A DNA stretch of 64,000 nt, from assembly GCA_949152475.1 (NCBI GenBank), contig OX424568.1, positions 11,383,667 through 11,447,666 on the forward strand. The letters are read 5' to 3'. A program made the position numbers and the translations under genes. Numbering within the stretch: the first letter of the stretch is position 1; every line of letters starts with the position of its first letter. The notes beneath the pieces were generated by a model. It was not told the DNA's origin. It made no database searches and saw only the letters and a list, made by a program, of their open reading frames with translations. Shown piece by piece: positions 1 to 64,000 of the stretch. This DNA comes from Terebella lapidaria (Eukaryota; Annelida; Polychaeta; Terebellida; Terebellidae).

Positions 1-2190
1 TGTTCCATTCTTTCAGCATTACAAATAATTCCACTCGATATCCACTCTGCTGACAGAGGCATTTTAATTAATTGTCATATGCGGCAGCTGCTCTGTTAAC
101 ACGGTGAACACATGGCGATCACAAGCTGATGGTTTTAGTGATCAAGGTCATTCAGGGGTTAATCGATCACATATGTATCAACTTGTATATAAACCAATTC
201 GTATAACATTGGGTGAATGCAGAATAACATATAGCCTAATTCAACGCTAAATATGACATGCTATATGCATTGATATTTTGGGAACTTGTGGCGCACATCA
301 AAATGAATAAAACATAGTTCATCATGGGATAAGGTCAGATGGAACATGCCGTTCGGATTATCAAAAATGTTGATGTTTGAAACAAATCTGAGAATGTCAT
401 TTTCAGTTGGTTTAACTTTACTGATTTTTCTCACTTGTTTACACCGGTTTTTGACGATATTTTTGCGATGCTAAACGTTATCGTTCTATAACTAGACAAA
501 CTCCACCTGGGAGTCAAACGGCTATTTTCTACCATATTTCAGACTTCTGTCGCAAAAATTGAAGAAGTTGGCAATTAACTTCAATGTTAAATTTCAGCTA
601 CAAAACCGAGTAAAGGCACGAAATTGTGTGCGGACCCAGGAACAATTGACTGGGCTAATTTTAACATTCGGCTAGATTGCCAACTTTTTTTTCAATTTTC
701 GAGATAGAAGTCTGAAATTTGGAGGGATATTGCCATTAGTCTTTCAGATGAAGTAAACGAGTTAGAAAATCATAATGATATCTGAAACAAATTTGAGAAT
801 TTCGTTTTCTGTTGGTGTAAATTGGTTATAAGCATGGCTATATTAAAATTTCCATTCTATTATATTGACGACTAACATCTTTTTAACAGCTATCAATTAC
901 AACTGATCGTAAGGTATCAATTAATCAACCGACAAACCAATTAGGAAGAACATATATCTATTTGAATATACAAAGAAAAAGAACGACTTGACGCATTAGA
1001 GTTACAATTGCCTGAAATGATTCTTGCGAAGACGATCATTTTCAACGATTCCCAGTTGGACGTGCTGTTGTATTCCTGCAAATATCATGGTCATCTATAG
1101 TTTCACCTCAAAGGCTAAAAAATAATTTCCTCTCTATCAGTCTTTTATATACGGCCTTCTATCACTGATCCAAGTCAGCAGAACCAATTCATTTCATCCA
1201 TAAAGTCAAAAAAAGTGCTTCTCTCCTGTTAGGGAAAATATATATTCGCCCAGGTCAGGGGATCATTGTCTTTACTAGCATACTCAGTATATTCTATGGA
1301 AATCGGCCCGCTCTGTCCGACACCCGACCTACGTTTGATCTTTATAACTGTCATTTGCTAGTGACAAATCCTCAAGGCAAGAACAAAGCAGAAGACATTA
1401 TCTTCCAAGAGACATTACACCCTCAGGAAATCATGATACCATCTGGTTTTGTGTTACATTATGTAATGATTGGTGGAAAGTATCACGTGGTTACTCTTTT
1501 TTATGTGCACATAGAATTGTGATTGATAACTGAACCCTGTCAAATTCGTACGGTATTTGGTATTGTGCAGATTACCTAATGGCATGGAATCGATAATATC
1601 ATGTCAAGTTGAATCAAGGTGCCCATATAAGTGTTGTACGCGGCGTGGACACATGAATCAATTAACCAAGGATTGAGTTAATAGTATCATCAATCGTTGA
1701 AGCAAGACAGAACACTGGTGATATGATCAATGCAATCATCTATGTGTGAATGTCTCGTTATTATTAATGATGCATTGATGGTCACAGATTGTTACTGAGA
1801 TTTTTTACACATTGTCATTGACACTGCCATCTAATGAATCATAACTGTTCTTACACTTCAATCCATATCGTACGTCACAGATCCCTAGTATAAAAACTTG
1901 TGTGTTTGGGGCATTAGAATAATTGAACGCAATCAACATTGACAGCTAAAACTTATCACATGCTACAAAACAGAAGAACCACCAAACAATTCCATAGAGA
2001 AGGAACATCTGGATGCGAACGGTCCCATGTATGACACGTACAGAAGTACAGAAGTGCAAATAAACTATTCTTTCCAATAATGTGAATGTTTGCAAATAAT
2101 AAGATTTGTTTTCTGCATAATGACATATTGAGCCATAAGAGAGTGATAGATAGCAATTTTAGTGTGGGGTATAAATCGTGTTGGCATTTC
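1..2190. other. Left edge of the array: remnant modules, no gene seen
   Basis: Bases about 60-240 resemble the exon-3-type module of other units (antisense VFTVLTEQ). Bases 372-822 contain an inverted-repeat element. Bases about 1,200-1,800 match 36,370-36,900 and partly 6,800-6,955 (GCAGATTACCTAATGGC block; CGGCGTGGACACATG block). No open coding exon is supported. Confidence 0.4.
424..768. mobile_element. Diverged copy of the TA-flanked TIR element
   Basis: Shares CTGGGAGTCAAACGGCTA, TTTCAGACTTCTGTCGC and the inverse arm with 17,932-18,499. It is bracketed by an imperfect ~42-bp direct repeat (about 372-412 and 780-822; GAAACAAATCTGAGAATG type). Confidence 0.55.
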
Positions 2191-2409
2191 TGGAAGAATT
2201 TATAGTTCATGGCTAAATATCATACTTCTGTGGATTCATGATTACTCTTTGAGTAAATTGTATTGTATCAGCCAAACCAATTTTCAAGACAAACTTCTTT
2301 AAACAAACTAAATTTGCACATAGAACATGCAGAAATAATTTCAACGTGTCTTGTCATTTGAAATCAAAACAGAACAATGCATACAGAAGCCAGTCACATT
2401 TCAAGAGCC

Positions 2410-2590
2410 CCTATCCACTCAATTCGAACATCCGGTCACGTGGCCCTGTCACTCCAGAGTTTCATTCCTTAAAGGTGCGGTCATACAATCTTCAGTGGAC
2501 AGAGTATTATCAATCGTGAAAGTGTTTGTTGTGCATGATATAACAGCATGAATATCACCACGACGATGATGTTATACTTCTTGTTTTCGA
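2410..2590 (-). pseudogene. Degenerate exon-1 remnant, unit 1 (B type)
   Basis: The minus strand still aligns with exon 1: pieces reading TLSTEDCMTAPL and QGHVTG are recognisable, with the conserved Trp codon of LEW changed to a stop and no usable start. Unit 2 has the same remnant at about 7,185-7,345, so it was degenerate before the 4.7-kb duplication. Confidence 0.45.
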
Positions 2591-3633
2591 TATGCATTTA
2601 TTGCTCATTGATCAACATTAGTTGAACGTATTGATTGGTGGTTTGTATTAGTGAGCATTGAAAATTGATGTTTGCAGTTCACACAAAAATAACCTCTGCT
2701 TGATTTGAAATGCAAAGCCGGTTGTCTGATGTCGTGCAATGAATTGATGTCCGCACAAACATCTGACAATTTAATTTTCAGACTAACGGTGTCATGAGAA
2801 CGTCGCCTCTCTATCATCCGTACAAAACATTATCCACTTGATCTGCTTGCTGCAGACGAAATTTGATCCGTAAAACAATAATTCCTAACATTTTATCTGG
2901 CGGAAAAGTGTCATGATGTCACATAAATAATCTTCCCTTCTAAGATGAGTTCGTGTTGAGCGGAACTGTCTTGAGCGAGTGAAACTAACTTTCTGAATGT
3001 CACTACTGGAAAGAGCACACCAAAGGCCGGTTGCTTGCATGTGTGATGATGACTCGGGGCTGAGTTGGACCAAATACGATTTTGTGAAGCGGATTATTAC
3101 CTTGAGTAGCCTGGAATGTTGCCAAGAGACCCACTCCCCCTGAGGGACTGCTTTAATCGATATAATCACATCCCGATTTTTTTGCATATTTTTTTGCCTT
3201 CATCCTGTCATCAAAAAATTGGAAAGGCATGTCCTTAGGCAGGATAATTATATGTTTGGATGACCATTGATGGACAATGTCTATTTTAGTTTAGATCCAA
3301 TACCACTGCACGAATAAACTTGTTCACAATCTTGTTTGTGTATAAACACATTCTGCGGAATAGTCACACACAGTTTTGAACTGTGATAGGCATCAAAGGG
3401 GGTTTTCATTTACAATCGAATTGAGACTTGGAGAGCCACAAGCCTTTGCTACCGATTTAACCCTTCCTTTTATCCACGGGAAATCCTCTCTCATCTTTTC
3501 TCCTGCCATAATAAAATCAATAATACACTGTATTGTATGACTCTATTCTTGGGCATGAAAATGACTTGCATTTCATATCAAATCTCATACGAGATAAATT
3601 CCTGCAGTAATGTAAATATTGATGATCACAATG

Positions 3634-3706
3634 AAATTAGTTCCTACTATTGCATAAGCGCCAGATGGTAATATGGGCTGTGGCCGCTCTGTGACCATTT
3701 GAACAC
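3634..3706 (-). pseudogene. Array gene, exon 3 candidate, unit 1
   Basis: Minus strand, acceptor GTCGTCAG then GTGTTCAAATGG. The conserved frame reads VTERPQPILPSGAYAIVGTNF, continuing beyond the listed end into a hydrophobic stretch. Nearly the same as the unit-2 copy at 8.4 kb. Confidence 0.3.
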
Positions 3707-4026
3707 CTGACGACTACAAGCTGATGGTTTTGTGATCGATAGTCCATAAAATGGAAAAAATCATTACTCATTATTCTGCTGAAGTGATCGAATAAGATAT
3801 TTATACATGCATTATGGGAATTGAAGGGAATGACAGAAGGGATGACTTCATCAGGACAACTTATGATGTTTTCTTCTATCTCATCAACTCGTTGACACAA
3901 CATGCAACAATCAGACTTCAACTTATGATGTTTCAGTCTATCTCATCAACTCATTGACACAACATGCAACAATCAGACTTCAATTCTCGTTCAGTTACCA
4001 TCCATGAAGAAGGCCCTGACGCTCAC

Positions 4027-4205
4027 CTCAGTGGTCCAGATTGGGAGGGAGGGTGTGACACTCAATGAGTGTTCCCAAACAAAACAACACAGAACAAACA
4101 GACATAAATATCAATATCAAGTCCGTACTATTTGCAACATATCCGGAATTGTGATAACATCAGGGCATATGTCTGGCCTTCTGTAATAAATTGCTCTCGC
4201 TTGAC
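4027..4205 (-). pseudogene. Array gene, exon 2, unit 1
   Basis: 179 bp between the conserved acceptor (TCTCAATCAG before GTCAAG) and donor (CTGAG then GTGAGC). It starts VKREQF like its paralogues but has lost ten bases in total and shifts frame early, stopping within the exon. Confidence 0.5.
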
Positions 4206-4890
4206 CTGATTGAGAGACAAGTTACGCCAAATGTCTTCAAAAACCAGTGGGCCATGGATGAGATAGCCCCATGATGTATGATGGATACAATGCATTCATT
4301 GTCAATGTTGATGTTCAACTGGAGAATGATAGCCAATAACAACCGATAATTAGTATTTATCATTTTTTTTAATTGGGTATAGTTACATTAACCATTCATC
4401 ATCTGGTATGTGTCAGCCTAATTGGATTGGATATAGGACGCATGACTATTCACATCATACAAAAATAGCTTAGTTATGTGACTTTCAATCTGGTGGTTTG
4501 TTTGAATAAGCCGTCTCCAACATGAACCCAAAAAGCCGACATCCATTTGTCTAAGAACCCCACACAAGTGACACAGGCAAATAACAAAGGTCAGTATGAG
4601 CTGATTGTTTCCAATCACGTGACCACAATACAAACATGCAGAAGTATAAAATATCCTGCGCTTGATGTTTAAGATTTTGAGACATTTGTTTGCCCCCCCC
4701 CCCCCCCCCCAAATTAGGAAATTTGATATTTTTGTAATCGGTAGTTTTTCGATCAATATTTAATCAATATACACTTGCCAATATTCTAATGATACAATAT
4801 TTTTTCCCTATTGTGCAGCTATTTTTTTTCTTTCATGAAAGGATAGCATATCAATATCCCAAATGCATGCACATCACTTGTGTCACTCAC

Positions 4891-5076
4891 GTTTCCGTAT
4901 CTCCACTCAACGTTGATAGAATATCCGGTCACGTGACGCTGCCACTCCAGGTATTCACTCGCTAGGGGCGCTGTCATGCAATGTACCGTGGACGGAGTGC
5001 TGTCCCTCGGGGAAGAGGTTTGTTGTAATGTGGTGGATGGCAAAAGTAGCAACAAAACAGCGAGAATGTTATCCAT
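4891..5076 (-). CDS. Array gene, exon 1, unit 1
   Basis: 186-bp minus-strand exon with signal peptide MDNILAVLLLLLPSTTLQ and the family core DCMTAPLASEYLEW in the slightly changed form VHCMTAPLASEYLEW, ending VEWRYGN at GTGAGT. An upstream in-frame ATG at 5,088 would add four residues; I chose 5,076 by comparison with the other copies. Exon 2 of this unit (4,027-4,205) is ten bases short, so the gene is probably not functional. Confidence 0.5.
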
Positions 5077-5579
5077 TTTGTAGAACACGTTATTGGATGG
5101 TCAGCTAACATTTGGATTGACAGATTGCGTGAGTTGAATGATGATATTTCATTCAGCTATATCCTAAAGAGCGATATGGTTGTGCTAGTATTCCATCAAC
5201 AATGATCAAAGTTGCATGTTGTATGAATAAATCCCGTTTAATAGTTTAACTTCGCGTGAAGTGCCTGAAGACGTGCGAGGAATTAATTTTCCCCCAAAAA
5301 ATCTGTTTTCTTCATCCAACTGGCAGTCTTTGTTAGCAAAATAAACCTCGACGCCAGTTCTAATGCTTTCTTCTTATCAAAACTTATCAAGTTAAGCTAT
5401 ATACATCAAAGAATAATCCGTAATGCTTTTTTGCACCAATACTCTTCTTTATACTACTGGAATCCAGGCTTTATTAACACTGAACAAATCCTCCTAAACT
5501 GGTGTTAAGTTTAGTCCAATCGAGCAAGGAGACACTATTTCAAAATACGTGGTTACTTGCGCTACGGTTGTATTTGTGT

Positions 5580-5880
5580 TGTCAAAAACTGAGCACGCCA
5601 AAGGCCAGTTGCTTGCTGTCAGCGATGTTATCGACTGTGGTGGCTACCGAGCGAGTGACTCGCGGCCTAACGAGACCAAGCGCAGTTTCATGGAGCCCGG
5701 TTATTTCCCGGACAGAGCGGTCTGAGGTGTTGCCAAGAGACCCCTCACGCCACGGACCTGTTTTCGTTGCTGCTATCACGCTCAGTTCATGGGAGTCAGA
5801 ACCTTTTGCACCCTGTCATCATGAAGACATTCACTCCGACTTTGAAGCAACGTCCTTTGATCATTCTTTGATATGACCGA
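5580..5880. repeat. Recurrent ~300-bp module upstream of exon 1
   Basis: A stretch that starts with GAGCACGCCAAAGGCCAG and runs through TGTTGCCAAGAGACC to CATCATGAAGACATTC. Related copies start near 3,013, 7,773, 10,297, 21,430, 28,889, 30,489, 30,629, 34,988, 37,853 and 38,506, and inverted near 61,850. Different copies are open in different frames and on both strands, so I treat it as a non-coding or dead-exon module. In the minus-strand gene orientation it sits about 0.5-0.8 kb before exon 1. Confidence 0.5.
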
Positions 5881-6326
5881 GATATTCATGGATCAAGTAG
5901 CTATTACTGGGATTATTCTGAGAATTGACTACCACATCTCCTGTCGATCACTCAGAAACAAAGTACACATATTACACAAATATTCCTGCCGTCACGATAT
6001 CATGATATCCAGTGAAATAATCACCCACAGTCCTGATTCGCATTGAAAGAGGTTCTCGTTTGCAATCGAATCCAGACTTGAAGAGTTACATGCCAATATC
6101 CAATTGTTCACAAAACTCTCAATTCAATCCCCACTTTTATCCAGTTTCCTCTCATCTTTATTTCTGGAGCGTAACTTTTAATATCATGTTTGATGCTGCT
6201 ATTCCTGCATGGGGTGTCTTTTATATATAATTCTCAGTTCGAAATAGTTTTCAATCCCTTTCGCTTAGGACAATAATGTCTTCCTGCTACTTCTGTGTAG
6301 CTATTTGTCCAGTTTCACATGTAATC

Positions 6327-6455
6327 TTACAGCATTGGGAAAAAAATGTTTCCCTCATGTGGCCGCTTTGTCGACATGTGGGAATTATTTCTCTCTAATG
6401 CATTGGATGAGTCAGATGTCACACACTGTGGCTGCTCTGTTGACAATGTGAACAC
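6327..6455 (-). pseudogene. Array gene, alternative exon 3-type sequence, unit 1
   Basis: After a GGCCATGGCCAG acceptor the minus strand reads VFTLSTEQPQCVTSDSSNAL and stays open for 42 codons to a TAA. Diverged relatives begin at 11,105 (minus; VFTLSTEQPQ kept), about 22,280 (minus), about 60,982 (plus; VFTLSTVQP) and near 113 (minus). The upstream conserved stretch, reading ATCGATCACAAAACTGTCAGC, is shared too, so part of the similarity is intronic. The role is unknown. Confidence 0.3.
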
Positions 6456-7184
6456 CTGGCCATGGCGGCCACAAGCTGACAGTTTTGTGATCGATGGCGA
6501 TCGATAAAATGGGCCAATCGTGACCATGTTCTGTTTTAGTATTATGTACTCAATAATGAAACACATGGAAATCGTCTATTGCATTAGTCTATGTTTCAAA
6601 TCGTGATCAGATAATCATTGGATATACATTATATGTATCAACCTATGAATATTTGAACCATAAGATTCGGATGATGACAATAAAAATCTGAAGGAGATAT
6701 CATGTCACCTTGATAAGCATGATCGAGGAGTGTATGACCACATTTTGAAATGAAACCAAATTATACTTTCTACACACACAGTGAGACATACAACTTTTTT
6801 CTAACAGCATCAAATACCGTAGGGTATTTGGTATTGTGCAGATTCCTAATCGTATGAAATCGATAACATCCGTACAGATAATCGATAATATCATGCCAAG
6901 TTGAATGAAGGTGCAAATATCAAGTGTTGTACGCAGCGTGGACACATGGATCAATTAACCAAACAGGAAGAATTTATAGTTCATGGCTAAATATCTTGGT
7001 TCTGTGGATTCGTGATCACTCTTCGAGTACATAAAATGTTTTGTATCAGCCAAATAAATTTTCAAGATAAACTTCGTTATACGAACTAAGTTTGTGCATA
7101 GAAAATGCACTCTAGAATTAGAAATGATTTGATTGTGTCTTGTGGTTGCATAGAAGCCACTCACATTTCAAGAGCCCCACTCCA

Positions 7185-7345
7185 CTCAATTCGAGCGTGG
7201 CCCTGTCACTCCAGGGTTTTATTCGTGAAAGGTGCGGTCATACAATCTTCAGTGGACAGAGTATTATCAATCGTGAAAAGTGTTTGTTGTGCATGATATA
7301 ACAGCAAAAATATCATCAGAACGATGATGTTATACTTTTTGTTTG
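7185..7345 (-). pseudogene. Degenerate exon-1 remnant, unit 2 (B type)
   Basis: Counterpart of the remnant at 2.4-2.6 kb, slightly shorter. It retains the CTTCAGTGGACAGAGTATTATC block (antisense of the STVDC region in other copies) but no open exon. Confidence 0.45.
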
Positions 7346-8394
7346 CAATATGCATTTATTGCTCATCAATCAACATTAGTTGAACGTATTGATTGGTGAG
7401 TTGTATTAGTGAGCATTGAAAAATTGATGTTTGCAGTTCACACAAAAAATAACCTCTGCTGGATTTAAAATGCAAAGCCAGCTGTCTGATGTCGTGCAAT
7501 GAATTGATGTCCGCAGAAACATCTGACAATTTAATTTTCAGACTAACGGTGTCATGAGAACGTCGCCTCCCTATCATCCGTACAAAACATTATCCACTTG
7601 ATCTGCTTGCTGCAGACGAAATTTGATCCGTAAAACAATAATTCCTAACATTTTATCTGGCGGAAAAGTGTCATGATGTCACATAAATAATCTTCCCTTC
7701 TAAGAGGAGTTCGTGTTGAGCGGAACTGTCTTGAGCGAGTGAAACTAACTTTCTGAATGTCACTACTGGAAAGAGCACACCAAAGGCCGGTTGCTTGCAT
7801 GTGTCATGATGACTCGGGGGTGAGTTGGACCAAATACGATTTTGTGAAGCGGATTATTACCTTGAGTAGCCTGGAATGTTGCCAAGAGACCCACTCACCC
7901 TGAGGGACTGCTTCAATCGATATAATCACGTCCCGATTTTTTGCATATTTTTTTGCCTTCATCCTGTCATCAAAAAATTGGAAAGGCATGTCCTTAGGCA
8001 GGATAATTATATGTTTGGATGACCATTGATGGACAATGTCTATTTTAGTTTAGATCCAATACCACTGCACGAATAAACTTGCTCACAATCTTGTTTTGTA
8101 TAAACACATTCTGCGGGATAGTCACACACAGTTTTGAACTGTGATAGGCATCAAAGGGGGTTTTCATTTCCAATCGAATTGAGACTTGGGGAGCCACAAG
8201 CCTTTGCTACCGATTTAACCCTTCCTTTTATCCACGGGAAATCCCCTCTCATCTTTTCTCCTGCCATAATAAAATCAATAATACACTGTATTGTATGACT
8301 ATTCCTGGGCATGAAAATGACTTGCATTTCATATCAAATCTCATACGAGATATTGAATTCCTGCAGTAATGTAAATATTGATGGTCACAGTGAA

Positions 8395-8465
8395 ATTAGT
8401 TCCTACTATTGCATAAGCGCCAGATCTTAATATGGGCTGTGGCCGCTCTGTGACCATTTGAACAC
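8395..8465 (-). pseudogene. Array gene, exon 3 candidate, unit 2
   Basis: Minus-strand acceptor GTCGTCAG before GTGTTCAAA. The best conserved frame reads VTERPQPIL then SGAYAIVGTNF, and extends past the listed end into a hydrophobic run resembling INIYITAG. The same peptide is present at about 3.63-3.71 kb and, more distantly, at 63.9 kb. The frame is offset from the acceptor phase, so exon boundaries are uncertain. Confidence 0.3.
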
Positions 8466-8750
8466 CTGACGACTACAAGCTGATGGTTTTGTGATCGATA
8501 GTCCATAAAATGGAAAAAATCATTACTCATTATTCTGCTGAAGTGATCGAATAAGATATTTATACATGCATTATGGGAATTGAAGGGAAAACACACTGAA
8601 ATGACAGAAAGGATGTCTCCATCAGGACAACTTATGATGTTTTAGTCTATCTCATCAACTCATTGACATAACATGCAACAATCAGACTTCAATTCTCGTC
8701 TACTGTATGAAGTTACCATCCATGAAGAAGGCCCTCTAACTGACGCTCAC

Positions 8751-8938
8751 CTCAGTGGTCCAGATTGGGAGGGAGGGTGTGACACTCAATATGGACATAA
8801 GTGTTCCCAAACAAGCAACACAAAACCAGCAGCAGACATAAATATCAGAAAAATCCCTAGAATTCCCAGCATGTCCGGAAACGTGTGAACATCAGAGCGT
8901 ATGTCTGGCTTTGGGTAAATAAACTGCTCTCGCTTGAC
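8751..8938 (-). pseudogene. Array gene, exon 2, unit 2
   Basis: 188 bp between a good acceptor (CTCTCAGTTAG before GTCAAG) and a good donor (CTGAG then GTGAGC). It begins VKREQFIYPKPDI and continues into the hydrophobic stretch MLGILGIFLIFMSAAGFVLLV. It is one base shorter than the 189-bp paralogue at 63,351, around the GTGTTGCTTGTTTGG segment. After this the phase-0 frame stops within the exon, whereas the +1 frame gives LSVTPSLPIWTTE up to the donor. Probably inactivated by that single-base difference. Confidence 0.5.
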
Positions 8939-9612
8939 CTAACTGAGAGACAAGATCAGCCGAATGTCTTCAAACATCTGTGGGCCGTGGGTGGGATAGC
9001 CCCATGATGTATGATGGATACAAGGCATTCATTGTCAATGTTGATGTTCAACTAGAGAATGGTACTTGATAACAACCGATAATTAGTATTTATCATTTTT
9101 TAATTGGATATAGTTACATCAACCATTCATCATCTGCTATGTGTCAGCCTAATTGGATTGGATATAGGACGCATGGCTATTGATATCATACAAAAATAGC
9201 CTATTTATGTGACTTTTAATCTGGTGGTTTGTTTGAATGAGCCGTCTCCAACATGAACCCAAAAAGCCGACATTCATTAGTCTAAGAACCCCACACAAGT
9301 GACACAGGCAAATAACAAAGGTCAGTATGAGCCGATTGTTTCCAATCACGTGACCACAATACAAACATGCAGAAGTACCAAATATCCTGCGCTTGATGTT
9401 TAAGATTTTGAGACATTTGTTTGGCCCCTCAAAATTAGGAAATTTAATATTTTTGAAATCAGTAGTTTTTCGATCAATATTTTAAATAATTGATACACTT
9501 GCCAATATTCCAATGATACGCTATTTTGTCCCTATTGTGTAGCGTTTTCTGTCTTTTATGAAAGGATAACATATCAATACCCAAATGCATGCACATCACT
9601 AGTATCACTCAC

Positions 9613-9798
9613 GTTTCCGTATCCCCACTCAACGTTGATAGAAGATCCGGTCACGTGACCCTGCCACTCCAGGTATTCACTCGCTAGGGGCGCTGTCATG
9701 CAATCTACCGTGGACGGATTGCTGTCGCTCGGGGAAGGTGTTTGTTGTAATGTGGTGGATGGCAAAAGTAGCAACAAAACAGCGAGAATGTTATCCAT
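9613..9798 (-). CDS. Array gene, exon 1, unit 2
   Basis: Open 186-bp exon on the minus strand encoding the signal peptide MDNILAVLLLLLPSTTLQ and a mature part with STVDCMTAPLASEYLEW and ending VEWGYGN at a GTGAGT donor. Length and reading frame match the 62.4-kb copy with only a few residue changes. Its exon 2 (8,751-8,938) has a one-base loss, so the downstream gene may be dead even though this exon is intact. Confidence 0.6.
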
Positions 9799-11537
9799 TT
9801 TGTGGACACGTTCTTGGATGGTCAGCTAAATTTGGTATGTAAGATTGCGTGAGTTGAATGATGATATTTCATGCAGCTATATCCTAAAGAGTGATGTTAT
9901 TGTGCTAGTATTCCATCAATGATGGATGAATAAATGTTGGATGAATGATTCCCGTTTATTAATTTAACATTGCATGAACTGCCTGAAAACGTGAGAGGAA
10001 TTAATTTTCCCAGAAAACATCTGACGTTTTGATCATCCAACTGACGGTCTTTCTTGGCATAATAAATCGCGATGCCAACAATAATTCTTGCGTGTGTACA
10101 TAATTAAACTCTGTCCATCAAGGAATAATCGGTAATGCTTTTCCTTGCGGGAATACTTCTTTTTATACTTCAGGCTATAAATAGCTCTAAACATCTTATG
10201 TGTGAACCAGCGTTGAATGGAGTCAATCCAGCAAGGAGACACTATTTCAAAATCCGTGGTTACTTGCGGCAAGGCTCATAATGATGTGAAAAACTGAGCA
10301 CAGCGAAGGCCAGTTGCTTGCTGTCAGTGATGTTATCGACTGTGGTGGCTACCGAGCGTGTGACTCGCGGCCTAACGAGACCAAGCGCAGTTTCGTGGAG
10401 CCCGGTTATTTCCCGGACAGAGCGGTCTGAGGTGTTGCCAAGAGACCACTCACGCCAAGGCGCTGTTTTCGTGGCTGTAATCACGCTCAGTTCATGGGAG
10501 TCAGAACCTTTCGCACCCTGTCATCATGAAGACATTCACTTCGACTTTGAAGCAATGCTCTTTGTGATCATTTTTTAATGGGAGCGAAATACAAGTAGTT
10601 TTGACTGGGATTATCCTAGGTATTGACTACCACGGCGCCTATCCATCATCAAGATTTCAAGTTAGCCAGTGAAATAATCACGAGTTGTTGCGAACTGCAC
10701 TAGAAGAAGTTCTCGTTTTCAATTGAATCCAGACTCACACGCCAGCATTCAATTGTTCACTCCGTTCCCAATTCAATCCCTGCATTTATCCGTTGAAAAA
10801 TTCATCTCATCTTTACATGTGTTCCTCGAGCTACACTTCAATATTGTGTTCTGATAATGCTATTACTGGGTGGGGTGTCTGCCTTTTACAGCTCGAAATG
10901 TTTGTTAAACTCCCTTCACCAAGGCAAATACTTGTCCTCCCACTACTTGTGTGTGGTATATGTCCAGTTTCGCATGTGATTTGACAGCACTGGAATATGC
11001 TTCCCTCCTGCGGCCGCTTTCTCGAATGTGGGAATTAATTCCCTCCGCTGCGATGGATGAGTCAAATGTCATAGACTGTGGCTGCTCAGTTGACAATGTG
11101 AACACCTGGCGACCACAAGCTGACAGTTTTGTGATCGATGGCGATCGATAAAATGAGCAAATCGTGACCGTGTTCTGTTTTAGTATTATATACTTAATAA
11201 TGGACAAAAGACATCGTCCATTGCATTAGTATATGTTTCAAATCGTGAATTTGTATCAACCTGTGAATATCAATACCACAAGATTCAGATGACAATACAA
11301 ATCTGAAGGAGATATATCATGTCACCTTGATAAGCATGAACGAGGAGTGTATTGGCACAATTTGACGTGAAAACAAATAATACTTTTTACACCCACAGTA
11401 AAACAAACAGCTTTTTCTCTGACATCAACAATTGATGACATAAGTGTTCCTAAAGGAATTGGTGACATATTTTCCCTATTGATTTTATCTTCAGACGTAC
11501 TCAGACACTGATAGGAAACCGTTTTTGGTGTTCACAA

Positions 11538-11905
11538 CATTGACTTCCCCTTTTTTCTTCTCTACATTGGCATCGTGCGAAATAAATCAGAAGGAAATAC
11601 TCGAAATCCTTCAGACTTACACCAACAGTCAGCTCTATTTCATGACACAGAAACCACGTTGACTTCCCCGTTCTTCTTGTCTACATTAGCATTGTGCGAA
11701 ATAAATCAGAAGGAAATACTCGAAATCCTTCAGACTTACACCAACAGTCAGCTCTATTTCATGACACAGAAACCACGTTGACTTCCCCGTTCTTCTTGTC
11801 TACATTAGCATTGTGCAAAATAAATCAGAAGGAAATACTCGAAATCCTTCAGACTTACACCAACATGCAGTCAGCTCTATTTCATGACACAGAAAGAAGT
11901 GAAAA
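11538..11905 (+). repeat. 119-bp tandem triplication
   Basis: Three head-to-tail copies starting near 11,575, 11,694 and 11,813, containing AAATCAGAAGGAAATACTCG and CAACAGTCAGCTCTATTTC. The single-copy version is at 33,120-33,200. Two small plus-strand frames in it are period artefacts. Confidence 0.85.
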
Positions 11906-14570
11906 TACGGTATCGTTGTTTTCCGAACTCATGGCCGAACAATTATGTCCACGAAGACAAACACAACACATTTTTAACATGATATATGTCCCTGTATGCC
12001 ATCATGTTTGATGACATCAAAGTTGATGGATGATGTTAGACAAAAATACGACTATATATCCAGCTTAACTAATGATAATTCAACTCTTATTGCAGCATGC
12101 TGGTTGCCGATATTCTGGTAAAATTCCATTCAGAACCAACTCTGTGCGATTTAAAATGCATAACCAGTAGTCTGATGTCCAGCAATGAATAACTGTCATC
12201 GCGCAACATCTGACAATTTAATTATCCCACTGACGACGTTATTGATCACTGAAGTTGACTCTCCATCACCAGTTCAAAACATTATCCATTTACTCTCCGT
12301 GAGATTCTGGGGATAGAACGCATTGGGTCAAAGAATTATCCTCAAAGTTTTTATCTGGCATCAATGTCCACAGGTATTGTTGTGGCCATATGTGATTATA
12401 ACTCGTGGTCGATTAGGATCATGCAGAGTTTTGTGTATTGGGTTATTTTCCCCACCAAGCGGCATGAGATGTTGCCAAAGGAACGCACCAACACGATCAC
12501 GTCCAGGTCATGGGTTAAAGTTCTTTTGTTCACTCTCTATTTCGATGCCGTCTTCGAGGGGAACACACTTCATGATGTTGTTTGTGATATTTTTGGATGT
12601 CGAATTTCGGACGAAGATATATATTCAGCCAGACCCACTCCATCACTTCAAACCTTCCAGGCTTCCACAAATCTCTCTGTCGCCAAATAAACCCCAGTGA
12701 AAAAAAATCGCCCACAGTCATGAATTGCGTCAGAAGATATTTCCATTTTCAATTGAGTTGAGACCATAGGAGTGTCAGTATCCACTTTTCACTTCGCCCC
12801 CGATTTGATTCTTCCTTTCATCAAGGGCAAATCCTCTCGTCTTTAATTCTGGTGTGACACAATCAATAAAACATGTACAGTGTATTTTGTAGTTCTACTG
12901 CTCAACATATTTAGGAGACTTATGTGGTCCATGTCATTTTAATGACAGAAAACACCCTGTCGTTATAATGTTTTCATCTATCCTTCTACGTTCGTTGTAT
13001 TTTAATCAAACAGATTTGTGTATCCAGCTCAATGTTGCATAGTCAATTATTTTTTTATCCCAAATTCTTGGAAAATGCCTGCCTAAGGGACAACAGAATA
13101 ATCTATCAGCAGACAGACACGTCATCAACTGAATGTTCATTTGTTCAGATGCAAAAAATAACCGATTAGTATTGTTATAGGGTTCTGTAGCAAAAAATAC
13201 CTAATTAATCAACAAAACAATCAATGCTGTATTTTTATCAGTGGCGTAGACGCCACTCCGGCCGTGGCCGGACCAATAATTCGGAGATTTTTTATTTATA
13301 TATTTCATTAATTCATGAGAAATACACTAGTATTCGATATTGATAATATTAAAGGGCATTACTTACTTCCTCTTGGTATAGCCTAAGTTGCAATGTGGAT
13401 TTTGAAGGGGAGGGGAGCGAGCAAGAGGTGCGCACCCCTTGATTTCAGGAAAAAGCCCCGAACCTGATGCGTCTAATAAGGTGGAATTTTGTATGTGAGT
13501 GTGTTTTGTGAACTTTTGTTCCTGTTTTCCCTGAAATGTATTCTTTTGTCATATGTACATTTGCATAGGCCTACGGAATATATTATATAGACTATGTATA
13601 ATTTATTTCCTATGTAGCCTACATGTGCATGTGACAAAATCATCTATTTGTAAGACATATATCAGAAATACATAAAGAGAGTCTCTCTTTATGTATTTCT
13701 GCATATATTTATAGGAATATTTTGATTTTGCCCCTTTTTTTTACGTTGCACAAGCTGTATTTTGCCGGATCCTTATTAGCACCCTCGTGGGATTGCTCCA
13801 CATTTCTTAAAAAATCCAATTGTGAGAGCCTCAAAATTCGATGCCGAGCATCGAGAGGTCTTTGGCTTCTGGGGCCTTAGGCGGTCTTTGGCAATAGAAG
13901 ATCATCACACTTGTTGATGTTTTGAGTATCTGTCAGTGAATATTGTTTGAATAGATATTTTTCACTTTAATGAATACGAATACATTGTTGATTTGAGAGT
14001 ATGATTTTAATTAAAAAAAAGTATCTACTTGATAGCAACACAATTTCGAGCTCTGAGAGCCTCATATTTCACCACACATCATCATATTTCTTTGGACCCC
14101 ACGCCTGTTGCATTTGTCAGTCTACCCAATCCTACTGTTCCCTCCTTTCGGAAATTATGTATCCGCCTCTGTGTAGTACTAGGTTGCATATCCATGCAGG
14201 GATATATTGTGTCGATCTGTCTATTCTATTATTTTTTACTAATTGCATGCTGGGTGATTTTTGACTATTTATTTTCAAAGTGATTTTTCTTCGAAAAAGC
14301 AAAAACGATACCAGCTGTAAAAGTTTCTAGAAATCAGCAGTTACTCTCCTCCACATACACCAGAGAGCACCTCACAGATAGTAGATTCCTTTTTTTTTCG
14401 GGGGGCTTACAGCGCCCCCCAACCTATGCCGTGCCGACAGTTTCAAAACTTTCGGAGCACGCAGTGACACTCCCACTGCGCGCTCCGAGAGTCTCAGAGG
14501 GCGCAGTGAAATCTCGGAGCGTGCTTGGACATTTGGGAGCGCGCAGTGAGAACTGGAAACATAGTCCTTA

Positions 14571-15015
14571 GGCCATTTTCCAGGAGACCTCTAAAATAGG
14601 TTTTCGTCGCCAAATCGGGCATATTAGGTTTCTTGGTGTCATTCTGTAGGTTTTCATGTCAGGAAAAATATTAGACCGGGTAACCTTCTCAAAAAGTGTC
14701 CAAACAATGGAAAAAATGACTTTTTCCAAGATGGCCGCCGCGTCCAATCAAACAGTTTGTTTTTATTTTTTCTCTGCTTCTAGACAAGCTAGAAGGGTAA
14801 TCTTGGTGTCTTTTCTTAGGTCTGGAAGGTTGAGGAATCCAATGAAATACATTTCAAGAACATTTATGCGCTATTTCAATTGAAAAACTACATTTTTGAC
14901 TGGTATTTGAACGTCAGAAATAGCGATTTGCGGAGGAATTCTGTTTCAAATGTACCTGCGCTATTCATTACTAGGTATTACCATTTTGAACAAAACAATT
15001 CCATGAATAAATCAT
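14571..15015. repeat. Left arm of ~440-bp internal inverted repeat
   Basis: Matches the reverse complement of 16,556-16,997, including TTCGTCGCCAAATCGGGC, ACCGGGTAACCTTCTC and TGACTTTTTCCAAGATGGCC. About 1.5 kb of AT-rich sequence without genes separates the arms. A nested foldback element is likely. Confidence 0.7.
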
Positions 15016-16555
15016 CAACATATCAGTTTATGCACATCCAAATTATATGAAGAAAAGTGGAACAATGGCCATATAGATTATATGCTATCTACTTCCTGAA
15101 CATTCGTTTCTAAGGTTGTCTTGTTTTTCTTCTACTTCATATTTAATACTGTATATGTGAAACAAATAAATTTGGCAATTGTTGTACAACATATATAACA
15201 CATGTGGTTGAGTTCAATCATAGTCAACTTCCTCTCTAGATGTATCTGCAACAATTTCATCCAAATGTGTGATTCGTCAAGAAACCGTAAAATCAAGCCG
15301 AGAGTTGATTTTTGAGTCGGCCCAGCCGACTCCGTCTTCGGGTATACAGATGGAATGAAACCGAACTTAGAGAATTTCAAGAAGTAAAGTCAACCAAAGT
15401 TGAACGTAGAATTGATTGGAAGACCAGTTGGGTAAAATAAAGCTGATAACGTCTGAGATAGCCCAGAACCCAAGCTATCCTCTGAACAACCACACGAAGA
15501 GGAATATGTCGATGAGGAAAGCAGACTAAAACCCGAATGATTGGCGATCCTTACTTTGCGCAAACGAGTGACTGCAGACCAAACCCGCTACTGTTGCCCA
15601 AAATATATTATGTTAATTCAGACAAAATATCTTATATCAAAATAGCACTGCTGCGCCAGTGTCTTTCGTCAATGTCAGCAATAAAAGTTCCAAGCCTTAA
15701 CTAATTTTATGCCATGCAGTAATACTTTCAACTACTGAAATATTCACCAAATTATTTCTTACCAGATAATTTAGCTTATCCAATTCCCAACAATACAAGT
15801 GATTTCTTTATCTACATTCACTGATAATGAATATGATTCAACTGTTGTAATAAGCTAGTGATATTAACTAATTAATATTATTACTGCAGATATAAAATAT
15901 ATACTGGACAAAAGACTTACTACGTTTAGTCATATAATAATATGTTCTCATCTTCACTATTTTCATTGTGGGCAACAATAGACTTAACTGATGAAAGTCA
16001 AGTTAATGTATTCGATAATAGTACATATTTTGTGCAAATCCATCAGCTCTATACTTGTACACACATTCAGTGTGATATGTTTCCTAATTGCAACCAAAAG
16101 GAATGATCGCTGACTTCGAGCTGGATATTAACTTGGTTTTTAAATCTTTTCAATAACTATAATTATAATTATTTAATATTTCTGTGTTTGGTCCTTGCTC
16201 AATATGCCTCTTCAATATCCTAGTGATACCTGTAAAAGTACCACCCCTGGAGCCTTCAAAAGCCATGTTTGTCAAAACAGCTAATTTTGTAACGAAATGT
16301 GTCGCCAATCGGCCATCTTGGTCGCCATGGCAACCAGAATCGATAGGTTTTGGGATGTTACTATAAGCAGAAACCCATAAGAGGATCTCTTATGGGTTTC
16401 TGCTATAAATCATATCCATATGGAATATTGTCAGAAACAGTTCAGATTTGCACCTTGTGTAGCGTTCACAAGGAGGTCAGTACGGCACTTGTATCGGCGC
16501 GACGATCACAAATCCATAGTTTCTGCCTAACTTAGTTCCGGGGATAAAATAAACT

Positions 16556-16997
16556 CTTAATGATGTATTCATGGGATTGTTTTGTCCAAAATGGTAATAC
16601 GTGGTAATGAATAGCGCAACTACATTTGAAAACAGATTTCTTTAGCAAATAGCTATTTCTGACGTTCAAATACCAGACGAAGTGCATTTTTGCAATTGAA
16701 ATAATGCATAATTGTTATTGGAATGTGTTTGATTGAATTCCTCAACCCTCAAAACATAAGAAAGGACTCCAAGATTTCACTTCTAGCACGTCTAGAAGCA
16801 GAGAAAAAACATAAACAAACTTTTTGATCGGACTTGGTGGCCATCTTGGAAAAAGTCATTTTTTCCATTGTTTGGACACTTTTAGAGAAGGTTACCCGGT
16901 CTTATATTTTTCATGATATAAAAACCTACAGAATGACAACAAGAAACCTAATATGCCCGATTTGGCGACGAAATTTTTTTTTTTTCAGAATGGCCCA
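16556..16997. repeat. Right arm of ~440-bp internal inverted repeat
   Basis: Inverted partner of 14,571-15,015. It is followed directly by a GC-rich minisatellite, as the left arm is preceded by one, so the symmetry extends into the satellite. Confidence 0.7.
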
Positions 16998-17290
16998 CAG
17001 ACTAACACTCCCACTGCGCGCTCCGAGAGTCTCAGAGCGCGCATGTAAAATCTCAGAGCGTCTTGGTAAGTCTGGGAGCGCGCAGTGAGAACTGGAAACA
17101 CTCCCACTGCGCGCTCCGAGAGTCTCAGAGCGCGCAGTGAAATCTCATAGCGTGCTGGGACATTTGGGAGCGCGCAGTGAGAACTCTCAGACCGTGCTGG
17201 TGAATCTTGGAGCGCGCAGTGAGATGTGAAAGCGTGTTAGGTTTTCTGGCACCGTGCAGTGATCTCGCGCTGCCAGATTTCCCGCTCTGA
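16995..17290. repeat. GC-rich minisatellite (TGCGCGCTCC type)
   Basis: Units built from ACTGCGCGCTCCGAGAG and GGGAGCGCGCAGTGAG, alternating in orientation. Related blocks are at 14,440-14,570 and 19,300-19,640. Frames over them are repeat artefacts. Confidence 0.8.
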
Positions 17291-17371
17291 GAGCTATATA
17301 TATATAGAGAGAGAGTCGCGTCACTTGTATCAAAAGCGGGACACGAATACTGGTTTTTCGGCATTTTATGT

Positions 17372-17575
17372 TTGACTGTCTTGCATGTAAACATGTCAGA
17401 TATATCGCGTTTCCTTGATGTAGCAAACGAACTTCTGATTGATATTAAACGCCGGCAAGATTCATTGGACCCAAATGTACATGAATATTTTTATAAGAGG
17501 CTGTCAGAGCATTCCGCTTTGCACGTCAGTGCATGTTCGCTCTGCCCGTCTAGACTTCAGCTGCTTGTGGTTTGA
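17372..17575 (+). CDS. Unassigned 67-residue frame in the composite insertion
   Basis: Contains MSDISRFLDVANELLIDIKR and a Cys-containing end (SACSLC). The composition is less repeat-like than its surroundings. I recognise no family, there are no paralogous copies here for comparison, and no splice context is convincing. It may be a captured fragment or chance. Confidence 0.15.
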   Translation: MTVLHVNMSDISRFLDVANELLIDIKRRQDSLDPNVHEYFYKRLSEHSALHVSACSLCPSRLQLLVV

Positions 17576-17931
17576 ACCAACGTAATAAATACCATAGTAA
17601 GCAAAATTTGTGTTTCTCTTAATGAAAATCAGCACACCTACTTTGAAATAGGGTTAGAAAATTATCCTGGGATGTATATTGATGTACCTTGGATAGAACG
17701 GACAATGATATTAATTACATTTTTTATACTAACGCCAATATATAATACCGCTGATACGTAATATGTTCAAACTAACAAATAACATGTGCATTACATGTTC
17801 AATCTATGACTACAATTTCATTTCAATCTACGTACATTTTGTTCATAATTAAGTGGTAAATGGTGTCACATATTTTTGGCGAGAATGGGTGCTAAAAATT
17901 ACTGTTAAGTTCAAGTTAGTATTTCACTGTA

Positions 17932-18499
17932 TACTCCGATTTTTCTAACTCGTTTACACTGGTTTTCTCTGATATTTTCGCGATGCTAAATGGTATCATT
18001 CTATAATTTGGCATACTTCACCTGGGAGTCAAACGGCAATCATGCACCAAATTTCAGACTTCTATCGCGAAAATTGGAAAAGTTGGCAATCTACCTCAAT
18101 GTTAAATTTAGCCCTGTCATTTATTTTCTGAGTCCGCACACAATTTTGTGCATTTGCTCGGTTTTGTAGCGGTGCAATTTTTTAAAATCAACATGTTTGT
18201 GTAGAATACATCCCAATGTGTCTTCTCGTCCCAAACTACAAGAATAATTCGAATCTTAGTGGGTATAAACAAGATTACATCCTTGAAAATGCTCATATTC
18301 TCAAGATCCCGTTTTCACCTAAAATTTAACATTGGGGCAGATTGTCGACTTCTTCAATTTTTGCGATAGAAGTCTGAAATTTAGTAGAAATTTGCCGTTT
18401 GACTCCTGAGTGAAGTATGCGAAGTTATAGAAAGATGACATTTAGCATCACTAAGTTATCAGAGAAAAACAGTGTAAACGAGTTAGAAAAATCAGAGTA
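17932..18499. mobile_element. 568-bp TIR element with TA flanks
   Basis: Long imperfect terminal inverted repeats begin TACTCCGATTTTTCTAACTC and extend about 170 bp, through CTGGGAGTCAAACGGCAA and TTTCAGACTTCTATCGC. TA lies on both sides. No coding frame, so a Tc1/mariner-type MITE is plausible. A diverged copy is at about 424-768. Confidence 0.7.
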
Positions 18500-19299
18500 T
18501 AGTCCTTGTTCTTGATGTTAAAAATGATAACAATTTTGTTTTTTATGAAGCAGAATGCAAATCTGACAATTAACTTCTCGAACAACGGAGTCAAAACAAT
18601 TGACACTGCAAAGAACAGATAGTCTTCGTATACATAATGATGCCTTCAGTACTGTGAACGATTGATAAACACATTTTCGGCTCAAAATGTAGTGCTATTG
18701 TGTGCAATGAGCTGTAGCTATTTGATTGTATGCACATGGTCTACACGTCGTCATCGCAGTGGTACTAAACATCCAATGAGATATTAAACGTTGAAAAGAA
18801 TTACGTCATAGGTAACAATTAATGTTACAAAAAAGAAATCAGGAGATATTATTTGATAGATAATAATGCGCCCTTCAATTAAGGTGGCCCGTTTTGCCCG
18901 TCTCTCCCATAGGTGTTTTGGTTTGTTTACACATCCAGGCGGTGCACAAAGCGCGGCGGCGTGTGTTGTGAATAGTTCCGATGGAAATCGATTGAAATGA
19001 CACGTATATGACATTTATTACCAGTGCGACGTTGCAAGCCGAGAAGCACATGGCTAACTTATATAGGTCTACAGCGGAGTAATATTCGAACGAGATGACA
19101 TGATAGTTTCACTATCATTGTCCTTTTGGACAAGTGCTGGAAGACTGCTCCCATTTTAGGACTTGTTTGGCGCCGAAAAATAGGGAGAACGCATGACCTA
19201 GTACATGCAGGCATTTCCAGCTAGAGCACGTGTCTCTTCATGATGACAGCAAAAGGTCTTCAAGGTCTTCAGAGGGGGGGGGGGGGGTGTAATTTTCAC

Positions 19300-19640
19300 T
19301 GCCCAGCAAGTTCTGACATTTCACTGCGCGCTACCAGACTTCCTGACACGCTCCGAGATTTCACTGCGCGCTCCCAGATTCACCAGCACACTCGAAGAGT
19401 TCTCACTGCGCGCTTCTCACTGCGCGCTCCCAGATAATTTCACACGCTCTCACATCTCGCTGCGCGCTCCCAGACTTACCAGCACGCTCTGAGATTTCAC
19501 TGCGCGCTCCCAGATTCACCAGCACACTCTGACAGTTCTCACTGCGCGCTCCCGAATGTCCCAGCACGCTCGGAGATTTCACTGCGCGCTCTGAGACTCT
19601 CGGAGCGCGCAGTGGGAGTGTCACTGCGCGCTCCCAAAGT
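19300..19640. repeat. GC-rich minisatellite near the right end of the composite
   Basis: The same TGCGCGCTCC-type units, inverted relative to 14,440-14,570. With the shared GACAGTTTCAAAACTTT block it forms part of the outer inverted repeat of the 6.5-kb insertion. Confidence 0.8.
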
Positions 19641-19744
19641 TTTGAAACTGTCGGCACAGCATATCCAACCCCCCCAGACCGATATGTGCGGTGTCACTAG
19701 GGCCGGACCAATAATTATATGGTGTCTACGCCTCTGATTTTTGT

Positions 19745-20489
19745 GTGAATAGACATAGAATCAATACCCAGTATTAAGTATTCCGAGCAAACAAAACAGG
19801 GTCCGTTATCCAATCTCATAGTCCGGGGACAGAAAGTCATATCAAGCATGCGAAGTGAGAGAAAACTAAAATGACAGGGAAACTCATGAGCCCCCCCAAA
19901 ATGGCCATTAGGAAGTGAACACATGTGTTCTGGAAAGAGTGAGCATTTCCTGCCCCACTAGTGGCACCCGTCATGAATTCCCCATAATTAACATGAAAAT
20001 AGATCTAGTTGCATGGCAGACATGGATTTGGTGTATTTATCAACCACATTATGATGACGTCCATACAATTTTCGCCCAAGTATCCTGCGCCTTCCTCTAT
20101 ATTCCATAAGGATTAAACAGGTGCGAGACGGATTAAATGGTATGTTTTCAGTGGACGAGTAGTATTGAGGAGCAGTGTACGGTACTTGGGCCACAATTTC
20201 TTAGACGCAGCTATAAGACTTGGTGAAACATATTCTTGTCGCAGCAGTTTAGAGACTAGCTGGGCACTTCGATTAACAAAGTCCTCATATTTGTATGCAA
20301 CTAGCCTTGGAATAGCGTATAAGTTGAGAAACAAATACACCATACGCTGGTGACATAGAAATGTTTCTGCTTAGAAAAGGAAATTGACTATAGAAAAATT
20401 GGAATCATCACGTGTGTCATATAATCTAGTTGACAGGTTAGAATCAGTATCAATCTCCAACCTCAGGTCTGGATAGTTAATAATAGTCA
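19745..20489 (-). pseudogene. Fragment of a retroelement RT carboxyl end (copy 1)
   Basis: Minus-strand pieces read RLYDTRDDSNFSIVNF, then YEDFVNRSAQLVSKLL and YGRHHNVVDKYTKSMSAMQ. This resembles the carboxyl tail of invertebrate RT-type retroelement proteins with a YDKRDDFNF...VSQLIRY...KFYGRHHDLV signature. The class is uncertain. Broken and old; shared by at least three array units. Confidence 0.5.
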
Positions 20490-20734
20490 CAGGTCCGTAG
20501 GGTGAAGTGGAATCGGGGGGGGGGGGGGTGCAAAAATATTTGATTGTGGAACTATGCGAGCGAGCGAAGCAGCCAGCCCCCTGCCATATGTTTGAGGGTA
20601 ATATCAACGCAATTGCCTGAATTTTTAGATTTCTTTGAAGATAAATTATAGCATTTTTAGGGGTGTTTTTACTGTAAGCGGAACTTCAGTGGACCAGTAG
20701 GGGGGGGGGGGTGCACCCCCAGCCTACGGGCCTG
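20490..20734. mobile_element. 245-bp MITE in RT fragment region
   Basis: Ends CAGGTCCGTAGG and CCTACGGGCCTG are inverted repeats; poly-G tracts lie near both ends. It is absent at about 28,170. No coding capacity. Confidence 0.6.
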
Positions 20735-20883
20735 CAGTTATGATAGTTAATAATAGGCTACTAATAAATCTAACGCCTCGCAGTGCTCGTTATGATTGGT
20801 TTATGTCATGGTATGGATACGTTTATCATTGACAATATATAACCTATTGTATAATAGTATTGTCGGTTCCTATTACTCACCGA

Positions 20884-20990
20884 ATGTGTTTGTTTTAACG
20901 TGATGGAACACAGCAAAACAACGTGGATGTTACATATTTCTTACACACGTTTTTAAATGATCAACTAGGAATATAATTGAGGTATTGCGT
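20884..20990 (-). pseudogene. Exon-1 start remnant, unit 3
   Basis: The CGAATGTGTTTGTTTTAACG to ACACACGTTTTTAAATG stretch aligns with the antisense of the exon-1 start and its 5' flank in other units. Only the signal-peptide half and leader region are left. Similar remnants lie at about 28,321-28,430, 30,545-30,575 and 37,335-37,430. Confidence 0.35.
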
Positions 20991-23900
20991 GAGTTGAATT
21001 ATGTTGTGCCAGGTAGTGATATCTTTAATATTGATAGTATATCACATCTATTACATATTCATAAGGAAGAGTAAAAGTTGTCACGAGATTTAAATCCTGT
21101 ACAGATCTACGTTGCGTGATTGCCTGATGCTGTGAAATCCAAACATCTGATATTTGGATTTTCCATATGACTGTTTTTATTGACATGATAAACGTGGTTG
21201 TCAACAATAATTCTTTCTTCTGTACAAAACTTATTGAATTATGTAACATTGCATCAGAAGTAATCGTTAATGCTTTTCCTTTCCTTGATGTGTCTTTCCA
21301 CGCTATCAATAACACTATTAAAACACCCCCTCTATAGTGAACTGGTGTTAAACGAAATCGAATCGAGCCGGGACACAACACTGCCAAATCCGAAGCTACT
21401 TGCATCGAGGTCTCTGTTGTATACATCCAAGCACACCAAAGGCAGGTTGCTCGCTGTCAGCGATGTTATCAGCAGCTGTGGTGGCCGTGTATTTGATGAT
21501 GTTTTGTGGGGAGTTAGACCAAGCGGGTTTTGTGGAGCGGGTTATTTCCTGACTGAGTGGCCTGAAATCACTCACCATCACTTCTCTGTTTTCATCAATG
21601 TAGGCACACTCAGATCATGGAGGTCAGAATTTTCACCCGTCATCAGGAAGACATTCTTTTTGACCAGAAAGGCAACGTTCTTCGATCATTCTTAATAAGG
21701 ATAAAAAGTTTCAAGTATTTTACACCGAGGTAATTTTTGGTTTTATTTTGAAAAACCACTGCCCTAATCCATCACTCAAAACCGTCCACAAATCGTGTTG
21801 CCATTCAAAGATTTCCAGTGGAATAATCACCCACAGTCGTGAGCTGCACCTGAAGAGGTTTCCTTTCCCAATTAATCCGACTTGGAGAGTCACACGCCAA
21901 TTATTCACTTTATTCATTTCGTTCCCAATTTAATCCCCACTTCCATTCATTGGGAATCTCCTCTCATCTTTATTTCTGGCGTGACAAAACCAATAACACT
22001 GTAACATTGTATTTTATGCTGCTATGTCCGCGAGATGGGCTTTACTGGGTAACACATATCTCTCAGTATAAACGGTCTTATTTAATTTGATTCACCTAGG
22101 CAAATATTGTCTTTCTCGCTAATGACAAAAATCTACGCTCTTCTGTGTCGGATACAGATACGGATTCTGCAAAACAGACATGCGCTCTACCAACATATGT
22201 GAATTATTTCTCTCAGTTACATTACTGAGTCATATGTCACACCCTGTGGCTGCTGTATTGACAATGTGACCATCTGGCAGCCACAAGCTGACTATTTTGT
22301 GATCGATTGCGACCAATGAAATAACAAATAGTGACCATGTTCTGTCCTAATAATCATCTAATCAATGAGGAATAGAGACAAGAAGCTTGTGTATCGTATT
22401 ATGTATTTTCTCGATTTCAAATCATGCCCAGATTTGCAGTGCAGATATCATTCACTATGGTGATCATGGTCATGAAATAAATTAGCACAATATAAATAAA
22501 AACTGAATAAGTATTCCAAAATTTGAAGGTATCACACAGCACTTCTAAACACATTCATCGATTTTATAAGTGCCACTCTACAAATGGACGACATATTTTC
22601 CTATCGATTTCATCTCCAGACACACTGAAATGCTGATAGGAAGCCTATGTTTCGGTGTCTCAAACATCGACTCTCAGTTCTTCTTGTCAAGCTCTCTTGA
22701 GTTGTAACTCATATTTCCGGACAAGAAGTAATAATTAAATGGGGTGTCTGAGATTGATGATTTCTTTGCAAGCCATTTGGACATGAATCATCATGTTGCA
22801 GATGGAATGCTGATTGATGAAACACTAATAGCATTTTCTAAAAACAAAAAACACTAACACTACCACCAAGAAAACTGTTAAATATCATGTATCTCTTCTC
22901 GAAGTTACGTGGATGGAAAGTGCTTGGCTACGACAAGCACAGCGAACATGTTTCTATGGAGCCCCTGTGGTGACATACCATAAATATCTCTAAATTCGTT
23001 GGCAGAAAATACTAATTCGAGTGAACGGAATTGTAATATGAAAACAAATAATACTTTTGAAACCTACAGTAAAAACAGACAGCTTTTCTTTTGACATCAT
23101 CAATTGATGACATAAGTGCTCCCAAATGAAATTGGTAACATATTTGTTCATTGATTTTATCTTCAGACGTACTCAAGACACTAATAGGACACCGTTTTTG
23201 TGATTACCACGTTGGCTTTTTCCGTTCGTCTTGTCTACATTAGCATTGTGTGAAATAAATCAGAAGAAAATACTCGAAATCATAATACTTACAGTGTGAC
23301 GCTTTGGTTCGTATCAGGATCGCTATATGGAGCGATCCCACCGCTGCCACCAATTTAGCTGTACACTTGGGCAGCATTAAAACGCTACCACACGAACGAA
23401 AGCCCAAATGTGTTACAGCTAAATTGGTGGCAGCGGTGGGATCGCTCCATATAGCGATCCTGATACGAACCCAGCAAACAGAGAGTCAGAATTAGCAATC
23501 AGGTATTTCTCGATTATAACTCTGCTGTCACTCGCAAGTTATAGTTACCATTCGAAAAGGAATATACCTGACAAGTTACACACATTTTTGTGGCAAAGCA
23601 TTATTTTTTTTCCCAAAGTTTTAATTGAGAAAGGGAAATCGTGTTTCCCTGTTTTCACTCGTGGATGAGTGAACTTATCATCTATGTCAATTGCCGGGTG
23701 CATCAACTCTCTCTGACAGAGACCAGTAATATTTACTGTTGATTTTGATGGCACAATGGTAAATAGATGATGATTTCGGGTGATTATGAATTCTAGTGGC
23801 AAGTCCCACTTGAGTGAAAGCCTACGAAACTACCACCCAGCAGGGTGTGGGGTTTGTTTCGCTACCCTCGAGATCTGAAGCTTTCACACCACAGCTGGTG

Positions 23901-24059
23901 TGCCAGATAGTGCCATGTGGGTACTGATTTATTCTCGAATCGCCGAACCACATGTTCGTCGACATGGCTGTGCTTCATGCTGAAGGGCATGTACATGGGG
24001 ATCCACCCCTGAAATATGCTGAGTGCTTCTGAGACCAGGGCTCAAAACCTTGATGGCGA

Positions 24060-24375
24060 TGCTCAGATGTCCGGTCGTCCTCACATCGTGGGACGTGCAG
24101 GGGTCCGGTCTCCCTCACATCCTGGGACAGGCAGAAATCCGGTCACCCTCACATCGTGGGAAGTGCAGGAGTCCGGTTGCCCTCACATCGTGGGTCGCGC
24201 AGCAGTCCGGCCTCGATCACATCGTGGAACATGCAAAGTTGTCTCGTCGCGATCACATCGTGGGACGCGCAGAAGTCCGGTCGCGATCACATCATGGGAC
24301 GCGCAGAAGTCAGGTCGCTATCACATCGTGGGACGCGCAGAAGTCCAGTTGTTATCACATCATGGGGATATTCCT
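24060..24375 (+). repeat. ~36-bp minisatellite inside LTR fossil
   Basis: About nine imperfect units containing CACATCGTGGGACGCGCAG and AGTCCGGTC. All three plus-strand frames are open across it because the unit length is divisible by three. These frames are not genes. Confidence 0.85.
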
Positions 24376-25249
24376 CCCTGGATCTCGCAGAAGATGGATT
24401 GTGTTGTAATTCTACGGACTGTTAATGTGATATGGACTGTGAAATAAACTGTGGAAGCACTTGCCATGCATGTTTGTTATTTGACGGCTCGGGTCGAGCC
24501 TACATTAAGAAGGGGGCAGTGTGACGCTTTGCGTCTGTATATATTTTGTGTTTATGTTAGTGTATATTGTATGTCCATTTTCGTATGTACTGCATCTGTA
24601 TATTATGACTTTCATCAATACTATTCTTGTTCCTGTGGTCAGTTCCCACAGGTGGCAGCACTCTGCCAGGTATATGTGTATTCTAGGTAGTGTAAATGTC
24701 GCCACCAGGGGCGCCACCACTCATGTATTGCATGAGAAGTGATCCATCTAGTGACACCATTATTATGGTTGGGATGAGCACTAGTACCTCTGAGCGGACC
24801 TGTTGCTCAGACAGCAAGCCTTCGGTGCTGGTCGCCGACTCAGTGCTGCTCACTGACCAGGATCTTGATCCGGACTAGCAATAATGCTGACAAACACCAG
24901 GAATTGGCATGATCGCCGACCTGCATCACTGCAGGGGACCTGTTCAGCAGGTAAATTATTACAATGACTTGCTAGTTAGCCCTTGGCTAATCTACACTTA
25001 CCCATGACAGCTACACTAGCTTGGGTAGATTACGGTGTAGGGGCCTCTCCCAGGATTGCAGTGATACTCACTTGCATTGGGATGTCGCAGCATCGCGATG
25101 GTCACAGGCCTGATTCCCCGGCAAAAGCAGTGACACTCACTGGCTTTTGGGGCTCACATCATTGTGAGGACACAAGTATTCTGTACATATATGTAGCTAG
25201 GTATATCTTTACACAATTCGTGTAACTGTTGCCCATGTGGCGGAAGTGT

Positions 25250-25470
25250 GTGACTCTCAGAAGCCAGGATATCGGCTGGAGAGTGTCTGGATTCAGATGT
25301 TTCCAGACTTGAATGTTCTTGCCAGGATATCGGCAATATCTCCATGTCTCTCAGGAGCCAGTATATCGGCTAGGGACTGTCCTGCCAGGATATCGGCAGT
25401 ATCTCAGTATTTCTCAGGAGCCAGTATATCGGCTAGATACTGTCCTGCCAGGATATCGGCAGTATCTTGT
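25250..25470 (+). repeat. Minisatellite inside the fossil LTR
   Basis: Repeated CCAGGATATCGGCAGTATCT and GGAGCCAGTATATCGGCTAG blocks, about three to four compound units. Confidence 0.75.
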
Positions 25471-26637
25471 ATATATTGTTTGCCTATGTTTGATATGTCT
25501 ATTCAATAAATGATGTGTTATTGCTAAATCCTGTCTGTCTCTCTGTGTTGCTGGCAAATTTCGTAAATACTTAGCTGTACACTTGGGCAGCATTAAAACG
25601 CTACCACACGAACGAAAGCCCAAATGTGTTACAACACCAACAGTCAGCTCTATTGCATGACACACAAAGAAGTGAAAATACGCTATTGGTGTTTTCCGCA
25701 CTTATGGCTTACGCCCTTTACGACGCATTCTGCGAAATGTTATTATTGGCCAAAGAGAAGTTTGCCGGCGTAATTTATGAAACTCGGACAACTTTTGGGG
25801 GCTTTAGGGATATGTCAAGTATGTCCACGAAGACAAACATGATACGTATATGTCCCTGTATCCAAGCTGATAAGATTTTATCATTGGCGTGGGTTGCCTA
25901 TGCCTGCTCTCGAAATACTACTAGTACTCCGAGAGCATAGATGGTCCCTTGATACTTGATTCGTACTGAATTCAAATGAGCAAGCATCTCCTAGCACACA
26001 CCGCAGATTGGGAAAGCCGGATGAAGGAATAATACATCTATATCGATATATATACAGATACATATATACCTAAATCATAACACTAAACTGTGTATACATT
26101 GCAGTAAAATAATCATACATTCTGAAATACCCACATGTATATCCCCTGTGATGATAGCCATATGCTCGCCTTTGGCTAGAGTTCAGTCTCACTATTACAA
26201 CATATACACATGTATAACAGAAACGTCCTCTTGGTCTGAGACTTGCCCCCAACGTCTTGCTTCTTATAACTGTCGTTCATTATTGAGAAAGGTTCGAGAC
26301 GTGAACAATGAATACCTCCTTACTTACTAGAAGACACATTGAAGCGCCAACACGACCAGGAACGAAAAAAAAATCACCGTTTACCTATGGGTGAACAGAA
26401 GATTATGTATGGAGAAGAGGAGTATTGTTGGAATAAAAGTTTACCCATTGAAAATGCACATTCACGTGAACAGTCACAATATCATAGTTGTGTATTCGGT
26501 CTGACAAGCTTGGAATATTCAAACTTTTGGAAATATTATATTTATTTGACAATTAATCATTACAGGTTTAATACTACATGTAATGGCGGATTCCACCTAC
26601 TATACAATGCAATATCACCAACAAATATGTCACACAA

Positions 26638-26800
26638 GTTCCCGTAGCCCCACTCCATGCGGACAGAAGATCCGGTCTCATGACCCTGCCACTTAATATA
26701 TTGACTCATAGGGGCGCTGTCATGCAATCCACCGTGGAAGGTGTTTGTTGTAGCGTGATGGAAGGCAAAAGTAGCAGCGAAATGGGGATGATGTTTTTGT
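26638..26800 (-). pseudogene. Exon-1 copy, unit 4
   Basis: The minus strand carries LLLLPSITLQQT and STVDCMTAPL, then a frame change, then QGHETGSSVRMEWGYGN. The start region is deleted and the family donor AAC-GTGAGT is replaced by AAC-TTGTGT. Pseudogene by three independent signs. Confidence 0.5.
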
Positions 26801-27589
26801 GGTCGCACTTTTGGATCATGTTTGATGAGATCAAAGTTGATGGATAATGTTACACATAAACACGCGTATGTATCAAGCTTAACTAATGATAATTCAACTC
26901 GTCTTCTAGCAGTCTGGTTGCCGATACTCTGTTAAAATTCCTTTCACACCAACATAACCAGTAGTCTGATGTCGAGCAATGAATAGCTGTCATCAGGCAA
27001 CATCTGACATTTTAGTTATCCCACTGACGACGTTATTGATCACTGAAGTTGACTCTCCATCACCAGTTCAAAACATTATCCATTTTTTATTTGTGATATT
27101 TTTGGATGTCGAATTAGGGACGAAGATATATTTTCAGCCAGACCCACTCCCATCACTTCAAACCCTCCAGGTTTCCACAAATCTCTCTGTCGTCAAATAA
27201 ACTCCAGTGAAAAAAATCACCCACAGTCATGAATTGCGTCAGAAGATAATTCCATTTTCAATTGAGTTGAGACCCTAGGAGTGCCAGTATCCACCTTTCA
27301 CTTCGCCCCCGATTTGATTCTTCCTTTCATCCAGGGCAAATCCTCTCGTCTTTAATTCTGGTGTGACACAATCAATAAAACATGTACAGCGTATTTTGTA
27401 GTTCTACTGCTCAACATATTTAGCAGACTTATGTGTTCCATGTCATTTTAATGAATGTTCATTTATTCAGATGCAAAAAATAACCGATTAGTATTGTTAT
27501 AGGGTTGAAAAGCAATGCATTTCGTTCAGGGTTCTGTAGCAAAAAATACCTAATCAATCAACAAACCACTCAATGCTGTTTTTTTTGTG

Positions 27590-28190
27590 TAAATAGAAAT
27601 ATAATCAATACCCAGTATTAAGTATTCCGAGCGAACAAAACAGGGTCCGTTATCCAATCTCATAGTCCGGGGACAGAAATCCATATCAGGCATACGAAGT
27701 GAGAGAAAACTAAAATGACAGGGAAACTCATGAACCCCCCAAAAATGGCCATTAGGAAGTGAACACATGTGTTCCGGAAAGAGTGAGCATTTCCTGCCCC
27801 ACCAGTGGCACCCCTCATGAATTCCCAATAATTAACATGAAAATATATTAAGCTGCATGGCATACATGGATTTGGTGTATTTATCAACCAGATCATGATG
27901 ACGTCCATAAAATTTCTTAGACGCAGCTATAAATCTTGGTAAAACATATCCTTGTCCCAGCAGTTTAGAGACTAGCTGGGCACTTCGATTAACAAAGTCC
28001 TCATATTTGCAACTAGCCTTGGAATAGCGTATAAGTTGAGAAACAAATACACCACACGCTGGTGAATGTTTCTGTTTAGAAAAGGAAATTGACTATAGAA
28101 AAATTGAAATCATCACCTGTGTCATATAATCTAGTTGACAGGTTAGAATCATTATCAATCTCCAACCTCAGGTCTAGATAGTTAATAATA
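27590..28190 (-). pseudogene. Fragment of a retroelement RT carboxyl end (copy 2)
   Basis: The same fragment as at 19.7-20.5 kb, without the 6.5-kb insertion before it and without the 245-bp MITE. It serves as the empty-site reference for both, and for the satellite element at 40.5 kb. Broken. Confidence 0.5.
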
Positions 28191-28320
28191 GTTATTATAG
28201 TTAATATTAGGCTGCTGATAAATCTAACGCCTCGCAGTGCTCGTTATGATTGGTTTATGTCATGGTATAGATACGTCTATCATTGACGATATATAACCGT
28301 ATAATACTATTGTCGGTTCC

Positions 28321-28430
28321 TTTTACTCATCGAATGTGTTTGTTTTAACGTGATGGAACACATCAAAACAGCGTGGATGTTACATATTTCTTACACACGT
28401 TTTTAAATGATCAGCTAGGAATAGAATTGA
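28321..28430 (-). pseudogene. Exon-1 start remnant, unit 4 (second copy)
   Basis: Nearly the same sequence as the 20.9-kb remnant, again followed by the conserved upstream flank (GTATTGCGTGAGTTGAAT). No open exon. Confidence 0.35.
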
Positions 28431-29393
28431 AGTATTGCGTGAGTTGAATTATGTTGTGCCAGGTAGTGATATATTTAATATTGATAGTATATCACATCTA
28501 TTACATATTCATATTGAAGAGTAAAAGTTGTCACGAGATACGAATCCTGTACAGATCTACGTTGCGTGATTGCCTGATGCTGTGAAGTCAAAACATCTGA
28601 TATTTTGATTTTCCAACTGACGTTTTTGATTGACATAATAAACGTGGTTGTCAACAATATCTTTTTCTTCTGTACGTAACTTATTGAATTATGCTCTCTG
28701 TGTCAGAAATAATCGTTAATGCGTATCTTTTCCTTGATGTGTCTTCTGTTATTTCAGGCTATGAATAACACTAATGAATAACACTAATCCTACAGTGAAT
28801 TGGTGTTAAATGAAATCAAATCAAACTAGGAGACATCATTTCCAAAAGTCGAAGTTACTTGCATCGAGGTCTCTGTTGCATACACCCGAGCACACCAAAG
28901 GTCAATTGCTCCGCTGTCAGCGATGTTATCAGCAGCTGTGGTGGACGCGTGTGCTGATAATTCGTAGCGAATGGGAGCCAACGGGGTTTAGTGGAGCAGC
29001 TTATTTTCCTGGCTGAATGGCCTGAAACCACTCACCACCACTGCTCTATTTTCATCGATGTAGGCACACTCAGGTCAAGGAGATCAGAATTTTCACCCCG
29101 TCATTTGGAAGACATTCTTCCGCGACAATAAAGCAACATTCTTTGAACATTCTTATCAGTGGCCAAAAATTGGTGGTTTAAGCATTTTACACCAAGGTTA
29201 TTTTTGGTATTGAAAAACTACTGCGCTAATCCATCACTCAACACCGTCCACAAATCTTGTTGCCGTTCAAAGATTTCCAGTGGAATAATCACCCACAGTC
29301 GTGATCTGCACCTGAAGAGGTTTCCTTTCCCAATTAATTTGACTTGGGAGTCACACGCCAATATTCACTTTGCTCGCTTCGCTCTCAACTTAA

Positions 29394-30287
29394 AGTACTA
29401 GTATAGTGCAAATATGATGTGATCTTATTTGAAAGATCTCATTGATCTGAGCAAAATGGCATTTACGGCATATAAATATCACAATCCGTTCAAAAGTTAC
29501 AGCACTTCAAAGACTGAAATCGGCAAATTTGCTTTTTCAAAACAATTTAGGTAATTAGTATGCAAATGAGATATTCATGACGTCATCGGGGGAAGCTGTT
29601 TTAATTAGGTACTTTGATATGCGTTATTCATCCATTTAATGTTATTATTATTCATCAAGACTTATTCCATACAGTTTTCAATATGAATAGTCAGTGTTTT
29701 CACTTTTTCTGTTGTTGTCAAGGTAACCAGTGACCTGGTACGGCCCATAGCAACCATGGTTGCTAGGGCCAGAAACCCACTTAGAACAGGGTATGCACAA
29801 ATAAAAATGGTGCCAACCTGAGCTCTATATTAATTTAATTCATAAATAATCGACAGGAAGTCTGTGGATAGGTTGACTTGGCAGTTAACGGCCCTGGCAA
29901 CCATGGGTAAATACGGCTATAGTGAACGACTGGTAACCATAGCAACAGTACAGTTTGTGTGGATATTGACTATGTATGGTACATAATAATATGCACTAGT
30001 CAGATCGTCAGAATCTTCAATGAGAATCATTGTGTCATGTCTTATAATACCCTAATTAAAATTTGTTCCCCTCATGACGTCATGAATTCTCATTACCATC
30101 TAATTTGCATAATAATGAGTTGCTAAAACTTTCCAAGAGGCTTCTGTAATGTAGTCCCGGAATGGCAGTTTCAAATGGCTGTAACTTTTGAACGGATAGT
30201 GATATTGATATACCGTAAAAACCATTTTGCTCAGATCAATGAGATCTTTCATATAACTGAACAACATATTTGCATTTTACTAGTACT
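29394..30287. mobile_element. 894-bp MITE with TTAA target duplication
   Basis: Inverted terminal repeats of about 115 bp start AGTACTAGTA and include GAAAGATCTCATTGATCTGA and CCGTTCAAAAGTTACAGC. TTAA lies on both sides (29,390-29,393 and 30,288-30,291). Empty sites are at 21,925 and about 31,120 (CCAATTTAATCCCC, CCAATTCAATCCCC). The TTAA preference suggests piggyBac-like mobilisation, although the end is not the usual CCC. No coding frame. Confidence 0.8.
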
Positions 30288-31920
30288 TTAATCCCCACTT
30301 CCATTCATTGGAAATCTCCTGTCATCTTTATTTCTGGCGTGACATATTCAATAACACTGTAACATTGTATTTTATGCTGCAATGCCAATAACATGAGCTG
30401 ACTGGGTTTCATATATCTCTTATTGTAAAATAGTTTATTTAATTTGATGTATTCAGCAAATGGAGTACACAATGTTTTTGTAAATCTGAGCACACCCAAG
30501 GCCCACCGCTTGCTATTAACGATGTGATCGTCTATCATTGGCAATATACGTGATGGAACACAGCAAAACAGCGTGGGGGTTTCCAAAAGTCGAAATTACT
30601 TGCATCGAGGTCTCTGTTGGATACACCCGAGCACACCAAAGGCCAATCGCTCACTGTCAGCGATGTAATCAGCAGCTGTGGTGGACGCGTGTGCTGTTAA
30701 TAGCGAATGGGAGCAAGCGGGGTTTAGTGGAGCAGCTTATTTTCCTGGCTGAGTGGCCTGAAACCACTCACCACCACTGCTCTATTTTCATCGATGTATG
30801 CACACTCAGGTCAAGGAGATCAGAATCTTCACCCCATCATCAGGAAGACATTCTTTTTTTACAAGACAGGCAACGTTCTTTGATCATTCTTAATAGGGGC
30901 AAAAAGTTCAAGTATTTTACACCGAGGTAATTTTTGGTGTTGAAAAACCACTGCCCCAATCCATCATTCAAATCCGTCCAAAAATCGTGTTTCCACAAAG
31001 ATTTCCAGTGAAATAATCACCCATAAGTCGTGAACTGCACCTGAAGAGGTTTCCTTTCCCAATTAATCCGACTTGGAGAGTCACACGCCAATGTTCACTT
31101 TGTTCACCTCGCTCCCAATTCAATCCCCACTTCCATCCATTGGAAATCTCCTCTCATCTTCATTTCTGGCGTGACAAATCCAATAACACTGTAACATTGT
31201 ATTTCATGCTGCTAGGCCCGGGAGGTGGGTTTTACTGGGTAACACATATCTCTCAATATAAACTGTCTTATTTAATTTGATTCACCTAGGCAAATATTGT
31301 CTTTCTCGCTAATGACAACTTTAGAAAATCTACGACTATTTTGTGATCGATTGCGCCCAATAAAATAACAAATAGTGACCATGTTCTGTCCTAGAATATC
31401 ATCTAATCAATGAGGAATAGAGACAAGAAGCTTGTGTGTTGTATTATGTATTGTCTCTATTTCAAATCATGCGCAGATTTTCAGTGGAGATATCATTTAC
31501 TATGGTGATCATGGTCATGAAATAAATGAGCACAATTGAACTAAACTGAATAGGTATTACAAAATTTGAAGTAGTCATATAGCACATCTCCTAAACCCAT
31601 TTATCGATTTTATAAGTTCCACTCTACAAATGGACGTCATATTTCCGTATCGATTTCATCTCCAGACATACTGAAACGCTGATAGAAAACGTATGTTTCG
31701 GTGTCTTAAACATTGACTCTCAGTTCTTCTTGTCAAGCTCTCTTGCGTTGTAACTCATATTTCCGGACAATTAAGTGGGGTGTCTGAGAAAGGTGGTTTC
31801 CTTGCAAGCCATTTGGACGTGAATCAAGATTCCACTACGTTTCATTTTGCAGATGGAATGCTGATTGATGAAACACTAATAGCATTTTCAACAAGAAAAT
31901 GCAGCTAACTGCGGGAGACG

Positions 31921-32763
31921 ACATTAGAGCTCGAGCACACCATCAGCACCACGAGACCTGAATATATCTTACACAACGTCCCCCCCCCCCTCCTCACAAA
32001 AAAAGAAAATTGAAACATATCATGTCCCACATGATTCCAGTTCATTCCGGTATATTATGATGAAACACATATGCCTACTTCAATCATATTCCTAATGAGT
32101 AAACATAAAACGCCTGATAAAATGATATTGAACCTCAATAAAATATCCTTAAAATATTGGAAACTATGAGGAATATCTGCATCTGATATCATGATATAGA
32201 TAACACATGCATACTGAGCAAATTAAAAGACCAGTTTCAAATAAAAAGGTTTCGCAACCCAGCATGGAACACCTTGTCATGTGATAAAATATGTCCAATT
32301 ACGGTAAATGTAGTCGTGGTACCGCAGACGAATCGTTGTGTTTACTTCATGACGCCAAAGAAGGCCACACGCAAGGTTACATGTACATGCATGCACAAAA
32401 TGCTGCACAGAAAACTGTGCGTTCCAAAGTACGCGTCATTGCGGTAAAATTTGCTTTGCATTCTGGGAACGTGAATTTCCATCGGCTCCGCCATTTTGAC
32501 GTTTCCCAGACGAGCTGACCATTTTGCGTAATTTTCTCAAACCTAACACATCGATTTATGCATTATATATCTGTGGAATATTCAAAGCTTGCCATCAAAT
32601 CGAGAGATTTTATGTCAAGGACGAAGAAAATCCTCATTTGAAGTAGGTGTACAAAGGTTTACATGCGAAAACGGGCGTCGATAGGTTGGCATGAAACCTC
32701 CATAAAAAAGTCAGCACATAGACATGTAGAGAGTTGGGGGCTTCGCCCCCAACGCTCTAATGT
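31921..32763. mobile_element. 843-bp candidate MITE with hairpin end
   Basis: Inverted 10-bp ends ACATTAGAGC and GCTCTAATGT. Just inside the right end is a perfect hairpin, GTTGGGGGCTTCGCCCCCAAC. The stretch is missing between the homologous blocks at 22,840-22,880. A 75-residue plus frame inside (32,291-32,518) is unrecognised. The exact left boundary is uncertain because about 30 extra bases precede it. Confidence 0.5.
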
Positions 32764-34328
32764 CAAAAAAAATACTAACACTACCACAAGTTGAGTGGGG
32801 AAAAGTGCTTGGCTACGACAAGCACAACGAACATGTTTCTATGGAACCCTGTGATGACATACCATAATATCTCTAAATTCGTTGGCAGAAAATACTAATT
32901 CGAGTGAATGGATTGTAACGCGAAAACAAATAATACTTTTTACACCTACAGTAAAAACAGACAGCTTTTCTTTTGACATCATCAATTGATGACATAAGTG
33001 CTCAAAAAGAAATTGGTGACAAATTTTCCCATTGATTTTATCTTCAGACGTACTCAGACACTGATAGGAAACCGTTTTTGTGATTACCACGTTGGCTTTC
33101 CCGTTCGTCTTGTCTACATTAGCATTGTGTGAAATCAATCAGAAGAAAATACTCGAAATCATAATACTTACACCAACAGTCAGCTTTATTTCATGACACA
33201 GAAAGAAGTGAAAATACGCTATTGGTGTTTTCCGCACTTACGGCTGAATAATTGACCTATCGCCGAACAATTTGTTTAAGTCTTCTTACGCCCTTCACGA
33301 CGCATTCTGCGAAATGTTATTATTGGCCAAAGAGAAGTTTGCCGGCGTAATTTATGAAACTCCGACAACTTTTGGGGGCTTTAGGGATAGGTCAATTATG
33401 TCCACGAAGACAAACATGATACGTATATGTCCCTGTATCCAAGCTGATAAGATTTTATCATTGGCGTGGGTTGCCTATAACTGCTCTCGAAATACTACTA
33501 GTACTCCGAGAGCATAGATGGTCCCTTGATACTTGGTTCATGCTGAATTCAAATGAGCAAGCATCTCCTAGCACACATCGCAGATTGGGAACGCCGAATG
33601 AAGGAATAATACAATTATATCGATATATATACAGATACATATATACCTAAATCATAACACTAAACTATGGATACATTGCAGTAAAGTAATCATACATTCT
33701 GAAATACCTGCATGTATATCCCCTGTGATGACAGCCATATGCTCGCCTTTGGCTAGAGTTCAGTCTCACTATTACAACATATACACATGTATAACAGAAA
33801 ACGTTCTCTTGGTCTGAGACTTGCCCCCAACGTCATGCTTCTTATAACTGTCGTTCATTACTGAGAAAGCTTCGAGACATGAACAATAAATACATCGTTA
33901 CTTATTAGGAGACACAGTGAACGCGCCAACACGACCAGGAACGAATAAAAACAAATCACCGTTTACCTATGGGTGAACAGAAGATTCGTGAACAATTTGT
34001 GAATGTTTTTTTTTATTTAAAATATTTAAAATACAGTATCACCGCACATCTCTAGTTCACCAAACCTTGGGACATTTCCTTTATGGCAGGGGTATTATGT
34101 ATGGAGAGGACGAGTATTGTTGGAATAAAAGTTTACCCATTGAAAATGCACATTCACGTGAACAGTCACAGTATCATAGTGTGTATTCAGTCTGACAAGC
34201 CTGGAATGTTCAAACTTTTGGAAATATTATATTTATTTGACAATTAATCGTTACAGGTTGGATACTACATGTAATGGCGGATTCCACCTACTATACAATG
34301 CAAAATGCACAACAAATGTGTCACGCAA

Positions 34329-34493
34329 GTTCCCGTAGCCCCATTCGAAGCTGACAGAAGATCCGGTCACGTGGTCCTGCCATTCCATATATACATTCGC
34401 TACGGGCGATGTGATGCAATCCACCGTGGAATGTGTTTGTTGTAGCGTGATGGAAGGCAAAAGTAGCAGCGAAATGGGGAGGATGTTATCTAT
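34329..34493 (-). pseudogene. Exon-1 copy, unit 5
   Basis: Open over 55 codons (seven fewer than the family norm): DNILPISLLLLPSITLQQT, then STVDCITSPVANVYMEW and ending FEWGYGN. The family ATG has become ATA; an in-frame ATG 45 bases upstream (34,538) remains. The splice donor is TTGCGT instead of GTGAGT. It may be a young pseudogene, or may use another start and donor. Confidence 0.45.
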
Positions 34494-35102
34494 TTTGTGG
34501 TCACACTTCTCGATGGTCATCATGTTTGATGGGATCAAAGTTGATGGATAGTGCTAGACAAAAATACGACTATATATCCAGCCCAACCAATGATAATTCA
34601 ACTCTTATTGCAGCATGCTGGTTGCCGATATTCTGGTAGAATTCCATTCAGAACCAACTCTGTGCGATTTAAAATGCATAACCAGTAGTCTGATGTGGAG
34701 CAATGAATAACTGTCATCACGCAACATCTGACAATTTAATTATCCCACTGACGACGTTATCGATCACCGAAGTTGACTTTCCATCACCAGTTCAAAACAT
34801 TATCCATTTGGTCTCCATGAGTTTTGGGGGATAAAACGCATTGGATCCAAGAGTTATCCTCAAAGTCTTATCTGGCATCAATATCCACATCCTGCCTCAT
34901 GCCGTATATTATTAACACTTTTCGCTTCGAGGTTTGAAGTTGTCGCGAGCATGTACAGTGTATCCCACAATATGTTCGTGAAATTCGAGCACACTAAAGG
35001 CCAACCGCTTGCTGTTAGCGATGTTATCGGCTATTGTTGTGGCCATATGTGATTATAACTCGTGGTTGATTAGGATCATGCAGAGTTTTGTGTAGTTGGG
35101 TT

Positions 35103-35400
35103 ATACCATCAACTCAGTAGTCTTTTGGCTTGTGATTAGGTACTTATGTACTTGTCATATATCTATTCCATGGGGTTTGTTTCAGTATTTTCATAGGTTG
35201 TTGGGCAGTTGTATACTAATTTCATCAGGTGTACAGTAGAAACAACTACATTTAGCACACTGTCTGCCCCTGATGACGCCAGTTTGTCTTTTGATAAACT
35301 GTTTGGTCGGGCTTTGTTTTTATTGCAAAATGTATTTTACATTTGTTGTTTTAGTCATCGGAATTTGGCTGTATTGGTGGTAATAGATTGATACTTACAT
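35103..35400 (+). mobile_element. Solo PLE 3'-tail insertion
   Basis: About 298 bp of the PLE tail family. It ends GGTAATAGATTGATACTTACAT-like and is inserted into an array module that is uninterrupted at 12,440-12,460 (GGGTTAT followed by the CCCACCAAGCGGCATGAG block). A 5'-truncated PLE insertion is expected for an element that copies itself from its RNA 3' end. Confidence 0.65.
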
Positions 35401-36149
35401 TCTCCCACCAAGCGGCATGAGATGTTGTCAAAGGAACGCACCAAAACTGTGTCCTCTGGAAAATCACGTCCAGATCATGGGTTAGAGTTCTTTCGCTCAC
35501 TCTCTTTTTCGATGCCGTCTTCGAGGGAAACACACTTCATGACGTTGTTTGTGATATTTTTGGATCTTGAATTTCGGACGAAGATAAATTTCAGCCAGAC
35601 CCACTCCATCACTTCAAACGTTCCAGGCTTCCACAAATCTCTATGTCGTCAAATAAACTCCAGTGAAAATAATCGCCCACAGTCATGAATTGCGACAGAA
35701 GATATTTTCATTTTCAATTGAGTTGAGTCCTTAGGAGTTCCAATATCCACTTTTTCTCTTCGCCCCCGATTTGATTCTTCCTTTCATCCAGGGCAAATCC
35801 TCTCGGCAAATCCTCTCGTGACACAATCAATAATACATGTAAAGTGTATTTTGTAGATCTACTGCTCAACATATTTAGCAGACTTTTGTGTTTCATGTCA
35901 TTTTAATGACAGAAAACACCCTGTCGTTAAAATGTTATCATCGTTCGTTCTACGTCTGTTATATTTTAATCTAACAGCTTTGGGAATCCAACTCAATGTT
36001 GCATATTCAATTATTATTTTATCCCAAACTCTTGAAAGTGCCTGACTTAGAGACAACAGGACAATATATCAGCAGACAGGCACGTCATCAACTGAATGTT
36101 CGTTTGTTCAGATGCAAAAAATAACTGATAAGTATTGCATCAACAAACC

Positions 36150-37240
36150 ACTGTCCAAACCTTATATATACAATTATTTGATATATGTTATGCCTATAGG
36201 ATGATCATTCCAATGACATCAACATTAACACTACAATCATATCTACCGTTAATTGTCTTTGTTTTGTTTATCCTCGCCGTTGTCCTTTTATAAATGTAGT
36301 TACCATTAAGATTTCATTCTCAAAGCAAATGCACACTCAAAGAAGTCTCGCTTTTAGGAGAACATATGCTTATAACCACTTCGGACATATGTCTGCTCGC
36401 TCCGTGGAAAGTATCATTGTCTCTTTTTGCACATATTCCACAGCAATTGCCCCTTTTGTCAGACACTCCACTCTACGTTTGTGTTTTGTAACTGTTGTTT
36501 ATTAGCGGAAAAGCTTTGAGGCAAAGACAAAACAGAGGTCAATATTTTCTTAAGGGAATAATGCTAGTGAAGCCCATAACACTGACAACGAATAAATAAG
36601 AACGTTGAAGTAATTATATATAACAAGTTGGCGGTGGCCTAATCAGCTGATGCAACATGGATTCAATAATGCAGCATGGATTCCAGATCAATTAACGAGG
36701 ATTGAGTGGCTGCTCCAATCATCATTTAACCCTGTTTGAACACTATTGCCATGATCAATGCCATCACATTTATTCGCAATAATTATTGATTCGGTAATGA
36801 TAATGATACATTGATTGCCACGAATTGTTACTGAGATTTTCTGCATATTCTCGACATTGACAACTAATTATTCAGAACTTATACACAAATCTACCTTGTA
36901 AGTAAGATACAGTACATCTCATATCCAGAATATAGTTTTCTGTGTCTTGAACAAAAAAATACATGCAATCAATATTTTTACAACCAGATATAACTATTAT
37001 TAAAGTTGAACTTATGTGAAAATGTGTACTGTTGTACGTTATCAAATGTACATTATTAAATGGAAATAAGGGTATCCAACGTTAGGTTGGAAATAAATGG
37101 ACCAAGAAAACTAACTATGGTAGATAAAGGATTGAAAATCAGTGCATTTTGTTCTGGGGTTCTGTTGCAATATAAAATCGAATAGATCAAAAACCCATCA
37201 ATGCCGATTTTTTTTGTGAACAATAGTGGGATGTCTGTCG
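36150..37240. other. Array-flank segment, no gene seen
   Basis: AT-rich. The part 36,370-36,900 aligns with 1,200-1,800 (TCATTGTCT, GTTACTGAGATTTT blocks). No coding exon or RNA gene recognised. Confidence 0.35.
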
Positions 37241-37334
37241 TCTCAGTGCTCGTTAGGGTTGGTTTATGTCATGGCATAGATACGTCTGTCATTGGCGAGA
37301 TATGACTTTTATTACTTTCGCCAGCTCCTATCAC

Positions 37335-37430
37335 TCATCGAATGTGTTGGGACGCAGCAAAACAGCGTGGATCTTACACATTTCTCATACAAGTTTCTAA
37401 ATGATGACCTGGGATTAGAATTGAAGTATT
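37335..37430 (-). pseudogene. Exon-1 start remnant, unit 5 (second copy)
   Basis: A shortened version of the same remnant (CGAATGTGTTGGGACGCAGC) followed by the conserved flank with GTATTGCGTGAGTTGAATG. Confidence 0.35.
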
Positions 37431-39049
37431 GCGTGAGTTGAATGATGTTGTGCCATGTAGCCATATCTTTGTCACGTCTATTATATGTTCATATGGAAGA
37501 GTGAAATTTGTTACGAGATATAAATCCTGTAGAGATCTACGTTGCGTGATTGCCTGATGCTGTGCAATCAAAACATATGATATTTTGTTTATGCAACTGA
37601 TGGATTTTATTGGCATAATAAACGTCATTGCCAACAATAAGTGTTTCTTCTGTACAGAACTTATTGAATTATGTTCTTTGTGTCAGACATAATCGTTAAT
37701 GCTTTTTCCTTCCCTCGATGTCTTCTTTTATTCCAGGCTATGAATAACTCTAAACACCGTCTATAGTGAACTCGTGTTAAATGAAATCAAATCCAGCTAG
37801 GAGACATGTCCAAATCCATTGCTTGCATCGAGGTCTCTGTTGTATACTTCCAAGCACACCAAAGGCAGGTCGCTCACTGTCAGCGATGTTATCAGCAGCT
37901 GTAGTGGCCGTGTGTTTGATGATGAATCGTGGAGAGTTGGACCAAGCTTGTGGAGCGGGTTATATTCCTGAATGGATGGCCTGAAACCACTCACCAAGAC
38001 TGCCCTGTTTACATCGATGTAGACGCATTCAGATCATGGAGGTCAGGAGTTTCATCCCGTCATCAGGCAGACATTCTTCTATGGACAAGAAAGCAAAAGT
38101 TCTTTGATCCTTCTTATCAGAGCAAAAAAGTATTTTACACTGAGGTAATTTTTTATGTTGAAAAAATAAAACTACTGCGCCAATCAATTACTCAAAACCC
38201 TCCACAAATCGTGTTGGTGAGGTTGTTGAAGAGGTTTCCTTTCCCAATCAATCGGACTTGGAGAGTCACATGCCAATATTCAGTTTGTTTGCTGCACTCC
38301 CAATTTAATCCCCACTTCCATTCATAGGAAATCTCCTCTCATCTTTATTTTTGGCGTGACATATTCAATAACATTGTATTGTATGCTGCTATTCTGGAAA
38401 CATGAGCTGACTGGGTTTCATGTATTCATTATCTCTTATTGTAAACTAGTTTATTTAATTTGATGCACCTAGCAAGTGGAGTTCACAATGTGTTTGTGAA
38501 ATCTGAGCACACCAAAGGCCCGACGCTTACTGTCAACGATGTGATCGGCAGCTGTGGAGACCACACGTGTGATGGTGACTCATGGCCGAATGGGACCAAG
38601 CAGGGTTTTGTAGAACTGACTGTTTCTCCGACCGAGCAGCTATATATATATGTTGCCAGGAGAAGCAGTCACCACCACGGCGCTGTTTTCATTTAAGCAA
38701 TCACGTCCAGATCATGTTGTCAGAGTTCCTTTGTCTTCCTTCTCTATTTTAATGCTGACTTCGAGAGGGACGTACTTCTCGACGTTATTTTTGATATTTT
38801 GGGTTGTTGAATTTTGGTCCAAGATTGAAAATAAGCCAGACCCAATGCCATCCAATCCATCACTTAAAACTTTCCACATATCTCGATGTCCTCCAAGTAA
38901 TTTCATAAAGTACACTCATTCTGCCACCCAGGAAGTTGTCAGAGACGTATCTCCTCTCGGAAATTCAATGGGGGAAAAATGCTCCTTTACGCTAAAAACC
39001 ACAAACATCTTTCTGCACTGAAATTCTAATAAATACTCCCAGTTGATGT

Positions 39050-40165
39050 TTCGCGATGAATGTCATGAAGGAACAATATTTTCCTTTATCAAGCATAATA
39101 AGATGAACACATTAAACCATTTTTAACCATACAACAAACCAAGTAAGGAATATATCCCATAAGTATGGAACAGTCATTGTTTTTTTTTTTTTGTTCCGGC
39201 ATACAAAATTGATACATATCAGCTTATGAAAATGCAGAAAACACTCGAATACATGTATTTATAGACAAAAATAGCCCCTTTAACATAATATGTCGCCTGA
39301 TCTGATTCTTGTCAATAACTGATTTCATAGTCATATTTCTCATTTGAAAGTGAACTGATTCCGAATTTGGAAGCATATTATTATTTTGAGAGCATAGATG
39401 CTCCCCCAACCAATAATGCTCGAGTCGTACTGAATCCAGACAAGCAAACATCTTCTATAACACATAGAACATCATATCTTTTTATTGTTGGACGATGTAA
39501 TATCGCAACATTATTTGCTTTATTCTGCAATGCATCATAAACACTAAATTATGTATACTAATATTTGTATATTGGCTCGCATCTCAAGAACATACACACG
39601 TTGTCAGGGCATCTATATTGATCGGTGTAAGAGATAGACATGACTTGTGTTTGTATCTCATCAAATATTCATGATTCGCAATCAGTGTCAAACCCCTACT
39701 GGGCCTTTGACAGATTTGTACAAATATTGTTTTTGTACTTGTGCTATCGTGTTTATGCGTAAAACTCCAGCAGTTTTTTTCTTTCGTCGCTTATAGTTAC
39801 ATGCAAAAAAACATATTTTGCTTATCTTTTGTTTGTATTTAGTGCTGGTTACTTGTGAAAATTTTACATATATCTTGTCACAGGTGGTCTGATATTACGC
39901 ATGATCACGCGTGTTTATTATCGTATAGGGTTTAGTGCCATAACCATACACTGTTCTATGCAATTCTCGCACTGGCGTTCATGTAACAAATCGACTTGCT
40001 CGTTAAACTGTCAGGGTGCAGATCACATGATCACACCTGGTTGTAGTGTTAAACACATAGAGCGGGGACGGTGCGTACTTCATTGGATATGATGTGATTC
40101 ACACCAGAATCACAGCATGAAGCGATGTTAATTTAGAAATCATTTGCAAATGTTACATTTATTCC
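39050..40165. other. Mostly non-coding spacer
   Basis: Contains a weak match to the GAGAGCATAGATG module (39,390; compare 25,935 and 33,512) and a poly-T run at 39,179. Otherwise I see nothing that can be supported. Confidence 0.35.
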
Positions 40166-41660
40166 AAATGTAATAGACGTGGAATCAATACCCAGTATTA
40201 GGTATTCCGAGCAAACAAAACAGGGTCCGTTATCCAATCTCATAGTCCGGGGACAGAAAGTCATATCAGGCATACGAAGTGAGAGAAAACAAAAATGACA
40301 GGGAAACTCATGAACCCCCCAAAATGGCCATTAGGAGATGAAATCAGGTGTTCCGGAAAGAGTGAGCATTTCCTGCCCCACTAGTGGCACCCGTCATGAA
40401 TTCCCCAAAATTAACATGAAAATAGATCTAGTTGCATGGCAGACATGGATTTGCTGTATTTATCAACCAGATCATGATGACGTCCATAGAATTTCTTAAA
40501 CGCAGCTATAAGTCTTGGTAAAACATATCCTTGTCGTAGCAGTTTAGTACGGAAGCGTATTGCTATCAAGTGTGTAAAAATTTGTATCTCGTATGTACGA
40601 CTTACTAACTCGTATGTACGACTTATTAAGTCATACGTACGACTTATTAAATCGTATATACGACTTATTGAGTGATACGTACGACTTATTAAGTCGTATG
40701 TACGACTTATTAGGTCATAGGTACGACTTATTAAGTCATACATACGACTTATTAAGTCATATGTACGACTTATTAACTCATACGCACGACTTACTAACTC
40801 GTACGTACGACTTATTAACTCGTATGTACGACTTATTAACTCGTACATGCGACTTATTAACTCGTACGTACGAGTTAATAAGTCGTACGTACGAGATATA
40901 AGTCACACGTACGAGATACATTTTTTTACACACTTGATAACAATACGTCTCACTACGGAAGCGTATTGTTATCAAGTGCGTAAAATTCCTTATCTCGTAC
41001 ATATGAGTTATATCTCATACATACGACTTATTAAGTCGTTATGTACGACTTATTAACTCGTATGAACGACTTAATAACTCATACGTATGACTTAGTATCT
41101 CATAAGTATGACTTACTAACTCGTACATACGGGTTAATAAGTCATACGTAGGAGTTAATAAGTCGTATGTACGAGTTACTAAGTCATACGTACGAGATAC
41201 TAAGTCGTACGTACGGGTTAACAAGTCGTACGTGCGAGTTATTAAGTCGTACGTACGAGTTATTAAGTCGTAGGTACGGGTTATTAAGTCGTACGTACGA
41301 GATATAAGTCGTATGTACGAGATAATATTTTTTACACGCTTCATAGCAATACGCTTCCGTAGTTTAGAGACTAGCTGGGCACTTCGATAGACAAAGTCCT
41401 CATATTTGCAACTAGCTCTGGAATAGCGTATAAGTTGAGAAACGAACACATCATATGCCGGTGACATAGGAATGTTGCTGCTTAGAAAAGGGCCTTTGAC
41501 AGATAAATTCATACTACTCAATAATCGGTTTTGTAAACTTATCACATTTGATTGACCGTAATCAGTTGTACCTCCCTGTGTGGTGTGGTGGATAGGATCA
41601 AATCCCTCGACCATGTAAGTGTGGATGTCGTTTTTGTCCAGTGATTCACTGTTCTGCACG
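40165..41660 (-). pseudogene. Fragment of a retroelement RT carboxyl end (copy 3, split)
   Basis: The best-preserved copy: SNIPMSPAYDVFVSQLIRY, CKYEDFVYRSAQLVSKL, and on the other side of the satellite insertion FYGRHHDLVDKYSKSMSAMQ. It is split by the 40,549-41,360 element. Broken fossil. Confidence 0.55.
40549..41360. mobile_element. Head-to-tail pair of 406-bp palindromic satellite elements
   Basis: Two 406-bp units (40,549-40,954 and 40,955-41,360), each starting ACGGAAGCGTATTG. The last ends CAATACGCTTCCGT. Their insides are arrays of a 21-bp palindromic unit (CGTACGACTTATTAAGTCGTA type). Flanks AGTTTAGT and AGTTTAGA look like a 7-8-bp target duplication in the RT fragment; the empty site is at about 27,960. 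Frames such as MYDLISRTYDLISR repeats come from the 21-bp period and are not genes. Confidence 0.75.
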
Positions 41661-42290
41661 ATTCGGACATTTCACTTTTAAACCATACCCCACGAATGCA
41701 GATACAATTTACCTGAAACATTATTCGAGTACATCAAATAATGGTGTTCGGCGCTATACGATAATCCGTTGCCACATTACATACATAACATGACACGGTG
41801 ATTTCGGCTCAGAATAAACATTGCTAGCTGATATTATTTTGAGACTCATGTACTTATTTTATGTTTTAAAATATAGAATCACACATGCTGAATTCGAATC
41901 ATACTATTATATGTGAACAAGAGGGTTCCATGTTGAGAAGAGTCAAGCAAAGTAACTGTAACAGAGTGGTCAATCGAGAGTGTAAATTTGGAGCCATATG
42001 GAGTTGTTCATTAGGCTACTGACATTTGGCGATGCATTAGCTAATTCACAGATATTGCCTGTGACATTAATACAACGCGAACTGGCTGCTTAGTTAGGAA
42101 CACAGTAATTTGATTTATCGCTTCCCAGATAATACTTAAAGCCAACACAGCTTTCGCCCAAGAGTTTATGAACGCTTTGCCAGTGGGTGTGCTCCCTGAA
42201 GGAGAAATTTAACGTTGTTTTCGAGTTCCATCAAAAACTCATTTGCAAATATATACGTGTATGTTACCTGTCCATTTCAATCCCTTTTTA
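41660..42290. other. Non-coding spacer
   Basis: Holds a ~145-bp inverted copy (42,005-42,150) of part of the 56.8-kb duplication unit. No gene seen. Confidence 0.35.
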
Positions 42291-44530
42291 GGTTACCGGA
42301 CCTATGGTCCGATAACCTATTGGCATGGCGTTGCGTCCGTCGTCCGTCGTCCGTCGTCGTCCACATTTTTATCTTTTTTGTTTACGAGCGAATTCTTCTG
42401 AAATTTTGCACAAAAATACTTAAAAATAATTCAAGAAGGAGGTATTTTTTAGTTTTTTGATTTTCGCTTTTTTTTTCAAAATGGCGGCCGTTTTCGACGA
42501 AAAATGCCTGATTTTGGAAATCTGTTCAGTAACTTTTTTTCTTTTTGATACATAACACTCCTGATTTGTACTCCTATGATGTCTATAAATTTCGTTGCGC
42601 TTGAATCGCTCGAAGTGGACCATTTTGGCCCAAACTCGGCCCAAATGGGACTTTCCCATGTTAAATTCTCCTGTGCTTTATAATGGGACACATTATGCCT
42701 AATATCTCACTTAATATTGAGATTAGAGACTAGGAATCAATTGTGGACATATAGGAAATGATATACGCTGAATATTCTTGTGACCTTGAATTTGACCTCT
42801 GACCTCAATTTCAAGGTCAGAGCACAAAATGGCTGATATCTCGCTTATTATCGACTCTACAGCTTAGGAATCAATTGTGGACATATAGGAAATGATATAT
42901 GCTGAATATTCTGATGACCTTGAATTTGACCTTTGACCCCATTTTCAAGGTCATAGGACAAAATGGCTAATATCTCGCTTGTTATCGACTTTACAGCTTA
43001 GGAATCAGTTATGAGCATATAGGAAATGATATATGCTGAATATTCTCGTGACCTTGAATTTGACCTTTGACCTCATTTTCAAGGTCACATAACAAAATGG
43101 CTAATATCTCGCTTATTATCGACTTTACAGTTTAGGAATCAATTGTGAACATATAGGAAAGGATATATGCTGAATATTTTCGTGACCTTGAATTTGACCT
43201 TTGACCTCATTTTCAAGGTCACAGGACAAAATGGCCAATATCTTGCTTATTAGCGACTTTACAGCTTAGGAATCAATTGTGAACATATAGGAAATGATAT
43301 ATGCTGAAAATTCTCATGACCTTGAATTTGACTTTTGACCTCATTTTCAAGGTCACATGACAAATTGGCTAATATCTCGCTTATTATCGACTTTACAGCT
43401 TAGGAATCAATTGTGAACATATAGGAAATGATATATGCTGAATATTCTCGTGACCTTGAATTTGACCTTTGACCTCATTTTCAAGGTCACAGGACAAAAT
43501 GGCCAATATCTTGCCTATTAGCGACTTTACAGCTTAGGAATCAATTGTGAACATATAGGAAATGATATATGCTGAATATTCTAGTGACCTTGAATTTGAC
43601 TTTTGACCTCATTGTCAAGGTCAACAGGACAAAATGGCCGATATCTTGCTTATTAGCGACTTTACAGCTTAGGAATCAATTGTGAACATATAGGAAATGA
43701 TATATGCTGAATATTCTCATGACCTTGAATTTGACCTTTGACCTCATTTCCAAGGTCACAGGACAAAATTGCTAATATCTCGCTTATTATCGACTTTACA
43801 GCTTAGGAATCAATTGTGAACATATAGGAAATGATATATGCTGAATATTCTCGTGACCTTGCATTTGACCTTTGACCTCATTTCCAAGATCACAGGACAA
43901 AATTGCTAATATCTCGCTTATTATCAACTTTACAGCTTAGGAATCAATTGTGAACATATAGGAAATGATATATGCTGAATATTCTCGTGACCTTGAATTT
44001 GACCTTTGACCTCATTTTCAAGGTCACAGGACAAAATGGCCAATATCTTGCTTCTTAGCGACTTTACAGCTTAGGGATCAATTGTGAACATATAGGAAAT
44101 GATATATGCTGAATATTCTAGTGACCTTGAATTTGACTTTTGACCTCATTTTCAAGCTCCACAGGACAAAATGGCTAATATCTTGCTTATTATCGACTTT
44201 GCAGCTTAGGAATCAATTGTGAACAAATAGGAAATGAGATATTCTGAATATTTTAATGATATTGCGTTTGACCTTTCACCTAAATTTCAAGGTCAGTCAT
44301 TTTATTTTCAAAGTCAGATTACAAAATGGCTTATATCTCGCTTATTATCAAATTTACAGCTTAGGGGTCCATAGTGAACATATAGGAAATGATGTATGCT
44401 GAATAGTTTGGTGATCTAGAATTTAACCTTTGATCCCATTTTCAAGGTTAGAGATATGGCGATTTCAGTGGTCACCTTGAATTTGACCTTCAACTTTCTC
44501 GGCTTAACTCTGTATATTTCTCCGGTAACC
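42291..44530. mobile_element. 2.24-kb satellite-bearing element with GGTTACCGGA ends
   Basis: GGTTACCGGA at 42,291-42,300 and its inverse TCCGGTAACC at 44,521-44,530 bound the element. After the left end come CCGTCGTCCGTC repeats and a unique 300 bp. The rest is a satellite of about 134-bp period. No open frame of interest. Such GTCCGTCGTCC-containing elements are familiar in marine invertebrate genomes. Confidence 0.6.
42640..44460. repeat. ~134-bp tandem satellite rich in nuclear-receptor half-sites
   Basis: About 12-13 units; phase marks at roughly 42,781, 42,915, 43,049, 43,182 and onward. Each unit reads TGACCTTGAATTTGACC then TTTGACCTC, a TCAAGGTCA block, AATATCTCGCTTATTATCG and CATATAGGAAATGATATATG. 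The reverse strand therefore has GAGGTCAAAGGTCA, a DR1 arrangement, plus TCAAGGTCA extended half-sites on both strands. Later units are more degenerate. Confidence 0.85.
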
Positions 44531-44767
44531 TTTCTAGCCTATTGGGCTAATTTTTTACACAAATGTACTTGTAAATTGCGAGGCTTGGAGTAATACATGC
44601 ATTTAAATGTCATGTAATGCAATATGAATGAATACTCCTGCGTTATATAATAATTTTTATAATTATTTACTGATACCAAAGGAATGCAATGTCAATATAT
44701 GAATACATTTGTGAATGCAAACAATGAGCTGTTCTTTAGGTTTTTCTCCTTTCCAATATAAGAAATT

Positions 44768-45172
44768 TTGTGTCGTTCTTGGTTCACAAAGAAACTCACC
44801 ATGTTGATGTATGTATTCGTCTCTATCGACCAGCAGTCACTTTGCACCGTATTAAACTTCCCTACGAAATTCATTAACAAATATTCAGAGAATGTGATAC
44901 CATATAATATATCGACTGTCTCGAAACTCAATGTTTTATTGTGTTTCGATCGCAATGATTGTATTAAAATTGATCATCCTAGCAAAGCTCATTCGACCGA
45001 AAGTAGATCGATTCCAAAAATGAGCCCGTCATGTCCAGGTGTTGCTGAGTGGGAGGCAGAAGTTCCCCTTGCGTCCACGAACACAACACTTGAGTTGGTA
45101 TGGGAGGGATCAAGTGAGAGAATAATGTTATACGTACCAGTACTCACACACGTTTATGTGTTTGATTGTTAA
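44768..45172 (+). CDS. Unassigned frame, possible distant exon-1 relative
   Basis: A 134-residue plus-strand frame in an otherwise non-coding stretch. Its last part reads MSPSCPGVAEWEAEVPLAS and TTLELVWEGS, and a GTGAGA donor follows at 45,111. The arrangement (Cys, EW, hydrophobic strand, VWEG, donor) loosely recalls DCMTAPLASEYLEW and VEWGYGN-GTGAGT of the array exon. There is no clear signal peptide. I give it low weight. Confidence 0.2.
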   Translation: MCRSWFTKKLTMLMYVFVSIDQQSLCTVLNFPTKFINKYSENVIPYNISTVSKLNVLLCFDRNDCIKIDHPSKAHSTESRSIPKMSPSCPGVAEWEAEVPLASTNTTLELVWEGSSERIMLYVPVLTHVYVFDC

Positions 45173-46560
45173 GTTACTTGTAATACTGTGCAATGTAAAT
45201 ATTTCAATGATTCTGAGAGTTTGCAGAGCCACAAAGCAGTATAAAGGTCATCTTATTTAACCGTACGTAAAAGCAAGTGGACAAAATCATTTGCTGTTGG
45301 GAACCATTAATGAATAGTACGTTATTTTTTTAAGAATCCAAATATAGGATGCGTTTATGACAACATAAACTCGCCTTTTGGTGTTTGATTGGGTTAGTTA
45401 GTTGTCATATACCTATTGCATGGAGTTTATTGTAGAATTCTAAATTGTTTCTGTGGGTTGTTGGGCAGTTGTTTACTAGTTCTATCAAATGTACAGTAAA
45501 AACGTTCCATACAATGTCTGCCGGTGATGACGACAATGTGGCTGTGGTTAATGGGGTGTCGTTTATATTCCAAAGAATGTTGAACTTTGGGATTGTTATT
45601 GGCACCATCACAACGTGGTTCTATTGGTGTCAATATGTTGATCTTACATTTCTTCATATGCATCAATAACTATGAATCACTTGTGATAATGATGTACCCA
45701 CTATTGATATACAAAAATGATAATGCGATATTTTTTTTTTATTCATTTCATGTTTCTGGTAGGGACTTCAGTTTTTATTGTCACTGTCATAATAAATAAT
45801 TGCCGCTGTTGTTAGAAAACAATAAATTCTGGCCATCTTTCTCGTTTTTTGATGGGTAATCACTCGTCAGTGGAACATGTGCGATAAAGGCTTGCGTATT
45901 TGATAATTTGATTGCAGCTCTGTTTCACACGTTACGGTTCTCGAACATCGCTTGACATCGTTAATAAAACCTTATCAGTTCCAGCTCAGACTCATCCATT
46001 TTAGGACAAGCTGATTTTCCTATACCGACATGGCAATTTTGTGTAGTGACACTTCGTACTGACCAATGGAAAACGATGACTAAAAATATAGAAATAATTT
46101 CATACTTTCTACGAGTAAATACCCGTTATATTTATCTCATATGAAAATCTAGCAGTGTGATATAAAGCGAAAAACATCCTCAATAAGCATTTATAATTGT
46201 TTCTGGATGGCGTTGAACAATGTGGAGCCAAGGCTACCCTGAATGTGCTTTGCCATCCTTGAATATGTGTGGTATTGCCCCCACATGCCTGGGAATTGGT
46301 GCCAGGTAACTAATCAATATAAGATGAGATACTAGCCTACTCAGTCACAACTATCAGAAAACAATCGATACCCCCATTTCATGTCAATTTGGTGATTTCC
46401 ACTCTCGTGATATGAATAATTGTTGTGTTGTACAGATAACTACCCTCTGTCTTTTATACCATAATAGTTGATATGCACCATAGCCGTGAGTTCAGCGACA
46501 CGAGTAATCACAACGTGACTCACCAAACACATTCAAGTGAAAACTGTGATGACCATGTTC

Positions 46561-46890
46561 TCAAAACATTCTCAATTCGACCAGACACTTTATTGGTTGA
46601 GATTTTGAGTGACTTTTTTTCCATTTCGAGAGGCAATACCGGTGGACAGTCTGGTGAAAGAGATGATTTGCTGTCGTTGTTGACGCATCAACGTTATCCG
46701 TGAATCTTTTCCCAGACACATTGTAGATGTCTAGACGAGATGAACTTGGAGTCAATGGGAGACTTGTCGTTCTAAAGATGGCGTCAATAACGGAATATGT
46801 CGTACGTCCATTAACAGCACTTAAATAATCAATTAGTGGTGTTATGAGTAAGATGTTTGGATCGAAATATGGAAGTTCTGTGTATGGCAT
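46561..46890 (-). CDS. Uncertain 109-residue frame inside the PLE repeat
   Basis: A minus-strand frame beginning MPYTELPYFDPNILLITPL and ending in a basic, His/Ser-rich tail. The first ~55 residues are also open in the right repeat (54,057-54,221). I recognise no domain. The opposite strand is also partly open and has a GTAAGT-like donor at 46,889. Because the two copies are essentially identical here they give no evidence of selection. It may be a chance frame or a host exon caught in the repeat. Confidence 0.2.
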   Translation of the reverse strand: MPYTELPYFDPNILLITPLIDYLSAVNGRTTYSVIDAIFRTTSLPLTPSSSRLDIYNVSGKRFTDNVDASTTTANHLFHQTVHRYCLSKWKKSHSKSQPIKCLVELRMF

Positions 46891-47190
46891 GTAAGTATCA
46901 ATCTATTGCTACCAATAGATTTTGATGATGCCAATAGCAAACGTAAAATACAACATTTTGCGATAGAATCAAAGCCCGGCCAGTTAGTTTATTCAGAGAC
47001 ACGTTGGTGTCACCAGGAGCAAACAGTGTGTAAAGTGTAGTTGTTTATACTGTACACCTGATGGAATTAGAATACAACTGCCCAACAACCTATACAATTA
47101 ATTTAGAAATCCGAAACAAACTCCATGCAATAAATGTATGACAAGTACCTATTCACAAGCCGAAAGGCTACTGAGTTTATGGTATACTTA
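46890..47190 (-). repeat. Inverted PLE 3'-tail copy (left repeat)
   Basis: The reverse complement reads as the same ~300-bp tail family found on the plus strand at 35,103-35,400, including the blocks CTCAGTAG, GGTTGTTGGGCAGTTGTAT, CATCAGGTGTACAGTA and the end GATTGATACTTACAT. It lies inside the left direct repeat, so each flanking repeat contains two tails in opposite orientation. Confidence 0.75.
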
Positions 47191-48153
47191 CAAGGAACCT
47201 TTCAGCAATACGTCATCTCAATCTTTCTCAATATCTGTAACCAATTCACATTCATTAAATACGTATCATTTTCAAATGTTTTCTCGGTTCAATGGATTGA
47301 TTTGAGGTTGAATCTAGGTTAAATGAAACTGATAGTTGCGAATGAAATGATAATTACTTCTGTTGCAGTGAATACGTGGACAGTTATCATGGTTATGGTT
47401 TGAGGTTGGGACACAGGTATATGTCGCATGATTTATCTCCCATGGAAATCACCACATCGACATGAAAGCGATGATGTATTCAGTATCGATTTGTTTCCTG
47501 ATAGGTGTGATCGAGCGAACTGGTGTCTCATCACATATTCATTGGGTATCCGGCAACAATTCCCGCGGGGATAGGGCAGCAACGCCACAATAGCTAAGGA
47601 TACCAAGGCACACCAAGGACACTGTGAATGTTCCTCAACTCACAACATATTAATATGGCGTCGTGCATGATACATTCTTGCTCAGAACCACCTGGAAACT
47701 ATTACAAGTGGTGACGCTTTTTATGTGCAACTGCATTTTGATATTTTGCATTCATTACCATACAAAACGTTCTGTGTTTATTTTGTTTTGTTGAAATTTC
47801 CAATAGAATAAGTTATTTGATTATGGAAAGTTCTTCCTCGTTTAAAGTCAACACTTCTATATAATCACTACACACGAAATATTGCATTTTCATAGTGTCC
47901 ACAAAATGAATGGTTCTGCGCTGGAAATGATGAGATTTTATTGACTCTATCAAACACTACTTGAGAATCCTAATGTGTATAACAAAGCCGCTTTCAAATG
48001 AGCAAGACTTTGTCTCCCAAATAGGTATCGAAAATACTAAGAGGTTAGGAATTTATTGTTTTGAAACAAAATCGGCAAATATTATCATGACCTTCACAAT
48101 GAACCATTATCAGAAATTATTATCAGAAATTATTGCATTTCCTGAAACGTATC

Positions 48154-49872
48154 ATGGCTCTTTCTAAACCTCCTCACTTCCGTTCTTTTTACACTCTTCT
48201 TCAATGCTTTCACCATCTTTCACTAATGCTCCAGCAGTCTCAAGGCCAAGTCACCAGGGCTTTCAGTAAAAAACAACAACACCTGGATGACTTCATCAAA
48301 CCTGCTTGTTCTGGTCCTCTGATCAAACAAAAAATCTCCAAAATTAATCAAAATTGGGTACAAAACGTGACCGAACAATTGGTGGAACACTACGAGAGCT
48401 CAATTCAAAACCTTTTGGCCCACATTTCCTCTTTAGGTTTATCTGATTCGGACATTGCAAATTCGGTAGCTCTCGTCATTCAGCAGGCTAAATCTCATTT
48501 CGGCAAAAAACTTCAGGCTTCCACCATCCAGAAATTCAAAAGCTCCACTCTTCCAAATTCCCCTATTCCAAATTCTACCTCTCAATCAAAACCTCAGACT
48601 TGTGAGGTTAAAGGTCACAAACACCCACTTAGTAATTTCTTCCCATGTAATATATCCTATCGTGGTATGAGATTCCCTAGCCTTGAGCACATCTATCAGT
48701 ATCACAAAGCCCGGTACCATGACTGTCAACACCTAGCCAATCGGATCCTTAGGGCTCCCCATGCAGGAGTGGCTAAACGTTTGGCTAGTGAAATTCCTAG
48801 CCTGTCCCCATTCTGGCATAAAAGTAAAAATGGAATTATGCGTCAACTTCTTCAAGTTAAGTTTAATTCTTGCAAATTGTTCCGTGACACTCTGATGGGT
48901 CTACCGGAAGGGTGTCACATTGTCCATCCAGTTCCTGACAGCCACTGGGGTGTTAATCATCATGGTCAAGGCTCTAACTTCTTTGGCCGCCTCCTAATGG
49001 ACCTAAAACGTGCCAACTCTCCTACTAACAATCCTAAACCCTCTCGCTCTTCACCTCCATCTTCAAATAACACCCTCCCTGAAACCCTTCCCTCTTTGTC
49101 CACTTCTAACCGCTTCCAACTCCTTGACACCCTCTCTAATCCTCCTTGCCTCTCATCATCTGATGATTGGCCACCTCTCTCTCGTTCTTCTCCTGATAAC
49201 CACCTTAGTGCCACGCCCAGACGGCGTCCGCGCTCTCCTTCTCCTGAACTCTCACCCTCCTCTCTACCTAAAGGCAAACGCTCTCGCTTTGCCTCTCCTA
49301 AAAACTCTCCTAACACCACTTTCCATGTCTCCCCTTCCACTATCAGAGGGCCCAAAACTCTTTGGACCCTTCCTAGACTAACCTCCTCCACTGTCGTCCT
49401 CGGCTCTCCTAACCTCTCTCGCATCACCAAATCCCCCGTTAGTGATATCCAAGTTGTGTCTTATCCTGGAGCTTTGTTCAACCATCTGAGAATGATGTTC
49501 ACGGCCTGTAAAAAAACATTTGATGCCCCCAAAAACTTAATCTTAAGTGTTGGCCTGAACAATCGAAGCTCCAAACCAAGTGTTACTTCAATTCCAGAGC
49601 TGAGGAATATGCTCAGCAGTGCTTTCCGAATCTTCCCCCACTCCAAAATTCTTATTCCAAAAATTAACTACTCAGACAATCTTCCGTCTGTAGAGAAACG
49701 CAACTTGGATATGATTAACAGGGCTTTAGATGACATGAGTTCACGTTTCAGCAATCTCACAGTTGTTAAACAATTGGATCCAATCAGGTTCTCTACACAG
49801 CCAGATAACATTCATTGGACTGAACAAACGGCCAATGAAATGTTGAAATGCTGGCTCAGTCATTTAAACTAA
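48154..49872 (+). CDS. PLE ORF1: NADAR domain plus SGNH-like domain protein
   Basis: A 572-residue protein, first ORF of the Penelope-like element. The open frame begins at a TTG at 48133; I chose the first ATG. Residues 1-130 are helix-rich and unrecognised. Residues about 156-286 match the NADAR (DUF1768/YbiA-like) fold: LSNFFP at 159-164, SLEHIYQYHKA at 176-186, AK at 207-208, W221, IMRQLLQVKF at 228-237, WG at 265-266 and a GSNFFGRLLM block at 273-282. Known NADAR enzymes act on ADP-ribose-linked substrates, including ADP-ribosylated guanine in nucleic acid. Residues 290-405 are a Ser/Pro-rich basic linker. Residues about 411-570 resemble an SGNH/GDSL domain: GSPNLSRI at 417-424, LSVGLNNR at 464-471, DNIHWTEQTA at 551-560. 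The end of the frame overlaps the next PLE segment by 25 bases. NADAR assignment is strong; SGNH is likely; biochemical activity is inferred. Confidence 0.88.
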   Translation: MALSKPPHFRSFYTLLQCFHHLSLMLQQSQGQVTRAFSKKQQHLDDFIKPACSGPLIKQKISKINQNWVQNVTEQLVEHYESSIQNLLAHISSLGLSDSDIANSVALVIQQAKSHFGKKLQASTIQKFKSSTLPNSPIPNSTSQSKPQTCEVKGHKHPLSNFFPCNISYRGMRFPSLEHIYQYHKARYHDCQHLANRILRAPHAGVAKRLASEIPSLSPFWHKSKNGIMRQLLQVKFNSCKLFRDTLMGLPEGCHIVHPVPDSHWGVNHHGQGSNFFGRLLMDLKRANSPTNNPKPSRSSPPSSNNTLPETLPSLSTSNRFQLLDTLSNPPCLSSSDDWPPLSRSSPDNHLSATPRRRPRSPSPELSPSSLPKGKRSRFASPKNSPNTTFHVSPSTIRGPKTLWTLPRLTSSTVVLGSPNLSRITKSPVSDIQVVSYPGALFNHLRMMFTACKKTFDAPKNLILSVGLNNRSSKPSVTSIPELRNMLSSAFRIFPHSKILIPKINYSDNLPSVEKRNLDMINRALDDMSSRFSNLTVVKQLDPIRFSTQPDNIHWTEQTANEMLKCWLSHLN

Positions 49873-50063
49873 ATCATTCTGAGAGTCCACCGAACTCCAG
49901 TACGACTAATAATGTTGTAAACCTTTCCAAATTTACACTTTCGGACACACAAATCGCTCTTCTAAATCGTGGTTTGACTTTTGTTCCCACACCCAAAATA
50001 ACATTGGATCCAATTGAACAGGCTGTGCAAGATTTTGGTAGAAAACTCAAACTTAAAAATTAA
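49848..50063 (+). CDS. PLE ORF2 amino-terminal segment (separate frame)
   Basis: A 71-residue frame overlapping the end of ORF1. It carries the sequence NLSKFTLSDTQIALLNRGLT followed by FVPTP and a DFGRKLKL tail. A block of this type (NLS, LL.RGL.F.PTP, F.RKL.L) stands at the amino terminus of PLE polyproteins, before the RT fingers. It is therefore probably the real start of the RT protein rather than a separate gene. It lies in a different frame from the RT ORF. Coding similarity continues downstream of its stop to about 50,200, so roughly two breaks separate it from the main ORF. Either the copy is slightly decayed or recoding is used; the sequence alone does not decide. Confidence 0.65.
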   Translation: MLAQSFKLNHSESPPNSSTTNNVVNLSKFTLSDTQIALLNRGLTFVPTPKITLDPIEQAVQDFGRKLKLKN

Positions 50064-50224
50064 TTTTCTCACCGTCCAAATTCATTTACAAATAGATCCA
50101 AATTCACTCCAAAATCTACTTGGACTCCACCCAGTTCCATGATTGACAAGCCTGTTTTAGATTGCATTTCGGCAATATCTAAAGAAATTGAAAATTTGAA
50201 AATTCAACCAGAAATCTAACGAAA

Positions 50225-52144
50225 ATGGAATATAAAACTATAAAGGATTTACAAAATAACGTAGACTTGGTAATCAAAAAAGCAGATAAAGGTAGTGCAG
50301 TCGTAATTATGGCTAGGCAAAATTATATTAATGAAGGCTTTCGTCAATTATACAATCCAGCTCATTACAGAGAAATTGACACTCCTCTTTACCCAGAAAA
50401 TTCAGAAAAAATAACAAAAATTTTAAAAGGATTACGCAGTTCTGGATGCCTTTCTGAAAAAGTATTCCAATTTCTTTTACCACCAGAACGCCCTCGTCAA
50501 AGAAGATTTTATATGCTACCTAAAATTCATAAACCCAAAGACTCCTGGCCAATTCCAAATGTAATGCCTCCAGGGCGCCCAATTGTATCTGACTGCAGCA
50601 GTGAATCTGAAAAAGTAGCTATGTATATTGATTCATATATAAAGGATCAAGCAAATAAACATCCGTCATATATAAAAAACACGTATGACTTTTTAGATAA
50701 AGTTAGAGGGCTTGAACTAGATCCAAATTCGTTACTAATCACTTTAGATGTTGAAAGTATGTATACTAATATAAATCATGAAGAAGGTATCCAAGCAATT
50801 AAAAATGCATTCCCGACTCTGAAAAACAATGAACTATTCAAAGGTATAATAGAATTATTGGAAATTTCACTTAAATGTAATGACTTTGAATTTGACGGTA
50901 AGACATTCCTACAAGTTTCAGGTACAGCCATGGGTCAGAAATATGCACCTCATTATGCAGATATTTATATGGCTGAATTTGAAAAGCAAGCATTACAAAA
51001 GTGTCCATTCCAACCAGATTGCTATTATAGGTATTTAGATGACATTTTCCTCATTTGGCCACACGGCATTTCCAAATTTAATCAGTTTCTCGAAATATTC
51101 AATTCTCATAGGGCATCAATCAAGTTCAAAGCTGAAATTAGTACTGATTCAGTTAATTTTTTGGATACTACTTTGTTCAGGAGCAAAGAAAACACATTAG
51201 AAGCAAAAGTTTTCTTCAAGCCAACGGATACTCATCTGTTGTTGCATAAGCTCTCTTTTCATCCAAAACACACTTATAAAGGACTAATCAAGTCCCAAGT
51301 TTTTCGATTTTTCCAAATTTGCTCATATCCAGATGATGTTGAATCAGCTTGTCAAATATTATTCAAGGCACTTTCGAAACGTAACTATTCAAAACGTTGG
51401 CTTCGCAAAATCAAGAATGAAACATTGAGAATTTTGAACAGTGAGGAAAGATTAGGTTCTGATTTTCAATTGCCCACTTCCAGCTCGTCTGGCTCAAAAC
51501 CTTGTAATTCTAGACAATGTCAGACATGTCATTTAGTTCCAAATTGTCAAAATTTCTCGGGATCAGTTTTGGAACAAACCTACTCAATCAACTCAGCTTT
51601 GGATTGCAACTCAGAAAATATAATTTATCTATACACTTGTAAGCTTTGCGAAAAACAATATGTAGGTGAAACCGGTAAATCACTCAAATTCAGAAACAAT
51701 CGTCACCGTGCTGCAATAACTAGCTGCAATGAGGAAAATGCATTATACAGTCATCTATCTAAATTTCACAGCAAAACTGAATTTTCCATCGAATGTTTTT
51801 CTCTTTTACCAATTGAACAGGTTTCCGATCTTGGTGATGAACTTTTAAACAAACAATGGCGACTTGAAAGGGAATATTGTTGGATTGATACTCTAGGCAC
51901 TTTCGAACCTCATGGCCTCAACGTTCAAAAATTTACAAAGTATGACCCTTTGAACAAAAGTAAAAATAAATTCGACCTGGTGTATATAGTACCCTTCTCA
52001 AAAACAGGTGCTCTTTCGGCCCAAATTGTTAAAAAGCATATGAAACAACTCAACAAAAATACTGATGGTGATATTAAAATAGCAACAGCTTACAAGAAGC
52101 ATCAAAACCTTAAAGAACTTTTAGTCAGAAGCAGACTTAAATAA
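50225..52144 (+). CDS. Penelope-like reverse transcriptase with C-terminal GIY-YIG endonuclease
   Basis: A 639-residue protein that copies element RNA into DNA and nicks the target. PLE signatures in order are: IKKADKGSAVVIM at 17-29; LPKIHKP at 98-104; PGRPIVSDCSSES at 116-128; motif A LDVESMYTNI at 174-183 with Asp175; motif B GTAMGQKYAPHYADIYM at 233-249; motif C YRYLDDIFLIW at 268-278 with Asp272/273; NFLDTTL at 311-317. A Cys-rich linker (PCNSRQCQTC, 426-435) precedes a GIY-YIG nuclease: IIYLYTCKLC at 466-475, YVGET at 479-483, Arg490, and LEREYCWIDTL at 547-557 with candidate catalytic Glu550, then HGLN. The zinc-finger-linked nuclease is as in animal GIY-YIG PLEs (Neptune/Penelope side). 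The ATG at 50225 is simply the first in the open frame; the true N terminus is probably upstream at 49,848. Confidence 0.95.
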   Translation: MEYKTIKDLQNNVDLVIKKADKGSAVVIMARQNYINEGFRQLYNPAHYREIDTPLYPENSEKITKILKGLRSSGCLSEKVFQFLLPPERPRQRRFYMLPKIHKPKDSWPIPNVMPPGRPIVSDCSSESEKVAMYIDSYIKDQANKHPSYIKNTYDFLDKVRGLELDPNSLLITLDVESMYTNINHEEGIQAIKNAFPTLKNNELFKGIIELLEISLKCNDFEFDGKTFLQVSGTAMGQKYAPHYADIYMAEFEKQALQKCPFQPDCYYRYLDDIFLIWPHGISKFNQFLEIFNSHRASIKFKAEISTDSVNFLDTTLFRSKENTLEAKVFFKPTDTHLLLHKLSFHPKHTYKGLIKSQVFRFFQICSYPDDVESACQILFKALSKRNYSKRWLRKIKNETLRILNSEERLGSDFQLPTSSSSGSKPCNSRQCQTCHLVPNCQNFSGSVLEQTYSINSALDCNSENIIYLYTCKLCEKQYVGETGKSLKFRNNRHRAAITSCNEENALYSHLSKFHSKTEFSIECFSLLPIEQVSDLGDELLNKQWRLEREYCWIDTLGTFEPHGLNVQKFTKYDPLNKSKNKFDLVYIVPFSKTGALSAQIVKKHMKQLNKNTDGDIKIATAYKKHQNLKELLVRSRLK

Positions 52145-52753
52145 TCCAACAAAATTTGTTCAATGTCGCTCATTGAATTTTTATTGCTGTTTTATGTTAT
52201 GTGTTACTCTTACAATTATCTTGTGCCAGTGCATTTTTTATTCTCTCCAAACCATACCACTGAGCCTTTGCCTCTGCTGGTGGGCGGTAATTTTTTCTCT
52301 GATAATACCCTAAAATACCCTAAAATCTGTTTCCACTTTCTTCTTCTGGTCGGAACACTCTTGACCACCCTGCTCAATCATGACGCATCCAAACATGATT
52401 TACTACATGTGTATTCATATGACTGGAGATTTCCACCTTATTTTTTAAAACTACTCGTGTTGGCTTTTGATAGGGTAGCTATGCACTTGTCACACAACTA
52501 TTGACTGGGGTGTGTTCTGACATTCTAAATTGTTTTGTGTTGTTTGGCAGTTGTATGCTGGTTCCGTCAAGTAAACAGTAGGAAAACCTGTATTTCTCAC
52601 ACTGTCCGCCCCTGATGACGCCAGTGTGGCTTTGGCTTCAATACTTAATAAAATTTAGTTCATATTCCAAAAATGTTGAACATTACATTTGTTATTTGCA
52701 CCATCACAATCTGGTTCCAATGGCGGTAATATGTTGGTAATTACATTTCTTCA
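52145..52753 (+). other. PLE 3' untranslated tail
   Basis: About 610 bp from the RT stop to a conserved TTACAT end. The last ~300 bp (from about 52,456) belong to a family also seen at about 45,373-45,655 and 35,103-35,400 on the plus strand, and inverted at 46,890-47,190 and 54,221-54,521. All contain a GGCAGTTGTAT-like block, a TGATGACGCCAG-like block and a common 3' end resembling GATTGATACTTACAT. An AATAAA-like signal is present near 52,658. A 113-residue hydrophobic frame (52,163-52,504) falls in this tail; I do not consider it a gene. Confidence 0.6.
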
Positions 52754-53716
52754 GATGCATCAATAACCATGAATGAGCAATTCCAGTGGACGTCAGACAA
52801 GGCTTGATGTTGATGGTTTTGAAGTCATGAAAATATAATGAGATTCATGCTCAAGTCACTTCTGTCTCTGACACCAATCACTATAGAAAGTGGAGTTTTG
52901 ATAGCATACATTTGTGATATACTCACTGTTGATATAAAAAAGATAATGCAATAATTTATCATTTATTTCATGTTTCTGATAGGGACTTCAGTTTTTATTG
53001 TCACTGTCTTAATAAATATTTGCCGCTGTCGTTAGAAAACAATAAATTCTGGCCATCTTTCTCGTTTTGTGATGGGTAATCACTTGTCAGTGGAACATGT
53101 GCGATAAAGGCTTGCGTATTTGATAATTTGATTGCAGCTCTGTTTCACACGTTGCGGTTCTCGAACATCGCTTGACATCGTTAATAAAACCTTATCAGTT
53201 CCAGCTCAGACTCATCCATTATTTGGACAAGCTGATTTTCTTATGCCGACAGTGCAATTTCGTGTAGTGACCCTTCGTACTGACCGATGGAAAACGATGA
53301 CTAAAAGTATAGAAATAATTTCATACTTTCTCCGAGTCAATACCCAGTATATTTATCTCATATGAGAATCTAGCCGTGGGATATAAAGCGAATAACATCC
53401 TCAATAAGCATTTATAATTGTTTCTGGATGGCGTTGAACAATGTGGAGCCAAGGCCTTCCTGTGTGTGCTATGGTATCCTTGAATATTGGTGGTATTGCC
53501 CCAACATGCCTGGGAATTGGTGCCAGGTACCTAATAAATATAACATGAGATACTAGCCTATTCAATCACATCTATCAGAAAACAATCGATACCCCATTTC
53601 AGGTCAGTTTGGTGATTTCCACTCTCGTGATATGAATAATTGTTGTGTTGTACTTTTAACAGACAACTACCCTCTGTATATTTACAGCATATAGTCGATT
53701 TCAGCGACACGAATAA

Positions 53717-53839
53717 TTGACCTTACGATTGTCATGATTGAACACCTTTTTTGTGAAGCGTACATATCGGACAAATATTGCCGAACAATAGTAATCCCCT
53801 CGGACAAACAACTCAAAGCATACATCGTCGTAAGGGCAA
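53717..53839. mobile_element. Short TIR insertion in right PLE repeat
   Basis: About 123 bp with ends TTGACCTTACGA and TCGTAAGGGCAA, imperfectly inverted. It is absent from the left repeat, where the sequence around 46,500 runs straight through. A small MITE-like insertion is the simplest reading. Confidence 0.5.
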
Positions 53840-54220
53840 TTACAATGTGACTCACCAAGCACATTCAAATGGAAATTGTGATGACCGTGTTCTCAAAGCA
53901 TTCTCAACGCGACCAGACACTTTATGGGTTGAGATTTTGAGTGACTTTTTTCATTTCGAGAGAGAATATCGGTGGACCGTCTGGTGAAAGAGATGATTTG
54001 CTGTCGTTGTTGACGCATCAACGTTATCTGTGAATCGTTTCCCAGACATATTTGTAGATGTCTAGACGAGATGAACTTGGAGTCAATGGGAGACTTGTCG
54101 TTCTAAAGATGGCGTCAATAACGGAATATGTCGTACGTCCATTAACAGCACTTAAATAATCAATTAGTGGTGTTATGAGTAAGATGTTTGGATCGAAATA
54201 TGGAAGTTCTGTGTATGGCA

Positions 54221-54521
54221 TGTAAGTATCAATCTATTGCTACCAATAGATTTTGATGATGCCAATAGCAAACGTAAAATACAACATTTTGCGATAGAAT
54301 CAAAGCCCGGCCAGTTAGTTTATTCAGAGACACGTTGGTGTCACCAGGAGCAAACAGTGTGTAAAGTGTAGTTGTTTATACTGTACACCTGATGGAATTA
54401 GAATACAACTGCCCAACAACCTATACAATTAATTTAGAAATCCGAAACAAACTCCATGCAATAAATGTATGACAAGTACCTATTCACAAGCCGAAAGGCT
54501 ACTGAGTTTATGGTATACTTA
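54221..54521 (-). repeat. Inverted PLE 3'-tail copy (right repeat)
   Basis: Counterpart of the inverted tail in the left repeat, lying exactly 7,331 bp downstream and apparently identical to it. Confidence 0.75.
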
Positions 54522-55457
54522 CAAGGAACCTTTCAGCAATACGTCATCTCAATCTTTCTCAATATCTGTAACCAATTCACATTCATTAAATACGTATCAT
54601 TTTCAAATGTTTTCTCGGTTCAATGGATTGATTTGAGGTTGAATCTAGGTTAAATGAAACTGATAGTTGCGAATGAAATGATAATTACTTCTGTTGCAGT
54701 GAATACGTGGACAGTTATCATGGTTATGGTTTGAGGTTGGGACACAGGTATATGTCGCATGATTTATCTCCCATGGAAATCACCACATCGACATGAAAGC
54801 GATGATGTATTCAGTATCGATTTGTTTCCTGATAGGTGTGATCGAGCGAACTGGTGTCTCATCACATATTCATTGGGTATCCGGCAACAATTCCCGCGGG
54901 GATAGGGCAGCAACGCCACAATAGCTAAGGATACCAAGGCACACCAAGGACACTGTGAATGTTCCTCAACTCACAACATATTAATATGGCGTGGTGCATG
55001 ATACATTCTTGCTCAGAACCACCTGGAAACTATTACAAGTGGTGACGCTTTTTATGTGCAACTGCATTTTGATATTTTGCATTCATTACCATACAAAACG
55101 TTCTGTGTTTATTTTGTTTTGTTGAAATTTCCAATAGAATAAGTTATTTGATTATGGAAAGTTCTTCCTCGTTTAAAGTCAACACTTCTATATAATCACT
55201 ACACACGAAATATTGCATTTTCATAGTGTCCACAAAATGAATGGTTCTGCGCTGGAAATGATGAGATTTTATTGACTCTATCAAACACTACTTGAGAATC
55301 CTAATGTGTATAACAAAGCCGCTTTCAAATGAGCAAGACTTTGTCTCCCAAATAGGTATCGAAAATACTAAGAGGTTAGGAATTTATTGTTTTGAAACAA
55401 AATCGGCAAATATTATCATGACCTTCACAATGAACCATTATCAGAAATTATTGCATT

Positions 55458-56048
55458 CGGATTATTTGTATAACAATCCCAATATTGCGAGTGTATGTTA
55501 TAAAAGCTATCCTTTTTATATCGATCCTTCTCAAAATAGAAATGATTTAAATAGGGGACATTTATGCTTGTATAACATCATATATTCATGACTTTCAATA
55601 AAAGTCTAGCCTTCTCTCAAGTTTACTGTAAATGGTTTATGACAAAGTAGGTATATATTTGGAAATCTGACAAATACTGATAGATCAGCCAACAACAATC
55701 TACTCACTGATCTCAGCAATATGGTTTAAAATATCACCACAAACCATTTATTGCTGATCAGTCATTAAATTCGTGCCAATATCATTTTGCATTATACTAT
55801 GCACTGAATTGTTCCACAATTGATTTAAAATCAATGCATAGTATTTGTGTGATTAGCTTTATATGACGGTATTATCAGTTCCCTCTCTCATATACATGTC
55901 CGGTTCGTGGGCGCTTGAGGAACAAGCGAATATTCGATCTGATATCGAAAGGCATGAGCTCTCTCAAGGTGAATGTCTGAAATTTATTCTATTATAAATG
56001 TGTATTCTATTATAAATGTGCATCAATAATTGCGACCAATGTATGAAC
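55458..56048. other. Unique flank right of the PLE
   Basis: AT-rich, no homology to other parts of the window noticed, with an AATAAA at 55,597. No coding exon supported. Confidence 0.3.
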
Positions 56049-57930
56049 TCAAATGTAAATTAAGAATTCAACTGGTTTATTTATTTTTATATTAAGGTTA
56101 TATCTTATGTTTGGAAACGTAGATAACAGAAACGGAATTGAGATATTTGTTGCCACAATGACACCACATGGCCCCCCCCACACACACACACACACATTTG
56201 TAATACACATACAAGGCACATCTCTCTGTATTTGTGTTATGCTGAGTTCTGTTTTGACTGGAGTGCTATACAATTCTTGATTTGATGTTTGTCGTTGCAT
56301 GAGTTGATATACATCGCAATTGTTTATTGTAAAACATAAATAAGCACAACAGGAGAAAGCACAACAATAAGCACAACAGGAGAAAGGAATAAATAACTAA
56401 AGAAACGTTCATTGCTGACGTTCCTAATTATATGTATATCTGGCCATCACGCTTAGTTGGTATCAGTAAATAATTCATGTTTTGGGAATATACACATGTA
56501 ACAGTACTGAAAAAACGCATGTGTGTCTCTGGTGTTTTTATTCAGGTAATATTACATGATATCAAATTATACGCCTAGCATTAATTACAATACATGTACG
56601 TGAACGCAAGGTTATGATCCGGTGCACGTGTAAATTCATGATTCCCCCTCCAAAGTTATCTTCGTGTGACATTTTTCTTACTTGGAAGAGCAGGCCAAAT
56701 GTTGAAGCGTTTGTAAACGCCCGCTGTCATATCCTGACCGAAACCAGGTTTGGCCTCTGGTATCGCCTAGAAAGTGATAAATCGAATTACTGTGCCCCTG
56801 ACTAAGCGGTGACATGTGACATCAGTTCGCGTTGTATAAATGTCACGGGCAATATCTGTAAATTAGCTAATGCCTCGCCAAATGTCAGTAGCCTAATGTA
56901 CACATCTGCAAGGCTTTAAATTTGTACTTTAAATTGACTACTCTCTAACATTTATTAGCTTTTCCATTTGGAACACCATGTTCCTTGTCTGCAGACTTAT
57001 TTGAACATTAACTTGAGGCCAGGAATAGGAAATATTTCTCATCAAAACTAGAAATTCAACTGGTTTATTTATTTCTATATTAAAATTATTAATTTATATG
57101 TTATGTTTGGAAACGTAGATAACAGAAACGGAATCGAGGTATTTGTTGCCACAAGGACTCCACATGTTTGCCTCCGCCCCCCCCCCCCCCACACACACAT
57201 AAATTTGTAATACACATACAAGGCACATCTCTCTGTATTTGTGTTATGCTGAGTTCCATGATGTCAGTTTTGACATACAATTCTTGATTTGATGTGTGTT
57301 GTTTCATGATGTTGATATACATCGCAATTGTTTACTGTAAAACATATATGAATAAGCACAAAAGGAGAAAGGAATGAATACCTAAAGAAACGTTCATTGC
57401 TGGCGTTCCTAATTATATGTATATCTGGCCATCACGTATTGGTATCAGTAAATAATTCATGTTTTGGGAATATACACATGTAACAGTACTGAAAAAACGC
57501 ATGTTATTCATATATATTACATGATATAAAATTATACGCAGAGCATAGGAAATTACGAGTACATGTACGTGAACGCAAGGTTATGATCAGGTGCACGTGT
57601 AAATTCACGATTTCCCCTCCAAAGTTATCTTCGTTTGAAATTTTTCTTCCTTGGAAGAGCAGAGCGTTTGTAAACGTCCGCTGTCATGTCCTGTCCGGAA
57701 CCAGGATTGGCTTCTGGTATTGCCTGGGAAGTGATAAAACGAATTATCAGTTCGCGTTGTATAAATGTCACGGGCAATATCTGTAAATTAGCTAATGCAT
57801 CGCCAAATGTCAGTAGCCTAATGTACACATCTGCAAGGCTTTAAATTTGTACTTTAAATTGACGACTCTCTAACATTTATTAGCTTTTCCATTTGGAACA
57901 CCATGTTCCTTGTCCGCAGGATTATTTGAA
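56049..57930 (+). repeat. ~1-kb tandem duplication
   Basis: 56,049-56,940 and 57,055-57,930 match at an offset of about 970-1,000 bp. Shared blocks are GTTTGGAAACGTAGATAAC, an (AC)n tract, CATCACG-TTGGTATCAGTAAA and GGTTATGATC. Part (about 56,780-56,900) also occurs inverted at 42,005-42,150. Small frames (56,614-56,805; 57,583-57,786) share MIRCTCKF but diverge by indels; not supported as genes. Confidence 0.75.
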
Positions 57931-58048
57931 CATTACCTTGAGGCCAGGAATAGGGAATATTTCTCATCAAAACAAGAATTAAACGATTGCTGCATGAATC
58001 GAAATTGTTTAGGAATTGCAATAAAATTTGAGCCACTGGAAACGGAGT

Positions 58049-58693
58049 CCCACTGTCACGAATGTGGGCGGTGAATTGCAACGAATTGATATTCGTGGGA
58101 TCATTCGCCAACGTCGTTCTAATTCGTTGTAGTCCATTGTAGGTCGGCATCACTTTCGTTGTGCATCCGTGAGGTAGCAGAGGTGCCACGACAGTTTTGT
58201 AATGTTCAAATCAATCGTGGCTCCAGCACAAATTTTTCACAATCGTTGTGTGTTCGCCTGTTCTGCATCTTAGCGCTTCGTTCCTGTTCGTTCTTCCTCC
58301 GTTGTGGTTCTTGTTGTCTGTAGCGGCGAGGTAGAACGATGTAGGCTGATACGGAACGACCTAACAACGACGCACAAGGAATCAGTGCGACTTGGCGCCG
58401 ATGGTAGATGGAATCGGAACGGAAATCACTGCGAGGTACAGCGATATGCAAGGACTTGCAGTACGACAATGGCGATTTACGCTATTGTCGTACTTCGCAA
58501 GGAGATTTTATTAGCGATACTACGCAAGGAGATTTTATTGGCGATGCGCCGTATTAGCCTTATCTTCAAGTTGAATAGCAAAAATATTCGCCGGTATTCG
58601 TGGCCTGATCCGTCCTTTCACATTCGTTGTAATTCGCCACCAACATTCGTGACAGTTGCCTTGTGATCCGCCCCCAACATTCGTGACAGTGGG
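58049..58693. mobile_element. 645-bp MITE with CCCACTGTCACGAAT ends
   Basis: Terminal inverted repeats start CCCACTGTCACGAATGT. On the right the repeat is present twice (58,617-58,653 and 58,657-58,693). A central hairpin is at about 58,456-58,492 (AGTACGACAATGGCG and its near-inverse). No transposase. The superfamily is uncertain. Confidence 0.6.
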
Positions 58694-60900
58694 ATCGTAA
58701 TTTAAGATATGTGCGCACCCTCTGGAAACCAGGCATATCCTAATATTACCATGTTTCGCTATTCATTGTAGAAATGTAGAAATGAACACCTCAGCGGCTT
58801 CTTGTCATTAATAATCATAATATTATTAATAATAAATACAATCCACAAGGTCTTCAACTTTTGTGACGCAGACCCGACGCATGAATATATGATGAGATAC
58901 ACTAGATCCTATTATCTTCATTCTCAACTCCCAAGCGACCATAAAGCTGGTTCCGTGATATTTATCAGTTAAAATACATCCCTGGTGGACAGTGTGATTG
59001 TAAGTACAGTATATAGCCTAGCTAAATATTATTTAGGTCTTGGTTGTACCATTAATTTGCATGTATATTCCTTAGCTAGGGTATCGGTATAATTGCCTTG
59101 ATATTGAATAACGAAATGCTGATGGGTTGAAATATAAATTGTGCCACTAGGTGCACACGTCACGTGAGCAACCTGAATCTATTCACCACAGGCCCAAATT
59201 GTTTTTCCTGAAATAGACACGTTCTATTGGCCGTTTGATCTACGGTCATCTATTTTAAACGCTCTGCAATTAATTACTTCATTGATTTTCGTTAGATATT
59301 GCGAAGCTGAAGCTCTGGATTTCGAAATTTCTGATCCGTTTATATATTGTTAGTATAGGTCGGGTAATATATGTATCCCATGTACTGCAAATAGTATCGG
59401 CGCGTCAAGTTCAAGATTGTAACAACACTGGATGATGAACAGTACTCAAATATATATGGAATGCATGCAACGCGCGCAAATCACTTAGAAGTTGATAGTA
59501 TCAGAGCCTGGCTCGCACACAGCTATTATATTGATGTAAATTACACCGAGGCGCCAATCATATTTATTGCTTGCCCACGAATTAACCCGTCACCCACAGG
59601 TGTTGGCAACCAGATGTTTCATGTGGCCTGAACTGGGACAGATTTATCCAGCGAATCAATCTGTTACAAGCATGTCAGACAATTTTCACCACACAGTGAA
59701 CCATACTCAACTCTTTACATTGGTAAGCTCATAAGACATATAGCTACATTCCACTACATGTCTTTTACGTTTACATCACGTAATCCTTATTCAGGTAAAC
59801 CGTACTGAATACACACGTATGAGAAGGAAACATGCAACTATAGACGACAAAGCTAACGTTTGATTCCATTATCTGTCAAAGGCTAAACTCATCAAAGACC
59901 CAGAAGAGACTTGATGATGGTGAAATGTGGATATATTTTGTGTAAGTAACAAGTCACTTCAGTTTCTCACATTAATCAATATGGAAGTACTGACAATTTG
60001 TGTATTTTCTGACATCGGGGCCCAAATTCGCATATTATTAGGCCTCAACTCATATATTGGTGTTAAGGTCAGTGCTGGAAGAAGCTAAATATTGCTGTAC
60101 TTCTGCTTCGTCTGGCATTCCCAAAGTGCGATATAAAGCGCTTTCTTGTTTAAATTCAGCACGATCCAAGCGTTAATGGTCAGGGGACCATCTATGCTCT
60201 CAGAGAAGCACTTTGATAGCAGTGATGGGCAACACACGCCAACGATAAAATTTTATCAGCTCTGATACAGGACTACATATCATGTTGAAAAAGTATATAT
60301 TCGTCTTTCTGGACATGATTGTTAGGAGTTTCCGCATTTTGATACACTGATATTGGCCACTTTCGAAAGGTTGCGGAGTAGCATTATAAGTTTAATTACC
60401 CAAGAAATAATTTACATGAAGACAATGATTGCTTCATTAAAATAAAAATTCTCTTGATCTGTTTATCCGGTCAAATATACATTACATTATTGTGTTTGAC
60501 ATGTGGGATCCATTACCGAAATTTACCAAACTGTCTCATGGATTAGACTTCACATATGGTGTCACCGTGAGATCCTGTATGGTAGCATGAGTGTAACTTC
60601 GTAAAATACGAATAAAGTGTTTCTTTATTGAATATTTCTTTCTGCATCATGGAATGGTGATGACTGCTGGTTTTGGTCTGTGGGATTTCCAGTATTTTCT
60701 TCTGATATATTTCGCTTATCAACGTGATATGATCTTCTCAAGGTGTTAATTGTCATCAGAAGATTCTTGCTGTTTTAATATCCACAGGTTGATACATTTA
60801 TATCCAATGCGTATCAGGTCACGATTTGAAAAGAAAGACTTGTAAATGCAATTGACGATATCCTTGTTCCCTTTATTGAATACATAATAATAATACAGAA
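58694..60900. other. Non-coding spacer before the inverted unit
   Basis: About 2.2 kb of AT-rich sequence. Apart from the 60,150-60,280 trace of an array module (CTCTCAGAGAAGC, ACGATAAAATTTTATCAGC) nothing is recognisable on either strand. Confidence 0.35.
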
Positions 60901-62361
60901 CACGGCACGATTTGGCCATTTTATCGATCGCCATCGATCATAAAACTGTCAGCTCATAGCCGCCATGGCCAGGTGTTCACATTGTCAACAGTGCAGCCAC
61001 GGGCTGTGACATCTGACTCATCCAATGCAATTAGAGGGGATTAATTCCCACATGTCAACAAACCGGCCGCATGAGGGAAATATTTTTCCAATGCTGTCAG
61101 ATCACATGCGAAACAGGGCAAATAGCACACAGAAATATCGGGATGACGTTATATGCCCAAGTGAAAGGAATTGAAAACTATTTTGAACTAAGTATTTTAT
61201 ATAATATAGAGACACCCTAAGCAGGAATAGCAGCATCAAACACATAATTTAAAGTTTGGCTCCAGAAATAAAAATGAGAGTACCTTTAACTCCCCACGGA
61301 TAAAGGTTGAATTTGGAGCGAAGTGAACAATTGGATATGGGCATGTGACTATTAAGGTCTGGGTTGGATTGCAAACGAGAACATCTTTAAGTGAGGTTCA
61401 CGACAGTGGATGATTATTTCACTGGATATCTCGAAATCGTGAGGGCAGAAATATTCGTGTATTAGGTCTACTGCTGTTTGTGAGTGACGGACAGGCGTTG
61501 TGTTAGTCAATACCTAGGATCATCCCGGCTAAAACTACTTGAACCATGAATATCTCGCTCCTATCAAACAATGATCAAAGAACGTTGCTTCAAAGTCGAA
61601 GTGAATGTCTTCATGAAAACAGGGTGAAAAAGGCTCTGACCCCCATGATCTGGACGTGATTACAGCGGCGAAAACAGCGCCGTGGCGCGAGTGGTCTCTT
61701 GGCAACACCTCAGACCGCTCTGTCCGGGAAATAACCCGCTCCACAAAATCGCGTTTGGTCCCACTAGGCCGCGAGTCTTCACCACACTCGCGGCAACCAC
61801 CACGGCTGACAACATCACTGAGAGCAAGCACCCGGCCTTTGGTGTGCTCGTTTTTTTACATTACACAGGATCAGCGCAAGTAACCAAGTACGGAATAGTG
61901 ACTCTTCCATTTGACTCCATTCAGCACCAGTTCACCACAGAAAGAGATGTTCAGAGTTATTTATAGCATGGAGTAAAAGAAAAACATCGTGGTGCAAGAA
62001 AAAGGATTACCGATTATTCTTTGATGGACATACTAGGTAGCTCAATTTGATAAGTTTTCTGCAGAGGAAAGTGTTGGTTCAGTGTTGGATCAGAGGTTTA
62101 TCATGTCAATAAAGACCATCAGTTGGATTATCACAACGTCAGATGTTTTCAGGAAAAATTAATTTATCACACGGCAGTTCAAGCAATGTTTAATTAAACA
62201 GGATTCATTCAGCAGACACGCAACTGGAAGTTTTCGGTATTTTAAGAAATACTAGCACAATAATACAACTCCTTAGGATATAGCTACATGGAACCTCATC
62301 ATTCAACTCACGCAATCCTTCGATTTTAATTCTAGCTGACCACCGAAAACGTGTCCACAAA

Positions 62362-62547
62362 ATGGATAACATCCTCGCTGTTTTGCTGCTATTTTTGCCT
62401 TCCATCACGCTACAACAAACACCGTCCTCGAGTGACAGCACTCCGTCCACGGTAGATTGCATGACAGCGCCCCTAGCGAGTGAATATCTGGAGTGGCAGG
62501 GTCACGTGACCGGATCTTCTATCAACGTTGAGTGGGGATACGGAAAC
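62362..62547 (+). CDS. Array gene, exon 1 (signal peptide) - best-preserved copy
   Basis: 62 codons: start MDNILAVLLLFLPSITLQ is a clear signal peptide. The mature part has a single Cys, in STVDCMTAPLASEYLEW, and ends VEWGYGN directly at a GTGAGT donor. This exact exon length (186 bp) and donor recur at 4,891-5,076 and 9,613-9,798 on the minus strand. The product should be secreted or type-I membrane. I do not recognise the family. The next in-phase exon candidate is at 63,351. This copy lies in a unit inverted relative to the rest of the array. Confidence 0.7.
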
Positions 62548-63350
62548 GTGAGTGATACAAGTCATGTGCATGCATTCGGGGTATTGATATGTTACTCATT
62601 CTTAAACAAAACACAAGAAACGCCGCCCAATAGGAACAACTTATGTATCATTAGAGTATTGGCGAATATAATAATTGAATATTGATTGAGAAAATACTGA
62701 ACTGATTTGAATATTCGTAATATCATGACGCCAAACAAATGTCCCAGAGTTTTAAACACCAAGCGCAGGACATTGGAGGATAACTCCTGGGTGTTTGTGT
62801 TGTGGTCACGTGACTGGAAATAATCAGCTCTTACAGACCCGTTGTTATTTGCCCGTGTTACTATTGTGGTTTCTTTGACTAATGAATGTCAGCTAATTTG
62901 GTTGATGTTGTGGAACTTATAAAACAAACTACCAGATCAAATGTCATTTAATACAATAATACAATACAATACAACATATTTATTTCAGAAAACTTTCAAT
63001 ACATTTGTTATTACAAGAATATTATATACGGTGAAATGAAATTGCTTAGAAAAGAAACGTGATATGACAAAAAGACGTTAGGAATGTTTAATAAAAAAAA
63101 AATTACATTGAGATATAACCGTCTGTGGAATGTCATAAAGTAAAAACGAAGTAATAGGTATACACGAATGTTTAAATCTGTATATAAAATAAGTAAATAA
63201 ATAATAAAAAAAACCAGGTACCTTTCTTCAGCATTAACGATGAATGCGTGGTAGTCATCACGATGAACAGGCCTACATCATGGGGCTATCTCATCCATGA
63301 CTCGCTAGTTTCCGTAGAAAAACGGAAAATCTTTTCTTTCATTCAAATAG

Positions 63351-63539
63351 GTCAAGCAAGAGCAGTTTATTTGCCTAATGCCAGACAAATACTCCGATGC
63401 TGACACAATTCTGGACATGTTGGAAATACTAGGGACTTTGCTGATATTCAGATCTGCTGTTTGTTCTGTGTTGCTCTGCTTGGGGACACTTATGCCCACA
63501 CTGAGTGTCAGATCCTCCCGCACCATCTGGACCACTGGG
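63351..63539 (+). CDS. Array gene, exon 2 (hydrophobic segment)
   Basis: 63 codons, phase 0 at both ends, so it joins exon 1 (62,547) in frame. The acceptor is TTTCATTCAAATAG before GTCAAG; the donor is GTGATT after ACTGGG. The encoded peptide starts VKQEQF, then has a long hydrophobic run, MLEILGTLLIF through VLLCLGTLM, with one Arg in it. It is probably a membrane span or a degenerate one. The paralogous exons on the minus strand (8,751-8,938; 4,027-4,205) keep the acceptor AG-GTCAAG and a better donor, CTGAG-GTGAGC, but have lost the frame. Function unknown. Confidence 0.5.
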
Positions 63540-63915
63540 GTGATTGTCTGTCAGAGAGGGATCTGTGGATGAATTGTATATACAGTAGACGAGATATATA
63601 GCATGATTTTGCATGTTGGGTCATGCAATGAGTTACTAAAAAAACACAAAATAATGAATATTGCTGCAGAAGTGAAGGTTTCGCATACACGTGCTCATAT
63701 AACCACAATTATGTACAAATAGTCCGCTCTTGAAATTTTGATAGAATAAAACATCATAAGTTGTCGTAATAGAGTCATCCCTTCTGTCAGTTCAGTGGTT
63801 ATCTCTTCCTTTGAAATAATAAATTATGAGTATTTATTGCTTCACCAAAATTTTGAGTCATTATTTTATCTAGCCCTGTCGGCTTTCGACAAAACCGTCA
63901 GCTTGTAGCCGCCAG

Positions 63916-64000
63916 GTGTTCACATGGCCAATGAGCGGCCACAGTCTGTAACACCTGACTCTTATGCGTTAGTAGGAACTAATTTCATTGTGTCGATATA
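63916..64000 (+). pseudogene. Array gene, exon 3 candidate (runs off window)
   Basis: A CCGCCAG acceptor is followed by GTGTTCACA. In a frame shifted by one base from the acceptor phase it reads NERPQSVTPDSYALVGTNF, comparable to TERPQ and AYAIVGTNF in the paralogues at 3.7 and 8.4 kb. One base appears missing near the exon start relative to the 6.4-kb copy, so this copy is probably non-functional unless the exon start differs. Confidence 0.35.

Follow-up and report, generated by a model that had tools for sequence, protein, structure and literature searches.

Penelope-like elements are best known as retroelements with a single ORF. The Penelope/Poseidon type (e.g. PAc) has been described with an ORF that joins a reverse transcriptase (RT) to a C-terminal GIY-YIG endonuclease, with head-to-tail tandem units separated by UTR (the pLTR arrangement) and with a hammerhead ribozyme, a motif that is present in many of these elements (PMC11167929). 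Penelope elements have also been described from rotifers (PMC3846280). SGNH esterases occur in ORF1 of CR1, RTEX and Penelope-like elements (PMC3905857), and GDSL esterases are found among the accessory genes of Terminons (PMC6431247). NADAR domains were reported in 2025 from the Pol of a Gypsy element of the brown alga Ectocarpus and, based on Repbase, from ORF1 of a Tx1 LINE of the Pacific oyster, with processing of the RNA intermediate as the proposed role of the retrotransposon NADAR (PMC12477816). NADARs are found in many animals, and the residue on their last strand is Glu, Asp or His depending on the subfamily (PMC11125620). Hydrolysis of guanine-ADPr was demonstrated for several NADARs, one of them from an oomycete. 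PnNADAR holds ADP-ribose via E43, K50, R79, W89, R93, W133 and other residues, with R79 contacting the pyrophosphate. Its catalytic acid E125 corresponds to D171 of the E. coli C7 NADAR, in which the exchanges D171A or D171N led to loss of efficient guanine de-ADP-ribosylation (PMC11543638).

The window, i.e. the entire 64,000-nucleotide stretch of contig OX424568.1 of Terebella lapidaria that was analysed, harbours an element which resembles the Penelope/Poseidon type in its RT and endonuclease ORF (ORF2) and in its tandem units. Unlike that type, it has an upstream ORF1 with NADAR and esterase domains, and its two frames meet at a − 1 frameshift heptamer (Table 1). An SGNH domain in ORF1 is shared with the CR1/RTEX LINEs and Penelope-like elements described in PMC3905857, but in contrast to the ORF1s described there, the N-terminal helices are followed by a NADAR domain before the esterase is reached. 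As in the Ectocarpus Gypsy and oyster Tx1 elements, a YbiA-type NADAR is carried by a retrotransposon, although the element classes differ. The initial annotation, which was made from the sequence alone, knew of no characterised case of such a domain in a retroelement; PMC12477816 had already described NADAR retrotransposons, while those reported there are not Penelope-like. Among the papers listed by searches of largely open-access full text, none showed a NADAR domain or a frameshift site for a Penelope-like element.

Table 1 Features of the element within the window of contig OX424568.1
Feature	Coordinates	Strand	Support
5′ UTR remnant, 12 bases	48142..48153	+	Comparison of junctions at 30 loci
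ORF1 (572 aa) with a helical bundle, a NADAR domain, a disordered linker and an SGNH esterase	48154..49872	+	76 scored genomic matches
N-terminal five-helix bundle, residues 1–134	48154..48555	+	
NADAR domain, residues 148–290	48595..49023	+	Pfam, PDB sequence and fold; pN/pS 0.09
E178 and K185	48685..48708	+	Equivalents of PnNADAR E43, K50
V257, aligned with the third catalytic acid (PnNADAR E125, YbiA Glu, C7 D171)	48922..48924	+	
Disordered Pro/Ser-rich linker, residues 291–388	49024..49317	+	pLDDT mostly < 40; pN/pS 0.69
SGNH esterase domain, residues 390–572	49321..49869	+	
ORF2 5′ part, − 1 frame, ATG at 49848, closed by an in-frame stop	49839..50063	+	
TTTAAAC − 1 frameshift heptamer, in phase with ORF1 and immediately 5′ of its stop	49863..49869	+	30/30 loci
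Main ORF2: reverse transcriptase and GIY-YIG endonuclease	50225..52144	+	Pfam; 1600 homologues
3′ UTR start	52145..52257	+	Match in 18/29 other loci: 17 at 98–99%, L025 at 91.6%

For the N-terminal bundle, comparison with PDB folds gave no convincing match. The top PDB profile match of the esterase domain is the LINE esterase 4c1b. The Ser, Gly, Asn and Asp-x-x-His blocks of SGNH enzymes are present, with Gly, Asn, Asp and His found in all 30 genomic copies compared, whereas the nucleophile Ser is replaced by Pro in the window copy (49408–49410) and retained in the other 29. Matches to the Pfam GDSL models were obtained for five of the related proteins P0001–P0008, every one under the cut-off. 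In ORF2 of the window, RVT_1 was found above the Pfam cut-off, while GIY-YIG scored 21.8 bits, slightly below its cut-off of 22.6. Together with its interrupted ORF2, the exchange in the esterase indicates that the window copy is damaged in both proteins. A precomputed GIY-YIG domain is listed for some of the best 120 of the 1600 ORF2 homologues, the set of relatives analysed here; for one of these (P0019), no GIY-YIG was detected at E 0.01. The RTs of the window ORF2 and its relatives are presumably Penelope-like.

A protein search of the genome with ORF1 revealed at least 76 copies, a lower bound since only 76 of 1144 first-look candidates were scored. All 76 matches are 96–100% identical and span residues 1–572 or 3–572, and ORF1 is free of stops in 73 of them. 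A Penelope ORF2 marker was found downstream of ORF1 in each of 30 loci fetched for comparison, which include the window's own copy (L001). In 22 of these loci, the ORF2 frame has no stop along the roughly 500 codons that were sampled. The full ORF2 of 770 codons was read once (L031), in the same unit as the ORF1 of L023, which has one stop. In 18 of the 29 other loci, another unit has its 3′ end at most 1.5 kb upstream, hence the units are arranged head-to-tail in tandem. These observations confirm the initial assignment of ORF1 to a Penelope-like element. The distance from the ORF2 stop to the next ORF1 start is about 918–929 nt in eight of the 11 loci examined for spacing (in L022 counted to residue 3) and 215 nt in L021; the end of ORF2 was not found in L009 and L012. 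Match coordinates of one tandem array give a spacing of 4907 bases three times. The window copy is truncated at its 5′ end near 48142, based on the junction comparison of the 30 loci, and its 3′ similarity to other units stops at 52257. Comparison with Rfam showed no hammerhead match at E ≤ 1 in 44500–56500 or in 12 of the 30 loci, nor at gathering thresholds in the whole window. In L009, L012 and L021, a TA/CA-rich simple repeat replaces the usual 5′ UTR in the last 70 bases before ORF1, just upstream of position 1501, and the ORF1 match begins at residue 3; in L012, this stretch gives low-grade matches to microRNA families.

The 3′ end of ORF1 reads CAT TTA AAC TAA. Its TTTAAAC fits the pattern X XXY YYZ in zero-frame phase inside the ORF1/ORF2 overlap and is the sole in-phase slippery heptamer within ORF1 of the window. 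The ORF2 ATG is missing from 13 of the 30 loci, 11 of which keep ORF2 open over the sampled part. When protein ends HLN or YLN and FKL overlap in this way, they force TTTAAAY. FKL occurs inside the first 14 residues in 14 of the best 120 ORF2 matches, compared to six of 120 at residues 15–54. A predicted hairpin begins 8 nt past the heptamer, but no unusual structure was found downstream (z − 1.72), with 77 of the 209 windows used for comparison folding equally well. We infer that a − 1 ribosomal frameshift at UUUAAAC may produce a fusion of ORF1 with the RT and endonuclease.

The first search yielded nine ORF1 relatives (P0001–P0009), seven of which have a NADAR above the Pfam cut-off. P0007 has a homologous ORF1 without a Pfam NADAR match, thus the domain is dispensable for some relatives. 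P0009, a protein of 413 aa on a contig of 1405 bases, likewise has no Pfam NADAR match; it features a similar N-terminal domain, a long Ser/Thr/Asn/Pro-rich linker and then, by eye, a NADAR-like start, which would be a second domain spacing. In other families, four of eight ORF1 homologues match an ORF2 homologue in source and exact contig size (5762, 4805, 5375 and 14721), compared to a mean of 0.23 and a maximum of three matches in a size-only control with 400 shifted sets. No contig-matched partner was found for P0001, P0004, P0007 and P0008 among the best 120 of the 1600 ORF2 homologues. We also analysed whether one DNA sequence can encode both an ORF1 end and an ORF2 start, using 111 ORF2 N-termini. 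P0005 is compatible with P0019 alone, which is its contig partner. P0006 fits four of the 111, its contig partner P0032 included, and these four also suit the window, P0001 and P0008. P0002, P0003, P0004 and P0007 fit none of the 111; for the partners P0016 and P0015, the protein entries start downstream of the overlap. Matching contig sizes and protein ends thus suggest that ORF1 and ORF2 are linked in other families as well. In a FastTree phylogeny with 61 rows (the window ORF2 plus 60 proteins taken from the best 120), the five ORF2 proteins with a NADAR ORF1 share one clade of 13 rows with an SH-like support of 100, the ORF1 of the other eight rows being unseen. The NADAR-partner label requires five changes on this tree, no fewer than shuffled labels do, as one would anticipate if the majority of NADAR partners had escaped notice.

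The NADAR assignment of ORF1, already made in the initial annotation, is supported by a PF08719 score of 59.6 bits (gathering cut-off 35.1) and by agreement of PDB sequence and fold comparisons, the domain having a YbiA-like fold. It shares with NADAR hydrolases (PnNADAR 8bau, YbiA and DarT1-linked NADAR) the fold and the equivalents of E43, K50, W89 and W133. These residues (E178, K185, W221 and W265) are present in all eight element-type proteins (window, P0001–P0006 and P0008) and, together with D262, are unchanged in the 30 genomic copies. The domain differs from these hydrolases where they have the third catalytic acid, a position whose surroundings align with YbiA and 8bau without any gap: V257 is Val in 30/30 copies, and P0001–P0006 and P0008 have V, S, V, S, T, S and L in this order. 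Neither an acid nor a His was found at this place among the eight proteins and the 30 copies, while P0010, a TatD-NADAR protein outside the element-type group, has E. The earlier statement that the key residues look intact therefore holds for E178, K185, W221, D262 and W265 but finds no support at the catalytic acid. The R79 equivalent is likewise changed, to Ser in all 30 copies. The place of K75 is K in 29 of 30 and that of R93 is K in 30 of 30 copies. The D130 position is D in six of the eight proteins, C in P0003 and H in P0006. H258, adjoining V257, is invariant in the 30 copies; since YbiA carries it too, it is no clear substitute for the missing acid. With E178, K185, W221 and W265 kept and the third acid missing, an ADP-ribose pocket is likely and ordinary hydrolysis is uncertain; the domain might take ADP-ribose off nucleic acid.

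Over 435 pairs from the 30 copies, pN/pS values of 0.14, 0.09, 0.69 and 0.21 were obtained for the N-terminal domain, NADAR, linker and esterase, respectively, NADAR being the lowest in ORF1. NADAR variants comprise 13 nonsynonymous and 23 synonymous changes (p = 5e-8 against neutrality). The comparison of NADAR with the linker gave p = 0.047 and that of the linker with neutrality p = 0.31, all of these being rough values given the relatedness of the copies, some of which adjoin each other in tandem. The NADAR domain is under strong purifying selection among copies and was functional recently, as had been proposed from the sequence.

Our preferred reading, tentative and as a whole just short of an even chance, is that this Penelope-like retroelement was active until recently, occurs as tandem repeats and resembles Gag-Pol in its layout. 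ORF1 would be a structural or RNP protein composed of the helical bundle, NADAR, flexible linker and SGNH esterase, and frameshifting at UUUAAAC would yield its fusion with RT and endonuclease. NADAR would be located in the RNP of the element and engage ADP-ribose, or a similar group derived from NAD, carried by element RNA, cDNA or nearby proteins; host ADP-ribosylation would thereby be kept from blocking the copying cycle. Homology and conservation show the fold and most of the putative ADP-ribose pocket, while hydrolysis is uncertain, since none of the examined members has the third catalytic acid. If true, this would represent a Gag-Pol-like expression strategy within the Penelope lineage. 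The lower pN/pS of NADAR compared to the esterase (0.09 vs. 0.21, point estimates) suggests that retrotransposition in this host is restrained by ADP-ribose marks or by signals derived from NAD. As the element is young and has many near-identical copies, the case is open to experiment.

We consider it rather unlikely that NADAR still strips guanine or other bases in the RNA or cDNA of the element of ADP-ribose by hydrolysis and counters host ADP-ribosyltransferases, with another residue replacing the acid. The intact E178 and K185, the lowest pN/pS in ORF1 and the guanine-ADPr hydrolysis known for several NADARs, including the oomycete enzyme (PMC11543638), are in line with such an activity. 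However, V, S, T or L takes the E125/D171 place in 8/8 proteins, the D171A/N exchanges in C7 were detrimental (PMC11543638), and H258 is no clear replacement. The extended version, a retrotransposon-borne eraser with a rebuilt active site acting on nucleic acid or RNP proteins, packaged via the ORF1-RT fusion and escaping PARP-type restriction, is likewise unlikely. It also seems unlikely that NADAR is a pseudoenzyme or structural part, retained as a surface on which the RNP binds protein or RNA and devoid of ADP-ribose chemistry. Absence of the catalytic acid from 8/8 members and the nematode NADAR protein SNA-3, which works with an RNP (PMC9303266), are consistent with this, but fixation of E178, K185, W221 and W265 in the copies and proteins exceeds the needs of a scaffold. 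A host gene or gene of another element beside an RT fragment would be consistent with the window alone and with flanking direct repeats that are not the element's own, but deserves almost no credence; chance adjacency is ruled out by the 30/30 paired loci, overlapping frames and tandem units in 18/29 others.

The long direct repeats that flank the element (45378–48140 and 52460–55461) contain inner inverted repeats; they are 99–100% identical over 46740–48121 and 73–98% identical further left and are not the element's own ends. A large direct repeat (2192–6813 and 6966–11431) shows 84% identity across 4.7 kb. The window also features a minisatellite at 42695–44295 (134-base units, about 12 copies, 91% matches) and a 21-base tandem repeat at 40589–41320 (about 35 copies), part of which is traversed by a 206-aa minus-strand ORF at 41039–41659.
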